Below, piece after piece: positions 1-64,000 of a stretch of DNA of 64,000 nt. Made by a program: the position numbers and the translations under genes. Origin of the DNA: Thiogranum sp. (GTDB taxonomy: Bacteria; Pseudomonadota; Gammaproteobacteria; DSM-19610); assembly GCA_030148915.1 (NCBI GenBank), contig JASBSN010000043.1, positions 1-64,000 on the forward strand, given 5' to 3'. Below the pieces are notes generated by a model that searched no databases, was not told the origin of the DNA, and worked only from the letters and a program-made list of their open reading frames with translations. Numbering within the stretch: the stretch's first letter is position 1; the number at the start of each line of letters is the position of its first letter.

Positions 1-15
1 CAAGGAGAAGTTATT

Positions 16-639
16 TTGAATCGTTCACGCTTGACCCGTTGCCTGCATGGCCTGGTGGCCATCGCAGTGGTCCATCAGTTATCGGTCAGTTTACTGATGC
101 AGGCGCCCGAGGAAGGCGAAGTCGAGAGCGGGCTGGGCGGCTTGCTGTTTGAGTTTCATGAGACGGTAGGTCTGGTGACCTTCGGTATTATCCTGGCGTA
201 CTGGCTGTGGTCGCTGATGCGGCGTGGCGAAACTTCACTGGGCCAACTAGTTCCGTGGTTTTCCGCGCCTGGCTTAGCCGCACTGGGCGATGATCTGCGC
301 GAGCACTGGCACTCCCTGCGTCGCCGCCAGGGGCCCAAGTATCAACCCGCAGGGCCGCTGGCCAGCGCCGTGCATGGACTGGGCTTACTGGCGGTGACGA
401 TGATGACCCTTACCGGCACACTCTGGTGGTTGACCGAGAGTCCGGCCGGTCTGTCGAGCACGCTTGCCGAGGGTGCCAAAGAAGTTCACGAGCTCTTCGC
501 GCCGCTGGTGTGGACCTACCTGATCGGGCACGCGGCGATCGGTGTGTGGCACAGCTTGCGCGGTCACCGTGCCATCCAGACCATGTTTCAGTGTCGGCGA
601 GGCGCGGTACCGGTTGCCGAGGAAAGGGAAACTCCTTAG
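16..639 (+). CDS. Cytochrome b561-type di-heme membrane protein
   Basis: TTG start after AAGGAG; about 4 TM segments with spaced His residues (CLHGLVAIAVVH, FHETVGL, AVHGLG, GHAAIGVWHSL) typical of cytochrome b561/b6-like proteins. Confidence 0.75.
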   Translation: MNRSRLTRCLHGLVAIAVVHQLSVSLLMQAPEEGEVESGLGGLLFEFHETVGLVTFGIILAYWLWSLMRRGETSLGQLVPWFSAPGLAALGDDLREHWHSLRRRQGPKYQPAGPLASAVHGLGLLAVTMMTLTGTLWWLTESPAGLSSTLAEGAKEVHELFAPLVWTYLIGHAAIGVWHSLRGHRAIQTMFQCRRGAVPVAEERETP

Positions 640-755
640 GGAAGCTCTGGTTCATTCGTCATTCCGGCGCATGCCGGAATCCAATGCACTAATTTTGCTG
701 GATTCTGACATACGCCAGAATGACGGAAAAGGAATTAATCAGGGCTTCCTTAGAG
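633..755. repeat. MITE/REP-like element with imperfect terminal inverted repeats (full copy)
   Basis: Left end ccttagggaagctctggttcattcgtcattccggcgcatgccggaatcca mirrors the reverse complement of the right end (ctaaggaagccctgattaattccttttccgtcattctggcgtatgtcagaatcca). Confidence 0.75.
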
Positions 756-832
756 TGGTCGGTCGATGGACTCCATCGTCCGGCACCAGGGCGCTCGCGG
801 CATGTGGGTGCGGGAGCATTAAACGCCGCTGT

Positions 833-2830
833 CTAGGGGCGTTTCCCGCTGCCGGGTTGCGGGTCCGGTGCGGCACTGACCAGCAGCGGCCATTGACGCA
901 ACGCATAGGGCATGGCGCTGGGCATCTCGGCCAGTCGGCTGCCGACCCAGGCGGCCGTGCGCCGTGCCCGATCGAGCAGCGTCGGGGTGTCGCTCAGACG
1001 GGCGAGGGTGATCAGATTGCCGATGCTGATCGAATTGACGCCCGGCTCGACGCCGTCCTCGCTTTGCTTGTCGCGCAGCCAGATCCCGGTGTCGGCCGGA
1101 CTGTTGAAGAAGCCTGCTGCCTTGTGGTCCCAGAACAGCGCGATCTGCGTGTCGTTCAGCGCCTTGGCCCGAGTCAGCCAGCGCGCTTCCCCGTCGGCTG
1201 CGTAGAGGGCCAACAGCGCTTCACAAACCGCGGCGTAGTCGCCGGCAAAGGCTGGCGCGCCGCGTCTGCCGCCACTGAAATCCCGATACAGCCGTTTGGA
1301 CTGCGCATCATAGAGCTGCCTCAGCAGGGCCTCGGCGGCTTGGTCGGCGGCGGTGATATAGGCCGGTGCCTTTAGGTATTGTCCGGCTTCGGCCAGGGCG
1401 GTGATCATGTAGCCATTCCAGGCGGCGACGATTTTGTTGTCCCGTGGAGGCGCCGGCCGGGTGGCCCGTGCGGCGAGCAACAGCCGGTCGGCGCGCTGCA
1501 AACTTTGGCGCAGGCTGGCGGTATCGGTATTCGACGAGCCCTGCTCGGCCAGAGTTGCCAGGGGCGTGGCGATATACAGCACATTGCGACCCTGCATCTC
1601 ACCGCCGGGCTGGCTATCGGCACTGCCGGCCTGACGAATACCATAGTGCCGCGTAGCCAGATCCCGCAATGGCTTGTCCGGCAGTGCCGCCTGCCACTGT
1701 TGCCAGGTCCAGGTGTAATAGGCGCCTTCCTCGGCGTGCCGGCTGTCGGCAGCCGGCAGGCTGTCGGCGGCAAAAGCGGCATAAAAGCTGCCGTCGGGTG
1801 CGCGCATCTGCGCCAGCACGAAATCCAGCGTGCGGCGCGCCACCGCAGCGTAACGCGGCTGGCCGCTGACGCGCCAGGCGGCCAGATAGGCGCGGGCGTT
1901 CAGCGCCTGGTCGTAGAGCATCTTCTCGAAATGGGGTAAGCGCCACAGCGGGTCGGTGGCATAGCGGTGAAAGCCGCCGTCGAGCTGATCGTGAATGGCG
2001 CCCTCGGCCATGGCATCAAGGGTGTGCAAGGCCATGTCGCGATCCGCCGCCTGCGGGCTCTGTAGCAGAAACAGCAGCTGTGCGGCCTGCGGAAATTTCG
2101 CTGCGTCGCCGAAGCCGCCCGCCAGCGCGTCGTAGCGTTGCCGGAAGTCTTCGCGCGCTTTCTCCGGCAAGCGCGGATCGAGGTCGGTCGTGGCACTGGC
2201 GAGCGAGCGCTTTTGCTGGCGTATCTGCAGCACGGCGGAACTGGCGGTCGCTTCAACTTGCCGGGGGTCTTCGGCCCACACTTGTTGAATCCGCTCGAGC
2301 AGCTCGGCGAAACCGAGGTGGCCGTCGCGGCTGTGCGGCGGAAAGTAGACGCCGCCGGTAAAAGGGTAACCTTCGGGCGTGGCGAAGACGCTCATCGGCC
2401 AGCCACCGGCGCCACGGGTCAGCGTGATAAAGGCCATATAGGCCGCGTCGATATCCGGACGCTGTTCCCGATCAACCTTGATCGAAACAAAATGCCGGTT
2501 CAGCAGGGCGGCGATATCCGCATCCATGAACGATTCGCGTTCCATGACGTGACACCAGTGACAGGTGAAATAGCCGACGGAGATAAACAGCGGTTTATGT
2601 TCGCGCTGGGCCTTGGCAAAGGCCTCTTCGCCCCAGGGGTACCATTGCACCGGATTGTCGGCGTGCATGCGTAAATAAGGGCTGGCGGCATCGGCCAGCC
2701 GCCAGCCGCCACTGCGCGGGGGCTCTTCGGCCAGGGCTTGTGTACACCAGGCGCCGAGAGCGAAGGTCAACCAGCAGAGCCAGCGCAGCGGTATAGGTTG
2801 CGCCCTCGCGCAGGAACGGTTTGTCAGCAT
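833..2830 (-). CDS. DUF255 thioredoxin-like domain protein (YyaL/SPATA20-like), predicted exported
   Basis: [22 protein letters not shown] and [14 protein letters not shown] motifs of the DUF255 family; signal-peptide-like N terminus ending ALAEE at the internal Met (MLTNRS), more plausible than the 3031 start. Confidence 0.85.
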
Positions 2831-3027
2831 GCTGTGGCGCTCCGTTGGGGAAATAACCAAGTTTTGAGTCCGGCTGCTGGGTGAAGTTCCCGCCTTGCCC
2901 GACGGGACCTCGGACCGAAGCCAGCGGCTGTCTCGAGGTGGTGCCCACACACAGCCCAGGTGCAGACGGGCTTCGACCGCCGCCGGCGGTCGAAACCCGC
3001 TTGTTGCGTGTGCCGGCTTTATCGGGC

Positions 3028-3954
3028 TCATTCCTTTAGATCGGCCAGATAAGCGAGCGCACTGTGCGAGAATTCAACGCACTTGCGCCCGGCGTCAATG
3101 GCCACTTCGGCCTTATCGAAGTCCATCAGCCCGAGATGGGCGAGCCGGGGCGAAAGAATGATATCCGGGGGTTCGCCGGCCATGCGGCTACGGGTGATGC
3201 GATCCTGCATGATGTTGATGGCACTGGCGATGACTTCAAACATGCCCGGTGATTTTTTTCGCGGCCGGAACATTGCCGACCAGGTGTCGTTGCGGTTCAG
3301 CGATTGCCCCAGCCGCGCCAGCGTCTGGTTCCACAAATCACTTTTAAACAGCGGTTTTGGCTCTCCTCCCAGTGTGTCGACCGGCAGCGACTTTTTCAGA
3401 TGCCGGCCGGCGAGGTTGTCGTTGAGATTGACGGCGATGACCATTTCCGCGCCCATCGCCCGGCACAGGGAGACAGGGACCGGATTGACCAGTCCGCCAT
3501 CGATATAGTACCGATCGTCCAGCAACGCCGGGGTGAACAGACCCGGAAGCGCGATGGAGGCGCGCAATGCCTTGCCAAGGCGGCCTTCCTGGAACCAGAT
3601 TTCGCGGCCTGTCGACAATTCCGTGGCGACCGCCGCGAAGCGTTTGGGCAGGTCTTGTATATTGACCGATTGCAGGGTGTCGTGGAAATGGGCGAACAGT
3701 TTGTCGCCCTGTATCAGGCCGGCACCGCTCCAGCTGATGTCGAGAAAACGGATGATGCCGCTGCTGTCGAGCTCGAGCACCCATTTTTCCAGTTGATCGA
3801 GGTGGCCACTGGCATAGGCCGCGCCCACCAGCGCGCCGACCGAGCTGCCGGCGACGATCTCGGGCTGAATGCCCATCGCTTCCAGGGCGCGCAGGATGCC
3901 AATATGCGCCCAGCCTCTGGCAGCGCCGCTTCCCAGGGCAATACCAATTTTCAT
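3028..3954 (-). CDS. Patatin-like phospholipase (RssA-like)
   Basis: [14 protein letters not shown], GxSxG ([14 protein letters not shown]) and DGG ([13 protein letters not shown]) motifs. Confidence 0.9.
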
Positions 3955-4120
3955 TGCGGCTCGTCCGTTGTCCGTGGGCGGCGCCGGGAGGCGCCGCTAC
4001 AGGCACGCGCCGGGTTTATCCGGTGCAAGGCTCACCGAGTATACCTCACGACCGCGCTTGACGGGCCCGATGACAGTCAGCGAGCTTGCGTCACGTTGCG
4101 ACAGCCCTAAGAGCCGGGCG

Positions 4121-4651
4121 TCAATCGAATTCAAGTATTTCGCCGATGGCATTGATTCCGGCTTGAGCGCAGGCACCGTCGATGCTGTCCCTCTCGGATT
4201 TCCCCGGCGGAGCACCGGACACGCCGATACCGCCCACTACCTCGCCCTGAGACTGAATAATAAGGCCGCCGCCGACCAGTAACGCACCGGGATTATGCTG
4301 TACTTGGTGGGGAATGGTGCCTTCTGTTAAAAGCCCCGCCAGATCCGCGGTGGATTGTCGGAAACTTGCCGCGGTCCAGGCCTTGCGAATCGACGTTTCG
4401 GGGGTATGGGGGCCTGCGAAGCGGTCCCGGTACAGGGCCTGAACATTGCCACCCCGATCGACGACGGCAACGGCAATGGAGTAACCGCGTTTGCGACATT
4501 CGAGCAGCGCCTGCCACGCGGCTTTCGCCGCGGTTTCAACCGACATGGAGCGGGAGGAAAACATACCAGCGTTGTCATCGCCGTAAGCAAGTGGCGCTGA
4601 TAGCGCCGAAAAAATGATGTAGGTAAATGCCGTAGTGAGATAACCTGGCAT
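4121..4651 (-). CDS. GlcG/HbpS family heme-binding-like protein, exported
   Basis: SVETAAKAAWQALLECRKRGYSIAVAVVDRGGNVQALYRD and GGLIIQSQGEVVGGIGVSGAP typical of the GlcG/HbpS family; N-terminal signal peptide. Confidence 0.85.
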   Translation of the reverse strand: MPGYLTTAFTYIIFSALSAPLAYGDDNAGMFSSRSMSVETAAKAAWQALLECRKRGYSIAVAVVDRGGNVQALYRDRFAGPHTPETSIRKAWTAASFRQSTADLAGLLTEGTIPHQVQHNPGALLVGGGLIIQSQGEVVGGIGVSGAPPGKSERDSIDGACAQAGINAIGEILEFD

Positions 4652-4761
4652 AATAATCCTCCTTAGGGGCGCCACCGGCGAGTAGGTCAGGGAAGCGGAT
4701 GATTCGCGTCAACTGTGCTCGCGTACCTTCCAGTTTAGCAAGAATGTTTTTCTGCCAGAAG

Positions 4762-5523
4762 TTATTGGTTACGCCCCGCAGTCACACCGCCATCTATGGG
4801 CAGGACGACGCCGGTAATCCATCCTGCGCAATCGCTGTTGGCGAGAAATAACACGGCTTGCGTGATATCGCGAGCCTGACCGTTGCGACCTAAGGGGTGA
4901 AAAGAATTGAATTCCGCAAGCTGCTCTGGGGTCAGTAATTTGTCGAATAGTGGCGTTTCCACGACCGCTGGCGCGATGGCGTTCACACGGATATTATCTG
5001 CTGCAAACTCAATCGCGAGATTGCGGGTCAGCGCGTGTACGCCGCCTTTTGCCGTCGATGAGCCGCTGCACGGGGTTGCGGCAATGGCGTGCAATGCCCA
5101 CATCGAGCCGATGTTGACGATGCTGCCGCCCCCGCGCTTTCGCATCGATGGGATTACCGCTTGTGAGGCGAAGAAATAACCTTTTAACAGATTCAAGTAT
5201 TGGTCCAGGTCTTGATCCGTGTGGTCCAGGAACGGCTTTGGTGCGAATACGCCTGCGTTATTGAACAACACGTCGATGCCGCCGAACCGCTTGATCGCTG
5301 TGGCGGCCAGACGCCGGCTTGTTTCTGCTTGACCGATATCGCCCGGCACGCAGGCCACGCTCTGGCCGGATGAATCCAGTTGCGATGCAGTGTCGGCCAG
5401 CAGATCTTCACGTCGACCATTGAGCACCAGTTTTGCTCCGGCGGCGTGGAAAGCTGCTGCGGCGTGCGCGCCGATACCGGTAGCGCCGCCCGTGATGAGA
5501 ACGACTTTATTTTCAAGGCTCAT
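4762..5523 (-). CDS. SDR family oxidoreductase
   Basis: TGGATGIG cofactor motif, NNAG motif, PIDGGVTAG C terminus. Confidence 0.9.
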   Translation of the reverse strand: MSLENKVVLITGGATGIGAHAAAAFHAAGAKLVLNGRREDLLADTASQLDSSGQSVACVPGDIGQAETSRRLAATAIKRFGGIDVLFNNAGVFAPKPFLDHTDQDLDQYLNLLKGYFFASQAVIPSMRKRGGGSIVNIGSMWALHAIAATPCSGSSTAKGGVHALTRNLAIEFAADNIRVNAIAPAVVETPLFDKLLTPEQLAEFNSFHPLGRNGQARDITQAVLFLANSDCAGWITGVVLPIDGGVTAGRNQ

Positions 5524-5643
5524 GTAAAATCCTCTGCGACTTGGGACATCCGTTGGTATCAGAGCAGCTCAACGGGTAAGCGAGGATAGTCGGTAAAACG
5601 AGAGCCGGAAAGAGAGCACAATGTTGTTAGGTAGGGTACTTCT

Positions 5644-6054
5644 ATGAAAGAATCGCAGCAAACAGGGCCACGGCAGCAAAATAAAATTTCAGTCGCAACA
5701 CCGAATGTGGCAGAGACTGTAGAAGCGATTTTCGGCTGTAAGTGGTCGTTGCGTATCCTCGAACTTATTCGCCGCGGCGTAAGCCGTCCCGGCGCCATTC
5801 AGCAGGCATTGGAAGGGTTGACCCCCAGGGTCCAAAACTATTATTTTCGGCGCATGATGAGCTTGGGCGTTCTGGAGAAAACCATATTTCCGGAAGTTCC
5901 GCCGCGCGTGGAATATCGACTTACCGCCTTTGGGCTCCGTTTCGTTCCTATACTCGATTGCATACAGGAATTGCAGCGCAAGCTTGAGGAGGATGGCCTA
6001 GAGGGAACCGACGACAGAGCTAACTCGTCCTCAGACAGGCCGGTGAAGACATAG
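5644..6054 (+). CDS. HxlR family winged-helix transcriptional regulator
   Basis: GCKWSLRILELIRRGVSRPGAIQQALEGLTPRVQNYYFRRMMSLGVLEKTIFPEVPPRVEYRLTAFG is HxlR-like; divergent from the SDR gene. Confidence 0.85.
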   Translation: MKESQQTGPRQQNKISVATPNVAETVEAIFGCKWSLRILELIRRGVSRPGAIQQALEGLTPRVQNYYFRRMMSLGVLEKTIFPEVPPRVEYRLTAFGLRFVPILDCIQELQRKLEEDGLEGTDDRANSSSDRPVKT

Positions 6055-6057
6055 GGG

Positions 6058-6142
6058 ACCTCTGATCAATTACTTTTCGTCATGCAGTGGTTTCAATAAC
6101 TTGGATACCGGCCTGCGCCGGTATGACGAATTGATCAGAGGT
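6058..6142. repeat. REP/MITE-like palindromic element
   Basis: Perfect 14-bp outer arms acctctgatcaatt / aattgatcagaggt; inner ttcgtcat / atgacgaa and ataccggc / gccggtat arms. Confidence 0.75.
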
Positions 6143-6190
6143 TCCATAGGCTTTTAAGGCCACTAATTTGCAGCTTTGAACGGTCTGGAT

Positions 6191-7819
6191 TCAGCCGATC
6201 TGAAACCCGGCGACCAGCCGCTCAAGCTCGTGGGCGAGAGCGGTAAGCCGATGGCCGATGGCGGTAGTTTTGGCGGCGCTCTCGGAAGTTTTCCCGGCAG
6301 TGCAGCTGATGTCGGCGATATTTCGGGTGACCTCTTCGGTAACGGCGCTCTGTTGTTCCGCAGCGGTTGCGATCTGCGTGTTGCGGTCATTGATGGCGGA
6401 GATTTCCCCGGCAATTGTCCCGAGTGACTCGGCGGCTTGCTCCACTTGCTCGGAGCCTTGTTCGGCACGGCCGCTGGCCGCTTCCATTGCCTCTACCGAA
6501 TGCCGCGCGGTGGCCTGCAGGGTTTCGACGATCTGTTGAATTTCCACGGCCGATCCCTGGCTGCGCGCGGCAAGCGTTCGGACTTCGTCGGCCACGACGG
6601 CAAAACCACGGCCTTGATCACCGGCACGCGCGGCCTCGATGGCGGCATTCAGCGCCAGAAGATTGGTTTGCTCCGCGATGTTTTTGATCACGTTGGATAC
6701 CATACCGATGTGTTCGCTCTGATCCTTCAGTTCGTCGATGGTCCGGGCCGCAGCATGCACGTCCTGCACCAGGCGCTCCATGCTGCCTAATGCCTGGGTC
6801 GAAATATAGGCGCCTTGGCGTGCCAGTTCGTCCACCGCTTGCGAGGCCCGGGCGGTTTGTTCGGCGTTGCGGGCCACGTCTGAAACCGTGGCGCTCATTT
6901 CCTCCATGGCGGTTGCCACCTGATCGGTGGCCGAGTTCTGTTGCCGGACGTCGGCAAGGGTTTGTTCGGCTACGCTTGTGATTTGCTCGGTTGTCTCTTG
7001 AAGCCGGTGGCCGGAGGCTGCAACCTGTTGCAAGCTGTCACGAAAGCGCGCCAGCATGCGGGTTAGGGTGACCCCCAGGATACCGACTTCGTCACGGGAC
7101 GATCCGGTGTCGACCTTGCGGGTCAGATCGGCGTTCGCTTCAATATCCTCCATGGATCGGCGCAGGCGGATCAGCGGTCCGGTAACGGTATGGCGCAGAA
7201 CAAAAATCAAAGCCAACAAGCCTAACCCGGACAAGGCGGCCGTGATCAGACCCGAGACGACAAGGTTGCGGTTTACCTGCGCGTCGAGCTGCGCCAGGGA
7301 GTAGCTTACCCGTACTGCGCCCATCACACTGCCGGGGGCTGCATTGGCGTGACAGCTCAGACAGTTGGTGCCCCGATAGTCCTCGCTGGCAATAATAGGG
7401 TTCAGTACAGTGAGTATTCGTCCCGTCTTGCGCTGTTCGATGTGAACGATTTTTTCCCCCTGGATCGCGCGCCGGTCCAGATTGTCCGCCGCGGCCTCTT
7501 CCGCCTTGCCCGTTCCAAACAGTTCGGTGACCGGCCGGCCGCGAATAATGCGTGCGTCGATTACCCCGGGCCGATCGCGCAGTTTTTCCCGCACCAGAGC
7601 GCGCTGGTCCATTGTGCCGGTGATCATCATCGTATTGATGGCGTCAAAGTAGGAATCGGCGGCATCTCTGGTCTGCTGTTCCACGACCTGCTCTATCAAT
7701 TTCCGTTCGCTGCGCACGGTATGGAACATCGACGCGGCGAGCATGAGCGCCAATACCGAGACAATAGCCAGATTGATTTTGATGGATATGGAACAACTCT
7801 TGAACAGCGACCGCAACAT
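6191..7819 (-). CDS. Methyl-accepting chemotaxis protein with periplasmic c-type heme motif (DUF3365-like sensor)
   Basis: Two TM segments, HAMP, MCP signalling hairpin ([32 protein letters not shown]) and CLSCH in the periplasmic region. Confidence 0.9.
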
Positions 7820-7963
7820 TATGGTTCTCGCACGAATCCGAATGGGGCGAATGCTCCGGGTTCGAAACATACGCTCCTTTTACTGCGACAGGAGCACGCT
7901 GAACTTGACTCCCTTTATTGACATGGATCAACAAAGGTTCGAATCGCGGGAAGACGCGCCGGT

Positions 7964-8275
7964 TCAGATGCGACGAGCGATTCTCCGATACAGTTTTCGC
8001 ACCAGACATTCGCTACGATCCAGGCTGCGGGCGACGACCAGCGATTGAGAAGCGAGCAGGGCCAGACCGGGAAGCCAGAGCAGGAACCCCGGCAACAGCG
8101 GTGGCAGTGAGAGCAGCAGGCCCAGCGCCAGCAGGAGCAGCCCGGCGCCGATGCGCACTACACGGTGCCAGATTCTCGCCGCCGGTCGCTTGCGGTTATG
8201 GTGGTAGCGGCAAAAACGCTCACCGGCGGGGTGGGTGGTGATTTCGCGGTAAGCTTTACGCAGTTTGCCTATCAC
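7964..8275 (-). CDS. PGPGW-like small transmembrane protein
   Basis: GAGLLLLALGLLLSLPPLLPGFLLWLPGLALLA hydrophobic hairpin resembling the PGPGW family. Confidence 0.6.
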   Translation of the reverse strand: MIGKLRKAYREITTHPAGERFCRYHHNRKRPAARIWHRVVRIGAGLLLLALGLLLSLPPLLPGFLLWLPGLALLASQSLVVARSLDRSECLVRKLYRRIARRI

Positions 8276-8314
8276 GGCACTGTCCGGGCCTCGGCACGCC
8301 CGCCCCGGGGAGTC

Positions 8315-8656
8315 TCAGGCGGCAGCCGGGGCGCCGCCTGGTATTTCTATGATGACCATCGGCGGACTGACGATGTGCAGGGATGCGTCTTCGCTGCGCA
8401 ACACGTCGACCAGCAGAGCAAAGTCTTCCAGGCCGTTAATTTCCGACACCGTATTGAGTAGCTCGGCATCGCCGGACTTATCGATATTCTCCACCGCCGC
8501 GCGCGGCGCCTCGGGGTGAAGTTTCTGAAACAGCGCATGGTTATACTCCGGCGCCAGTTGGATTTCGATCAGCTCCGTACGGCCGAGCATCTGACCGACC
8601 ATCGGTACGGTTTCCCGACCGTTCCACTGCAGGTGGATGACGGGTTCTTTCTTCAT
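8315..8656 (-). CDS. Hypothetical protein
   Basis: 113-aa ORF with no overlapping better candidate; no family recognised. Confidence 0.55.
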   Translation of the reverse strand: MKKEPVIHLQWNGRETVPMVGQMLGRTELIEIQLAPEYNHALFQKLHPEAPRAAVENIDKSGDAELLNTVSEINGLEDFALLVDVLRSEDASLHIVSPPMVIIEIPGGAPAAA

Positions 8657-8885
8657 GGCGCTTTCTCCGTCTCAAGCTGCGTGTCGGTGCACGGCAGGTA
8701 AATGGGTAAGAGCAGGTCGTCGACCGCCCGGCGGCGGCCGGAGCCCGGATTAAATACCCTAGGAGAAATGCCGCCCAGACGCATTATCAAATGTTCGATG
8801 TCCACGGCCGGATACCGTGCGCCGATGCCGTTTATTCGGGTCAAATAAAACGAATAAACCGGGGGGTTATTGCATCTTGCATATT

Positions 8886-9440
8886 ATGGAACTGATACGC
8901 CGCCTGCTGGTCACCCGCGATCTCAAAAAAAGGATGGCCGATAATCGCGACCGCCTCTACCGGGTGGCGCTGGCGTGGTGTGGCGACCCGGTGGTGGCCG
9001 ACGATCTGGTGCAGGAAACGCTGATGATTTCCCTGCAGCGGGCCGCGCAGCTGCGGGACCCGGGTGCGCTCAAGGCGTGGATGCACGTGATTCTGGGCAA
9101 TTGCTGGAAAAAACACCTCCGCTGTCTGCGCCCGAGCGTGGACATCGACGAAGCGGGCCTGGCCAGCGAGAATGATGTGGTGGGCGCGTGCAGTGAACAG
9201 GAAATAGTCGAGCGCGTGAGGCGGGCGATTCTCAAGCTTCCGGTCGGCCAACGGCAGACATTGACGCTTGTGGACCTGGCCGGTTTCTCCTACGCTGAGG
9301 TCGCCGAAGTCATGGATATTCCGATAGGAACAGTTATGAGCCGGCTGTATGCCGCCCGGCAAACCTTGCAAAAAGCCCTGGCCAGTTTCCATTCGTCGAC
9401 GCCGCCCGGCACGACCACATATTTGCGGAGGGTGAAGTGA
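8886..9440 (+). CDS. ECF sigma-70 family factor
   Basis: DRLYRVALAWCGDPVVADDLVQETL (sigma2) and LPVGQRQTLTLVDLAGFSYAEVAEVMDIPIGTVMSRLYAARQ (sigma4). Confidence 0.9.
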   Translation: MELIRRLLVTRDLKKRMADNRDRLYRVALAWCGDPVVADDLVQETLMISLQRAAQLRDPGALKAWMHVILGNCWKKHLRCLRPSVDIDEAGLASENDVVGACSEQEIVERVRRAILKLPVGQRQTLTLVDLAGFSYAEVAEVMDIPIGTVMSRLYAARQTLQKALASFHSSTPPGTTTYLRRVK

Positions 9441-10144
9441 AAGAGTCCCAGTATTGTTCCGATCGCATGCTGCATGCCTACGTGGACGGTGAACTAAGTA
9501 CCGGCGAAAAGCAGGCCATGCTGTCGCAGTTTGAATCCGACCCCCAGTGCCGCAGGCGGGTGTGTGACTTGCAGCGGACCAAAGAATGGGTGCAGTTTTC
9601 GTTTGAAGGGGAGTGCGCACCGACGCGTGAGCTACCCGCGGCGCGCGCGCCTGCGTGGTTGGCCGGTACGGTGCGGGTGGCGGCCTCGGTGCTGTTGCTG
9701 GTGTTTGTCTTCGGTGCCGGCTGGTATGGGCACAGTCTGCGCGAACAGCGTGATAACCGCGCGACACTGCAACAAGCGGTCCCCGACACCAAGCACGTCA
9801 TTTTGCACATCGGCGAGTCCAACGAAAAGCTCTTTGCGGCGCTGTTGCGCAAGACCGAGGGTATTCTCAAACAGTACAGCGCCCAGGGTATTCAGGTCGA
9901 AGTGGTGGCCAACGCGGGCGGGCTGGATCTTATGCGCACCGCCGCCTCGCAGCATATCGACGATATCAAACAGTTGATCGGGCATTACCCGAATGTGCGT
10001 TTTATCGCCTGCAGCAAGGGCCTGGGGAGACTGCGCGCAAGCGGTAAGGATGCCTCTGTGATCGAGGGGGTCTACGCCCACGAACCGGCCGCCGACCATC
10101 TGATTCAGCGGCTCACCGAAGGGTGGACATTGATCAGGCTCTAA
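9437..10144 (+). CDS. Anti-sigma-factor-like membrane protein with C-terminal DsrE-like domain
   Basis: 4-bp overlap with the ECF gene; N-term MLHAYVDGELSTGEKQAMLSQFESDPQCRRRVCDL resembles anti-sigma domains; one TM (VRVAASVLLLVFVFGAGWY); C-term HVILHIGES...VEVVANAGGLDLM...VRFIACSKGL resembles DsrE/DsrF. Confidence 0.75.
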   Translation: MKESQYCSDRMLHAYVDGELSTGEKQAMLSQFESDPQCRRRVCDLQRTKEWVQFSFEGECAPTRELPAARAPAWLAGTVRVAASVLLLVFVFGAGWYGHSLREQRDNRATLQQAVPDTKHVILHIGESNEKLFAALLRKTEGILKQYSAQGIQVEVVANAGGLDLMRTAASQHIDDIKQLIGHYPNVRFIACSKGLGRLRASGKDASVIEGVYAHEPAADHLIQRLTEGWTLIRL

Positions 10145-10190
10145 TGTCGCTCGCCGCTGGTTTCGCCGCCAGGCCCGGTCTCGGCGGCAT

Positions 10191-11156
10191 TTACGGTTTG
10201 CGCAGTGGCAGTTCCACGCACATCAGGTCTTCGGCCACGGTTGGCTTGCCGCCGTAGGTTTTACCGATCTGCGCCAGGCTTTCTTCCAGTACGCTTTCGC
10301 TGCGCGGCATGATATGACTCAGCAACAGGCGCCGTACGTTTGCCTGTTCGGCCAGTTGGGCAATCTCTGTCGGACGGGCGTGCAGCTTGGCGGCGACTTT
10401 GTCGGCGTTTTCGCCCACCGCGTGGTCCATCACCAGCAGGTCGGCGTCGGCGATCATTTTGCCGAATTGCGGGTTATCCCCGTTCTGATCGCCGCTGAAA
10501 GCGATGCGTCGACCGTCGACTTCCACCAGGTAAGCCAGCGCGGGTACCGGGCCGTGAACGACGCCAACCGCTGAAACGACCAAATGCTTGGTCTCCAGGA
10601 CTTTTACCGCTTTGCGATTGTCGGCGTCGGTTTCGTACAGGGTGGTCTTGAAATAGCCCTTGGTTCCCGACAGGTAACCGGAGAGGTAGCGGAAAGCACC
10701 CTGTCCGGGGCCGATGAGTTGTTGCATGAATTCGGTCAGGCCGGGAAACTCGAGGTTACCGGAGGGGCCGATAAGCGGCAGCGCTTGTTGGCGGTCGCCA
10801 AACCAGGCACTTTTCAGATACGCGGGCAATTCCACCGCGTGGTCCACGTGCAGATGTGTCAGGGCGATGGCTTCAAGATCGGCGATAGATGCCCCCGCAC
10901 TACCAAAGCGCGCGAACGTTCCGCCGCCGGCATCCACCAGCAGTCGGGCTTTGCCATCTACCCAGATCAGATAACCGGAGCTGGCGCGCCGCGGGTTGGC
11001 GATCGGACCGCCCGATCCCAATACCTGCACACTGACCTGACCGGTGCACACCGCTTCGCCGCTGATCGGCAGCGTGGCGCTGACGATGAGCAGCAGCCAG
11101 CTGAGAAAGTGGCCTGGCCGGCGCACAGCGCAGATACTCAAGTTGGATTGCGGCAT
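10191..11156 (-). CDS. MBL-fold metallo-hydrolase, predicted exported
   Basis: LTHLHVDHAVELPAY metal site, FSGDQNGDN, LLLSHIMPR; signal-peptide-like start MPQSNLSICAVRRPGHFLSWLLLIVSATLPISGEA. Confidence 0.85.
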   Translation of the reverse strand: MPQSNLSICAVRRPGHFLSWLLLIVSATLPISGEAVCTGQVSVQVLGSGGPIANPRRASSGYLIWVDGKARLLVDAGGGTFARFGSAGASIADLEAIALTHLHVDHAVELPAYLKSAWFGDRQQALPLIGPSGNLEFPGLTEFMQQLIGPGQGAFRYLSGYLSGTKGYFKTTLYETDADNRKAVKVLETKHLVVSAVGVVHGPVPALAYLVEVDGRRIAFSGDQNGDNPQFGKMIADADLLVMDHAVGENADKVAAKLHARPTEIAQLAEQANVRRLLLSHIMPRSESVLEESLAQIGKTYGGKPTVAEDLMCVELPLRKP

Positions 11157-11345
11157 AACGGTTTCCTGGTTGACCCGGGGAGACGAATTTTTCGCACTTT
11201 GCTGCGAGGGAGCTGGAGCGTCATTCACATTTGATAATGTTAGGTTAAGGCCGCAACTGAGGGCGCGGCGTCTGTGTGGTAGGCTAGCGGCTGACGCCGC
11301 GGGGCTCAGGCCCGGCGGAGGCTTGACACTTCGAGGAGAAAGAGC

Positions 11346-11831
11346 ATGACACAATGCGTGCGCAACGTCTTGGTCGCGTTAGTTGGGGTAATCTGGATGG
11401 CCGGCGCCGGCGCCGACAATGCCACCCCCTGGGGCAGGGCCTCGCTGGAGGCGATAGACTATAAGCCGGAGAAAGTCGTTTATGATGTGGCGGTCAACAG
11501 TGTCGAGGCGCTCTCGGGGGTACTCGACCGAGTCAGCTACCTGAACAACATCTATGAGGCTGACCCTTTCGAGGCCTCGATAGTGCTGGTGTTGCACGGC
11601 AATGAAATTCCCTTTTTCAGTGTAAAAAACACCGACCGATACCGCGCATTGATGCAGCGCGCACAGAGTCTTACCCAGTCGGGTCCGATAGAGTTCCGCA
11701 TGTGCCGGGTCGCGGCCAAGGCTCACGGGTTGGAGCCCGAGGATATCCACGGTTTTGTCAAGGTCGTGCCGATGGCTGACGCAGAGATCGTCCGTCTGCA
11801 ACGGGAGCAGGGTTATGCCTACATGCGTTAA
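11346..11831 (+). CDS. DsrE family protein, predicted periplasmic
   Basis: Signal peptide plus KVVYDVAVNSVEALSGVLDRVSYLNNIYEADPFEASIVLVLHGNEIPFF and MCRVAAKAHGL, typical of exported DsrE-like proteins. Confidence 0.8.
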   Translation: MTQCVRNVLVALVGVIWMAGAGADNATPWGRASLEAIDYKPEKVVYDVAVNSVEALSGVLDRVSYLNNIYEADPFEASIVLVLHGNEIPFFSVKNTDRYRALMQRAQSLTQSGPIEFRMCRVAAKAHGLEPEDIHGFVKVVPMADAEIVRLQREQGYAYMR

Positions 11832-12840
11832 ACGTCTCGCCCGATGCGTGGGAATGGTGGTGATGCTCGTTTCGGCTACTCCGACGGCGTGGGCGGGCGA
11901 GGGCGTAGCGACGCCCTATGGACCGGTAAGCCTGCCTTTCGAGCTGCACAAAGTGCCCAAGGTTCCGGTGTATTACGTGGTCGGTCTGTCCGGGGTGCCC
12001 GGTGCGGACAACGAGGGGCATACGTCGAACGCAGGTTTTGTCGTCACCGAGGGCGGCGTGGTGGTGTTCGATGCGCTGGGTACTCCGGCGCTGGGTTACC
12101 GGTTGTTACAACGTATCCGTGAGGTCACCGACAAGCCGGTTGAGCGCATTGTCATCAGTCATTATCATGCCGACCATGTCTACGGCCTGCAGGCGTTCAA
12201 GGATCACGCCGGCAACCCGCCGGTCTGGGCCCAGCGACTGACCCTGGGCTACGTCGGTGGCAGCAGGGCAACCCAGGGTGAAGACTCGGAGCGCCGGCTG
12301 GCACAGCGGCGCGAGGCGCTGTTCCCCTGGGTGGACGAAAACACCCGCGTCGTGCCACCGGATCGGACTTTCGACGACGGCGCCAGTTTCCAGGTAGGTG
12401 GCATCACCTTTGAGCTCAAGCATCTGGGGCCGGCGCACGCGCCGGGAGACAGCATCATGCTGGTAAAGGATTACGGCGTGTTGTTCAGCGGAGACGTCAT
12501 TTACAAAGGTCGGGTGCCGTTTCTCGACAGTCCGCAGACCGACATCGACCGCTGGTTGCAGGGCTTGGACTATCTGCTGAAGCTGAAACCGCAACCGACC
12601 TATATTATACCCGGGCACGGCTCGGCGTCGCGCGACATGGGCGAAGCGATCGCCGCCACTCGGGATTATATCGACTATGTGCGGGCGGCGATGTCCAAGG
12701 CAGTGGCTGAATTCGTGCCCTTCGACGAAGCCTACGAGGCGACCGACTGGTCGAAGTACCGAAATCTTCCGGCCTTCGATGCCAGTAACCGCGGCAATGC
12801 CTACCGTATCTATCTTGAATCGGAGGCCAAGTCATTCTAG
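11815..12840 (+). CDS. MBL-fold metallo-hydrolase, predicted periplasmic (SoxH/quinoprotein-relay hydrolase-like)
   Basis: VISHYHADHVYGLQAF, HAPGDSIMLV, LFSGDVIYKGRVPF, IIPGHGSASRD; signal peptide ending AWAGE; overlaps the DsrE gene end. Confidence 0.85.
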   Translation: MPTCVKRLARCVGMVVMLVSATPTAWAGEGVATPYGPVSLPFELHKVPKVPVYYVVGLSGVPGADNEGHTSNAGFVVTEGGVVVFDALGTPALGYRLLQRIREVTDKPVERIVISHYHADHVYGLQAFKDHAGNPPVWAQRLTLGYVGGSRATQGEDSERRLAQRREALFPWVDENTRVVPPDRTFDDGASFQVGGITFELKHLGPAHAPGDSIMLVKDYGVLFSGDVIYKGRVPFLDSPQTDIDRWLQGLDYLLKLKPQPTYIIPGHGSASRDMGEAIAATRDYIDYVRAAMSKAVAEFVPFDEAYEATDWSKYRNLPAFDASNRGNAYRIYLESEAKSF

Positions 12841-12893
12841 GGAAAGCCTGCGCCGGAATGACAAAAAGGGAATTAATCAGCAATTCCTTAAGT
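12837..12893. repeat. Partial/deleted copy of the 633-755 MITE family
   Basis: tagggaaagcctgcgccggaatgacaaaaagggaattaatcagcaattccttaag matches the right half of the 633-755 element. Confidence 0.7.
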
Positions 12894-13017
12894 CTATAAC
12901 CGTCAATCCGGCCCGCCAGTCCCGTGCTGGTGTCTCACCACCTGCCCCCTGTCGTTGCCCGCCTGATGCGGATCGACGGTTGCTCCAGTCAGGCCTGACT
13001 GACCGTCGCCCGGCGAT

Positions 13018-14217
13018 TTATTCCGCGCGCAGTGCTTCGACCGGATCCAGACGGGCGGCGCGTTGTGCCGGCAACACGCCGGCGGCTAAGCCGATCAGCA
13101 CGGCGAGGCTCTCCGCCATGACGACAAATATCCACGGTGTGTGCACCGGTAAAGCGGGCACTGCCAGATGCAGCAGGCCGGCGATGCCTACACCCAGCAC
13201 CAGACCGGCAATGCCGCCGGCCGCGGCGAGCACCACCGCTTCACCCAGGAACAGGGCCAGTACTTGGTTGCGGCGTGCGCCCAGGGCGCGGATGAGGCCA
13301 ATTTCCGCAGTGCGTTCGTTCACCGAAATGGTCATGATGGTGACGATACCGATGGCGCCGACCAACAGCGAGATGCCGCCGATAGCGCCCACCGCGAACG
13401 TAAGAATATTAAGGATTGAACCGAGCACCTCCAGCATCTGTTCCTGGGTGGTCACCGTATAGTCTTCGCGACCGTGACGATTGACAAGCAGTTTGTGGAT
13501 GCCTTTGACCACCTTCTCGGCACTGATCCCCTCTGTGTAAAGCAGATCGATCTCGAACAGTGAATCACGATTGAACAGTTCCATACCGCGTGCGGCGGGT
13601 ATATACACGGTATCGTCCAGGTCAAAACCCAACACCGAGCCTTTCGCCTCCATGACCCCGATAATCCGATAACGGCTGCCGCCGATACCCAGGCGTTGTC
13701 CCAAGGGGTTTTCGGTGCCGAACAGTTCATGGCGCAATTTGCTGCCGAGTACGGCGAAGGCGCGCGGCGCGGTGGGATCGTCCGCCGGCAGGAAACGCCC
13801 GGATGTGACCTTCATGCTGAACGCTTCGGGCATCTGCGCGCCGACGCCGTAGACGGTGGTGCGCCGTCGCCGGTTGCCGGCTTCCACTTCGGCGTTACCC
13901 TGCACCAACGGTACCACGGCCCGGGCGAACGGTAGGCGCTTCAGGGCTTCGGCGTCCTCGATGGTCAGCGGTCTTACCGTGCCGAACACGCCGGTGGAGG
14001 TGCCGTGGGTGCTGGTTTTGCCTGGGTTTATGCCGACAATGGTGGTGCCGAATTGGGTGAATTCCGAGAGCACGAACTGGTGAATGCCCTCGCCAATGGA
14101 CGTCAGCAGCATCACCGCGGCGATGCCGACGGCGATGCCGAGCATGGTGAGAAAATTGCGCAGGCGGTGGGCACTCAGCGAACTGGCGGTGAGGCGCAGA
14201 AAATCACGGCTCAACAT
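13018..14217 (-). CDS. MacB-like ABC transporter permease
   Basis: FLTMLGIAVGIAAVMLLTSIGEG and C-term ERTAEIGLIRALGARRNQVLALFLGEA FtsX-like domain. Confidence 0.9.
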   Translation of the reverse strand: MLSRDFLRLTASSLSAHRLRNFLTMLGIAVGIAAVMLLTSIGEGIHQFVLSEFTQFGTTIVGINPGKTSTHGTSTGVFGTVRPLTIEDAEALKRLPFARAVVPLVQGNAEVEAGNRRRRTTVYGVGAQMPEAFSMKVTSGRFLPADDPTAPRAFAVLGSKLRHELFGTENPLGQRLGIGGSRYRIIGVMEAKGSVLGFDLDDTVYIPAARGMELFNRDSLFEIDLLYTEGISAEKVVKGIHKLLVNRHGREDYTVTTQEQMLEVLGSILNILTFAVGAIGGISLLVGAIGIVTIMTISVNERTAEIGLIRALGARRNQVLALFLGEAVVLAAAGGIAGLVLGVGIAGLLHLAVPALPVHTPWIFVVMAESLAVLIGLAAGVLPAQRAARLDPVEALRAE

Positions 14218-14220
14218 AAC

Positions 14221-15425
14221 TCACCGGCGCGCTAGCGCCAACACCGGGTCGAGCCGCGCGGCGCGCCTTGCCGGCAGCAGGCTGAACAACAGACCGGTGC
14301 TCAGCGCCACCAGTACGGCGCTCAGCGCAGCCCATAGCGGCGCGTGCGCGGGAAGTACCGGAAAGGCGTAGCGGATCAGCGCACTGGCGCCTTCGCCCAG
14401 CAGCAGTCCGCTGCCGGCGCCAAGAGCGGACAACAATAACGCTTCGGCCATGATCAGGGTGACGATCTGTCGTGGCGCGGCGCCCAGTGCTTTTAGCAGA
14501 CCGATTTCGGCGGTCCGTTGGGAGACAGCCACCAGCATCACGTTCATGATGAGGATCCCGGCCACCATCAGGCTGATCGCGGCAATGCCGCCGACGGCAT
14601 AAGTCAGCGCGGAAAAGATCCGGTCGAAGGTGGCGAGCACGGCGTCTTGGGTAATCACGGTGACATCTCTTTCGCCCTGATGGCGTTCCTGCAGGGTATC
14701 GACGATGAACTGCTTGACCGACGGGATGGATTCGCGTGACTTGGCCTCAACCAGAATGCGAAACAGCGACGGCGTATTGAACAACTGCTGCGCCGAGGCC
14801 ACCGGGATCATCACCGTTTCCTGTACATCGACGCCGATCGATCGTCCCTCCGAGCGCATCACGCCGATGACCCGGAAGCGCCGGTCGCCGATGCGCAGCC
14901 ATTCACCGACCGCCCGTGTGGCACCAAAGAGTTCGCGACGAATAAGGCCGCCGATGACACATACCGGTGTGGCCAGATCCATATCCGTGGCCGGCAGAAA
15001 CTTACCCTGCGAGAGTTTCCAGTGGCGGATCGCCAGCATCTGCGCGTTGGTGCCGATGACTGTCACCTCGCGTTGTCGGCCGCGCCAGCGGATATCCGCG
15101 GAGCCGACGTTCAGGGGTGCAATCCGCCGCACGCTGTAACTGCGCCTGAGCGCCAGCGCGTCGTCGAGTGTCAGATCCCGCGGCGTTTCGCCCATCATCG
15201 TGGTGGGGTTGGCCCCGGCGGTCTCCGATCGTCCCGGCAGTACGATCAGCAGATTGGTGCCGAGCGAGGAGAACTGGTCGGTAACATAGCGGCGTGCACC
15301 TTCGCCGAGTGAGGTTAGCACTACCACCGCGGCCACGCCGATGGCCATGGCCAGCAGCATCAGCAGCGTGCGGGTGGGGTAGCCGCGCAACGCGCCCCAG
15401 GCAAAGCTCGACACATCGCGGCCGT

Positions 15426-15429
<4 letters not shown>
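14221..15429 (-). CDS. MacB-like ABC transporter permease
   Basis: LLMLLAMAIGVAAVVVLTSLGEGARRYV; ISLMVAGILIMNVMLVAVSQRTAEIGLLKALGAAPRQI. Confidence 0.9.
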
Positions 15430-16092
<663 letters not shown>

Positions 16093-16100
<8 letters not shown>

Positions 16101-17256
16101 CGTCGGCGGCGGTCGGATCCAGTTCGGCGTGCGCCCCGTCGACCACGCCGTCGCGATCAACCGAAACCACCACCTTGTCACCGGCCTCGAGACCGCCGCG
16201 CACTTCCGTGTAGGCCCAGTTGCTCAGACCGGTTTTGATGCGCCGCTCCCGCAACACGCCCGCGCTGGAGAAGAGCATGACTTTGTCGCCTTCCAATACC
16301 GCCTCGGTGGGCACGCGCACCACGTCGTCGCGTTGCTCGAGGATGACCGAGATATCGGTGCTGTAACCGGGCAGCATGCCGCGGGTATCCTCGGGATTGG
16401 CGAAGGCCACCTCCACGTCCACGGTGCGCGCCTGTTTTTCCCGGTCCAGTACATAGGGCGCGACCCGCCGGACGTTGCCGGCAAAGCGCCGCTGCGGAAA
16501 AGCATCCAGAGAAATAGTCGCCGGCATACCGACGCGAATACGGGGCGCGTCCACTTCGTCGATGGGCGCCGAGGCATACAAGCAGGTGATGTCGACCAGA
16601 TCGACCGCCGGCGGAGTGGGGATGCCGACCGGTGAGGGCGTGACGAATTCGCCGACTTCGCCGTTGATCTCGGCGACAGTGCCGGCAAAGGGCGCGGTCA
16701 GGCGAGTGCGTTGCAGCGTGGCGCGAGCCACATCGAGCTGCGACCGGCTGACCGAGGTGCGGGCGCGGGCAGCCTCGCAGGCCGCCGCCTGGGCGCTGGC
16801 ATCGCCCTCGGCTTTGTCGGCGGCCTCTTCGGTGGTCAGGCCTTTTTTGCGCAGGGTATGTGAACGCTCGGCCTCGCGTGCGGCCACATCGGCCAGTACG
16901 CAGGCCTGGCGGGCAAGCGCTGCGGTGGCTTTGGCTTCGCTGCCCGCCAGCGCCACTTGCGCGCGCAGATCGTCGTTCCACAATTCCAGCAGCAACTGAC
17001 CGCGCTTTACTTGCTCGCCGACGGCCACCGGCAGCCGCGCGATCTGACCGCCGGTGGCCGGCGACAGGCCGGCGCGGCTGCAGGCTTTGACGGTGCCGGC
17101 ACGGGTGTTGGCGGTGGTGTCCTGGACACCACCGCGATCGACGGTTTTGACCACTACCGCCACCGGCCTGGGGCGTTGCAGCCAGACGATCAGGGCGATA
17201 AGGACGAGCGCTGCGACGATGCCGTAGCCGAGCAGTTTGAGGCGCTTGGCAGCCAT
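16093..17256 (-). CDS. Efflux RND/MacA-like periplasmic adaptor subunit
   Basis: N-terminal TM; lipoyl/HlyD-like GGQIARLPVAVGEQVKRGQLLLEL and TAPFAGTVAEINGEVGEFV. Confidence 0.88.
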
Positions 17257-17352
17257 AGTTAGGGTTCCGTAAATCCCGTGAGATACCTGCTGATGGTACC
17301 GAGTACCTTACCAGAAAGCATGCGCGGCGCTCACATGCGATATACTCGCAGC

Positions 17353-18837
17353 ATGACCCACGCCACCCTGCTCAGTGATCTGATCGATCTTACCACCGCC
17401 CTCAAAACTGACAACGCCACCGACCTGGAGCAGCGCAAACAGCGCGATCGCGCCATTGGCAAAACCTTGCAGGCACAGCGCAAGCACCCGGCGCGGCAAC
17501 TACGCGGCTGGCTCGAACGGGTTGAGATCCGCGGCTGGCAGCGGCGCGGTCAGGCCGGCGTACAGCTCTATCATGTGCTCGGCGTAGTGCTCGCTGTCGC
17601 CGGTCTGAGCGCCGGCTGGGGGCTGGCCGGCGCGCTGTTGCATTACACCGGCGCAACGCCGATCAACGTCTTCCATGCGCTGGGTGTGTTGGTGCTGGCG
17701 CAGATCGCGCTGCTGGTCCTCTGGGCGTTGAGCATGTTGCCGGTGACGTTGCCGTGGTTCGCCGGTCTGCGTTCGGCGTTGGGGTTTCTCCACCCCGGGC
17801 GTCTGGCGCGATGGATTGCCGGCCGGTTCCCGCAACGCGGCGGCTCGGCATTGGAAGTTGTCTGGCATGGCGACAACCTGATGGTAACGGCGCCGGCGGC
17901 GCGGTGGTTGTTGTCGTTCTGGTCGCAGCTGTTTTCTTTCTGGTTCAATCTCGGCGTGCTGGCGGCGGTATTTTATCTGATTGCGTTTTCCGATCTCGCC
18001 TTTGCCTGGAGTACCACGCTGAAGCTGAGCGATGCTGATTTTCACGGCCTGCTGAGAGTGCTGTCGTGGCCCTGGCACAATCTGGTTCCGGCAGCGGTGC
18101 CGAGTCGCGAACTGGTCGAGGCCAGCCGTTACTACCGGCTGGACGCCGGCCCGCTTGGCGGCGGGGCGAAGCTCTCCGGCGCGCAGCTCGGCGGCTGGTG
18201 GCCGTTTCTGGTTGCCGCGGTGGTGTGTTACGGGCTGGTGCCGCGGCTACTGACCCTGCTGATTTCGTGGCAACGGACCCGCCACCATCTGGCCCGGGCG
18301 CTGCCGCGCCTGCCCGGGGCGCCGGAGTTACTGGCGCGACTGAATTCACCGCTGGTGACCACAGCGGCCGGCGGCGCGCAAGAGCGTGCAGCGGTAAGGC
18401 CCGTGGCGCCGGAAGAGGCCGGGCCAAGGAGCGCTCTGGCGCCTGTTCCTTGCACCATCGTTGGCTGGTCCGATACGCTCGACCATCGCGCTGCGCTCGG
18501 CGGCGGATTACAAGCTCTGGGGATACAGCCGCGTGACTGGTTGAGCGCCGGCGGGGGTCGGTCGACGCAGCAGGATCGCGAGACGGTGGCGGCGCTGTGT
18601 CAGCACGCCGCCGAGGGTGTGGCGGTGGTGACCAAAGCCTGGGAACCGCCGCTCCTGGAATTTCTGGATTTTCTCCAGGCGCTGCGCGCCCAGTGCACTC
18701 GGCACCAGCCGATCCTGGTGTTGCTGTGGGGCGCTGGCGATGGAGTGTCGCGCGCGCAAAGCGATACCTGGCGCCAGACCTTGCGCCAGCTTAAGGATCC
18801 CGACTTGCACCTGGAAGTCCTCGGAGCGGCGCGATGA
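17353..18837 (+). CDS. DUF2868 domain-containing membrane protein
   Basis: Multi-TM protein upstream of and overlapping a GTPase with DUF3482; LVEASRYYRLD and domain order typical of DUF2868; start uncertain (17278/17335/17353). Confidence 0.75.
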   Translation: MTHATLLSDLIDLTTALKTDNATDLEQRKQRDRAIGKTLQAQRKHPARQLRGWLERVEIRGWQRRGQAGVQLYHVLGVVLAVAGLSAGWGLAGALLHYTGATPINVFHALGVLVLAQIALLVLWALSMLPVTLPWFAGLRSALGFLHPGRLARWIAGRFPQRGGSALEVVWHGDNLMVTAPAARWLLSFWSQLFSFWFNLGVLAAVFYLIAFSDLAFAWSTTLKLSDADFHGLLRVLSWPWHNLVPAAVPSRELVEASRYYRLDAGPLGGGAKLSGAQLGGWWPFLVAAVVCYGLVPRLLTLLISWQRTRHHLARALPRLPGAPELLARLNSPLVTTAAGGAQERAAVRPVAPEEAGPRSALAPVPCTIVGWSDTLDHRAALGGGLQALGIQPRDWLSAGGGRSTQQDRETVAALCQHAAEGVAVVTKAWEPPLLEFLDFLQALRAQCTRHQPILVLLWGAGDGVSRAQSDTWRQTLRQLKDPDLHLEVLGAAR

Positions 18838-20228
18838 CACGGCCTGTCTTCGCGGTGGTCGGACACCCCAATAAAGGCAAGAGCAGCATTGTCGCGACCT
18901 TGGCAGGCGACGAAAGCGTGGCTATTTCCGCGTTACCCGGCACCACGGCCGCCGCGCGTGAGTACCCCATGGTGGTCGATGGCGAGACCTTGTACGTGCT
19001 CATTGACACGCCCGGGTTTCAGCGCGCGCGCGAAGCGCTGGAATGGATGCAGGCGCAGAGCGGTTCCAGCGTCGATCGCCCCGATATCGTGCGCCGTTTC
19101 GTCGAGCAGCACCGGCAGGACGAACGTTTTGCCGCCGAGTGCCGTCTGCTGGCGCCGCTGCTCGAGGGCGCGGGCATCCTCTATGTGGTCGACGGCTCGC
19201 GCCCCTTCGGCGATGAGTACGAGGCGGAAATGGAAATCCTGCGCTGGACCGGTCAGCCGAGCCTGGCGCTGATCAATATGATTGGCAGCGGCGACTACCG
19301 CGGGGAATGGCAAAAGGCGCTGGGACAGTTTTTCCGTATCGTGCGGGTGTTCAATGCCATGAACGCGGATTTCGATAAACGCGTTCAGCTGCTGCTGGCG
19401 TTCGGGCAACTGCGCGAAGACTGGCGCCCGGCGCTGGAGCGCGCGGTGCAGGCGCTGCAGGCCGAACAGGCGCTGCGCCGTTCGTTGGCGGCCCGCCTCA
19501 TTGCCGAATGCCTGGCCGCCATGATCGTGCACAGGCGCCGCCAAGCGGTGCCCGATACGGCGCCTGGCGAGCCATTGCGCGAGCAGTTGCGCGCCGCCTA
19601 CCGTCGGGATCTGGTGAGCATGGAAAACGACTGCCGTCGGCAAGTGGAGCAGGTGTACCACTACCGTCACCTGCAGCGCCAGGAGGCGCTGGTAGAGGTG
19701 CTCGACGCGGACCTGTTCGCCGCACAGACCTGGCGGCTGTTCGGATTGACGCGCCAGCAGTTGGTCGCCACCGGTGGGCTCGGCGGCGCCGCCGCGGGCG
19801 GGGTGGTCGACGTCGCCGTGGGCGGGCATTCGCTGTTGCTCGGCACCGGTATCGGCGCGCTCATCGGTGGGATTTCGGCCTGGGCGACGGCCGACCGGGT
19901 GGCCGATATCAAGCTGCTCGGAAGGCCACTGGGTGGTCAGGAGCTCAGCGTCGGCCCGATGCGCAACATAAACTTCCCTTACGTGGTACTGGGGCGCGCG
20001 CTGTGGCACCAGCGCATGGTGGAGGATCGTACCCACGCCAGCCGGGCGCCGCTGGAGATCGCCGCCGTACCGGGAGCGCTCCAGGTCGCCGGCCTGCAAC
20101 AACGTAAAAGTCTGGAAAAGATTTTCGCCGCGCTGCGCAAGCAGGCCGCCCTCGAACCGGCGTTGCTGGATCGACTGAGTGCCTCGATCGAAGGGCTGAT
20201 GCAAGCCGGCGATACCGCTCCGCCCTGA
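18834..20228 (+). CDS. GTPase / DUF3482 domain-containing protein
   Basis: GHPNKGKSSIVATLAGDESV G1, DTPGF G3; C-terminal GTGIGALIGGISAWATAD membrane-type segment; 4-bp overlap with the upstream gene. Confidence 0.85.
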   Translation: MTRPVFAVVGHPNKGKSSIVATLAGDESVAISALPGTTAAAREYPMVVDGETLYVLIDTPGFQRAREALEWMQAQSGSSVDRPDIVRRFVEQHRQDERFAAECRLLAPLLEGAGILYVVDGSRPFGDEYEAEMEILRWTGQPSLALINMIGSGDYRGEWQKALGQFFRIVRVFNAMNADFDKRVQLLLAFGQLREDWRPALERAVQALQAEQALRRSLAARLIAECLAAMIVHRRRQAVPDTAPGEPLREQLRAAYRRDLVSMENDCRRQVEQVYHYRHLQRQEALVEVLDADLFAAQTWRLFGLTRQQLVATGGLGGAAAGGVVDVAVGGHSLLLGTGIGALIGGISAWATADRVADIKLLGRPLGGQELSVGPMRNINFPYVVLGRALWHQRMVEDRTHASRAPLEIAAVPGALQVAGLQQRKSLEKIFAALRKQAALEPALLDRLSASIEGLMQAGDTAPP

Positions 20229-20339
20229 GTGCGGCCTAGTCAATTCATACTCGCTCAGCGATACAGTAGCGGGCGATATCGTGAGAGAATCGTCCCCACA
20301 CCGGTACGCCGATCACCTGGAAGCTAACAGTCGCCCCCT

Positions 20340-21977
20340 ATGCATTCCGATATTCTCGCCATCAGCATCGCCTACCTAAGCGGCCTGATCGCACGCAGCC
20401 TGGCGCTGCCGCCGCTGATCGGTTACCTGCTCGCCGGCTTTGTCCTGTATGCCGGCGGCAGCCGCCTGAGCCCGACATTGACGGGGCTGGCCGATCTTGG
20501 CGTCACGCTGTTGTTGTTTACCATCGGTCTGAAATTAAGGCTCAGCAGTCTGCTGATGCCGCAGATTTGGGCGGTGGCCGCGCTGCACATGCTCGGCGCC
20601 GTCGTGCTGGGTACGGCGAGCGTGTGGCTTCTGGGGGCGCTCGGGGTGGGTCTGTTCGCCGACCTGGACGCCGCTTCGGTGGCGCTGGTGGCGTTTGCGC
20701 TGAGCTTTTCCAGCACCGTTTTTGCCGTCAAAGTGCTGGAAGAGAAAGGCGAGATGTATTCGCTCTATGGGCGTATCGCGGTGGGTATTCTGGTGGTTCA
20801 GGACATCGCCGCGGTGTTGTTTCTGGCCGCCTCGCTGGGCAAGGTGCCGACAGTGTGGGCCCTGGGCCTGGTGGCGCTACTGCCACTCAAGCCGGTGCTG
20901 CAACGCCTGCTGGATAAATCCGGCCACGGTGAGCTGCAGATCCTGTTCGGTCTGACCCTGGCCCTGGGCGGTGCGCAGTTGTTCGAGTTGGTCAACATCA
21001 AAGGCGATCTCGGTGCGCTGCTGCTCGGTGTCTTGCTGGCCAGTCACCCGCGCGCCTCGGAACTGGCGCGGCAGTTGCTGGGGTTTAAGGATCTGTTCCT
21101 GGTGGGCTTCTTTCTTTCCATCGGGCTGTCCGGTCCGATCAGCGTGGAAGCGGTTGGTGTGGCGCTGCTGCTGTTAGCGCTGGTGCCGCTGAAAAGCGGA
21201 TTGTTCTTTTTGCTGATGTCGCGCTTTCATCTACGGCTGCGTACTTCGGTGCTGGCCTCGCTCAGCCTGAGTAATTACAGCGAGTTCGGCCTGATCGTCT
21301 GTGCTATCGGTGTCACCCAGGGTTGGATCGGCAGCGAAGTGCTGATCACTCTGGCGATTGCGCTGTCGCTGTCGTTTATCATTGCGGCGCCGCTGAATGT
21401 GGCCTCTTACCGAATCTATGTGCACTTGCGACCCTGGCTGGCGGGTTTTGAAACATCGCAACGTATCGCCGAGGAGGAAAGTATCATGCCCGGCGACACC
21501 TCGGTGATTGTGTTCGGCATGGGACGGGTCGGTACCGGTGCCTACGACGCCATGCGCCAGCGCCTGGGCGATCTGGTGCTCGGGGTGGACGTCGATCAGA
21601 TGACCGTTGATGAACAGCAGACGCAGGCGCGCCGGGTGATCCTCGGCAGCGCCACCGATCCGGATTTCTGGGATCGTATTCAACTGGATTTCGAGTCGGT
21701 GAACCTGGTTTTGCTGGCGATGCCCAACACCCAGGAGAACCTGTTCGCCGCCCGTCAACTGAAAGAGCTCGGTTACACCGGGAGGATCGCCGCCATCGCC
21801 AAATACGCCGACGAAACCGACGCGCTGATGCAGGCCGGCGTGCACGCGGCATTTAATCTGTATGCGGAGGCGGGCGCCGGCTTTGCCGAGCACGTGTGCA
21901 GCGAATTGCTGACCCAGAGTGACGATCCCGCGCCCGGCGGTGGGAGCGGCGCTAAAGAAAACGCGACAACAAGGTAG
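20340..21977 (+). CDS. CPA2-type cation:proton antiporter with RCK (TrkA-N) domain
   Basis: PPLIGYLLAGFVL, LFTIGLKL, FALSFSSTVFAVKVLEEKGE, C-terminal IVFGMGRVGTGAYDAM nucleotide-binding fold. Confidence 0.88.
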   Translation: MHSDILAISIAYLSGLIARSLALPPLIGYLLAGFVLYAGGSRLSPTLTGLADLGVTLLLFTIGLKLRLSSLLMPQIWAVAALHMLGAVVLGTASVWLLGALGVGLFADLDAASVALVAFALSFSSTVFAVKVLEEKGEMYSLYGRIAVGILVVQDIAAVLFLAASLGKVPTVWALGLVALLPLKPVLQRLLDKSGHGELQILFGLTLALGGAQLFELVNIKGDLGALLLGVLLASHPRASELARQLLGFKDLFLVGFFLSIGLSGPISVEAVGVALLLLALVPLKSGLFFLLMSRFHLRLRTSVLASLSLSNYSEFGLIVCAIGVTQGWIGSEVLITLAIALSLSFIIAAPLNVASYRIYVHLRPWLAGFETSQRIAEEESIMPGDTSVIVFGMGRVGTGAYDAMRQRLGDLVLGVDVDQMTVDEQQTQARRVILGSATDPDFWDRIQLDFESVNLVLLAMPNTQENLFAARQLKELGYTGRIAAIAKYADETDALMQAGVHAAFNLYAEAGAGFAEHVCSELLTQSDDPAPGGGSGAKENATTR

Positions 21978-23256
21978 CCAGACCAAGGAAACTGAAGAAA
22001 CCGACGATATCCGTGACCGTCGTGAGGATGATCGACGCCGACTGCGCCGGGTCCAGACCCACGCGCGTCAACAGCAGGGGGATAGCGGCCCCGGCGAGGC
22101 CCGCCAGGGCCATGGAGAGTACCATGGCGCAGGCGATCACCAGCGCCAGTCCGACAGAGTGACTCCAGATCAATACGCCGAGCCCGGTCACCAGGGCGAT
22201 GGCGATACCGTTGAGCGCGCCGGCCGCGACTTCTTTGAACACCACGCGTTGCCACTGACGCAAGCGGATCTCGCGCAACGCCAGTCCGCGCATAATCACC
22301 GCCAGCGCCTGCGCCCCGGTGTTGCCCGATTGTCCGGCGACGACCGGCAACAGGACCGCCAGCGCGGTGAACTGGGCGATGGTGTTCTCGAACAGGCCGA
22401 CCACGGCAGCGGCGAGAAAGGCGGTGACCAGATTGATGTTCAGCCAAGGCAGGCGCTTGCGTACGGCGAACAGCGGCGAGGACAGGGCGCGCTCCTCACG
22501 GCTGACACCGACCATCGCCTGCAAGTCGCCGGCGGCTTCTTCCTGCGCCGCCTGGATGACCGTCGCCTGGTGAATGACGCCAAGCAGATGGTCGTCGATG
22601 TCGACCACCGGCAGGAACTCCAGACGGTAACGTGAAAACAGCTCGACGATATCTTCGCGCGGCGTCAGCGCGTGGACCCGTACCGGTGCGCTTTTGGCGA
22701 TCTGGGCGAGTGGCGTGTCGGGATCGGCGCGCACCACGTCCACCAGCCTCGCCAGGCCGACCAGTTTCCCTGCCGCGTCGGTTACCAGCAGTGCGCCGCT
22801 GTCGCGCGGCGACAGGCGGCGCACTCGCGCCAGTGCCTGTTTGGCCGTGTGCCGGGCCGGTATGCTGGGTGCGCGCGGTTGCATCAGCCGCCCGGCGCTG
22901 CCTTCGGGGTAATCCATCAGCTCGCGCAGCTCGCGCGCCAGCTGTGGCTGCAAACCGGTTAACAGCGTTTCGCGCTGGGCATTGGGCAGGCTGCTGACCA
23001 GCAACGCGGCGCCGACCGGATCCATGGCGCCGAGAATGCGATCGGCGAGCGCGGGGCGCAGTTGCTGCAGGCCGGCTGCGGCGAGCGCCGTGGAGATACG
23101 CGTGAGGATCCGCGCGGCGCGTTCCGGGGTCTGCACGCGCAGCAGCTGGACAATTTCCTCCAACGGCGCGGACTCCAGCGCCTCGGTGGCTTCTTGTGGG
23201 TACAGGTCGATGTAGGTATCGGCCAGCGAGCGCGACAGCGTGCGCAGGTCAGTCAT
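21952..23256 (-). CDS. MgtE-family magnesium transporter
   Basis: MgtE N domain, CBS pair, and TM domain with PVVAGQSGNTGAQALAVIMRGLAL. Confidence 0.9.
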   Translation of the reverse strand: MTDLRTLSRSLADTYIDLYPQEATEALESAPLEEIVQLLRVQTPERAARILTRISTALAAAGLQQLRPALADRILGAMDPVGAALLVSSLPNAQRETLLTGLQPQLARELRELMDYPEGSAGRLMQPRAPSIPARHTAKQALARVRRLSPRDSGALLVTDAAGKLVGLARLVDVVRADPDTPLAQIAKSAPVRVHALTPREDIVELFSRYRLEFLPVVDIDDHLLGVIHQATVIQAAQEEAAGDLQAMVGVSREERALSSPLFAVRKRLPWLNINLVTAFLAAAVVGLFENTIAQFTALAVLLPVVAGQSGNTGAQALAVIMRGLALREIRLRQWQRVVFKEVAAGALNGIAIALVTGLGVLIWSHSVGLALVIACAMVLSMALAGLAGAAIPLLLTRVGLDPAQSASIILTTVTDIVGFFSFLGLATLLSRFL

Positions 23257-24094
23257 GGCGCTCGGGAGGTTGCAGTGTCTTACCGGTGGCGATCAGCGTC
23301 GAGAGCAGGTGTCCGGCGGAGACCGAAAACAGTTCGCCGACCGCCATAAAGGTGTTCAGGCTGCCGCTGACCGCACCGCGCTGTGGCGCTTGCTCCTGGA
23401 AGCGGCGTAAGGTCTTGTGGCGGATGACGCCCAACAGCACCTGGTTTTCATCGGTCACCGGCAGGGCGTGAAATTCCTGCCAGTAGGGGCTGTCGTTGAC
23501 GCTACGCAGCGGGTCTGACGCCCCCAGACTGATCACCCGGGTGTGCATGACCTGGGCGACCGTGTCCGAGGGGGTTGCATTGATCAGTTCGTGCAGTGTC
23601 AGTACGCCCATCAGCTGGGATTGTGAATTGGTCACGTACAAGTAGAATTTGGCTCCACGGCGCATCCGTTTGACGCGTTTAATGGCGTGACGAACGCTGA
23701 GCTCAGCGGGCAGACTGGCGAGCGTGGCGTCCATCAGCGCGCCGGCGGTGCCCTCGGCATAGGGGAGCAGACGGCGCAGCGCGATCGCCTGTTCGCTCGG
23801 CAGTGTTTCCAGCAGTGTCTCGCGTCGCGGGCGCTCGAGCCGGCGCAGCATCATCACCTGAAGATCCGGCGGCAACCGGGCCAACAGTTCTCCGGCACGG
23901 GCCGGTGCGCTGGCCAGCAGAAAAGCGGCGGCGTAACCCGGGCTGAAGTGCTGCAGCACTTCCTCTTGGATCGTGCGGCTAACAGAGGCGAGATAACGCG
24001 CCACGCTGTCGGCCGGAAAATCCTCCAGAACCTGTGCCGCAGCCTGCGGCTGGTCACGCAGAAAGGCACTGCCGAGGCGCGATAGCGGATTCAC
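23249..24094 (-). CDS. MgtE N-domain + CBS protein lacking the channel domain
   Basis: MgtE-like intracellular domain (YAEGTAGALMDATLASLPAELSVRHAIKRVKR) ending before any TM channel region. Confidence 0.8.
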   Translation of the reverse strand: MNPLSRLGSAFLRDQPQAAAQVLEDFPADSVARYLASVSRTIQEEVLQHFSPGYAAAFLLASAPARAGELLARLPPDLQVMMLRRLERPRRETLLETLPSEQAIALRRLLPYAEGTAGALMDATLASLPAELSVRHAIKRVKRMRRGAKFYLYVTNSQSQLMGVLTLHELINATPSDTVAQVMHTRVISLGASDPLRSVNDSPYWQEFHALPVTDENQVLLGVIRHKTLRRFQEQAPQRGAVSGSLNTFMAVGELFSVSAGHLLSTLIATGKTLQPPERHD

Positions 24095-24927
24095 GTGGGC
24101 CCGTTCCGGGACAGTTGTACCGAGACTTCCTCCTGGAAACGCCGTGCCGGAATCAGCGTCTGCCCGTCTACGGTTTCGAGTACCACACTGGTGCGCGTGA
24201 AGCGCAGAATCCGACCTTCGATGTCGCCGATACGCACCTGATCGCCGACATGGTAGGTCTGGGCGATCGACTGGGCGGCCAACAGGTTCTCGATCGAAAC
24301 GCGCGCGCCAAAGGCGAAGGCCAGCGCCAGGGCGCCGAGCACCACGGCAAACAGAGTCACGACCAGGGCCACCAGCAGACTGTTGTCGATGCCGATCTGC
24401 CCGGCGGCAATGGAAAAGACAATCAGCAGTACCAGCGTCTGCCCCAGGCGCCCCAGCACTTCGCCCTGTTCAATGCCGAGGTTGTGGCTGCTGCGTTGCA
24501 AAATAGCGCGCGTCACCTCGGCGAACCACAGGCCGATAAACAGAATCAACAGACCGGCGATCAATCGCGGCAGGTAATTGGTGACCGCCGCAAGCAGACT
24601 GGAAATGATCTTCAGCTGCAGCACCTGTGCTGCGGCGAGAACGAAAAACAGCAATACCATCCAGAAGACAACGCGACTGACGATTGCCGGCGCGGCGCTG
24701 TAAGAGCGCGGCTGCTGAATGCGGGTATCCATCGGCCGCGTGCGCGCCAAGCGGGTCAGGGTGCGTTCGGTGATCTGTGCGGTGGCGTAGCGTAACAACC
24801 GCGCCACACCCCAGCCGACCAGCAGCAGCACCGTAGCGCCGAGCAGCGACGGCAGGTATTCCAGTATCTGCACCGCCACCCGGCTGACCGAGGCGGTCAG
24901 GGTGGCGGTCCACTGTTGCAGTTCCAC
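24091..24927 (-). CDS. MscS-family mechanosensitive ion channel
   Basis: TM helices followed by beta-domain ARVSIENLLAAQSIAQTYHVGDQVRIGDIEGRILRFTRTSVVLETVDGQTLIPARRF. Confidence 0.88.
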   Translation of the reverse strand: MELQQWTATLTASVSRVAVQILEYLPSLLGATVLLLVGWGVARLLRYATAQITERTLTRLARTRPMDTRIQQPRSYSAAPAIVSRVVFWMVLLFFVLAAAQVLQLKIISSLLAAVTNYLPRLIAGLLILFIGLWFAEVTRAILQRSSHNLGIEQGEVLGRLGQTLVLLIVFSIAAGQIGIDNSLLVALVVTLFAVVLGALALAFAFGARVSIENLLAAQSIAQTYHVGDQVRIGDIEGRILRFTRTSVVLETVDGQTLIPARRFQEEVSVQLSRNGPT

Positions 24928-25056
24928 GGTGCGCAGCCTTTAGCCGGTAAGAGAAGACTATCTTGGTGCGAAACAGCAGGCTTTGCAACACGCTCGGCAA
25001 ACTGCTGCCGGCGGAATCGGTATGTATCTGGTGGTCCGATTGCGTTATAGTCAGCC

Positions 25057-26512
25057 TATGCGCATCGACTGGAACCAGTACGACGCCGGCGGCTTCTACG
25101 ATGAGATGATCAGTTCGCCGGGCCAACCCCGGGCCGCGGCACGCGTCCTGGCAAATTACCTCAAATCCCTCAGTGACCAGAAGCTCGCCCGCCGTCAGCG
25201 GGCCGCGGAACTGGCCATTGAAGAAATGGGGATCACCTTTACGGTCTACAGCGAAGGCGAGAATATCGACCGCGCCTGGCCGTTCGATATCATCCCGCGG
25301 GTCGTTGCGCTGCGCGAGTGGCGCCAGATCGAGGCCGGGTTGAAACAACGCATGCAGGCGCTGAATCTGTTCATCGACGACGTCTATAACAAGCAGCGTA
25401 TCATCCGCGACAAAGTCTTCCCCAAGGACATGCTTACCAGCTCCAAGGACTATCTGCCGCAATGCGCCGGAGTCAGTCCGCGCTTTGGTGTCTGGGCCCA
25501 TATCTGCGGCTCGGATCTGGTGCGTGACGGGGACGGCACGGTCTACGTCCTGGAAGACAATCTGCGCGTGCCTTCCGGTGTTTCCTACATGATCCAGAAC
25601 CGCAGCGTGGCCAAGCGGGTCTTCCCTGAGCTGTTCCGCCGCCAGGCCATTTTGCCGGTCGACGACTACCCGGCGGCGCTGTTCGACATGCTGGCGGCGT
25701 TATCGCCACGGCCGCTGGACTACCCGGAAATTGTCGTCCTCACCCCGGGGATCTATAACTCCGCTTATTTCGAACACGCTTACCTGGCGCAGCAGATGGG
25801 CGCCGAACTGGTGGAGGGCGGCGATCTGGTGGTCGGCAGTGACGATTGCGTGTACATGCGCACCATCGACGGTCTGCAACGCGTGGATGTGATCTATCGC
25901 CGCGTCAACGATGATTTCATCGACCCCGAGGCGTTTCGAGAAGACTCGGCGCTGGGGTGCCCCGGGCTGCTGCGTGCCTGGCGAGCGGGTAATGTGGCGC
26001 TCGCCAATGCTCCCGGCTGCGGCGTCGCCGACGACAAGGTGGTGTATACCTATGTGCCGGACTTCATCCGCTACTACCTGGACGAGGAACCGATCCTGCC
26101 CAATGTGCCGTCCTACCGTTGCGAGGACGAGAAACAGCGCGGTCATGTGCTGGCCAATCTCAAGGATCTGGTGGTCAAACCGGCCAATGAGTCCGGCGGT
26201 TACGGCATGCTCGTCGGTCCGCAGTCGACCCTCAAAGAGCGCGAAAAATTCGCCACGCTGATACAGCGCCGGCCGCGCAACTACATCGCCCAGCCGGCCC
26301 TGGCGTTGTCCACCGCGCCAACGGTGGTCGGGCGTCACCTGGAGGCGCGTCATCTGGATCTGCGGCCCTTTATTCTCAGTGCCAAAGACACTTACGTAAC
26401 TGCCGGGGGGCTGACCCGGGTAGCGCTGCGCAAGGGTTCCCTGGTGGTCAATTCTTCCCAGGGGGGCGGCAGCAAAGACACCTGGGTGGTGGACAGCGGC
26501 GGGCGTTCCTGA
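25057..26512 (+). CDS. Circularly permuted type 2 ATP-grasp protein
   Basis: YDEMISSPGQPRAAARVLANYLKSL, LPQCAGVSPRFGVWAHICGSDLVRDGDGTVYVLEDNLRVPSGVSYMIQNR characteristic of the family. Confidence 0.93.
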
Positions 26513-27450
26513 TGCTTTCAAGAGTGGCCGAACGGCTGTACTGGACCGGGCGCTATATCGAGCGCACGGAGAACACCGCGCGTCTGCTCAACGCGTTCAA
26601 GACTCTGATGCTGGATCTGCCCAAGGGCGTCGGTCTGTCGTGGGCGCAGCTGATCGATATCAGCGGCGGTCACGATGACTTCAAGGCCCGTTACCGCAGC
26701 GCCAACGAACGTAATACGCTGGCCTTTATGCTTTCCGACCGTGACAATCCCGGCGCTATTATCACCTGCCTGGGATTGGCGCGCGAAAATCTGCGTACCA
26801 CCCGCGACATCGCCCCCAGCGAGGGTTTCGAGAGTGTCAACGAACTGCTGATGTTTGTGCGCCGGCGGCTGGCCTCGAAACGTCCCGGCAATCATAACTA
26901 TGAGTTTTTGTCGCAGATTGTACAACGTTGCCAGGGTATCACCGGCTTGCTGGCCGGCACCATGAGTCAGGACGCCGCCTACCAGTTCGTGCGCGTCGGG
27001 CGCAACCTGGAGCGCGCCGACATGACCACGCGGATTCTCGATGTCGGCTCGGCGACCCTGATCGCTCCCGATGCAGAGTTGGAACGCCTGGAACACCGGC
27101 TGTGGACCTGGTTACTGAGCGCCTTGAGCGCCCACCAGGCTTATCGGCAGAGCGTGCGCCGCCAGGTCAGCGCGCCGGTGGCCGCCGGCTATCTGTTGCA
27201 CGACACCCTGTTCCCGCGTGCCGTGCTGCACACCCTTTGCGAGATTCGCGCCTGCCTGAAACAACTGCCGCGCAGTACCTCGGCGGTGCGCGCCGTGGGG
27301 CGTGTCGAGCGGCTGGTGAGAGACAGCGATGTGCACGAAATATTTCCGCAGACCTTCCACACTTTCATCGACGATCTGCAGGTGGCGCTCGGCGATATAC
27401 ACGCCAGCATTCAGCGTACCTGGTTCGAGCCGGCCGCCCGCAGCGATTAG
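26512..27450 (+). CDS. Alpha-E domain-containing protein
   Basis: MLSRVAERLYWTGRYIERTENTARLLNAF is the hallmark alpha-E start; start overlaps the upstream stop. Confidence 0.93.
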   Translation: MLSRVAERLYWTGRYIERTENTARLLNAFKTLMLDLPKGVGLSWAQLIDISGGHDDFKARYRSANERNTLAFMLSDRDNPGAIITCLGLARENLRTTRDIAPSEGFESVNELLMFVRRRLASKRPGNHNYEFLSQIVQRCQGITGLLAGTMSQDAAYQFVRVGRNLERADMTTRILDVGSATLIAPDAELERLEHRLWTWLLSALSAHQAYRQSVRRQVSAPVAAGYLLHDTLFPRAVLHTLCEIRACLKQLPRSTSAVRAVGRVERLVRDSDVHEIFPQTFHTFIDDLQVALGDIHASIQRTWFEPAARSD

Positions 27451-28226
27451 CCGTTGCTGGTCGGAGGGGTGTTTTTCGCTATCCCGCCCCGATCCCCGGG
27501 CGACTCACCCGGTTGCCAGTTGTAGCGGCGCAGCTCGGTAAAGGCTTCTTTCAGTTTCGCATCCCAGGCCAGCTTCAGATCGCTCAAGTAGGGATCTTCG
27601 GCGGCGAAAGTGAAATGGCGGTCGGTGCACAGCTGATCGGTGGCGTAGATCAGCACTTCGATCGGCGGGCCGACGGTGGCGTTGGAACGGGTGGTCGAGT
27701 CCATCGACACCAGCGCGCACAGCGCCGCTTCGCTCAACGGGGTATCTTTGCGGATAATGCGATCGAGAATGGGTTTGCCGTACTTCACCTCGCCGATCTG
27801 CAGATAGGGTGTTTCATCGGTGGCGGTGATGAAGTTGCCTTCCGGATACACCAGGCAAACCACCGGCGGGCTGCCGGCGATCTGTCCGCCAAGGATGAAG
27901 CTGGCGCTGGTATCGGCGTTGCTGGCGCTGTGTTTGGCCTGTTCCTCACGGTTGAGCATGCCGAGGTAATGCGCCGCTTCTTCGACCGTTTCCAGAGTGT
28001 TCAGATTCGGTTCGAGACCTTTTTTCATATCTCGCTGCAGGCGGGTGATGACCGATTGGGTGGTCGCCAGGTTGCCTGCCGTGAGGATCGTGAAAACACG
28101 CTGTCCCTCGGTGCCGAAGGAAAACATCTTACTGAAGGTGCTCAACTGGTCGGCACCGGCGTTGGTGCGCGAGTCGGAGGCGAAGACCAGCCCTTCTCTG
28201 ACTTTTATGGCAAGGCAATATGTCAT
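27447..28226 (-). CDS. Proteasome-type protease, Anbu-like
   Basis: MTYCLAIKVREGLVFASDSRTNAGADQLSTFSKMFSF N terminus; LVSMDSTTRSNATVGPPIEVLIY; convergent overlap with the alpha-E gene. Confidence 0.9.
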   Translation of the reverse strand: MTYCLAIKVREGLVFASDSRTNAGADQLSTFSKMFSFGTEGQRVFTILTAGNLATTQSVITRLQRDMKKGLEPNLNTLETVEEAAHYLGMLNREEQAKHSASNADTSASFILGGQIAGSPPVVCLVYPEGNFITATDETPYLQIGEVKYGKPILDRIIRKDTPLSEAALCALVSMDSTTRSNATVGPPIEVLIYATDQLCTDRHFTFAAEDPYLSDLKLAWDAKLKEAFTELRRYNWQPGESPGDRGGIAKNTPPTSNG

Positions 28227-28362
28227 AATAACGCTGTAATGAACCCTGTTGCTGTAATTTCGGCCGCGGTGCGGTGAGGGCAGAGTGTCTGCCAGATTGA
28301 GGTGGACGTCAATCGGCGCCGAGGATATTTGGTGGATCCGGGCGAGTCCGGCGGAGAACGGT

Positions 28363-29106
28363 ATGCGAAGCGCACAATGCGTTGCGGCGGCGGTGGGTCT
28401 GGTGGCCTGGCTGGCGTTCGGCCCGCTTTTGGCCGGCGAGTTGCGCGTTGCCGTGGCGGCCAATTTCACCGCTGCCATGAAAGCCCTTACCCCCGGCTTC
28501 GAGCAGGCCAGCGGGCAGCACCTGGTGGCCAGCTATGGGTCCACCGGCAAACTCTATGCGCAGATCCTTCAGGGCGCGCCTTTCGATGTGTTTCTCGCCG
28601 CCGATCAGCGACGTCCCAAGTTGCTCCAGCAACGGGGGCTGGCCACCGGGGCGTTTACCTATGCCGTCGGCAGGCTGGTGCTGTGGAGTGCCCACCCCGG
28701 GCAGCAGCTCGGCGCGCAGACGCTGCGCCAGGGCCATTTTCAGCGGCTGGCGCTGGCCAATCCGAAGACCGCGCCCTACGGTGCCGCGGCGCTCAGCGTC
28801 ATGCGCAGTCTGGGTGTCGAGAAGGCGCTGATGGCCAAACGGGTGACCGGTGAGAGTATCGCTCAGACGTACCAGTTCGTGGCCAGCGGCAACGCCGAAC
28901 TGGGCTTTGTGGCCCTGGCGCAGGTCGCGCTGGAGACCTCCGGCAGCCGCTGGCTGATCCCGCAAGGGCTCTACCCGGCGATCCGCCAGGACGCCGTGTT
29001 GCTGGTGCGCGGTAAGGACAACCCGGCGGCCAAGGCCTTCCTGGCGTATTTGCGCGCTGATGCCGCCAAAAAGGTTATTCAGCGCTATGGTTACAGCACC
29101 CGATAG
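28363..29106 (+). CDS. modA: Molybdate ABC transporter substrate-binding protein
   Basis: LRVAVAANFTAAMKALTPGFEQASGQHLVASYGSTGKLYAQILQGAPFDVFLAADQ; followed by modB and modC. Confidence 0.92.
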   Translation: MRSAQCVAAAVGLVAWLAFGPLLAGELRVAVAANFTAAMKALTPGFEQASGQHLVASYGSTGKLYAQILQGAPFDVFLAADQRRPKLLQQRGLATGAFTYAVGRLVLWSAHPGQQLGAQTLRQGHFQRLALANPKTAPYGAAALSVMRSLGVEKALMAKRVTGESIAQTYQFVASGNAELGFVALAQVALETSGSRWLIPQGLYPAIRQDAVLLVRGKDNPAAKAFLAYLRADAAKKVIQRYGYSTR

Positions 29107-29133
29107 GCGCATGTCACAGCGGCGGAGCGTCTG

Positions 29134-29796
29134 ATGGCCGATTACTGGCAACCGGTCTGGCTGACACTCAAACTGGCCACCATCACCACTTTGGTATTGC
29201 TGGTGCTGGGTACACCGTTGGCTTGGTGGCTGGCGCGCTCGCGCACCTGGTGGAAGGATCTGCTCGGCAGCCTGGTGGCGCTGCCGCTGGTGTTGCCGCC
29301 GACGGTGCTGGGCTTCTACCTGCTGTTGCTGCTCGGACCACAGGGGCCGGTGGGACGGCTCACCGACAGCCTCGGGCTCGGCACGCTGCCGTTCACCTTT
29401 GCCGGTCTGGTGGTCGGCTCGGTGATCTATTCGCTGCCGTTTGTCGTGCAGCCGATACGCAATGCGTTTGAAGCGCTCGGCGAGCGACCGCTGGAGGTGG
29501 CCGCCACCCTGCGCGCCTCACCGCTGCAGCGTTTCTTCGATGTCGCCGTGCCCTTGGCGCGCCCCGGGTTTATCACCGGCGCGGTGCTGGGTTTCGCCCA
29601 TACAGTCGGAGAATTCGGTGTCATACTGATGATCGGCGGCAACATTCCAGGCGAGACTAAAGTGCTGTCGGTGGCCATTTACGACCACGTTGAAGCGTTG
29701 GAATGGACCCAGGCCCACTGGTTGGCCGGCGGCATGCTGGTATTCGCTTTTGCGGTCATTTTCGCGATGTACCGTTTGCAGCAGCGCTGGCAATGA
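29134..29796 (+). CDS. modB: Molybdate ABC transporter permease
   Basis: [53 protein letters not shown]. Confidence 0.95.
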
Positions 29797-30869
29797 ACGG
29801 CCTCGAGATCCGCCTGCAACAGCGCCTGGGAGACTTTCAGCTCGATGTGGCGTTTGCCGTTCCGGGCCGCGGGCTATGCGCATTGTTCGGCCCTTCAGGG
29901 TCGGGAAAGACCAGCGTGTTACGCGCCGTCGCCGGACTGCTGCGGGTGCCAGCGGGCGTGGTGAAGATCGACGGTGAGATTTGGCAGGCGGACGGGCGCT
30001 TCGTTGCGGCGCACCGGCGTGCCTTGGGTTACGTGTTTCAGGAGGCCAGCCTGTTCACGCATCTGTCGGTGGAAGGCAATCTGTTATACGGCTGGCGCCG
30101 GGTGCCACCGGCACAACGCCGGCTCGGTTTCGACACAGTGGTCGAGCTGTTGGGTATCGGGCCACTGTTGCCACGCGCCACGCTCAGTCTGTCGGGCGGC
30201 GAGCGACAGCGCGTGGCGATCGGTCGGGCGCTGCTTACCAGCCCGCGCCTGCTGCTGATGGACGAACCCCTGTCGGCGCTGGACCATGCGGCGCGGCGCG
30301 GCATTCTGCCTTATCTGGAGAGCCTGCACCGGGAGTTGTCTATTCCCTCGTTGTATGTCTCGCACGATGCCAACGAAGTGGCGCACCTCGCCGACCATAT
30401 TGTGCTGATGGATCAGGGCCGCGTGCTGGCCAGCGGCGGCGCCGCAGTGCTGCTGACGCGGCTGGATCTGCCGCTGGCGCAGTTCGATGACGCCACGGCT
30501 ATTATCGAAGGCACGGTGGCCCTTCACGAGCACGACTATCAGCTGACATGGGTCGGGGTGGGGCAGGAGCGTATCGCCGTGGCCGGCACAGAGCGGCCAG
30601 TGGGCAGTCGGGTACGGGTACAGATGCATGCCCGCGATGTGAGTCTGGCGATGGGGGCGCGTCGCGATACCAGTATTCTCAATCTCCTGCCGGCTCGCGT
30701 GTGCGGCGTGCGCGAAGTCGGACGCGCGCAGTTGCTGGTGCGCCTGCAACTGGAGGACGGCCAGACATTGCTCTCGCGCATCACCCGCCGTTCCGGCGCC
30801 ACGCTGGGCGTGCATGAGGGGTTGTCGGTGTACGTTCAAATCAAGAGTGTGGCGCTGATCGGCGCCTGA
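29793..30869 (+). CDS. modC: Molybdate ABC transporter ATP-binding protein
   Basis: [36 protein letters not shown]-terminal TOBE-like region; 4-bp overlap with modB. Confidence 0.95.
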
Positions 30870-30942
30870 TCTGCCACCCATCCGACAGGGTTTGCGGCAA
30901 TGGCCTATAATCCCGAGCTGATGTCATCAGGAGTCCGCAGCA

Positions 30943-32124
30943 ATGGTCAGCATAGGTACCCCTTTTTCGCCCACGGCAACTCGCGTGCTGCTGTGTGGTG
31001 GCGGCGAACTGGGCAAAGAAGTGGTGATCGAATTGCAGCGTCTGGGAGTGGAAGTGGTGGTGCTGGATCGCTATGAACAGGCGCCGGCGATGCAGGTGGC
31101 GCACCGCAGTTACGCCGTCTCGATGCTCGACGGCGATGCTTTGCGGGCGATTATAGAAAAAGAACAGCCGCACTATATCGTTCCGGAGATCGAGGCTATC
31201 GCCACCGATACCCTGGTGGCACTTGAGACGCAAGGCTTCACGGTCATTCCCACCGCGGGCGCGGCCAGCTTGACGATGAACCGCGAGGGCATCCGCCAAC
31301 TGGCGGCCGAACAATTGGGGCTGAAAACCTCACCTTATCGGTTTGCCGAAACGCGCGCGCAATTTGCCGCCGCGGTCGGTGAAATCGGCCTGCCGTGCGT
31401 GGTCAAACCGATAATGAGCTCGTCGGGTAAAGGGCAGAGTTGCGTGAAAAGCGCGGCTGAGATCGAGCCGGCCTGGGACTACGCCCAGGCCGGCGGGCGT
31501 AGCGGGGCGGGGAAAGTGATTGTCGAGGGATTTGTCGAATTCGATTACGAAATCACCCAACTCACCGTTAGACACGCCGCGGGCACCGCGTACTGTGAGC
31601 CCATCGGACACCGCCAGGTCGATGGCGACTATCGCCAGTCGTGGCAGCCGCAGCCCATGTCGCCCCGAGCATTGACGGCGGCCAGGGACATTGCCGCCAG
31701 AATCACCGCCGCGCTTGGCGGCCGCGGCCTGTTTGGCGTCGAGTTATTCATCAAGGGTGACGAGGTCATTTTCAGCGAGGTTTCGCCGCGCCCGCACGAT
31801 ACCGGCATGGTGACCATGATCTCGCAGGACCTGTCGCAGTTCGCCCTGCATGCGCGGGCGATTCTCGGCCTGCCGATCCCCAACATCCACTTTCACGGGC
31901 CCTCGGCTTCCAGCGTGGTTATGGTCGAAGGGGAATCCCGGCAGGTGAGCTTCGGCGCGCTCGAACAAGCGCTGGCCGCAGCCGATACCCAATTGCGCCT
32001 GTTCGGCAAACCGCAGGTGAGCGGTCAGCGGCGCATGGGCGTGGCACTGGCGCGTGCCGACAGCGTCGAGGCGGCCCTGGAGAAGGCGAAACGCGTTTCC
32101 GCAAGCGTCTCTGTCACACTCTAG
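30943..32124 (+). CDS. purT: Formate-dependent phosphoribosylglycinamide formyltransferase
   Basis: [49 protein letters not shown] and ATP-grasp domain, typical PurT. Confidence 0.97.
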
Positions 32125-32180
32125 CTCCCTGCGTGGAACTCTTCGTGACCATGAGTCATAACTAACACAACTTGCCTCAA

Positions 32181-32265
32181 GCGGGGTTCAGCCGGTCCAG
32201 GGTTTTTGGTGCATGCGCCGCTCGCGGCGCCCTAAGCCAAAAACCCTGGACCGGCTGAACCCCGC
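32181..32265. repeat. Large nested perfect palindrome between convergent genes
   Basis: 29-bp perfect arms gcggggttcagccggtccagggtttttgg / ccaaaaaccctggaccggctgaaccccgc, with inner hairpin gcgccg-ctcg-cggcgc in the loop. Confidence 0.95.
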
Positions 32266-32375
32266 CTGCGCCAAGGCCAAAGAACATCAGTACGGCGCCG
32301 GCTCCCTAAGCCTTACTTCGAGAGCCAGTCCGGCGGCCGTTCAGTCCTATTCACCGCGCCCGGTTGGCACAGTGG

Positions 32376-33128
32376 TTATTTGCCGAGCAGCCCATCCAGC
32401 GCGCCATCGAATTTCTTATCCAGCTTTTCACGGGCCTTTTGCTTGAGCTCCTGCTTGGCCGCTTCGACGCCGGCGCGCCCGGCGGCGCGGGCCGCCTGCT
32501 GCGTCAGCCGTTCGAGGATTTCCTTGGCGATCGCCTCGCCGCTGGCACCGCCGCTGGCCTTGCCCAGATCGGTCATTTCAAAAGGGGGCAGGTCGGTGAT
32601 CACCGGTTTGTCCGGACGCAAGGTGGTCGAAGCACTGACGCGACCGCCCTCGAATACGAGCTTGCGGATGATGAATTTGAGCGGCGGGGTATCGGCTTGC
32701 TCAGCGTCGGCCGGCGTGGCTCTCGAGGCGCTGTAGCTCTGGACATTTTTTTTCAGTACGTTGAGGTTCGACTGACCCTCTTCGTTCAGTTCCAGAAAGA
32801 CTTGCGGCTGAGCGACGGCCAACCGGTCGATGATCACGGGCTCTTTTTTCAGCGACGCGACATCGATAGCCAGGGCGATATCATCGAGCATGAAAATCGT
32901 CTGACCGGTAAAGCCGGGCGGATTCGCCACTTTGATGCCGGACACGCCCGCTTTGCCGTCGAGCAGCTGCAGCTTGACACCGCTGACGCTAACCGCAGTG
33001 CCGCTGACGTCGCTGCCGACATCCTCAATAGCTCTGGCGACAATGGCGTCGAGGTTGACGTAGAGGCGCCATACCACCACGGCGATGACGGCGACTAGAA
33101 CTGCCAGGACGATCAGAGTTTTTTTCAT
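32376..33128 (-). CDS. AsmA-like / hypothetical periplasmic membrane-anchored protein
   Basis: N-terminal TM then GTAVSVSGVKLQLLDGKAGVSGIKVANPPGFTGQTIFMLDDIALAIDVASL, AsmA-like segment. Confidence 0.65.
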   Translation of the reverse strand: MKKTLIVLAVLVAVIAVVVWRLYVNLDAIVARAIEDVGSDVSGTAVSVSGVKLQLLDGKAGVSGIKVANPPGFTGQTIFMLDDIALAIDVASLKKEPVIIDRLAVAQPQVFLELNEEGQSNLNVLKKNVQSYSASRATPADAEQADTPPLKFIIRKLVFEGGRVSASTTLRPDKPVITDLPPFEMTDLGKASGGASGEAIAKEILERLTQQAARAAGRAGVEAAKQELKQKAREKLDKKFDGALDGLLGK

Positions 33129-33296
33129 GGGCACCTCATGCTACGGGTGGTCGGGGCGAAATAAACACAGGCCTCTCAGTATGGCCGAGCCGCCGGCCTG
33201 CCGCAATTGTCCGGTGCGATTCAGGGCGCTGCCACCGGCTGCCCGTATCCTTTACAATGACCGCCAACGCCTCGGCCGACCTGGATTGACGTTAAT

Positions 33297-33869
33297 TTGA
33301 TCTCACTGAAGCTATCGGCATTTTTCGCCACCACCGTGCTGGTCTGCCTGATAATTTGCGCTCCGGTCAGCGCCAGTGCCGCGGGTAACGACACCTGGTT
33401 GCTGGTGGATACGCGCCAGATGACCTTACTCGTGATGCAGGGCCGGGAGGTCAGGCGCCGCTACGCCAATATCTCCATCGGTCGCGGCGGCGCTACGGCC
33501 GATCGGCGCATACACGATGACAAAACGCCGCTCGGCGAGTTCCATATCGCGCGGATCGCCCAGGACAGCGATTTTCACCGATTTTTCGGCTTCGATTATC
33601 CGTCCCTGGCGCAGGCCGGGCGGGCCTTGCAGGCGGGGGACATCGACGGCCGCCAGTATCAGCGTATTCGTAAGGCGCTGGCGGCGGCAAAAATGCCGCC
33701 GCAGCAGACCGCCCTGGGCGGTTTTCTCGGTATTCACGGCATCGGCGCCGGTGACCCGCGTATCCACGAGGACTTCAACTGGACCAGCGGCTGCATTGCC
33801 CTGACCAACGAGCAGATCGACGATCTGGCCTCCTGGGTGCGTCTGGGTATGCGCGTCGTGGTCCGCTGA
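33297..33869 (+). CDS. L,D-transpeptidase (YkuD domain)
   Basis: FLGIHGIGAGDPRIHEDFNWTSGCIALTNEQIDDL: HG...SxGCI catalytic motif; signal peptide. Confidence 0.9.
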   Translation: MISLKLSAFFATTVLVCLIICAPVSASAAGNDTWLLVDTRQMTLLVMQGREVRRRYANISIGRGGATADRRIHDDKTPLGEFHIARIAQDSDFHRFFGFDYPSLAQAGRALQAGDIDGRQYQRIRKALAAAKMPPQQTALGGFLGIHGIGAGDPRIHEDFNWTSGCIALTNEQIDDLASWVRLGMRVVVR

Positions 33870-33984
33870 GGCCGTGCGCGGGCGGTTAAAAAATACGCGA
33901 CCTTACCGGCCACCTGTTCTACACTTACGCCTGAACTCAGGTTCAAACCGTTTTTTCAACGTTGTAACTTCAAGGGGATCAAGT

Positions 33985-34275
33985 ATGACACGCAAGGATA
34001 TGAAAACCGCCGCGGCCCTGGTCGGCCTGCTCTCGCTGACCGGTCTGGCCGGTTGCGCCAGCACCGCCGGGACGGATTCGCTGCGCAGCGAAGTTCGCCA
34101 GGCGAACGAAACCGCCCAGAGCGCGGCGGCAGACGCTGCCGCCGCCCGCAAGGAAGCCGCAGCAGCTTCGGCGGCGGCCGCCGCCGCCCAGTCGACTGCC
34201 GACGAAGCCAAGGCATCGGCCGATGCGACCGCCGAAAAAATCGATCGCATGTTCAAAAAGTCGATGTACAAGTAA
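33985..34275 (+). CDS. Lpp/OprI-type alanine-zipper lipoprotein
   Basis: Lipobox LTGLAGC and Ala-rich coiled coil ending DRMFKKSMYK. Confidence 0.9.
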   Translation: MTRKDMKTAAALVGLLSLTGLAGCASTAGTDSLRSEVRQANETAQSAAADAAAARKEAAAASAAAAAAQSTADEAKASADATAEKIDRMFKKSMYK

Positions 34276-34347
34276 CAAGCCGCCGGCGGTTTCGGCCGCC
34301 AAGGTACGGTGTGGCCGGTCCGTTACGCGGGCCGGCCAACGCTTCCA

Positions 34348-35274
34348 TCAATCGCGCAGCGTATGGCCGATGGCGAGCGGAATACCGTTTTGTTGTTCAA
34401 TCGCCCGATTGAGCATGCCACCGTCGAGCTTGAAAGGCCGTCGCTGGTATTGTTTATTGACCAGATCCATGGCCAGCGCGGTCAGATTCGTACGGCTACG
34501 ATCTTCATCCAGCGGCGGATGTACTTCAATGTACAGAGTGCCGCTCAGCCAGCCGACTTTGACCGGTTGATTGACGATCTGCACCGGCGTGTTCACCGGC
34601 ACCTGCGGGAACAGTGTTTCAATATCCTCCGGATACATACGTACACAACCGTGGGTGACGCGCATGCCCACGCCATACGGTTTGTTGGTGCTGTGGATCA
34701 GATAACCCGGCAGTCCCAGACGCAGCGCGTATTTACCCAGTGGATTGTCCGGCCCGGCGGGGACAATGTCCGGCAGAGGCTCGCCCTCGGCGGCATGTTC
34801 CTGTTTGATCGACTCCGGCGGATGCCAGGCGGGGTCGCGCGTTTTGGCAATCACCCGGGTGGTGCCTTGCGGGGTATCCCAGTCCATGCGCCCGACGCTC
34901 ACCGGGTAGGTCTGCAGCACGTCAGGCTGTCCGGGTTGCGAGGGCGGAAAATAATACAGGCGCATTTCGGCCACGTTCAGTATCAGCCCTTCGCGTTTGG
35001 CTTGCGGCAGAATATGGCGCGTCGGTAGCAGTACCCGGGTGCCCGCCTGCGGCAGCCAACGGTCCACGGCCGGGTTGGCGTGCAGGATTTCGTCCTGGCC
35101 GGTGTCGTAACGCCGGGCGATATCGAGCAGTGTGTCTTCGTGCAGAGCCTCGACGCTGCGCACTTCGCCGACCAGGTCCACGTCCAGCGGCGGACGAATC
35201 AGCGTTTCTGCGCTGAGCGGCAAGCTGTGCAGCAGCGCTCCGACCAGCGGCGCCGCGCTGCGTTTCAGACGCAC
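34348..35274 (-). CDS. L,D-transpeptidase, exported (ErfK/YbiS type)
   Basis: LysM-like DTLLDIARRYDTGQDEILHANPAVD, IHSTNKPYGVGMRVTHGCVRMYPEDIETLF catalytic motif; probable GTG start at 35274 overlapping the tusE stop. Confidence 0.88.
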   Translation of the reverse strand: MRLKRSAAPLVGALLHSLPLSAETLIRPPLDVDLVGEVRSVEALHEDTLLDIARRYDTGQDEILHANPAVDRWLPQAGTRVLLPTRHILPQAKREGLILNVAEMRLYYFPPSQPGQPDVLQTYPVSVGRMDWDTPQGTTRVIAKTRDPAWHPPESIKQEHAAEGEPLPDIVPAGPDNPLGKYALRLGLPGYLIHSTNKPYGVGMRVTHGCVRMYPEDIETLFPQVPVNTPVQIVNQPVKVGWLSGTLYIEVHPPLDEDRSRTNLTALAMDLVNKQYQRRPFKLDGGMLNRAIEQQNGIPLAIGHTLRD

Positions 35275-35558
35275 CCGGTGGGCTTCGGCAGGCCGCCGTA
35301 CTTGGTGATCGGTTTCATCGGGCCGCTCATCCACATCTTGAACATGAGCTTCTGATCCTCGCCGACATACTTGGCGAATTTGCGGATCGGCGGTACCACC
35401 GCGTGTTCCTCGTAATACTGCCGCGCCTTGAGAATTTGTTGCCATTTGCTGTCGTCGAGTTCGACGCCATCCTCGGCGGCCATAGCCCGGCCGATTTCCG
35501 GTGTCCAGACGCTCATGTCTATCAAGTAGCCGTCGCCGTCGCGTTGTGGAAGTTCCAT
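35265..35558 (-). CDS. tusE: TusE/DsrC family sulfurtransferase
   Basis: WTPEIGRAMAAEDGVELDDSKWQQILKARQYYEEHAVVPPIRKFAKYV...GGLPKPTGCV with conserved penultimate Cys. Confidence 0.92.
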   Translation of the reverse strand: MELPQRDGDGYLIDMSVWTPEIGRAMAAEDGVELDDSKWQQILKARQYYEEHAVVPPIRKFAKYVGEDQKLMFKMWMSGPMKPITKYGGLPKPTGCV

Positions 35559-35751
35559 AATGACCTCACAGTTGAATTGTCAGTTGGTTCAAAAAAGCAT
35601 AAAGCAGACCTGGGCGGAAATCCACGCGCCACGGGGTACGTCATTTGATGTCAGGATAAATGGTGCGGAATTGGTATACTGACACCGACGCTTTGACAGC
35701 GTCTGCGGCAACTTGCCGACTATACCCTATAAACTCTGAGGAGACCCTGTT

Positions 35752-36138
35752 ATGCAAATGATGCAACGCACGTTGGCCGTGCTGCTGTCCTGCGTGTTGA
35801 TGATACTGCCGGTTATGCCCGCCCAGGCGGCCATGGTTGGAACCGGCGAGATTCTCAGCCCTACGGCGGCGCGCCAGGATGAAAGCAGATTACGGCACTT
35901 TCTCGCCCAGGAGTCGGCTCGCGAGCAGCTGCAAAGTTGGGGTGTGGATGCGGCCAGTCTCGATGCGCGCATCGCCAATCTCAGTGACAGCGAACTGGCG
36001 CGGATCAGCCAGGGTATCGAAGCCCAGCAGGCCGGCGGCAGTGTGCTGGGGGTAGTGGTGTTGATTTTTGTGATTTTCGTTATTACTGACGTCATCGGCG
36101 CCACCGATATCTTTCCGTTTATACACCCGGTCAGGTAG
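35752..36138 (+). CDS. PA2779 family protein
   Basis: Signal peptide, DESRLRHFLAQESAREQLQSWGVDAASLDARIANLSDSELARIS, C-terminal TM; adjacent to PA2778-like gene. Confidence 0.85.
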   Translation: MQMMQRTLAVLLSCVLMILPVMPAQAAMVGTGEILSPTAARQDESRLRHFLAQESAREQLQSWGVDAASLDARIANLSDSELARISQGIEAQQAGGSVLGVVVLIFVIFVITDVIGATDIFPFIHPVR

Positions 36139-36144
36139 GACGCG

Positions 36145-37134
36145 GTGCGCGGTGCAGCGTGCTGGTCTGCCCTGGCTCTGAGCGGTGCGTTGTTGCTGGC
36201 AGGCTGCGCGACGGCACCCCAGTCGCGCGCCTTGCTGGCGCATTCGCCGGCGGGGCTGCCCTCGTCTGTGGAGCTCAGCGAGACGCCGTTCTGGCCGCAA
36301 CAACGCTATCAGTGCGGCCCGGCCGCCCTGGCGACCGTTCTGGGTGCACAGGGTGTGAACGTCGAGCCAGAACAACTCGTCGCCTCCGTCTATGTGCCGG
36401 CGCTTAAAGGCAGTCTGCCGGTGGAGCTCGCCGCGACAGCCCGCCGCTATGGGATGCTCGCCTATCAGCTGCGGCCCTCGATGTCCGCTCTGCTGAGGGA
36501 AATCGCCGCCGGTCACCCGGTACTCGTGCTGCAGAATCTGGGTCTGGGTTGGCTGGCCAACTGGCACTTTGCGGTGGCGATGGGTTACGACCTGGAGCAG
36601 GATGAAATCCTCTTGCGTTCCGGAACCACCCGGCGCTGGCGCACACGGTTGTCAACCTTCGAGCAGACCTGGGCACGCGGTGATTACTGGGCTCTGGTGG
36701 TGTTACCGGCGGGTGAGGTGCCGGTTTCAGCGAGCGTATTGGGCTATCTGCAGGCGGTGCACGATATGGAAGGCGGTGAGGCCGCCGCTGTCGCTGCCGC
36801 GTATCGCGCCGCGCAAAACCGCTGGCCGGAGGCCGCCGCCGTCTGGTTGGCTCTGGGCAACAATCGCTACGCCGCCGGCGACTATGAGCAGGCGGCCAGG
36901 GTGTTTGCCAAGGCCACCCGGTTGGCTCCCAAGGATCCGCGTGGCTGGAACAATCTGGCCTATGCACTGTTGAAAACCGCCTGTCCATTGCAGGCGCGCA
37001 GGGCGGCGGCGTGTGCTGTGCGCCTGGCGCCGCAGGAAGCGAACTATCAGGACAGCCTGGCCGAGATCGGCGCGGATCCTGGTAAACTGGACGGCCCGGC
37101 CTGCCAACCGGTGAACTGTGAGCCCCCGGTTTAA
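36145..37134 (+). CDS. PA2778 family cysteine peptidase (C39-like) with TPR
   Basis: Lipobox LLLAGC, FWPQQRYQCGPAALATVLGAQGV (Cys), NWHFAVAMGYD (His), TPR-like C terminus. Confidence 0.85.
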   Translation: MRGAACWSALALSGALLLAGCATAPQSRALLAHSPAGLPSSVELSETPFWPQQRYQCGPAALATVLGAQGVNVEPEQLVASVYVPALKGSLPVELAATARRYGMLAYQLRPSMSALLREIAAGHPVLVLQNLGLGWLANWHFAVAMGYDLEQDEILLRSGTTRRWRTRLSTFEQTWARGDYWALVVLPAGEVPVSASVLGYLQAVHDMEGGEAAAVAAAYRAAQNRWPEAAAVWLALGNNRYAAGDYEQAARVFAKATRLAPKDPRGWNNLAYALLKTACPLQARRAAACAVRLAPQEANYQDSLAEIGADPGKLDGPACQPVNCEPPV

Positions 37135-38206
37135 GGGGCGCTGTGGCCGTCGAACTCCAAGCGTCGCGTTGCTGGCGGTGCTGCTCGGTTCGCCGCTCGG
37201 TCAGGTAGCCCAGGCGGGGCGGGACGCTGCCGTGGCGCGGATTGCGGCGGCCATCGACACAGCGCGTTTCGTTGCCTATACGCCGAGCGATCTGAACATT
37301 GTCAACGGTCAGGTGCAGGCTGCCTCGAAACAGCGCATACGGGCCGATCTGGAAACGCTGCGGCGGGACTTTCAGGGGCTGGTGACCTACTCCACCAGCG
37401 GCGGTGTCGAACAGGTTCCGGGCGCGGCGGCAGCCCTGGGTTTCCGCGCCATCATTCTGGGTGTGTGGGACCCCACCTCCACCGAGGAGATCGACACCGC
37501 CATCCAACTGGCGCGGCGTTGGCCGCAATTGGTGGTGGCGGTCGCCGTCGGCAATGAGACACTGCTGGCACAGCGCCACGCGTGGCCGCTGTTGCGCGCC
37601 GCGATGCAGCGCGTGCGCCGCGCCTTACCCGGGGTGGCGGTGAGTACCTCGGAACCCTTCTATTATTATCTTGACGGCACGCCGGCGGATTTCATCGCCA
37701 GTCAGGATTTTCTCCTGCCCAGCGTACATCCGCTGTTTCAGCCCTGGTTCGCCGGGGCGAGCACCACGCAGGCGATAGACTTCGTGGTGGAGGTGGCGAA
37801 CCTGTTGGCGAAAAAAACCGCCAAGCCGATTTTGATTAAGGAAACCGGGTTGCCCAGTGGTCCACCGGGTAGCGCGTTTTCGCCCGCCCGCCAGGCGGCT
37901 TTCTGGTCCGGCCTGTGCAAACGCTGGCCCCATCGGGCCGGCCTCGGGGTGGTCTATTTTGAAGCCTTCGATCACCACTGGAAGATCGAAAACGCGCGCC
38001 TGGAATTTGGCGATCACCCGGAGGAGGCTTATTGGGGACTGTATCGCGCGGACGGCCAACCCAAGCTGGCCATGGAAGAGTTGCGTAAACTGTGGCGGCA
38101 GCCGGACCGGGCGGACAGAATGAAGGAACCGCAGACATGTGTGGCGGTCAGTCACAGTGAGGGAAGCCCCCGACCCCATAGAGCGGTACCCGGGCGGGGC
38201 AGTTGA
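37118..38206 (+). CDS. Glycoside hydrolase family 17-like protein
   Basis: FVAYTPSDLN, VAVAVGNETLLAQR, ILIKETGLPSG, VVYFEAFDHHWK as in GH17-like (beta-1,3-glucanase) proteins. Confidence 0.8.
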   Translation: MSPRFKGRCGRRTPSVALLAVLLGSPLGQVAQAGRDAAVARIAAAIDTARFVAYTPSDLNIVNGQVQAASKQRIRADLETLRRDFQGLVTYSTSGGVEQVPGAAAALGFRAIILGVWDPTSTEEIDTAIQLARRWPQLVVAVAVGNETLLAQRHAWPLLRAAMQRVRRALPGVAVSTSEPFYYYLDGTPADFIASQDFLLPSVHPLFQPWFAGASTTQAIDFVVEVANLLAKKTAKPILIKETGLPSGPPGSAFSPARQAAFWSGLCKRWPHRAGLGVVYFEAFDHHWKIENARLEFGDHPEEAYWGLYRADGQPKLAMEELRKLWRQPDRADRMKEPQTCVAVSHSEGSPRPHRAVPGRGS

Positions 38207-38316
38207 TCGCCGGCCCCAATCTGTTTGCGTCGCTGACGCGCCGGGGGCGGCGTTCGCAAGTCTGGCGCGGGATAAACGCCGCGGCAGCGGTTTAAATACG
38301 CAAGGGAGAGGAGAGT

Positions 38317-39444
38317 ATGGACAAGAGCATTACGCCCACCGCCGGCGTGGCGCGGCTCGGCCAGAGCCTGTGGCTGGACTACATTGATCGACGCATTCTC
38401 GTTGACGGTTCGCTGCAAGAGCTGATTGCGACCGATCGGATTGCCGGTCTGACTTCCAATCCGGCGATCTTTGAAAAGGCCATCAGCCACGATACCTGCT
38501 ACGACGAGGATATCAAACGGCTGCGTGAGTCCGGAGCCGATCGCGAAACGCTGTATGAAAAAATTATTTTCGACGACATTGCGCGCGCTGCCGACGCCTT
38601 TGCCGACGTCTACCGGGATAGCGGCGGACGCGACGGTTATGTGAGTATTGAGGTGTCACCGCTGCTGGCGCGCGATACCCAGGCGACCATCGCCGAGGCA
38701 CGCGAGCTGTGGCAGACACTCGATCGTCCCAACGTCATGATCAAAGTGCCGGGGACAGCCGAAGGACTGCCGGCGATCAGGCAGTTACTGAGCGAGGGCA
38801 TCAACGTAAACATTACGCTGCTGTTTTCCGTCGGGCGCTACCTGGAAGTTCTGGATGCTTATCAGGATGCCATGCAGGAACGTCTCGACGCCGGCCTGCC
38901 GTTGGACAAGGTGGCCTCGGTGGCGAGTTTTTTCCTCAGCCGCATTGATGTCATGGTCGACCCGATGCTGGCTACGATCGCGGCCGGCGGCAGTGGGCGC
39001 GCCCCGCAGGCGGCGGCCTTGCGCGGTCAGGCGGCCATCGCCAGTGCCGGTTTTGCCTATAAGCGCTTCCTCGAGATCAGCGCGCAACCGCGCTGGCAGG
39101 CACTGGCCAAGGCCGGGGCACGGGTGCAACGGCTGCTCTGGGCCAGCACCGGCACCAAGGACCCGGATTACAGCGACATTAAATACGTCGAAGCGCTGAT
39201 CGGCGCCGATACGGTCAATACGCTGCCCGTCGAAACCCTCGAAGCCTACCGCGCCCACGGCGAGCCGGCGTTGCGCATTGATGCGGCCATGGCCACCGCC
39301 CCCGCGGTGATGAAAGGGCTGGCCTCACTGGATATCGACATGCACGCCGTGGCCGATCAGCTCGAACGCGAAGGCATCGACAAATTCGTCAAACCCTATC
39401 AGTCGTTGCTCGATACGCTGGGCCGCGTGCGCGCCAGCGCTTGA
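38317..39444 (+). CDS. tal: Transaldolase
   Basis: LWLDYIDRRILVDGSLQELIATDRIAGLTSNPAIFEKAI; VMIKVPGTAEGLPAIRQLLSEGINVNITLLFS. Confidence 0.95.
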   Translation: MDKSITPTAGVARLGQSLWLDYIDRRILVDGSLQELIATDRIAGLTSNPAIFEKAISHDTCYDEDIKRLRESGADRETLYEKIIFDDIARAADAFADVYRDSGGRDGYVSIEVSPLLARDTQATIAEARELWQTLDRPNVMIKVPGTAEGLPAIRQLLSEGINVNITLLFSVGRYLEVLDAYQDAMQERLDAGLPLDKVASVASFFLSRIDVMVDPMLATIAAGGSGRAPQAAALRGQAAIASAGFAYKRFLEISAQPRWQALAKAGARVQRLLWASTGTKDPDYSDIKYVEALIGADTVNTLPVETLEAYRAHGEPALRIDAAMATAPAVMKGLASLDIDMHAVADQLEREGIDKFVKPYQSLLDTLGRVRASA

Positions 39445-39457
39445 GCGGCGTAGCCCC

Positions 39458-40285
39458 GTGAACGATAAGACCGATATCGATCTCTCCGCCAGCGAACGTC
39501 AGGATGCGCATCGGCGCAGCGCCCCCGGCGTGGCGGTGGTTTACGAAGCGATCCGTCAGGAAGCCGAGACCGAGCTGAGCCGGCCCAACCACGCACTGTT
39601 CTGGTCGGGGTTGGCGGCCGGTTTATCGATGGGCTTTTCTTTTCTCGCCGAGGCTCTGCTGCAATCGGCGCTGCCCGATGCGTCCTGGCAGAGTCTGGTG
39701 TCGAAATTTGGTTATGCGGTTGGCTTTCTTTTTGTGATTCTGGGACGCCAGCAGCTGTTCACCGAGAATACCCTGGTGCCGGTACTGCAGGTGCTGCATA
39801 AAAAGACGCTCGCCACGGTGGTCAATACGGCGCGCCTGTGGGTAGTCGTGCTCGGCGCCAATCTGGTCGGGACGTTGATCTTTGCCTTCGCCTTTTCAGT
39901 GGGCTCTATTGTCGATACGCAACAGTTCGCTGCGCTCGATGCGATTGCAAGGGAGGCCATGCAAGGGGGCTTTGGAAACACCCTTCTCAGGGCGATTTTT
40001 GCCGGTTGGCTGATAGCTCTGATGGTCTGGTTGCTGCCGGTGGCCGAGACCGGGCGGGTAACGGTGGTGATTATTATCACTTATCTGGTCGGCATCGCCG
40101 GTTTTCCACATATCATCGCCGGTTCCACGGAGATGTTTTATGCGGTGATGAACCAGCTGAGCTCTCCCGGCGAGGCGCTGCTACAGTTTTTTCTCCCCAC
40201 CCTGATCGGCAACACCATCGGCGGCGTGGCGCTGGTCGCGGCAATTAATTATGCGCAGGTGCATGCGCGCAATAACGATGAATAG
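39458..40285 (+). CDS. Formate/nitrite transporter family (YfdC-like) protein
   Basis: ALFWSGLAAGLSMGFSFLAEALLQ, LGRQQLFTENTLVPVL, IIAGSTEMFYAVM, GNTIGGVALVAAINYAQV. Confidence 0.9.
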   Translation: MNDKTDIDLSASERQDAHRRSAPGVAVVYEAIRQEAETELSRPNHALFWSGLAAGLSMGFSFLAEALLQSALPDASWQSLVSKFGYAVGFLFVILGRQQLFTENTLVPVLQVLHKKTLATVVNTARLWVVVLGANLVGTLIFAFAFSVGSIVDTQQFAALDAIAREAMQGGFGNTLLRAIFAGWLIALMVWLLPVAETGRVTVVIIITYLVGIAGFPHIIAGSTEMFYAVMNQLSSPGEALLQFFLPTLIGNTIGGVALVAAINYAQVHARNNDE

Positions 40286-40315
40286 ACGCGATGGACGGAC
40301 AATAAAGGGTATAAG

Positions 40316-41086
40316 ATGAAACAACCGGTCGTCATTATAGGTATGGGTGAACTGGGTTCGGTGTTCGCGCGAGCGCTGCTGCGTAGCGGGCACCCGGTCT
40401 ATCCAGTCACCCGCGAAATGGATATGGCCGCGCAAGCGGCTCGTCTGCCTGACCCGCAGATGGTTGTGCTGGCGGTCGCCGAGAAAGACCTGCAGGCGGC
40501 GCTCGCCGCTATGGCTCAACCTTGGCGCGACCGCATGGTGTTGCTGCAGAACGAGCTGCTGCCGGGCGACTGGGAACGCCACGGATTGCGCGACCCGACG
40601 GTGATTTCAGTCTGGTTTGAAAAGAAAAAAGGCACGGAGCCCAAAGTGCTGCTGCCTTCTCCGGTGTTCGGTCCCCAGGCTGCACTGCTGAAACAGGCGC
40701 TGGCGAGTATCGATATTCCGGCGCGCGTGCTGGCGAGCCCGGACGCGCTGTTGTTTGAGCTGGTGGTCAAAAATGTGTACATACTCACCACCAATATAGC
40801 CGGCCTGGTGGTCGGTGGCACTGTCGGTGAACTCTGGGAGCAACATGAAGGTTTGGCGCGCGAGGTGGCCAACGAGGTCATCGACATCCAACAGCATCTT
40901 TGCGCCCGTGAGTTTGACCGAGAGGCGCTGATTCAGGGGATGCTCGAGGCATTTCGCGGCGATCCGGCGCACGGGTGTATGGGGCGCAGCGCCCCGGCAC
41001 GCTTACAACGCGCCTTGACGCTGGCCGATGAAGCCGGGCTTGCGGTTAAGCGCTTGCGTGCGATCGCCCGGCAATATGCCGGCTAG
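40316..41086 (+). CDS. NAD(P)-binding Rossmann protein, ketopantoate-reductase-like
   Basis: VVIIGMGELGSVFARALLRSGHPVYPVTRE nucleotide-binding motif. Confidence 0.65.
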   Translation: MKQPVVIIGMGELGSVFARALLRSGHPVYPVTREMDMAAQAARLPDPQMVVLAVAEKDLQAALAAMAQPWRDRMVLLQNELLPGDWERHGLRDPTVISVWFEKKKGTEPKVLLPSPVFGPQAALLKQALASIDIPARVLASPDALLFELVVKNVYILTTNIAGLVVGGTVGELWEQHEGLAREVANEVIDIQQHLCAREFDREALIQGMLEAFRGDPAHGCMGRSAPARLQRALTLADEAGLAVKRLRAIARQYAG

Positions 41087-41108
41087 AAGATTGTAAACGC
41101 CCGACGGC

Positions 41109-42350
41109 TCAGGGCACGGGACCTTCCGCTTCCACGCGCGGATCCAATTCGAGCACGGCAGACGAGGTGCGCGCCATCATGACGAACTCCGCCTGTTGCT
41201 GCGCGCCGAGAGGCGTGCCCACGCGGTGGCGCTGCCAGGCAAAGAGCGACAGCATCAGGGACAGGGTGGCGAGATAGAGCATCAGCACATGGGCGTCGAA
41301 CCACTGCATGAGCAGCCCGACAGCGAGCGGGCCGATGCTGGCGCCTATACCACTCAGCAGCAATAACCCGCGGGTGGTCTCCAGCACATCGTCGGCGTGC
41401 AGATGGTCGTTGGCCTGCGCCACGCTCAATGAATAGATAGCGAAGGATCCGCCGCCGTACAATACGGCGGCCAGCAGGGCAAGGCTGCGGTGCTGCTCGA
41501 CGAGAAAGTACACGCCGAGAGCCGCGGCGCCGGCCAGCAGACTCACCGCGGATATCACCAACCGCCGGTCATGACGATCGGACCAGTGACCCAATGGCCA
41601 TTGCAGCAGGGCGCCACCGAAGATAACGCCACTCATGAACAAGGCGATGCCGGCTTTATCGAATCCGGCGCCGAGGGCGAAGACCGGCCCCATACCCCAG
41701 AAGGCTCCGCCCACCAGACCGGATACCAGCGCACCGATCACCCCCAGGCGAGAGGTGGCATACAGGTGTTGCAGTCCCAACCGTGCGGAGGGCACCGGCT
41801 TTGGCTGCGCCATCTTGGTCAGCGCTATCGGCACCAGCGCCAGTGCATAAAACAGAGCGGCGAGCGCAAAAGGCGCCAAGCTGCCGATGTCATAGGCCAG
41901 CAGCAGATATTGGCTGCAACCCAGCGCCAGCAGGTTGATGGTCATATAAACGGCAAACAGGCCACCACGGGTTTTGTTGGTCGACAGACTGTTCAGCCAG
42001 GATTCTATGACCAGGTACAGACCCAGCATACTGATGCCGGTGATCAGACGCAGCAGCAACCATATCAGTGGATGGACCCACAGACCGTGCACCAGAATAC
42101 TGGCGCAGCCTATCGCGGCAAAGACCGAAAAACTGCGGATGTGCCCTACGGCGCGAATTACCCGGGGACAGAGATAAGAGCCCACCAGATAGCCGCCGAA
42201 AAATCCCGACATGATCAGACCGGTCGTGCTCTGAGAAAAGGATTCCATGCCCGCGCGCAGCGCGATTACCGTGCCGATCAATCCGGAGCCGAGCAATAGA
42301 ATCGCTGTTGCCGCCAGTAATGAATAAATCGAGCTGATGTTCTTGAGCAT
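41109..42350 (-). CDS. MFS transporter (YcaD-like)
   Basis: 12-TM pattern; GFFGGYLVGSYLCPRVIRAVGHIRSF and FWGMGPVFALGAGFDKAGIALFMSGVIFGGALLQWPLGHWSDRHDRR. Confidence 0.88.
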   Translation of the reverse strand: MLKNISSIYSLLAATAILLLGSGLIGTVIALRAGMESFSQSTTGLIMSGFFGGYLVGSYLCPRVIRAVGHIRSFSVFAAIGCASILVHGLWVHPLIWLLLRLITGISMLGLYLVIESWLNSLSTNKTRGGLFAVYMTINLLALGCSQYLLLAYDIGSLAPFALAALFYALALVPIALTKMAQPKPVPSARLGLQHLYATSRLGVIGALVSGLVGGAFWGMGPVFALGAGFDKAGIALFMSGVIFGGALLQWPLGHWSDRHDRRLVISAVSLLAGAAALGVYFLVEQHRSLALLAAVLYGGGSFAIYSLSVAQANDHLHADDVLETTRGLLLLSGIGASIGPLAVGLLMQWFDAHVLMLYLATLSLMLSLFAWQRHRVGTPLGAQQQAEFVMMARTSSAVLELDPRVEAEGPVP

Positions 42351-42676
42351 CGGTGTTCCTGCACATTGGTGCGGCAATAATTGTGTTTTTACAGAAGCTG
42401 AACTGCAACCGCAAAGTATGCCAGAAAGGCGGGGGGAAGCGCACGCACAAAACGCTTGGTACAGGTGTACGAGTCGTTCATCAACCGGCGAATCCACATC
42501 GCCCGCCAGGGTTTAACGCCCCGTCCGGGGGCATTGCCGGGCGGAGTGAATACATAAAAAATAACCGCCCTGTCATAGCCGTGTCATATTGGCGAAGTAG
42601 TTTGCATCCATGCAGTTCGCGGTGACGGTGACATCCCGTCCGGTCGTAGATCCTAATCAACCAGAGGAGAGTCCAC

Positions 42677-43777
42677 ATGCACGGTTGTTCCAGATTGACA
42701 ATGCGCGCCGGTTTGTTAGCCGCCGCTATGTTACCGGTCATCGGCCACAGCGCGTACGACGGGCATGGCCGCAAACACGAGCAGGGCGAGGCTCGCGGCG
42801 AACACGCCGCCCGGCATTCGCGCCTGCGGGTCGGCTTGTGGGGAGACGAGTTCTACAGCGATGACCCGCAACTCAAGTCGGTGACGATCGATCAGACCAT
42901 CGATTCCATGAATCGTCATAAACTGAATTTCACGATTTTTGCCGGCGACAGCAAAAACGGGCATAGCCTGTGCACCGACGAAGCCATCGGTCAGGATGTC
43001 GTCGATATTTTCAACCGGTTGAAGGCGCCAACGCTGTACTCGCTTGGGGACAATGAGTGGACGGATTGTCATCGCACCAGTAACGGCGCTTATGACCCGC
43101 TCGAACGACTGGATTATCTGCGCAGCGTATTTTTCAGCAAAAACACCACCCAGGGCGAACGGTCTATCGAAGTGGAACGCCAGGGCGAACTCGGGCAGGC
43201 CTACAGCGAGAACAGCCGCTTTGTCGCCAGTAATGTGGAATTTGTCGCACTGCACATACCGGGCAGTAACAATAACCTGGTGGCTACCGAAAAGCAGTGC
43301 ACGAAGAAATCCGAGCGCACTCAGGCCGACTGCGACGCCGCGACTGCCGAGTACCAGGCGCGCAATGAGCGCAATATCGACTGGCTTAAAACGGCGTTCT
43401 CGGCCGCCAGAGAGCAACACTACGCCGGCGTCCTGATTGCCATTCAGGCGGATATTTTTTTTCCGTTTGAGTTAAGCGACGGCGGTTACCAGGAGGATTT
43501 TCTACCGCAGTTGGACAGTAATAACGGCTATGCCGATTTCTTTCACACCCTGATTCGCGAAACACAGAATTATTCGGGCAAAGTCGTGTTGGTGCACGGC
43601 GATTCACATTACTTCAGAATCGACAAGCCGATGTTCAACGACGATGGGCGCCTTACCGCCAATTTTACTCGAGTAGAAGTGTTTGGCAGTAAGGACAACA
43701 GCTGGATAGAGATGACCGTGGACCCGTCGACCGAAAACGTATTTTCCTTCGCACCGGTCATACTGGAGTCACCGTAA
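42677..43777 (+). CDS. Secreted metallophosphoesterase-like protein
   Basis: Signal peptide; FAGDSKNGHSLC, YSLGDNEWTDC and VLVHGDSHYFRID resemble calcineurin-like phosphoesterase motifs. Confidence 0.65.
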   Translation: MHGCSRLTMRAGLLAAAMLPVIGHSAYDGHGRKHEQGEARGEHAARHSRLRVGLWGDEFYSDDPQLKSVTIDQTIDSMNRHKLNFTIFAGDSKNGHSLCTDEAIGQDVVDIFNRLKAPTLYSLGDNEWTDCHRTSNGAYDPLERLDYLRSVFFSKNTTQGERSIEVERQGELGQAYSENSRFVASNVEFVALHIPGSNNNLVATEKQCTKKSERTQADCDAATAEYQARNERNIDWLKTAFSAAREQHYAGVLIAIQADIFFPFELSDGGYQEDFLPQLDSNNGYADFFHTLIRETQNYSGKVVLVHGDSHYFRIDKPMFNDDGRLTANFTRVEVFGSKDNSWIEMTVDPSTENVFSFAPVILESP

Positions 43778-43789
43778 ACGGCATGGGTT

Positions 43790-44833
43790 CTAGGGGGCGG
43801 GCTCCATCAGTTCGGTGAGGCGTGCGCGCAGTGTCGCCCCGCGGGCGCGCGGTATCCGAAAGAGCCAGCCCTCCAGGCGGTCATGCAAATCGTTGTCCAG
43901 TTGTGCGTCTTCGGGGGGTTGATCCGGGGCATCGCGTGCAGCGCCGGCGACATCAAACCAGACAAACATCGCGTTGTTCCATTCGACCGTATAGGCGGTG
44001 ATCCGTAAACCGTCCCAGGTTTCAAAAACGGCCGTCACGGCCTCTGCCTGGGGCAAGCCGGCGTCAGCGCGTACCAGCATGTCATCCATCTTCAGCGCCG
44101 CAAGCCCCCTGGCGAGCGGATTGATCTGCGCGTGGTGTTTCGCCACCAAACCCTCGGGAGCGTTCCGCACGGTGTAGTCCGGAGCGCCCTGATAGGGTTT
44201 TTCTATTACCAGTGTGTCACCGTCGGGGTGGGTGATAGTCAGCCGGTGCACACGTTTCGGTTTGAGGTGGATGATGCGCCGGTCGACCCAGTCGACCGGC
44301 TGCTGCGGCACATCGAGGTGGCCGGCGACCAGCCAGGCCCGGCGTTCGCCGGAGAGGCGAATATAGATACCGTCCCGTGCGCCGGCCATCAATCCTGTTC
44401 TGACGCCGCCGACAATCAACGAGGCGACCGGTGCCGGCGCGCCGGCGTATAAACTCAGGCGGGTGTTGTCGCTCTTCTTCGACGGCGCCTGCACCCCCAA
44501 CCGCGCGTAGTTCTCCGCTTTGTCGGTTTTCGCCTCGACTATTTCCAACAGAGTTATGTCAAGCAGTAGGGGTTTGATGCGTTCAAACAGCACGGGATAA
44601 CCGCCTTTGTCCGGCAGTTGCCAGTGCTCGGCGGTTTTCACAACGTCGTATAGGTTGCCGCCGTGTTCCACTCTTATCCGCTCGATGTCGTTGAGTTGTG
44701 TGGCGAGCCGGGGAAACAGGCGTTGCTCTTCGACACGGTGCTCGGGCGGCGAGGCGCGTTGGCTCAGCAACCAGTAAGCGCCGGCCAGGAACAGCAGCGC
44801 CAGAAGAGGGATAACCAGTGTCTTACTGCGCAT
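43790..44833 (-). CDS. DUF4340 domain-containing protein
   Basis: N-terminal TM; IERIRVEHGGNLYDVVKTAEHWQLPDKGGYPV...; immediately downstream of GldG-like gene. Confidence 0.85.
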   Translation of the reverse strand: MRSKTLVIPLLALLFLAGAYWLLSQRASPPEHRVEEQRLFPRLATQLNDIERIRVEHGGNLYDVVKTAEHWQLPDKGGYPVLFERIKPLLLDITLLEIVEAKTDKAENYARLGVQAPSKKSDNTRLSLYAGAPAPVASLIVGGVRTGLMAGARDGIYIRLSGERRAWLVAGHLDVPQQPVDWVDRRIIHLKPKRVHRLTITHPDGDTLVIEKPYQGAPDYTVRNAPEGLVAKHHAQINPLARGLAALKMDDMLVRADAGLPQAEAVTAVFETWDGLRITAYTVEWNNAMFVWFDVAGAARDAPDQPPEDAQLDNDLHDRLEGWLFRIPRARGATLRARLTELMEPAP

Positions 44834-44894
44834 GTCTAGGAGCGCCTAGGTGCGAAGACGGCTGGGGGCTGAGAGGCGTACATATCCGTTGTCG

Positions 44895-46778
44895 CTACGC
44901 GCCGCTACGGCGCATACGCCGAGCGCGCAGTAGCCCCAACACCACAGCCACCACTACCACGAGCAGGGGTACCAGGCCGATATTGATGAGTTTCAGCCGG
45001 TTGCCCAGTTTTTCGATGTTGCGGGTCAACTCATGCTGTACATTACGCAGCGCCTTGCGGGTTTTGCTCTGCTCGCTCTGGAATGCGCGCAGCTCCTCGC
45101 GCTGCTCGGGGCTGATGATGAGTGTGTTCCCGTCTTCATTGCGTTGGCGAAGGGTGCCGATTTTTTGTTCGGTCTCGCTGAGTTTTATTTGCAGGGCGCG
45201 CTCCTTGGCGCGAAATTGTTTCTCGGCGGCCTCCTTCAGTGCGGCCACTTTGCCGAACGGGCGCGCCGAGCGGGCGCGGCTGCGCAGGCTGATCAGGTCG
45301 CTGCTGCCGCTTAAATTCTCCAGGGCGTTGATCAGAAAGGCGCCGTTGTCGGCGCGGGTGGCGGCCACGCGGCGACCGTAGAAGTCTTTGAAATCGACCC
45401 AGAACCGGTCCTGGAGCATGTCGCTGTCGGCCACTACGATAAGGTCCACCGGTCGTTGCGCCTCAGTAAGGCGGTGGCTGTTATCCGCGCCGTCGAGACC
45501 GTTTGGAAAAGCCGATTTAAGCTCGCCCCGGATGCGCGCAGCCAAAACCAGGGGGGTTCCGCCCGGCGCATAAGTCTGCAGCAGGTCAGTCGGCTTGGTG
45601 CCGTATTTGACATAGCCTGCGTCCAGCTGCATAGCCTGATCGCTGGTCTGAATCAGGGGCACCATCTGTGTGGTTGCGCCCGGGCGTTTGAGCAAATAGC
45701 CCGAGCTGGCCATCACCAGGCTCTGCAGATCGGCGGTGACAAAGTCCTGGTGGTTAAAAGCGTTCTTGCTCAAGCTCAGCCAGACGACATAGTCCACCGG
45801 CGTTCCGCGGCTGGTCATGACGCTGGCGGCCGCGCGCCGATCGACGGCGATATGACCGGGTGCCAGTTGCACGCCCCAGGCGTTCATTAACCGCTGCAGA
45901 TTTGCATGACGCACGGCCTCGACATATCCCTGCTCGGGGCTGGTCACCTTCGGCAGCGACGTATCGGCTTCCGAAAATGCGTCGAGAAACACAACTACCC
46001 GCCCGCCAGCCAGCACATACTGGTCAATGGCGAACAGCGTTTTATCCGGCAGATTTTTCGGATACACCAGCATCAGTACATCGATATTGTCGGCAACATG
46101 CGTCGTCTCGGTACCCAGGCTCACGACATCGAATGATTGTTTTATCTGCGTGAGGGTAAACCAGTCTTGCTGCGGCTCACTGGGCAAGGAACGCGCGGCT
46201 GCGGAACCGCCCATCGCCGGTAAGCCCGACAACAGACCCACCACGGGCTTGCGCGGATTTGCCAGACTGTAGATCAGCTTGGAGAGCGTGTATTCCAGCG
46301 CATCTTCCTGGTCCGGTTGAAAGAACGGGATGCGTCGGATATCCCCCACCGAATTGCTGCCGACCAGCCCGAAATAGGCGTAACTTCCCGAGCTCTTGCC
46401 GGGCACGCCCTGCATACCATAGCGCGCCGCCTGCTCTTCGGTCTCAGAAAACGGCTCGGGTTGTTCAACTATCAGTCGCAGCTTGCCGTCGCTGAGCGAG
46501 GCATATTCTTCGAGCAGTTCGCGCACCCGCTGCCCGTAGGTGGAGACCACGGGCATGTCGCTGAACTGTTTGTTGGAGAAATAAAAGCGCAGTGTAAGCG
46601 GTTCATCGAGATTGGCCAGAATGCTGCGGGTGCCGGCGGACAAGGTGTAGAGTCTGTTTTCGGTCAGATCGAAGCGGACGTTGTTCAGAAATACATCGGC
46701 GAACACATTGATAATCAGCAGCAGCGCGGCGAGCGCTATCAGCCCCGAGGCGGAATAAAATGCGCGCCGCGTCAGCAT
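44895..46778 (-). CDS. GldG-family ABC-type auxiliary membrane protein
   Basis: NNVRFDLTENRLYTLSAGTRSILANLDEPLTLRFYFSNKQF; IDQYVLAGGRVVVFLDAFSE. Confidence 0.9.
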   Translation of the reverse strand: MLTRRAFYSASGLIALAALLLIINVFADVFLNNVRFDLTENRLYTLSAGTRSILANLDEPLTLRFYFSNKQFSDMPVVSTYGQRVRELLEEYASLSDGKLRLIVEQPEPFSETEEQAARYGMQGVPGKSSGSYAYFGLVGSNSVGDIRRIPFFQPDQEDALEYTLSKLIYSLANPRKPVVGLLSGLPAMGGSAAARSLPSEPQQDWFTLTQIKQSFDVVSLGTETTHVADNIDVLMLVYPKNLPDKTLFAIDQYVLAGGRVVVFLDAFSEADTSLPKVTSPEQGYVEAVRHANLQRLMNAWGVQLAPGHIAVDRRAAASVMTSRGTPVDYVVWLSLSKNAFNHQDFVTADLQSLVMASSGYLLKRPGATTQMVPLIQTSDQAMQLDAGYVKYGTKPTDLLQTYAPGGTPLVLAARIRGELKSAFPNGLDGADNSHRLTEAQRPVDLIVVADSDMLQDRFWVDFKDFYGRRVAATRADNGAFLINALENLSGSSDLISLRSRARSARPFGKVAALKEAAEKQFRAKERALQIKLSETEQKIGTLRQRNEDGNTLIISPEQREELRAFQSEQSKTRKALRNVQHELTRNIEKLGNRLKLINIGLVPLLVVVVAVVLGLLRARRMRRSGA

Positions 46779-46809
46779 CGCCGTTTTGCGCTCTGCTGAA
46801 AGAGCGCCA

Positions 46810-47544
46810 TCAGTCGGATTTCCCCGTTTCTACGGCGATCACGTTGGCCATCAGCCAGCAACCAATGAAGGAGAGGAAAAAAATTGCATCGCGCAGATCG
46901 ATGACGCCTTTGGTGATTGATTCGAAGTGGCTCAGAAAACTCATCCTGCCGACCGCGTTGATCAGCGCCGGCGGCGCCCAGCCCTGGAAGATATCCATCA
47001 CCATGGGAAAACCCGCCAGGACAAAAACCAAGCAGATAACGAACGAGAACACAAAGGCGATGACCTGGTTGCGGGTAAACGCCGATACACAGGCGCCGAC
47101 GGCGAGATAGGCCCCTGCCATCAGGAAGCTGCCAAAATAGCTCAGCGCGATGACGGGATTATCGGCGTGGCCGAGATAATTGATAGTGAGCCATACTGGA
47201 AAGGTCAGCGCCAGGGCGATGCCGGTGAACGTCCACGCGGCGAGAAATTTGCCGATTACCGCCGCGCCGACCGATACCGGCAGCGTCATCAACAATTCAA
47301 TCGTTCCGCTCTTGCGCTCCTCCGACCACAGGCGCATCGACAGCGCCGGAATCAAAAACAGATAGAGCCAGGGATGAAAGGTGAAAAAGGGCTGCAGATC
47401 GGCCTGACCGCGCTCGTACAGTCCACCCAGGTAAAATGTAAAGGCGCCGGACAGCACCAGAAAGATGACGATAAACACGTACGCCACCGGGGTGGCGAAG
47501 TAGTTGCCGAGCTCTCGCCTGAGGATGGCGCCGGTCACCGTCAC
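46810..47544 (-). CDS. ABC transporter permease (GldF-like)
   Basis: 6-TM; RRELGNYFATPVAYVFIVIFLVLSGAFTFYLG; PALSMRLWSEERKSGTIELLMTLPVS. Confidence 0.92.
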   Translation of the reverse strand: MTVTGAILRRELGNYFATPVAYVFIVIFLVLSGAFTFYLGGLYERGQADLQPFFTFHPWLYLFLIPALSMRLWSEERKSGTIELLMTLPVSVGAAVIGKFLAAWTFTGIALALTFPVWLTINYLGHADNPVIALSYFGSFLMAGAYLAVGACVSAFTRNQVIAFVFSFVICLVFVLAGFPMVMDIFQGWAPPALINAVGRMSFLSHFESITKGVIDLRDAIFFLSFIGCWLMANVIAVETGKSD

Positions 47545-48524
47545 GCTGGCTCCCCGCGCTGCGCGGCTTCGGCCGGGCCGGTGATACGGCGAAACACCTC
47601 ATCGAGCTGTCCGCTCTCGACAACCAGTTCCTGGAGCTGCCAGGTTTCGGCGCGCGCCAGCTGTGCTACCTGTTTGACGATGGCCGTTGCGTTGTTGGGT
47701 AGCACCATGAGCTGATCGGCTTCGTCGCTTTGGTTCACCCGCCCGACTCCGTGCAGATCCAGCAGGCGTGCTGCGGCGTCCGCCGGGACGTTGCCTGCAA
47801 AGCGCAAACGCACCGCGTTGTGCAGACTGGACATGCACAACAGCTGCTGTGGTGTCCCGTCAAACTTGAGTCTGCCGTGCGCGATGATAATAGCGCGATC
47901 GCAAATCGCGTCCACTTCTTCGAGGATATGCGTGGAGATCAGAATAGCCTTGTCTCTGGCCATCTCCCGGATCAGTGTACGCACTTCATGCTTCTGGTTG
48001 GGGTCGAGGCCGTCGGTCGGTTCATCCATCACCAGGATCGGGGGATCGTGCAGGATCGCCTGCGCCAGTCCGACGCGCCGTTTAAAGCCTTTTGATAGGG
48101 TCTCGATGGGCTTGTAGGCGACCGAGCCCAGATTTGCCTTCTCAACGGCCGCCGCCACCCGTGAGCGCCGTTCGCGGCGGCGGTAACCGCGCATGCGGGC
48201 GATAAAGGTGAGAAAGGCGCTGACCGACATATCGGCGTAGGCGGGAGCGCCTTCGGGCAGATAACCGAGACAACGCTTGGCTTCGAGCGGCCGCCGATCG
48301 ATGTCGTACCCACCCACCCATACCTGCCCCCGGGTGGGTGCCAAGAACCCGGCGATCATCTTCATCGTGGTGGATTTGCCGGCGCCGTTGGGGCCGAGAA
48401 AGCCGAGCACTTCACCGCGGCGGACCGCGAAGGAAATGTCCTTGACGGCGCTAAAAGCGCCGAAATCTTTACCCAGCGACGCGACTTCGACCGCTGCGCG
48501 TGACTGTGCGCCGGCGCTCGTCAT
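47541..48524 (-). CDS. ABC transporter ATP-binding protein (GldA-like)
   Basis: GFLGPNGAGKSTTMKMIAGFLAPTRG; LSKGFKRRVGLAQAILHDPPILVMDEPTDGLDPNQ. Confidence 0.93.
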   Translation of the reverse strand: MTSAGAQSRAAVEVASLGKDFGAFSAVKDISFAVRRGEVLGFLGPNGAGKSTTMKMIAGFLAPTRGQVWVGGYDIDRRPLEAKRCLGYLPEGAPAYADMSVSAFLTFIARMRGYRRRERRSRVAAAVEKANLGSVAYKPIETLSKGFKRRVGLAQAILHDPPILVMDEPTDGLDPNQKHEVRTLIREMARDKAILISTHILEEVDAICDRAIIIAHGRLKFDGTPQQLLCMSSLHNAVRLRFAGNVPADAAARLLDLHGVGRVNQSDEADQLMVLPNNATAIVKQVAQLARAETWQLQELVVESGQLDEVFRRITGPAEAAQRGEPA

Positions 48525-48623
48525 GTGGGGCGGGGAGAAGATTTAATCATAGTGCCTGGAGCGGTATTTGTTAATGCAAAGTTATTTATAGCCGACTAAT
48601 CGCAAGACGCAGATGGAGCCGGT

Positions 48624-49268
48624 TTATTCTTTTTCCGTTTGCGCGGCGGCCGTTGCCGGTACCGGGCGATAGCTGACAAATTTGCGTTCAATCAGCTTTT
48701 TGTCCTGATACCAGATCTGGAAGATCCAGTCACCTTCGACGAGTTCATAGTCTTCGTTGAATACGTAGCCGTCGAAACCCATCACCTGCTGGGTTTCCAC
48801 CCGGCCTTTGAAGTGACGCTCCCAGCCGGTGGTTTTTGAGCCGTCGGGCAAGGTCATTTGCGGATGAATCAGTACTTTTTTCAGCTCCATGACCGGCTTG
48901 ATCAGCGCTTCCGGCGGCAAATCGAATAAACGATACTGATAGCCGAAATAGGTCTCTTTGAGCAAGGGGATACGATCTGTCATGCTCACGTGCTCGAGCG
49001 TGGGTTTGCGTATGACTTTGCCGGTATTGGTTTCGCTGCTGTCCTTGAGTTGGCCTTTCCGCAGTGCTTTGTAGATGCCGAACTGGAAGACGTGAGCCGT
49101 CGGCCCTTGGGACTGGGAATCGGTTGGCGCAGCGACACCCGCGCTCGCTCCGGCCTCGGTGGCGTTCAGTTCGCCGCTGGGGGCTGTCGGCTCGCTAACA
49201 CTGCTGTCGGCCGTACGTTCGCAGCCCGCCAGCGCGATAACAAACACGAGCATGATTACGCGTATCAT
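48624..49268 (-). CDS. DUF3859 domain-containing lipoprotein
   Basis: Lipobox VIALAGC; FQFGIYKALRKGQLKDSSETNTGKVIRKPTLEHVSMTDRIPLLKETYFGYQYRL. Confidence 0.75.
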   Translation of the reverse strand: MIRVIMLVFVIALAGCERTADSSVSEPTAPSGELNATEAGASAGVAAPTDSQSQGPTAHVFQFGIYKALRKGQLKDSSETNTGKVIRKPTLEHVSMTDRIPLLKETYFGYQYRLFDLPPEALIKPVMELKKVLIHPQMTLPDGSKTTGWERHFKGRVETQQVMGFDGYVFNEDYELVEGDWIFQIWYQDKKLIERKFVSYRPVPATAAAQTEKE

Positions 49269-49361
49269 AATCCGTCCTCTATGGTTCCAGCCGCCGGCGC
49301 GTATAACCAGTATCCCGGTAAGCGGTGGCTAAGTCCAGATTGATTCGGGAGAGTAGGGAAA

Positions 49362-49390
49362 AAAATAGGGGCGCTACATGCGCAGCGCCC
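49362..49390 (-). terminator. Rho-independent terminator for the 49495-50199 gene
   Basis: Minus-strand stem gggcgct...agcgccc followed by a T-rich run (plus strand: gaaaaaaatag immediately upstream of the stem). Confidence 0.7.
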
Positions 49391-49494
49391 GAGAGAGGAA
49401 GGGGTCATACTTGCTCTTTATGCCGGTTGGCGTTTTATGGTTAGTGGGCCTTCTGCGCTATAGCAGCTTGTCGTGCAGCTTGCTCGGATGCGCT

Positions 49495-50199
49495 TCAGGG
49501 ATACTGGAACCAGGCTTCCCGGGTCGCCGGCGACAGCCCGTGGCTGGCACTGTCAGTACAGTGCGAAACCACCCTGATCAGAAAAGGTGTGCCTTCCTGA
49601 CCGGGCTCTCTGGGATCGGCAATCGCCGTGGGGACATTGGCGTGTCCTTCGTGTCCGGGCCGCGAAGTTGTCGTCATCTGAAACGGGTAGGCGCCGCGTA
49701 CCAGCGGAAAATCGAGCGTAGTCTTGAACTCGCCACGGCCGGATGCATCAGTGGTGAACGAGTTGATTGATGCGCTGGCCCCGGCGGGGTCCACCCACGG
49801 ACTGATCCCGTTCAGGGCGTCGAGGGCGGAGCCTGGCGCCAGCGGGGTTGCGCCGCCGCCGGTCAGAGGGCTGCCGGCGCTGTTCAAGCCGTTCTTGCCC
49901 TTGATGCGGACCCACACGGTGAACAGCGTGTCCGGCGCGGCGCCATTGACTTCGATCTCGACACGGCTTGCGTCGCCCTTCTGGCTGACTTCGAGCGTCG
50001 CGGTCGCGCCCTGCCAGCCGTTACCGCTGGGGTCCAGTGCGCAGTTGGCCTCGACGGTGTCGCCGCTACCACTGGCTGAGCCGGGGCCTCGCCGGCTCAT
50101 GTTGTCATCTATCACGCTGGAGCCGGCCAGTGCCATGGAAGAGGCCGCGCCCATTGTCAGCAGCGTAACGGCGAGTGTCGTCATTTTGAAATTGATCAT
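49495..50199 (-). CDS. Hypothetical secreted protein
   Basis: Signal peptide MINFKMTTLAVTLLTMGAASSMALA; beta-rich sequence with C-terminal SHCTDSASHGLSPATREAWFQYP; no family recognised. Confidence 0.7.
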   Translation of the reverse strand: MINFKMTTLAVTLLTMGAASSMALAGSSVIDDNMSRRGPGSASGSGDTVEANCALDPSGNGWQGATATLEVSQKGDASRVEIEVNGAAPDTLFTVWVRIKGKNGLNSAGSPLTGGGATPLAPGSALDALNGISPWVDPAGASASINSFTTDASGRGEFKTTLDFPLVRGAYPFQMTTTSRPGHEGHANVPTAIADPREPGQEGTPFLIRVVSHCTDSASHGLSPATREAWFQYP

Positions 50200-50311
50200 C
50201 GTTGCATACCCTCTACTTTTGTTTTGATAGTTAAACAAGTTATGCGCCCCCGGCGAACGGCCGCTGAACCGGTCAGGGCAAAGTCCACCGGGAGCATCTC
50301 CCAACAGCTAC

Positions 50312-51856
50312 TTACTGAACGAACGCTTCGTGAATGACCATCAGCATGCGCGGATCAACAAAGTCCGTGCCGCCGGTGACATTGTCGCGGCCGAGATAGG
50401 TGGCGATTGGCTGGGCGCAGCCACTATTGTCGGCGCCGGCGGCCTGATCACCGGTGCAGGTGCCGTCCTGGGCATCGGCGTCTTGCGGTGCGATCGAGTA
50501 TTCACCGACGCCGCCGCCCTGGACGAAGCAGCGCGCCGGGGGTACCGATCCGTGCTCCGTGCAGCCCGGGTTATACGCCGATGAGGCGATCAGCAGGGTC
50601 TCGACGTCACAGGCGGTACCCGCCGGGTTGCTGCCGTTTGCCGTCGGGCCACCGATATTGTCGCAGGCCACCGCGGACATACGGTTGGGGCGAATGCCGG
50701 CAATGACGTTCACGCCCGGGTCCAGACCGATGGTGCGCGAGGGGAAATCGTCGCCGAAATCGACCACGTCAACGCGCTGCCGGAACACGCTCGGGTTACA
50801 GCCACCCGGTGTGCCGGGAACTTCGCCGCGCAGACAATCGCGCGAACGCGCACGGTCGGTGACATAAATGGTACCGTCCTCGTCGTAACCCCAGGCGCGC
50901 AGCGAGTCACGGCGCGACGGGTCATCGAGCGGTTTGCCCGGGCGCAGGTCGATCCAGCGGCTGACGTGAGCGCGGTTCTTTTTATCGCCGAGCTCGAAGT
51001 GCTCGTCCAAATCATTAGAACCCACTCCTGCCACGTCGTCTTTAAGACCGCGTTTCCAGTCCACCATGGCGATGGCGGCGCCGTGGAACATGCTCAGCCC
51101 CATGCCTTCGCTGCTGAAGGCGATACCGGCGATACAGGTCCAACGGGGATCCTTGTTTTTTGGTTGACTGTATTCGTCGATCACCTGCATGGTTTCCTGG
51201 TCGATGACCAGCACCCGGCTGTTGGCATTGCGCTCGGCGGTCGTGTTGACGGGCGGGAAGTACTGATTGGCCTCCAGTCCGCCTTCAGGCGCCACATCGG
51301 AGTTGGAGGCGTTAAAGAAGTTCGCATCGCAGATGGCCTGCACCAGGTTACCGTTGGGCATCATCTGTGTTCCCAGCGGCCGCGGTACGGTGCCGCGCCC
51401 GGCGGGGCCGGTGGGATTACCGAGCAGCGGGCGGTAGGAGACGGTACGGATCGGCGTGCCGTCACGATGAAATTCGGTCAGCGCCTGCTGGCCGGCACTG
51501 GTGATGAAGGCGTGTCCGTTCAGACCGCCCGAGAGTACGCCGGTCGGTTTGAACGGACCCGGGCATTCCAGATTGCCGCTGCCATTTTCGCACACCGGGC
51601 CGTTGGGGTCCGCGGAGCCGCCAAAGGGATTACTTACCGTAATGCCGCGCGCGCCTGTGACGATACTGACTTCCAGCACCTGGCCGGGACCCTGCACGCC
51701 AAACGGAGCGTTCATGGCGTCCGCCATCATGAAATTGGCTTCCAGACAGGCCGGTTGGCCGACCTCATCCAGACCGTGAGCGGTGACGCCGCCGGCAACC
51801 ATGGCGAGACCCAGGCCGTAGGCCAGGCTCGTAAGTGGTTTTATTGTTGATTTCAT
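50312..51856 (-). CDS. Hypothetical secreted Cys-rich beta-propeller-like protein
   Basis: Signal peptide MKSTIKPLTSLAYGLGLAMVAGGVTAHG; repeats of GN.V..., VLVIDQETMQVIDEY; multiple Cys; no family recognised. Confidence 0.7.
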   Translation of the reverse strand: MKSTIKPLTSLAYGLGLAMVAGGVTAHGLDEVGQPACLEANFMMADAMNAPFGVQGPGQVLEVSIVTGARGITVSNPFGGSADPNGPVCENGSGNLECPGPFKPTGVLSGGLNGHAFITSAGQQALTEFHRDGTPIRTVSYRPLLGNPTGPAGRGTVPRPLGTQMMPNGNLVQAICDANFFNASNSDVAPEGGLEANQYFPPVNTTAERNANSRVLVIDQETMQVIDEYSQPKNKDPRWTCIAGIAFSSEGMGLSMFHGAAIAMVDWKRGLKDDVAGVGSNDLDEHFELGDKKNRAHVSRWIDLRPGKPLDDPSRRDSLRAWGYDEDGTIYVTDRARSRDCLRGEVPGTPGGCNPSVFRQRVDVVDFGDDFPSRTIGLDPGVNVIAGIRPNRMSAVACDNIGGPTANGSNPAGTACDVETLLIASSAYNPGCTEHGSVPPARCFVQGGGVGEYSIAPQDADAQDGTCTGDQAAGADNSGCAQPIATYLGRDNVTGGTDFVDPRMLMVIHEAFVQ

Positions 51857-52077
51857 CAGTGTTGAGCTCCTCACAATATTTAGTATTGGTAGAATGAGTG
51901 TTATGTAGCGAAGGCATGCGGCGCGCCTGAGCGGCCGCTGCTAAAGGTAGGGAGGCGCGAGCGGTGTAATTTATTCGAATTTACTTAGCATCTTAAGGCA
52001 CATAAAGACTGAATCTATGCCGCCGCCAGAGCGGCCCAATTTGAATAATGCCCGGACTGGCGCGTCTGAAGAAGAAT

Positions 52078-52629
52078 ATGAGTCTCTTAAATCAGATTTT
52101 CTCCCGCCGCGACCAGCGCAGGACAATCGCCGCTGACCGCGACCGCCTCTACCGCGTGGCGTTGTCCTGGTGCGGGGACCCCATGGTGGCCGACGACCTG
52201 GTTCAGGAGGCTCTGCTTATCGCCCTGCACAGCATCGATCAACTGCGGGACAGCCGCTGTCTGAGTGCCTGGATGTACCGAATTCTCAGCAACTGCTGGC
52301 ACCAGCACCTGCGCCAGCTGCGCCCGATGACTGACATCGATGACGCCAGCATCGTCAGCGACACAGACGCGGAATCCTGCTGTTGCGAACAACAAACCGT
52401 GGCCCGGGTCCGGGCCGCTATCTTGAAATTACCGCCCGGACAGCGCCAGACCTTGACGCTGGTCGATCTGGGCGGATTCTCTTATGCCGAAGTTGCCGAG
52501 GCATTGAATATTCCTATTGGTACGGTGATGAGTCGCCTGCATACGGCGCGCCGTTCGTTGCGGAGACTTTTGCTGGGTATCTGCGACTCGACGCCCGTGC
52601 CGGTGGCCCGGATAGGCGACCTGAAGTAA
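52078..52629 (+). CDS. ECF sigma-70 family factor (paralogue of 8886-9440)
   Basis: DRLYRVALSWCGDPMVADDLVQEALLIALHSIDQLRD and LPPGQRQTLTLVDLGGFSYAEVAEALNIPIGTVMSRLHTARR; near-identical motifs to the 8.9-kb ECF. Confidence 0.9.
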   Translation: MSLLNQIFSRRDQRRTIAADRDRLYRVALSWCGDPMVADDLVQEALLIALHSIDQLRDSRCLSAWMYRILSNCWHQHLRQLRPMTDIDDASIVSDTDAESCCCEQQTVARVRAAILKLPPGQRQTLTLVDLGGFSYAEVAEALNIPIGTVMSRLHTARRSLRRLLLGICDSTPVPVARIGDLK

Positions 52630-52916
52630 GGTATTCCGGCCTGCCCAGCGCCTTCTATCTGTGACTTAACGCACAGAAGACTCCGTATCACCGGACAAAT
52701 AACTCCGAAAGCTAAAAATATCGAATAAATCCGGCGTCTGAATACTCTCTCATCGGCGGGTTCGGATGGGACGGTTTGCGGCGGCCTGGATTAAATCCGC
52801 CGCTTTATCCGTCTTTCAGTGTGGGAGCTATTTTTCTCTAAATAATAAGTTCTGCAGAAAATAATAAACCTGCGACCGTACCGGTACGGAAAAAAATAAT
52901 GTTTAGGAGAGGAGCG

Positions 52917-53618
52917 ATGTTGAATGAGGTTCGACATACGGCAGGCGTAATAAACCATCAACAGACCTGGCTGAAGCAAATTCCCGGTCTACAGCATATT
53001 ACCGAGGATGTCTGGAAGGAGGCGTTGACCAAATCCGAAATTATTTCATTTCCCGCCGGCGCCAAATTGGTGCAGTGCGGCGACGCTGCAACCCATTTTG
53101 TGATTGTTCTGAAAGGCGTTGTCCGGGTGTTTCAGATCGCGGAAAGCGGCCGGGAGATTTGTCTTTATCGGGTGCGCAGGGGGCAGGTCTGCGTGCTGAC
53201 CTTGACCAAGCTGCTCACTACCCGGGATATTTTCGCCCAAGCGGTGGCTGACGAAGATGTGCGCATTCTGGCCATGCCTATTGACTATTTTCGGCGCCTA
53301 ATGGCCGAGTCCGAAGATTTCAGGCAGCATGTCATGTGCTCCATGGCCGATAGTTTTACCGAAGTGGTTCAACTGGTGGCCAATGTCAGTTTTCAGCGTC
53401 TGGAATTAAGGCTGGCGTGTTTGCTCGGAAAACTGGCTCAAGCGGAAACCTCCTGCACACTCAAAGTCACCCATCAGGAAGTCGCCAATGAATTGGGGAC
53501 TACGCGTGAAGTGGTCAGCAGGATATTGAAAGATTTCGAGAACATCGGTTGTATTAAGCTGCGCCGCGGCAGCATTGAAGTGCTGTCGGGCGAAACGCTG
53601 CAGGGGATCTCCGGTTAA
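52917..53618 (+). CDS. Crp/Fnr family transcriptional regulator
   Basis: Cyclic-nucleotide-like domain and C-terminal HTH TLKVTHQEVANELGTTREVVSRILKDFENIGCIKLRRGSIEVL. Confidence 0.92.
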   Translation: MLNEVRHTAGVINHQQTWLKQIPGLQHITEDVWKEALTKSEIISFPAGAKLVQCGDAATHFVIVLKGVVRVFQIAESGREICLYRVRRGQVCVLTLTKLLTTRDIFAQAVADEDVRILAMPIDYFRRLMAESEDFRQHVMCSMADSFTEVVQLVANVSFQRLELRLACLLGKLAQAETSCTLKVTHQEVANELGTTREVVSRILKDFENIGCIKLRRGSIEVLSGETLQGISG

Positions 53619-53679
53619 CCGAGCGGCACTGTCAAGCGAGTCGAAACACCACATACCGTGTTCGAGGCGGGCGCGTTCG

Positions 53680-54234
53680 ATGAGGGCGCCTCGCGTGTTG
53701 GCCCTGCTGCTGGCCGCGACGGTGCTCGCCTGTAGCGACCGGGCGCAGTATGACAACCACAGCGCAGCCTGTGATGCCGCACAACGACAGGGTCTTCTGG
53801 CGCTGGCCGTCAAGGCCTGTGGGCAGGCGGTGGTTGCGGCTGAGTCGGCTGGCTTGCCTGCGGCGACCAAATCCCAGGCGTTATACAGGCTTGGGCGGCT
53901 TAAACGACAGCAGGGAAAGTTTGTCCAAGCCGAGGCCCTGCTCAGCCGATCGCTTGGCGAAGAGGCGACGTTGGATACTGCGCAAATCGGTGATCGTCTG
54001 ATTGAATTGAGTTTAAGCCTCGCCGGCCAGGGGCGCTGGTCCGAGGGCGCGCTGATACTGCAGCGCTTGATAACCTTACTTGATAATCTCCCGGAAACAC
54101 CCCGCGCTGACACCGTCAATATTATTCACCGCTACCGTATACAGCTGAATAAAACCGGGCGCAGTGAGCTCGCGAGTCGCCTCGAAGCGGCGGCCGCAAA
54201 GCTAAAACAACCGCTGCCTGCAGATCGCAGCTGA
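53680..54234 (+). CDS. TPR-like lipoprotein, hypothetical
   Basis: Lipobox TVLAC; ALYRLGRLKRQQGKFVQAEALLSRSLGEE TPR-like helices. Confidence 0.7.
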   Translation: MRAPRVLALLLAATVLACSDRAQYDNHSAACDAAQRQGLLALAVKACGQAVVAAESAGLPAATKSQALYRLGRLKRQQGKFVQAEALLSRSLGEEATLDTAQIGDRLIELSLSLAGQGRWSEGALILQRLITLLDNLPETPRADTVNIIHRYRIQLNKTGRSELASRLEAAAAKLKQPLPADRS

Positions 54235-54283
54235 TGGGCGTTCGTCGGCGTTTGCGGTTTTATTCGCGCCCGGTACAACGCCC

Positions 54284-54310
54284 AAAAAAAACCGGCCTCT
54301 GAAAGGCCGG
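54284..54310 (-). terminator. Rho-independent terminator for the di-heme oxidoreductase gene
   Basis: Minus strand: ccggcctttcagaggccgg followed by a run of T (plus strand aaaaaaaaccggcctctgaaaggccgg). Confidence 0.85.
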
Positions 54311-54357
54311 CTAAATTAGGGCAGGTCGCCCTGAAACGGGCTTAACGCTGTTTGTGT

Positions 54358-55800
54358 TCAGTCCTCGTCATCCGGCGCCACCACCTGCAAGGTCTTAAGA
54401 AACTTCACCACAGCGATCTGATCTTGCGCGGCGCTGGCCAGAAACAGATCGCGGGCGCTGCGCGCTTCCCCGCCGTGGGCGAGTATCGCTTCGGCAATGG
54501 TGGTCAGATCCCCGCGGTGTCCATAGGGTGCCGAGTTACCCACGTCCCATAGTTTGCGCGTCAGGAAGAACTCGGTGCCGGGTTTACCGTCCTGGTCAGG
54601 ACGACCTTGCGCCAGGTGCTCATTGCAGAAGTGGCGCACCGGATCCGGGTCCGTAACCTCGTCGCACAGGTTATGGCGCTTGAGATCGGTGTAGGCGCGC
54701 ACGATCGCACCACCCTTTTTGCCTTTCTCCAACAACGGACCCTCGCCCTGTTTAGTCATGTCGAAGCGGTATTCGGGACAGACCGTGATATCGCTGCAAG
54801 TGCCCGGTGGATTAAAGGGGTTGGGTTCGACAAAGAAGCGGCTTTGCAGCTCTAACTTAGGTACATGGCAGGAGGTACAGCCGACGTCATCGAATACCTC
54901 TTCACCGCGCTGAACGCGTTCGCGCTCCTCTTGGCTTTTCGGCATAGCCCGCCCGGGTACCCCGAGCTGCGCTTGCCAGAGCGTATTGGCGGTGATGTCG
55001 CCGACGGTCAGTTCGCGCGCTACGCCGTCTTCGTCGAAATCCGGATCAAAGCCTTTTGCCGGGTTCATATCGAAGCGCTCTTCGGCCTGCATGCCGTGGT
55101 GGTGGTTCATCGCATTGGCGGTGAACTCGCGCAGAGAAATAACCACTCCGGCCTGGTGAAAGGGCTTGACGACCAGATCAGTATCGACGCCTCTACTCGC
55201 TGTGACGACCCCCCCGAGCTTGGTGATTTCAAAATTTATGCCCTTGGTGGTCAGCGTGTGCGCGCCGTCGGGTAAAGCGCCCGCCTGAGTCTGGAGGTCG
55301 ACGGTCATTTCACGCGACAGCATTTCAATCGCGCCCGACCCGTTCATGCCTAGGGTATTGCGCTCGTTGCTGAACTCAGGGGCCACCGAAAAATTAACCG
55401 GATCGGCCGCCTGTGCGAGCACGAAAACGCTGGTGACAATATCACCGGCGCCGCCGGCGCGCGGTTGCGCATGGCACCCGGCGCAGGAATTGGACTCCGG
55501 CGCCGAGGTGCGGATAAAGGCCGGTTCATCGGCTACCCGTTTATCTCCGGTACCGGTGGCGGAAGGGCGCCCCTGCCCGTCGCAGGTATTGAATCGTGCG
55601 ACGAACAACGCTTCGCCGGCATCGGTGATCTGCTTAAAACTCAACGCACCGCTGTTGATGTCGGTTTGATGGACGTGCCCGGACAACACCGGCGCGTCCG
55701 GAAAACCGGCCGCGCAAGTATGAATTTCGTGCGCCGTTGCCGCTATCGGCATCAGTGCCAACGCCAATACCACAGGAATGCTTGGATGAGTAGCTGTCAT
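54358..55800 (-). CDS. Di-heme oxidoreductase (DHOR/DUF1111 family, putative peroxidase-like c-type cytochrome)
   Basis: Two CxxCH motifs (CAGCH, CTSCH), KLWDVGNSAPYGHRGDLTTIAEAILAHGGEARSARD; signal peptide. Confidence 0.88.
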   Translation of the reverse strand: MTATHPSIPVVLALALMPIAATAHEIHTCAAGFPDAPVLSGHVHQTDINSGALSFKQITDAGEALFVARFNTCDGQGRPSATGTGDKRVADEPAFIRTSAPESNSCAGCHAQPRAGGAGDIVTSVFVLAQAADPVNFSVAPEFSNERNTLGMNGSGAIEMLSREMTVDLQTQAGALPDGAHTLTTKGINFEITKLGGVVTASRGVDTDLVVKPFHQAGVVISLREFTANAMNHHHGMQAEERFDMNPAKGFDPDFDEDGVARELTVGDITANTLWQAQLGVPGRAMPKSQEERERVQRGEEVFDDVGCTSCHVPKLELQSRFFVEPNPFNPPGTCSDITVCPEYRFDMTKQGEGPLLEKGKKGGAIVRAYTDLKRHNLCDEVTDPDPVRHFCNEHLAQGRPDQDGKPGTEFFLTRKLWDVGNSAPYGHRGDLTTIAEAILAHGGEARSARDLFLASAAQDQIAVVKFLKTLQVVAPDDED

Positions 55801-56305
55801 GTTTTTCTCCGCTCAGTGGAAGTCCCTTAACTGGAACTTGTTTCAGTGGTAAAAAATTCCGCTATTTTTTGGCAGACCGGAGCAGTCATGCCAATGGCGG
55901 GTTCCGCTTGTAGTTCGTATGGCGCGCAAGTTGGGTTTCGGGCGCATGGTTAGAATGACTCTTAGAGCAAATCTAAATTAAGCCTGGCAGACGTGTCTGT
56001 AATATTTGATACGCTTGCAAAGATTTATTCGGGATGACCTTCAAAAGCTCTGTCGCGCATGTAACACGGGCTTTGCACGGCGGACTACGGTGGATCGTTG
56101 GTAAACACCGCTGTTAAAACCATTGTGATAGTTGGTACACAAAAGAGTTTGTCTATAGCGCCAAGCAGCCGCGCACTGGTCACCAGTGGATAAGCGATTC
56201 ATGTCGATCTATCCCCATTGATTGCTGCGGGGGGCTGCAGATCAGGCGGTGGAGAGCCCGGTGCGGAAAAATGAATAATCCCGCCGGTATTGCTATCTAC
56301 ATAGG

Positions 56306-56344
56306 GTCGCCCCGTGGACGGAATCCTTCCGTCGCCGGGGCGAC
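56306..56344 (+). promoter_or_regulatory. Structured 5' leader stem-loop upstream of 56401 gene
   Basis: gtcgccccg-tg-gacggaa-tcc-ttccgtc-gc-cggggcgac: 9-bp stem, 2x2 internal loop, 7-bp stem, 3-nt loop. Confidence 0.75.
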
Positions 56345-56349
56345 GACGA

Positions 56350-56367
56350 GGCCGGTTTTTGCCGGCC
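56350..56367 (+). promoter_or_regulatory. Second leader hairpin upstream of 56401 gene
   Basis: ggccgg-tttttg-ccggcc. Confidence 0.7.
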
Positions 56368-56400
56368 TGATTTTACGTTCAGACTTGGAGGAGTAATCTA

Positions 56401-57663
56401 GTGAATGCAAAAGGAAAGCAGCAAGTGAGACCGGTGTTGACCGCGGCCGCCCTAGCCGGCGCCCTGGCCGCGGGCCTGAGCCTCGGTGTACTCGCCGACG
56501 GCAAAGAAAAGTCGGATGATCATGGCAGGTTCGACAATATCATTACCGCTGTTGTCGCGCCGCCCGTGGTCAGCAACGGTCAGATAGCCGGCGAGCCGAC
56601 CGAGCTTATCGCGGTCCTCAATGCCCCAGGTGCGCCTGACAATCTCGCCGCCGACCCCAACAACTTCGGTCATCAGATCCCGGCTGGCGGGCGTATGGAA
56701 GTGGAGGTCGGCGGGAGTATTGAACGTAACGGGGTCGATAACGATAAAGCCTTCGTGCCGGTTACCAGCAACGCATTTTTTGTTCTGGTCACCGGGTTGC
56801 CACAGATGCCGATTACCGCGGCGGCGGGTGATGGGGTGCAACACGGTAACTACCGCATTGTCGATGATGGCAACAAAATGATCACCGTAATCCCCAACGG
56901 TGGGAGCGGCGCCAATGGTCTGGAGCAGGCTCGGGCAAACCAGATTGGGTTCAAAGTCGTGCATATCCGTCCGCGACCCAATACCAACGCCGGGCCCGCG
57001 CCTTTTACCAACGGGCCGGAGGGCAGCAAGGGGACCTTGAAGATCCGTATTTTTGACGCCGCGGGAAAACTGATGGAAAAGGGTAAGGGAAAAATATACT
57101 TTCCCGCCGCGGTGGGAAGAGTGGTTGGCGCCACCAACGCCGGCCTGGCTACCGGTGCGCAAGGCAGCCCGGCGACGGTGACCGCTGAGCTTGTCGAATC
57201 AGTAACCTTTCAGCACATCGCGCCTGAGACGGTCCTGTCAAATACCGTGCGTAGCGGCTCTTTTTCTGCCGGCGCGCCTTACGCCCCGCGTTTTTTGCTG
57301 TTTGAAGAAAGAGCGGGTCAACCCGATTCGTTTATCCCCTTTAAAGGCATTGCCGCGGTGGGTTATGTCGTTGATGCGGAAAAACCCTGGAAAGCCGATC
57401 TGGTGGTGGACTCAAACGGCAATGGTGTAGCCGATGAGGACGACGAAGAAATCGGTGACATCGAGATACAGGGTCCGTCCAAGCAATCGCGCGGTACACT
57501 GATGGCGAATTCTTCACTCACCAGTTCCGGCGACGGCGTGAGCGGACCGAATGGCAGCATCTTGAATGTACCTGTGCAGGTTGGTGGGCAAAGCGGCGTT
57601 TATACCGTGGCGGTTTCCTTGGAGGACGGTAATCGCGCAACTACTATATTAGTAGTAGAATAA
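56401..57663 (+). CDS. Hypothetical secreted protein of unknown family
   Basis: GTG start after GGAGGA; signal peptide VLTAAALAGALAAGLSLGVLADG; beta-rich, C-terminal Ig-like feel (VPVQVGGQSGVYTVAVSLEDGNRATTILVVE). Confidence 0.75.
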   Translation: MNAKGKQQVRPVLTAAALAGALAAGLSLGVLADGKEKSDDHGRFDNIITAVVAPPVVSNGQIAGEPTELIAVLNAPGAPDNLAADPNNFGHQIPAGGRMEVEVGGSIERNGVDNDKAFVPVTSNAFFVLVTGLPQMPITAAAGDGVQHGNYRIVDDGNKMITVIPNGGSGANGLEQARANQIGFKVVHIRPRPNTNAGPAPFTNGPEGSKGTLKIRIFDAAGKLMEKGKGKIYFPAAVGRVVGATNAGLATGAQGSPATVTAELVESVTFQHIAPETVLSNTVRSGSFSAGAPYAPRFLLFEERAGQPDSFIPFKGIAAVGYVVDAEKPWKADLVVDSNGNGVADEDDEEIGDIEIQGPSKQSRGTLMANSSLTSSGDGVSGPNGSILNVPVQVGGQSGVYTVAVSLEDGNRATTILVVE

Positions 57664-57682
57664 GCAAAGCACGTTATGACCT

Positions 57683-57711
57683 GGGCCCGCTTTTAAAGCG
57701 GGCCTTTTTTT
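57683..57711 (+). terminator. Rho-independent terminator
   Basis: ggcccgctttt-aaagcgggccttttttt immediately after the 56401-57663 stop. Confidence 0.95.
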
Positions 57712-57928
57712 GTATCTACTATCACAATCGTTTTATAAGACTGGATTATTTTCGTCTCGGGTAACCTGGGTTACATACCTGTTCGCCAATCTGTTTCATT
57801 ATGCGCGGCAACAAAAGCGACAAATCGGCAGCGCCGACATTTGTCCAGGAGGTTGGAGTGGCAGGTTCGGGTGTGAGCGTTACCCAGGCTCACCAGAAAA
57901 ACACAATTACCTAGGAGCTGGAGGGAAA

Positions 57929-59614
57929 ATGGCTAAAAGAAGAGACGTGCTCAAAGCAGGGGCGATGGCGGTGGCCAGCACACCTGCAATTTTTGGCGGA
58001 GTTGCATTGCCGCGCGCGGCGCAGGCGCAACTGTGTCGCCCGGAAGGCATTCGCAGTCCGCTGACAGAACCGGACAGTCCTCCGGTGACGCCCTACACCA
58101 CACCGGTGTACATTCCTCCGGCGATGACACCGGTCGATCCGGCGACGCTCGCGCCTCCTCCGGACCCCAACCGTCATCAGCGCTTCGACGAGTTCACGCC
58201 CGCCAAGCACTACGTGCAGCATATGACCGAGGGTCTGTGGAATTATCACCCGCAACTCTCGGCGCTGAACCCACTTGGCTTCGGCTCGCTGGCCTGGTTG
58301 TTCAACGGTGCCACACCGGGTGAGCAACTGGTGGCGCGCTATGGCGAGCCCGTGTTCGTGCGTCGTTATAACGATTTGCCGATGACCGAAAATGCGCTGA
58401 TTCCCTTCGGACTGCCTTACACCACGATTCATCTGCACAATGCACACACAGCCTCGGAGAGCGACGGCTATCCCGAAGACTTCGTCGGCCCGGGCGAGTT
58501 CTGGGATCACCACTACGGTATGCTCTACGCGCGCAACGATCCGCGCGAGGCGCTGGGCAGCCTCTGGTATCACGATCACATGCTGGATTTCACCGCGACC
58601 AACGTCTACGCGGGCCTCTCGGCGATGTCGACGTTCTACGACGAGCTGGACTCCGGTGACGAGAATGATCCCAACCCGAACGCCTTGCGTTTGCCCGGCA
58701 CCTACGGCAAGTACGACCTTTCGTTCATTCTGCACGATGTGCGTTTCGACCAATTCGGTAACCCGTCCTACAATGTGTTTGATACCGACGGTCATCTCGG
58801 CGATCTGATTACGGTAAACCGAAAAGTATCTCCTTACCTGGATGTGGAGCCGCGTAAATACCGCTTACGTTTTTACGACGGCGGGCCATCGCGCTTCTAC
58901 GAACTGGGGTTGAGCGATAACGCCGAGATGTTCGTCATCGCCAACGATGGCAATCTGCTCGAGGAGCCGGTCAGCGTAACCAGTATTGTTCTCGGACCGG
59001 CCAACCGGCACGACGTGATTATCGACTTTTCGCGTTATCGCCCCGGGGAGAGCGTCAACCTGGTCAACCTGATGGAGCAGATCAACGGCCAGGGCCCGAC
59101 CGGGCGCCGTCTGGAGGGCCCGGATCGTATGCCGGTGATGCAGTTCCGCATCAAAAATCTGCAAGGCCCGGATAACAGCCGCATTCCCGACTTTATGCGT
59201 GAGTTGCCGCCCGTTAATCTCGATGAAGTGGTCGCAGAGCGCGAATGGATATTTGACCACGACATGGGGTTGTGGACCGTCAATCATGAATTCATGGATC
59301 CGACCAAGATTTCCGCCGCACCCAAGCAGGGCACCGCGGAAATCTGGACATTCCGCAACGCCGGCAGCTCCTGGGCTCATCCGGTACACGTTCACTTCGA
59401 GGAATTCCAGGTACTGGAATGGAACGGCCGACCGCCGACCGGGGTACTTCGCTCGCGCAAGGACGTCGCCACGTTGGGGCCGAACGATTCAGCACGTGTG
59501 TTTTACCGCTTTGACGACTTTCTGGGTCGTTACGTCATTCACTGCCATAACAACGTCCACGAAGACAACGCCATGATGGCGCGTTGGGACATTATACCCA
59601 ACGGTGGTAGCTGA
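57929..59614 (+). CDS. Tat-exported multicopper oxidase
   Basis: Twin-Arg MAKRRDVLKAGAMAVASTPAIFGG; Cu motifs HLHNAH, WYHDHM, HPVHVH, HCHNNVHEDNAMM; RBS GGAGCTGGAGG. Confidence 0.93.
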   Translation: MAKRRDVLKAGAMAVASTPAIFGGVALPRAAQAQLCRPEGIRSPLTEPDSPPVTPYTTPVYIPPAMTPVDPATLAPPPDPNRHQRFDEFTPAKHYVQHMTEGLWNYHPQLSALNPLGFGSLAWLFNGATPGEQLVARYGEPVFVRRYNDLPMTENALIPFGLPYTTIHLHNAHTASESDGYPEDFVGPGEFWDHHYGMLYARNDPREALGSLWYHDHMLDFTATNVYAGLSAMSTFYDELDSGDENDPNPNALRLPGTYGKYDLSFILHDVRFDQFGNPSYNVFDTDGHLGDLITVNRKVSPYLDVEPRKYRLRFYDGGPSRFYELGLSDNAEMFVIANDGNLLEEPVSVTSIVLGPANRHDVIIDFSRYRPGESVNLVNLMEQINGQGPTGRRLEGPDRMPVMQFRIKNLQGPDNSRIPDFMRELPPVNLDEVVAEREWIFDHDMGLWTVNHEFMDPTKISAAPKQGTAEIWTFRNAGSSWAHPVHVHFEEFQVLEWNGRPPTGVLRSRKDVATLGPNDSARVFYRFDDFLGRYVIHCHNNVHEDNAMMARWDIIPNGGS

Positions 59615-59670
59615 AGCGGCGCGGCAGAGAACCCTGAGTCGGTGCACATGATCGGAATTCCAAGGAGTCT

Positions 59671-60306
59671 ATGATGAAGAAAAGCACAAGAAGAATGTTT
59701 TTGGCAGGAGCTGCCGCGGCCGTGCCGGCGGCGGTGACCGCTGCCATGGCGCCCGGGGTGGTAAAAGACAACCCGGCGTTCAAGACCTGTCCGCGCGCCC
59801 GGGGCGGCAAGAACGCCGGCCGTTTTCCCCAGGTCATCGTGCAGGACCAGCACAACCGCAAAAACTGGTTCTACGAGGACCTGATTGCCGACAAGCTGGT
59901 GCTGGTGAGTTTCACTTCGGTGAAAGGTGAGCAGTACTATCCGTTGCTCAGCAACCTGGTCAAGGTGCACGAAATGATCGCCGATCGGGTCGGCAAAGAT
60001 GTACAGATGTACACCGTCACCACCGATCCCCACCACGACACTCCGGATGCGCTGCGCGCGCTGGCCGAAAAACACGGCGCCAAGTGGCGTTTTCTGACCG
60101 GCGCTCCCGAGGACATTCGGGAAATTCTGGCCTCTTTCAACGCCCGCGGCAGTCTCTATGCCCTGTCTTGGATCGGCAACGAAAGGACCGGCCGCTGGAT
60201 GAATAAGCCGAGTCGGCTGCAGCCGCTGTACATCGCCGAAGCCGTGGCGCGTCTCAGTACGGGTAAGCAGCACAAGCCGTTCCTGGTGGACATGCACAGC
60301 GTCTGA
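59671..60306 (+). CDS. SCO1/SenC-like thioredoxin-fold protein, Tat-exported, lacking CxxxC
   Basis: STRRMFLAGAAAAVPAAVTA Tat-like signal; LVLVSFTSVKGEQYYPLLSNLVKVHE...MYTVTTDPHHDTPDALRALAEKHGAKWRFLTG aligns with SCO proteins. Confidence 0.8.
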   Translation: MMKKSTRRMFLAGAAAAVPAAVTAAMAPGVVKDNPAFKTCPRARGGKNAGRFPQVIVQDQHNRKNWFYEDLIADKLVLVSFTSVKGEQYYPLLSNLVKVHEMIADRVGKDVQMYTVTTDPHHDTPDALRALAEKHGAKWRFLTGAPEDIREILASFNARGSLYALSWIGNERTGRWMNKPSRLQPLYIAEAVARLSTGKQHKPFLVDMHSV

Positions 60307-60410
60307 CACCCAGCGTTCCCGCGGGAACTGAGCTGGTGGTACACACACAATATTCCCCTGTGGCGCCTAGGCGAACACCGCCGTGCCGCCGGGGAGGAGG
60401 TGAAAAAACA

Positions 60411-62348
60411 ATGAAGCAGCAAAGACCATTTGTTGAAGTGCGCATCGCAGCGGCGTTCAGTTTACTCTGCGCGGGCCTCGGGGCGAGCAGTACCGTCTGG
60501 GCGGGGTGTGAAATGACTTTCGATCCTATGACCGGTATGACCGGCATGATGGGTCACCCCTGTACACAGCCGCGCCCCGGACCGTCGGTGCAGACTGTGT
60601 CGGCTGACGGCATTACCACTTTTGTTGTTACTCCGGAAGGCCACTTCCCGCCCCAGGATCCGTTCGCCGAGCCGCCGGGGAGTAACTTCTTGATGACCGT
60701 CTACGAAAATCTCCGCGATTTCAACGGCGACGAAATGCCCAACACGCTGCCTTCGTCGCCCGACAACCCCTATAATCTGCACGACGGACCGGTGTTGACT
60801 GAGTCGATCAATCCGACAAACCCGGAAGACGATCTGGACAGAATCATCGACAAGATCGAAAAAGTCGCGCGAAAAGGCAAGAAAAAGGTAAAAGAAGATT
60901 TAATCGAACGAGCGATAGATATCCTCGAAGGTAACCCGATCAAGGGGCGCGCCTACAGCGGTTTTCCGCTGTTGCACTACAACGGGCCGAACAAAGTCAA
61001 AACCGTGGAGCCTGTGTTTGACGCCGACGGAAATGTCATCGGCGGCAACGTCGATGTGAATATGATCTACTTCAATCAGCACATCGAGAGCGATACGGCG
61101 TTTGTCGACCCCAGCGCTGTACTGGAAGTCCCGTGGACTGTGACCTACCACGTCAACATTCTCAACCGCGGCATGGAAGATTTCTCGCCGATGGTGATGA
61201 ACTTCGACCGCGTCGGGCCCAACCGCGGTCCCTTCCACGCTTCGATGGACCAGAGCTATTTTCCGATGCTCAACGAGGGTACACGCTATACGGTCAAAAT
61301 TAAGGAGAATAAGGGCAAGTACTTCAACTTGGTCTATACCTGGGGCTGGCGCCTGCATCCGCCACGGGTGCAGGTTATGGAAAATGCGTTGAAGAAGGCC
61401 GGGCCACTCGAATGGACACTACCGCAGTGGGAGAAGTCCGCCTTTTGTGCCGATGGCGCAACTGATGACAATTGCGACCCTGTCGGCGACAAGGCGCATA
61501 AAGAATACGCTATTTCACGCATCGGCGATCTGTCGCCCGCCAAGCGTATGTGGAACATTTTCAAATCTCTGGAAGAGGACGATCACGACGACCATAGCGC
61601 GTCCTCGCTGACGCAGATCGCCGTCGACCTGCGCCAGGCGTTCCTCGACTGGACGGACCGCACGCATCTGCCCGCCGGTGTCGTGGCCGATCCGAATGCC
61701 ACAGTGACGTTGTTGTACGTTAACAATACCCTCTATGGCAGCCGTCAGGGTCTGCAGGGCGAAGGCAGCGGTCAAGGTCCGGCCAGTTACAAAGGTATCG
61801 CCAACGGCAGCGCGCATGAATGGAATATTCGTCCGTACGACTATCAGGTTACCTTATACAACGGCGACCACTTCCCGCACGGCTACATGAACGTGGACTT
61901 CGGCGGCTCTCGGGGCTGGGAAAACCATTTTCAGTTCACCGATCCGACCACGCTGGTCGGCCCGCACCCGGTAGTTCCCGCCGGTCACCCGGCCGAAGAG
62001 GACCCCTTCAATAACCCAGCCAACACCGTCGCTGGTCACGACAACGTGTTTCCGATCAATCGTGGCGGGGCGGAGGAGTACCTACAACCGTCGCCACGCA
62101 ATCTGCTCGACCCGGACAACGGGCCGCCGCAGTTGGGATCGGGCTGCTTTTTCACTTTCGGGCGCAACCACGCCTGGCCTAACGCCGGCGGACCTTGGGG
62201 CGGTATCGTAGTGGCGCCAGTGGCGGCGGACGGCACGCCGGGTATGCACAAAGTGGATATCACCTATAACTTTGAGCCCAGTCGTCGTCTGCGGATTTAT
62301 CAGTTCGATCCGTTGCACCATGACGTGGCAATTTATTCGCTGCACTAG
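60411..62348 (+). CDS. Large secreted protein of unknown family with Met-rich N terminus
   Basis: Signal peptide; CEMTFDPMTGMTGMMGHPC near the mature N terminus; no family recognised. Confidence 0.75.
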   Translation: MKQQRPFVEVRIAAAFSLLCAGLGASSTVWAGCEMTFDPMTGMTGMMGHPCTQPRPGPSVQTVSADGITTFVVTPEGHFPPQDPFAEPPGSNFLMTVYENLRDFNGDEMPNTLPSSPDNPYNLHDGPVLTESINPTNPEDDLDRIIDKIEKVARKGKKKVKEDLIERAIDILEGNPIKGRAYSGFPLLHYNGPNKVKTVEPVFDADGNVIGGNVDVNMIYFNQHIESDTAFVDPSAVLEVPWTVTYHVNILNRGMEDFSPMVMNFDRVGPNRGPFHASMDQSYFPMLNEGTRYTVKIKENKGKYFNLVYTWGWRLHPPRVQVMENALKKAGPLEWTLPQWEKSAFCADGATDDNCDPVGDKAHKEYAISRIGDLSPAKRMWNIFKSLEEDDHDDHSASSLTQIAVDLRQAFLDWTDRTHLPAGVVADPNATVTLLYVNNTLYGSRQGLQGEGSGQGPASYKGIANGSAHEWNIRPYDYQVTLYNGDHFPHGYMNVDFGGSRGWENHFQFTDPTTLVGPHPVVPAGHPAEEDPFNNPANTVAGHDNVFPINRGGAEEYLQPSPRNLLDPDNGPPQLGSGCFFTFGRNHAWPNAGGPWGGIVVAPVAADGTPGMHKVDITYNFEPSRRLRIYQFDPLHHDVAIYSLH

Positions 62349-62374
62349 CGGCGCGTTTTCAGGAGTGAGCGGAC

Positions 62375-62400
62375 GCCCTTCCCGAGTACTCGGGAAGGGC
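62375..62400. terminator. Perfect 26-bp palindrome, possible terminator or processing hairpin
   Basis: gcccttcccgagtactcgggaagggc after the 62348 stop; weak downstream T content. Confidence 0.6.
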
Positions 62401-62596
62401 CTCTGCGTTTAAGATGTTTCGCAGGAGGCCGTACTGGTAGACCAAGCCCCAGATGGGGCGAGGTAGCCAAAAGTTTCGGATGGTTGCTTGAGTGTCCGCT
62501 GAACGAACCGAAAGTAAGGGGCCGCACAGCTCCGAGTGCTACTGCGCTGGCCAGCGGTTGGTGAGAGAGCGGTCGTGCCGGCTCGTAAGGGTCTTG

Positions 62597-63478
62597 ATGC
62601 TGGCGTTGGTTGTTGGCGGTCTGACGGCCGGAAAAACCTTTGCCCAAGCTCAGCAGAGGTGCAGTCTGGTGACCCAAAATAAGCCGGTACACCCGCCCGG
62701 CTTAGCGGTAACCGGTCGTGCGGTGCCGACGCAGCGCTATGAGATCGTGGCGCGGTTTCCACATGCCCGCAATGCGTTCACTCAAGGGCTTGCATTTTAT
62801 CAGGGCGCACTCTACGAGAGTACGGGCCTACGTGGCCACTCCAGTGTCCGCAGGCTCGATGTGCAGTCCGGGCGGGTCCTCGCCTCACGGCGTTTAGACC
62901 AGGGTCTGTTCGGGGAAGGGCTGGCCGTATCGGGCCAATACCTTATTCAGCTGACCTGGCAGGCCGGTAAGGCATTTATTTACGCCGCCGCCGATCTGCG
63001 CCAGACAGGCGGCTTCGCGTTCGACGGCGAGGGGTGGGGCGGAACCGTTATCGCTGAACGGTTGGTGATCAGCGACGGGTCGGCACGATTGAGATTTATT
63101 GACATGCAAACGCATCGCCAAGTCGCCACCCTGCAAGTGACCGATAGCGGGCGTCCCGTACAAGGACTGAACGAACTTGAAACAGTCGACGGATTGATTT
63201 TCGCCAATGTTTATCCGACTGACTGCATCGCACAGATCGAGCCGCGCACCGGCGAGGTTGTTGCTTGGATTGATCTCGACGGGTTGCTGCCGGCGGCACA
63301 GCGCGCTAACGGCGCGGCACTCGCCAACGGCATCGCTTATCACCCACAAAGCAAAGCGCTGTTTGTGACGGGGAAGCTCTGGCCCTACCTCTATCAACTT
63401 AGGCTGAGCCAAACCAATAGGCTTGCTGATAAGCCGTTCGCTTATTCCGCTACCACCGGTTGGCGGGCGCCAAGATGA
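62597..63478 (+). CDS. Glutaminyl-peptide cyclotransferase (bacterial beta-propeller type)
   Basis: RFPHARNAFTQGLAFYQGALYESTGLRGHSSVRRLDVQSGRVL and LNELETVDGLIFANVYPTDCIAQIEPRTGEVVAWIDLDGL. Confidence 0.88.
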   Translation: MLALVVGGLTAGKTFAQAQQRCSLVTQNKPVHPPGLAVTGRAVPTQRYEIVARFPHARNAFTQGLAFYQGALYESTGLRGHSSVRRLDVQSGRVLASRRLDQGLFGEGLAVSGQYLIQLTWQAGKAFIYAAADLRQTGGFAFDGEGWGGTVIAERLVISDGSARLRFIDMQTHRQVATLQVTDSGRPVQGLNELETVDGLIFANVYPTDCIAQIEPRTGEVVAWIDLDGLLPAAQRANGAALANGIAYHPQSKALFVTGKLWPYLYQLRLSQTNRLADKPFAYSATTGWRAPR

Positions 63479-63497
63479 CAAACGGAGAATAACTATA

Positions 63498-64000
63498 ATG
63501 TCGAAATCACTCGTTGTTACAGCCGCGATCGCGGCGTTTCTGGGTTACCTGGCCGCCCAATGGCCGACGCAGGAGAGCGCCGGGCCCGCCCCGCACAACG
63601 GCGCCCAGATCCTGGAGCCGGTGGCGACGGGCCCCGCGCAATCGCATTACGTCTGCCCGATGCACGCCGAAATCGTCAGCGGCGTGGCGGGTAGCTGCCC
63701 GATTTGCGGCATGCACCTGGTCGAGCGGCAGATCGATCAGAAGGCGGGCGCAGAAGAGGGTTTTCCGGTCGTCACCGTCGCGCCGTCGGTAATGCACAAC
63801 CTCGGCGTGCGTACCGCCACCGCGGTCTACGGCGACTTGCAGCGCAGTATCGAGACGATCGGAAAAATCACCCGCGTCGACCCGATGGCGCGGCGCACGA
63901 TCACGCCGCCCATCCGCGGCGAGCTGGTCGCCATCGCCGACAAGCACGACGGCGATTTCATTACCCGTGGAGAGTTACTGTTCAGCGTCAAGTCCGACGA
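63498..64000 (+). CDS. CusB-type efflux RND periplasmic adaptor with N-terminal heavy-metal-binding domain (truncated by window end)
   Basis: YVCPMHAEIVSGVAGSCPICGMHLV heavy-metal-binding domain followed by HlyD/CusB-like PPIRGELVAIADKHDGDFITRGELLFSV. Confidence 0.85.
   Translation, partial: MSKSLVVTAAIAAFLGYLAAQWPTQESAGPAPHNGAQILEPVATGPAQSHYVCPMHAEIVSGVAGSCPICGMHLVERQIDQKAGAEEGFPVVTVAPSVMHNLGVRTATAVYGDLQRSIETIGKITRVDPMARRTITPPIRGELVAIADKHDGDFITRGELLFSVKSD

Follow-up and report, generated by a model that had tools for sequence, protein, structure and literature searches.

A transmembrane sigma/anti-sigma switch with a DsrE ectodomain as a candidate sensor of periplasmic sulfur in Thiogranum sp. 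and its relatives

In a 64,000-nucleotide stretch of Thiogranum sp. DNA (hereafter the window), an ECF sigma factor gene overlaps the gene of a membrane protein, and genes for exported MBL hydrolases and an exported DsrE-family protein follow. The question is what signal such a pair would perceive and which genes it would control. A sequence-only reading had proposed that a DsrE-like ectodomain senses a sulfur or thiol ligand outside the membrane and frees the sigma factor to induce the adjacent genes. All five genes of that reading prove to be real (Table 1). Our own main reading, to which we give a probability of roughly 0.6, is that 8886-10144 encodes a transmembrane sigma/anti-sigma switch in which periplasmic sulfur is sensed by the DsrE domain outside the membrane, and that its targets within the window lie at 43.8-57 kb.

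The sigma factor consists of regions 2 and 4 only, and both Sigma70_r2 and Sigma70_r4_2 score well above the Pfam cut-off. The promoter at 8847-8880 is predicted to drive the sigma/anti-sigma pair, which would then be autoregulated. It sits 3' of GTG 8817 and inside the ORF originally listed; GTG 8817 was therefore rejected as the start, and the true sigma start is ATG 8886. With this correction, the 4-bp overlap between the two genes stands as first described. Minus-strand ORFs over the sigma gene, such as 8841-9767, look like frame shadows.

The anti-sigma factor comprises a cytoplasmic three-helix domain (aa 9-55), a TM helix (aa 76-100) and an ectodomain (aa about 117-235). The overlap, the TM helix and the predicted autoregulated promoter are what is expected of a membrane anti-sigma gene, which we predict to be co-transcribed with the sigma gene. 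The zinc motif HxxxCxxC is absent from the N-terminal domain: in the family alignment neither His nor Cys is invariant, and zf-HC2 remains below its cut-off. The zinc-binding (ZAS) class was accordingly rejected. A Pfam search returned no DsrE match for the C-terminus. The family profile, when compared with the PDB, matches the DsrE structures 1L1S (E 6e-21) and 2PD2 (E 1e-9), and the AlphaFold2 model of the ectodomain (pLDDT about 96) retrieves 1L1S in Foldseek at TM 0.89, along with 2PD2, YchN and the DsrE subunit of DsrEFH. Thus, the comparison with DsrE that the sequence-only reading had called for finds the DsrE fold by profile, model and alignment alike. The ectodomain in the window carries His124, Gly229-Trp230 and a single cysteine, Cys192. 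Exactly one ectodomain cysteine is present in 102/102 family sequences; it lies at the position conserved in the DsrE/DsrF superfamily and aligns with the Cys of 1L1S.

As full-length proteins, the pair occurs in 66 of the 369 sampled genomes of the class, in about 40 families; conservation is also seen in 22 of 56 relatives. It tracks sulfur lithotrophy: SoxB is encoded in 64/66 carriers vs 84/303 other genomes (p=1.5e-27, a value that ignores kinship, with carriers spanning about 40 families). Across 101 family loci, the neighbours include an exported dsrE gene in 57 and an anion-porin-like gene in 46, and the cysteine is conserved in all 58 exported DsrE proteins compared. A sox operon directly adjoins the pair at three loci (L136, L150, L161). 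In L116, L142 and L154, the apparent SoxB neighbours reach 100-180 bits where the cut-off is 550; they are SoxB-like relatives of 5'-nucleotidases and were therefore left out of the sox linkage. Next to the copy in the window there is neither a sox or porin gene nor a dsrE gene of the family type, and this copy may therefore have come to differ in its signal or its output.

The family shares a conserved ECF promoter, GGAATAAA-N13/14-CRTCTA. By PWM, it precedes 97/101 sigma genes and 42/47 exported-dsrE genes, compared with 3/740 shuffled regions; when the PWM was trained on sigma genes alone, 29 of the 47 dsrE genes were still found, vs 0/470 shuffles. At a score of 16, 14 of the 40 carrier regions have sites before sox genes, vs none of 40 from non-carriers, and soxX of the window's own genome is one such case. 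In the other 26 carrier regions, no site was found before sox genes within the stretch fetched. Since several sigma paralogues have similar promoters, cross-talk between them is likely.

Scanning of the window's genome for a regulon used the strict pattern and the fetched stretches. Judging from promoter sites, the targets of the window's copy are probably its own operon and a cluster at 43.8-57 kb rather than the adjacent MBL genes. The pairing of the promoter with a GldA-like ABC gene recurs at the sister-genome locus L041 (site score 27.4), and homologues of the 520-aa exported protein flank the closest anti-sigma relatives (L038-L041); the structure model of this protein (mean pLDDT 43.7) is too low in confidence to interpret. 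The second ECF sigma factor shares 61% identity with the first, and its gene is not followed by one for an anti-sigma factor. The Crp/Fnr-type label was assigned by reading rather than by family search. The exported protein at 56401 is followed by a multicopper oxidase (57710-59614) and then a SCO1-like gene (59671).

Table 1. Positions in the window of the genes and promoters discussed
Feature	Position	Strand	Basis
ECF-type promoter, CGAATAAA-N14-CATCT	8847..8880	+	PWM score 21.4; strict pattern match too
ECF sigma factor gene, 184 aa	8886..9440	+	Pfam Sigma70_r2 and r4_2; sequence of 8600-9000
Anti-sigma factor gene	9437..10144	+	4-bp overlap with sigma gene; family alignment, AF2 model, profile search
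MBL1, exported RNase Z/arylsulfatase-type MBL hydrolase	10191..11156	-	Family searches; without family promoter
Exported DsrE-family protein, first gene of independent DsrE-MBL2 unit	11346..11831	+	Pfam DsrE 25.9 bits (cut-off 22.7); conserved Cys
MBL2, exported SoxH-related MBL hydrolase	11815..12840	+	Below TIGR04559 cut-off
Family promoter before GldA-like ABC operon (43790-48524, minus strand)	48602..48634	-	PWM 19.6; strict match
Family promoter before exported 520-aa protein of unknown function (50312-51874)	51948..51981	-	PWM 16.8
Family promoter before orphan second ECF sigma gene (52078-52629)	52038..52070	+	PWM; strict match
Family promoter before Crp/Fnr-type regulator gene (52899-53618)	52784..52817	+	PWM 18.9
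Family promoter before exported protein (56401)	56268..56301	+	PWM 16.5

The idea that the DsrE ectodomain is the likely sulfur sensor gains support from the fold, the invariant single cysteine, the SoxB co-occurrence and the promoters before sox, dsrE and porin genes, all of them, like the architecture and the gene linkage, established by computation. In the mechanism that we propose, the cytoplasmic helical domain would hold the sigma factor in the absence of a signal. A periplasmic sulfur species (a persulfide, a polysulfide, or a group derived from thiosulfate or tetrathionate), perhaps delivered by exported DsrE or by SoxYZ, would load Cys192, and the ensuing change in the ectodomain would free the sigma factor, directly or via regulated proteolysis, to transcribe from promoters of the family type. 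A precedent is DsrE3A, whose cysteines accept thiosulfate groups from tetrathionate; note that it belongs to another DsrE subfamily and does not react with polysulfide or thiosulfate (PMC4175335). Family-wide, the outputs would be the sigma operon itself, exported dsrE with the anion-porin-like gene, and sox genes; for the window's paralogue, they would be its own operon, the 520-aa protein, the ABC operon, the second sigma factor, the Crp/Fnr-type regulator and the multicopper oxidase. A sulfur ligand is suggested by the DsrE fold and the gene context, and we also infer the cysteine chemistry, the release mechanism and the sigma paralogue that drives sox. The broader claim, that single-Cys DsrE ectodomains are direct receptors of extracytoplasmic sulfane sulfur or thiosulfate that switch on Sox, exported DsrE and the anion-porin-like protein throughout sulfur-oxidising Gammaproteobacteria, is advanced tentatively, at somewhat less than even odds.

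Two other readings of the sensor have to be weighed. The ectodomain might be mainly a docking module to which exported DsrE binds as a co-inhibitor, leaving when it is loaded or titrated, much as RseB binds RseA. DsrE proteins are known to form hetero-complexes (DsrEFH, 2HY5), and exported DsrE is the commonest neighbour in the family and has the same conserved cysteine. However, many family members have no exported DsrE nearby, the window copy has only a distant DsrE type close to it, and the single cysteine is invariant even in members without a family-type exported DsrE in the vicinity; we regard docking as unlikely. Less probable still is a general sensor of the thiol redox state or of stress in the envelope, responding for example to misfolded porins or to oxidants (HOCl among them), with the sulfur link reflecting only the lifestyle of the host. 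Envelope stress is a frequent signal for ECF systems, a porin and exported proteins are among the predicted targets, and a single cysteine could form an intermolecular disulfide or a sulfenic acid, but the SoxB co-occurrence, the strong sox promoters confined to carriers and the kinship of the fold to sulfur-transfer proteins speak against this reading.

As to the genes next to the pair, the likely starts are ATG 11156 for MBL1 and ATG 11815 for MBL2, the latter overlapping dsrE by 17 bp. Neither MBL protein attains any curated NCBIfam cut-off; MBL2 reaches 142.2 bits against the 280 required for TIGR04559 (SoxH-related PQQ metallohydrolase 2). Conservation of the neighbourhood, on which the sequence-only reading depended, holds in part: the pair is kept widely, but its adjacency to the MBL and DsrE genes is confined to two sister genomes (L035, L036). 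MBL1 is probably outside the sigma regulon. That MBL1, exported DsrE and MBL2 form a set for periplasmic sulfur detoxification induced by the sigma factor is very improbable, since against their adjacency, retained in the sister genomes, stand the absence of family-type promoters upstream of MBL1 and dsrE in a motif scan of the window, L035 and L036, the occurrence of DsrE-MBL2 as a sigma-free two-gene unit in four other relatives (G002, G007, G018, G019), different neighbours at sister anti-sigma genes, and PDB matches of MBL2 among which none is named a persulfide dioxygenase.

Among known systems, RpoE1/RpoE4 of S. meliloti (ECF26), as far as the part of the source considered here goes (PMC3511301), also combine an ECF sigma factor with a downstream anti-sigma gene, autoregulation and a tie to inorganic sulfur metabolism: they respond to sulfite and control the periplasmic sulfur-oxidising enzyme SorT. 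That part reports no DsrE ectodomain, and it is sorT that is controlled there, not sox, dsrE and porin genes. SoxR and sHdrR, ArsR-type sulfane-sulfur repressors of sox and shdr (PMC10451225, PMC12423496), likewise control thiosulfate oxidation genes via cysteine-sulfur chemistry, which is predicted here; they are cytoplasmic DNA-binding proteins with two sensing cysteines, whereas our candidate has a single-Cys domain outside the membrane and a sigma factor as output. MTH1491 (1L1S) and ST0148 (2PD2) share the fold and align at the HI, AC and GW-Y motifs, but stand alone without a TM helix or an anti-sigma domain. RseA and MucA are single-pass anti-sigma factors with a cytoplasmic helical domain and a sensory ectodomain, and the anti-sigma protein weakly matches MucA by profile (6IN7, E 0.93); here, in contrast, the ectodomain has the DsrE fold and the linkage is to sulfur oxidation. 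No paper linking DsrE to anti-sigma factors in the way described here was found in the literature covered, which did not extend to subscription journals or to the principal paper on ECF classification.

The pair is apparently a widespread bacterial switch that has gone undescribed so far. Because its relatives adjoin thiosulfate oxidation genes and carry matching promoters for them, it may serve extracytoplasmic sulfur sensing in many sulfur oxidisers. How sulfur-oxidation regulators sense extracellular sulfur has been described as poorly understood, and repressors of the SoxR/sHdrR type depend on sulfur signalled through the membrane protein SoxT1B (PMC11582611). The known sox regulators are cytoplasmic; the DsrE-ectodomain anti-sigma factor, if the proposal is true, would be the extracytoplasmic counterpart of SoxR-type repressors. 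The promoter motif, the single invariant cysteine and the sox, dsrE and porin targets make the family directly testable, and the readable motif predicts regulons in dozens of families of sulfur oxidisers.

Computation shows the pair to be an ECF sigma factor and an anti-sigma factor with a DsrE ectodomain, which bears one invariant cysteine, and its family to have a promoter of its own and a linkage to sulfur oxidation. The sequence-only reading had staked its proposal on a DsrE-like fold in the anti-sigma C-terminus, and the fold is present, since a sequence profile and a structural model of the ectodomain both match DsrE structures. A Pfam search of the C-terminus gives no DsrE match; a profile built from 35 anti-sigma relatives matches PDB entries 1L1S (6e-21) and 2PD2 (1e-9), and the AlphaFold2 model (pLDDT about 96) resembles 1L1S (TM 0.89), 2PD2, YchN and the DsrE of DsrEFH. 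The N-terminus is a three-helix domain that has a faint MucA match and lacks a conserved zinc motif, and is followed by one TM helix. All five genes claimed at the locus are real, and the 4-bp overlap of the sigma and anti-sigma genes is right. The GTG start listed for the sigma gene is upstream of a strong family promoter, so the true start is ATG 8886; the starts of the two metallo-beta-lactamase-type (MBL) genes are most likely 11156 (MBL1) and 11815 (MBL2). The host assembly (3.2 Mb, 135 contigs) has as named relatives MAGs of Thiogranum and Thiohalobacter, both gammaproteobacterial genera of sulfur oxidisers.

A sample of 369 genomes from the class yielded full-length relatives in 66, spread over about 40 families; a phylum-wide sample of 399 genomes adds only two, both from the same class. 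In the tree, the window's anti-sigma factor groups with its two nearest sisters (100/99), within a wider clade of nine that is also fully supported. All 102 ectodomains share an invariant Trp230 and have exactly one cysteine each, in every case at the position of the DsrE cysteine; the exported DsrE partners keep the cysteine in 58 of 58 cases. A lone cysteine speaks against a switch by intramolecular disulfide; loading with persulfide or thiosulfonate would fit it, as would an intermolecular bond. In the proposed mechanism, the ectodomain would bind a ligand through chemistry at this cysteine, and the sigma factor would be released by conformational change or proteolysis. A precedent is DsrE3A, whose cysteine accepts a thiosulfate group from tetrathionate and then hands it on (PMC4175335), yet it belongs to a different DsrE subfamily. 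The same genome holds another ECF sigma/anti-sigma pair (L005, G000:C64, 965-2265), whose ectodomain the DsrE profile does not match.

The family promoter, discovered by an unsupervised count of bipartite words 5' of sigma and dsrE genes, is GGAATAAA, 13-14 bases, CRTCTA. With the derived PWM, 97/101 sigma genes and 42/47 dsrE genes have a site upstream, compared with hits in 3/740 shuffled regions; when trained on sigma genes only, it finds sites at 29/47 dsrE genes, in none of 470 shuffles and in 10 of 470 random windows from the same loci. As an independent test, we scanned sox regions from carriers of the pair and from SoxB-positive non-carriers, 40 each: sites scoring at least 16 precede a sox gene in 14 and 0 of these, respectively. 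The 14 include the soxX sites of the host genome (L184, score 20.0) and of two sister genomes, G008 and G016. At L074 of another genome, G003 (5422-6252 and 10758-12001), the pair looks broken, the anti-sigma factor being without its ectodomain, yet a family promoter is still upstream of a nearby soxX.

SoxB is present in 64/66 carrier genomes vs 84/303 others (p=1.5e-27, a statistic that ignores phylogeny). At two loci (L136, L150) soxX-Y-Z-A-B directly follows the pair, with dsrE and porin genes divergent, and at L161 a sox operon lies nearby. An exported DsrE is found at 57 and a Porin_O_P-type porin at 46 of 101 family loci, usually divergent from sigma. At L116 (1-1362), L142 (3286-5460) and L154 (4494-6626), the gene divergent from the pair encodes a SoxB-like 5'-nucleotidase relative, and strong family promoters point in both directions. 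In many genomes, one anti-sigma clade (L061, L064-L067, L069-L071) has groES-groEL and glnE as neighbours and no dsrE or porin.

The adjacent MBL and DsrE genes, proposed earlier as the induced set, do not bear out that role: neither MBL1 nor the exported dsrE has a family promoter upstream, whether in the window or at the sister loci that keep this neighbourhood (L035, L036), and the DsrE-MBL2 pair stands alone in four other relatives. Shuffled sequence would be expected to give 0.2 sites scoring at least 16; the window contains seven. Of only ten matches to the strict pattern in the whole genome (3.2 Mb), three fall in the window; the reversed control has none.

Family promoter sites in the window and the genes behind them
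Site	Gene or operon behind the site	Coordinates of gene or operon	Remark
8847-8880	sigma gene itself	8886-9440	
	GldA-like ABC operon	43790-48524	
	exported protein without family match	50312-51874	
	orphan second sigma gene	52078-52629	
	Crp/Fnr gene		
	gene upstream of multicopper oxidase gene		
12865-12898			promoter-like (score 16.3), directly behind MBL2; no gene follows closely on the plus strand

The last site may be due to chance or may belong to a small RNA. The orphan sigma gene, of the same clade, has no anti-sigma gene behind it and is divergent from the exported-protein gene. A conserved cluster (43790-51874) encodes an exported 520-aa protein with no Pfam or NCBIfam match, an exported 269-aa protein and a lipoprotein, then, behind the promoter, a GldA-like ABC ATPase, a permease, ABC_transp_aux and a further protein. 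Another (54358-62348) encodes a di-haem oxidoreductase, a multicopper oxidase, an SCO1-like protein and, in addition, two large exported proteins that match no family. The pairing of site and ABC operon recurs at a sister locus (L041), where a homologue of the exported protein directly adjoins the sigma/anti-sigma pair, so the ABC operon/exported-protein cluster appears to be the ancestral output of the window's paralogue.

Known control of sox is by cytoplasmic ArsR-type repressors, which rely on a sulfur signal relayed across the membrane (PMC10451225, PMC12423496, PMC11582611); in Thermus, a CsoR-family regulator is also reported to control sox (PMC10318464). The nearest sigma example is the sulfite-responsive ECF26 pair RpoE1/RpoE4 (PMC3511301). 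Our search of the open literature, which did not extend to the main ECF classification paper, turned up no account of an anti-sigma factor with a DsrE ectodomain; that paper may already list part of the family. The evidence that such an anti-sigma family exists is good, and we hold with moderate confidence that its role is to sense sulfur.

Follow-up and report, generated by a model that had tools for sequence, protein, structure and literature searches.

A conserved multicopper oxidase operon with a Cys-less SCO-like protein and an exported partner of no known family in Thiogranum: a candidate metal-oxidising system

The window, meaning here the whole 64,000-nucleotide stretch of Thiogranum sp. 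DNA that was analysed, belongs to a contig of 82,760 bases (C106) in a 3.2 Mb genome. From position 57929 a single operon runs along the + strand to contig position ~69720, beyond the window end, and the strand never switches within it. Its nine genes encode, in order, a multicopper oxidase (MCO), an SCO1/SenC-like protein devoid of the Cys ligands (SCO*), an exported protein here called J, a glutaminyl-cyclase-like propeller, CusB, CusA, a DsbA-like protein, a small secreted protein and a cytochrome c, the last four of which (CusA to cytochrome c) lie outside the 64-kb window. In the contig extension, a sensor/GGDEF gene is found directly downstream of the cytochrome c gene. An earlier note had placed a cassette at 49495-64000; its downstream part, from 57929 on, is retained, whereas the upstream part is not, and the true unit runs past the window end.

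The upstream boundary is marked by a strong hairpin resembling an intrinsic terminator (57683..57705, + strand), made of a 10-pair stem with 7 GC pairs followed by TTTTTT, which closes the secreted-protein gene at 56401 and sits between it and the MCO gene. A weak Rfam match to Trp_leader (57602-57711), below the gathering score, spans this hairpin; no Rfam riboswitch reached the gathering score, and the window gave weak sub-threshold matches only. The upstream genes named in the earlier note are indeed present, i.e. an ECF sigma factor, a Crp/Fnr regulator, a di-haem oxidoreductase and three secreted-looking proteins, but their membership of the cassette does not hold. The di-haem protein and the secreted proteins were considered as part of the cassette and rejected, given the terminator in between and the position of the orthologues of two of them elsewhere in relatives. 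These two are the di-haem oxidoreductase and the product of 56401, placed outside the unit because their orthologues are located elsewhere in genome G004 and also in G008, a one-contig genome in which they are found at 0.73 and 2.90 Mb with the cassette at 1.47 Mb (0.7-1.4 Mb off). Apart from a Crp-like gene in some of them, no counterpart of the upstream genes was found at the homologous loci. The scattering of orthologues, which the earlier note had named as evidence against a cassette, was thus seen for the two upstream genes tested (di-haem and 56401) and not for MCO-SCO-J-CusBA.

The MCO gene (57929..59614, + strand) encodes a 561-aa protein of the bilirubin-oxidase/CotA type, matching Pfam Cu-oxidase_2/_3. 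Its Tat signal (KRRDVLK) has a conserved RR motif and its copper ligands are intact, in agreement with the Tat multicopper oxidase proposed from the sequence. In a PDB sequence search, the closest solved structures were bilirubin oxidase (E=1e-55) and CotA (2e-45). The ligand motifs HxH, HxH, HxxHxH and HCHxxxHxxxxM are invariant in the alignment of 15/15 MCO orthologues, including that of the window, and this complete set is the one which defines a four-copper multicopper oxidase. At 561 aa, the protein is not of MnxG size (>1200 aa).

SCO* (59671..60306, + strand) matches PF02630 (E=1e-10) and carries a Tat signal whose RR motif is present and conserved. The CxxxC copper motif is absent, and in the alignment it was found in none of the cassette SCO orthologues examined, so that the description as a Tat SCO-like protein without Cys ligands is borne out; most of these orthologues have a single Cys elsewhere, close to the N terminus of the mature protein.

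J (60411..62348, + strand) is an exported protein of 645 aa whose family is unclassified, and the constant partner of the MCO subclade. No match was obtained against Pfam, NCBIfam and PDB sequences, nor on plasmids or viral contigs, while orthologues at 47-71% identity were recovered in 8 public loci. An alignment of 22 J sequences that takes in the most distant homologue has 55 invariant positions, H124, H316, H637 and H645 among them. J had been described as a large Met-rich secreted protein: export and the lack of a known family are upheld, Met richness is not, as Met accounts for 2.8% of J in the window and 1.8-3.3% in homologues, and the Met-rich part is a short N-terminal stretch which many orthologues do not have. 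Besides J, three upstream secreted-looking proteins have no Pfam family. The AlphaFold2 model of J, built on 10 sequences, reached a mean pLDDT of 57; its top Foldseek and VIA matches were cupredoxins of many kinds, covering approximately residues 190-327, the best of them with a Z of 7.2, under the trustworthy level of the tool. The C-terminal half modelled alone was uninformative (pLDDT 40). On the basis of this model, J is likely to have a cupredoxin-like domain. When profiles were compared, J showed no signal against the MCO or against MnxG-like proteins, a result without power since the cassette MCO likewise failed to match MnxG-like MCOs.

The following two genes, on the same strand and in the order anticipated by the earlier note, encode the glutaminyl-peptide cyclotransferase-like beta-propeller (62492..63478, + strand; PF05096, E=4e-82) and the CusB-type adaptor with a heavy-metal-binding domain (63498..64000, continuing to contig position 64913, + strand; PF19335, E=3e-12). 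The propeller is optional, as tblastn found none in the Nitrosomonas loci or in locus L008, and the heavy-metal-binding motif of CusB is present in 9/14 orthologues. Beyond the window, ORFs of the contig extension encode CusA (64923-68057), the DsbA-like protein (68054-68725), the small secreted protein (68832-69305) and the mono-haem cytochrome c (69307-69720), the first two of these genes overlapping by four bases. The Cu(I)/Ag(I)-binding Met triad of CusA (M573, M623 and M672 in E. coli) is kept in 11/11 sequences, and all orthologues checked possess CPHC in the DsbA-like protein and one CxxCH in the cytochrome. Between 57929 and 72697, no ORF was recognised as CusC or CusF.

Synteny of the cassette extends to Thiohalobacter-type genomes, Nitrosomonas, Methylovulum and one further gammaproteobacterium, and the records of the 8 public loci with J orthologues include Thiohalobacter, Nitrosomonas and Methylovulum; the named carriers belong for the most part to genera which oxidise sulfur, ammonia or methane. 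In tblastn searches, MCO-SCO*-J were found together wherever the contig was long enough, with CusB-CusA next and, in most loci, the DsbA-like protein, the small secreted protein and cytochrome c after them; L008 carries two copies of MCO-SCO*-J. Neighbourhood co-occurrence of J and the MCO, the check suggested for this family, gave a positive outcome: of 398 phylum genomes, three carry J and the identical three carry the close MCO subclade, and in the family set of the window the MCO adjoins J in 7/9 J-bearing genomes, its own included, with J at or near a contig end in the remaining two (G010 and G012). The J family is rare, being detected in 9/120 Nitrosomonas-family genomes, 1/250 in another family and 5/360 in a class sample. 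No description of this J cassette was found in a literature search.

A second form of the cassette has the order MCO, SCO*, J, an SCO with CxxxC and a cytochrome c/periplasmic-binding protein. MCO, Cys-less SCO, J and the further SCO gene are found in L036, L062, L063, L067 and L077, at 46-50% identity to the window for the MCO and 39-42% for J, and CxxxC is present in the further SCO genes which were checked. The protein with an N-terminal cytochrome c domain occurs in L036, L062, L063 and L077; it is homologous over its full length among all four, and in L036 it additionally matches Peripla_BP_6. No CusBA homologue was found at the second-form loci. In a single genome, L068, which shares its genus label with the Nitrosomonas loci, a J homologue of 736 aa (23-31% identity) follows by 58 bp, on the same strand, a 1559-aa MCO whose match to the PDB sequence of MnxG has E=8.5e-109. 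No MnxG-like MCO was found in the searches around G111, picked as a putative Pseudomonas. MnxG-like genes occur on Streptomyces and Rubrobacter plasmids, but tblastn of the distant J homologue gave no match on plasmids.

The partner sets were compared, by domain names, with those of the mnxG, mofABC and ompB clusters. The putative mnxG operon of the Mn-oxidising Pseudomonas putida GB-1 comprises a propeller, two SCO1/SenC genes and an ABC substrate-binding protein with a cytochrome c domain (PMC11409713), while MofC-like proteins, which combine cytochrome c and periplasmic-binding domains, and SCO genes have been reported beside mofA and ompB homologues (He et al., PMC5566968). Resemblance to the mnxG operon lies in the association of an MCO with a propeller and, for the second form, in two SCO-type genes with a cytochrome c/periplasmic-binding protein. 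SCO1/SenC and c-type cytochrome genes, as in MnxG-type operons, are both present in the window operon, which differs in that its MCO is of another type and in having CusBA, a DsbA-like protein and a small cytochrome c in place of a canonical SCO and a MofC-like protein; in turn, no J-like gene is listed for the mnxG operon. The mofABC cluster of Leptothrix and the ompB cluster of Geobacter share with the second form an exported MCO, an SCO1/SenC gene and a MofC-like protein, but MofA and OmpB are other MCOs, and neither a J-like protein nor a Cys-less SCO is described there. The mof operon of Rubrivivax A210 does encode an exported protein of unknown type (PMC8218464). The tie to metal-redox clusters passes through the second form, because the type A (window-type) cassettes are without the canonical SCO and the MofC-like protein. 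Compared with the CusCFBA copper/silver efflux system, the operon has CusB and CusA types, the latter with its Met triad intact, whereas CusC and CusF are missing and the CusBA set is included within an MCO-SCO*-J cassette. With bilirubin oxidase and CotA the MCO shares sequence family, ligand motifs and nearest solved structures, but it is Tat-exported from a Gram-negative and comes in a fixed operon with the partner J. For the CotA of Bacillus pumilus, one study reports Mn-oxidase activity (PMC3618234). Two features of the operon were counted against a metal substrate: the MCO is of the bilirubin-oxidase/CotA type and not of MnxG size, and CusBA would equally fit plain copper resistance.

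The earlier note had pictured an extracytoplasmic system that oxidises metals or organics and has a copper supply of its own, a picture which fits the downstream cassette in view of the MCO ligands, the CusA Met triad, the synteny and the partner genes of Mn/Fe clusters, and does not extend to the upstream half. We read the operon as encoding an exported MCO system which oxidises a metal, brings along a module for handling copper and has J as a constant partner, and we give this about an even chance; the same balanced confidence applies to the genes from 57929 to ~69720 forming one operon for such a system. By analogy, Mn(II) or Fe(II) is the most likely metal substrate of the MCO, an assignment which derives from the partner genes held in common with mnxG, mofABC and ompB and from the one J homologue beside an MnxG-like oxidase; for Mn(II) specifically, the chance is put at about a third. 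In this metal-oxidising system, CusBA and the DsbA-like protein would handle copper and thiols to load the MCO, and SCO* could act as a holding or docking protein instead of a copper carrier. J, probably carrying a cupredoxin-like domain, might associate with the MCO and serve as a subunit that is structural or faces the substrate, and the MCO would oxidise the metal ion, passing electrons to O2 at the MCO itself and possibly to cytochrome c.

The presence of CusBA within the operon makes copper resistance the main rival, in which the MCO would be a Cu(I) oxidase akin to CueO, CusBA the copper exporter, and J and SCO* periplasmic copper-binding helpers. The intact Cu(I)/Ag(I) Met triad of a CusA encoded in the same operon and the CusB motif speak for it, and the MCO does match the CueO profile (an NCBIfam equivalog), but with a score of 164 bits against a cut-off of 525 it does not reach the CueO level, and its nearest solved relatives are bilirubin oxidase and CotA. 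The operon is also without CusC and CusF, and cytochrome c and a DsbA-like protein would be unexpected in a resistance operon. This explanation is further weakened because the second form keeps MCO-SCO*-J, together with a canonical SCO and the cytochrome c/periplasmic-binding protein, at loci where no CusBA homologue was found; overall it is regarded as rather unlikely.

The same kinship with bilirubin oxidases, the export of the proteins and the glutaminyl-cyclase-like propeller of some lineages would suit a secreted laccase- or bilirubin-oxidase-like enzyme, which would have J as its binding partner and phenols, humics or a small molecule of the cell's own making as substrate. Such an organic-substrate oxidase is considered unlikely, a little more so than copper resistance, as the named carriers are mostly sulfur, ammonia and methane oxidisers and the second-form partner genes match metal-redox clusters. 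The presence of ammonia and methane oxidisers, with their high copper demand, favours instead the storage or oxidation of copper by the MCO and J on behalf of a cuproenzyme encoded elsewhere, such as a monooxygenase or a terminal oxidase, and SCO, DsbA and CusBA are of types that handle copper or thiols; nevertheless, the patchy distribution within the Nitrosomonas family, the full catalytic ligands kept in the MCO and the fact that no monooxygenase gene was recognised in the loci read make copper delivery improbable.

Within the metal-oxidising reading, a bolder and doubtful proposition is that J represents a new family, serving as constant second subunit of both CotA-like and MnxG-like metal-oxidising MCOs, and that the cassette accounts for an undescribed, cytochrome c-coupled oxidation of Mn(II)/Fe(II) in sulfur-, ammonia- and methane-oxidisers. 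If the metal-oxidising reading is right, a large uncharacterised family would join the short list of parts working with metal-oxidising MCOs, and such a system would be present in chemolithotrophs and methanotrophs, where Mn/Fe oxidation is rarely sought. J, with its invariant residues, provides a precise marker for further carriers and a direct target for knock-out.

As regards regulation, no sigma-54 or Fnr-type site was found upstream of the MCO in the window, and L035 showed one marginal match to each. A Crp/Fnr-type gene is located near the cassette in L004, L006, L027 and L077, and such a nearby gene may regulate it.

The di-haem oxidoreductase gene (PF06537; window 54358-55800) is directed away from the cassette, and it may form a separate unit with the secreted-protein gene at 56401, since the orthologues of these two genes adjoin each other in the related genome G004. 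In G008, a one-contig genome, the orthologue of the 56401 gene (C1:2899293-2900321) is recovered as two matches with a TGA inside and is probably a disrupted gene.

Upstream of the multicopper oxidase (MCO) start, directly 5' of the ribosome-binding site, a short hairpin (CTTTCC...GGAAAG) is followed by a T run, an arrangement which represents a possible attenuator. The hairpin is present in five Nitrosomonas-family loci (L035, L062, L063, L065 and L067), among which both forms of the cassette are represented. The search of the hairpin region upstream of the MCO gene against Rfam, at the gathering score, returned no match.

Locus L008 carries MCO, the Cys-less SCO-like gene and J, which encodes the exported protein of an unclassified family, in two tandem copies (2547-11869), with CusBA behind the second copy only. 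A large protein of ~810 aa is encoded in the cassette loci L004 (14516-16930) and L027 (17198-19654), and the N-terminal sequences of the two proteins are closely similar; its gene lies downstream of the cassette in one relative and in the interval between the CusA and DsbA-like genes in the other. In L068 (1590-8559), from a Nitrosomonas-family genome, a 1559-aa MnxG-like multicopper oxidase adjoins a distant J homologue.
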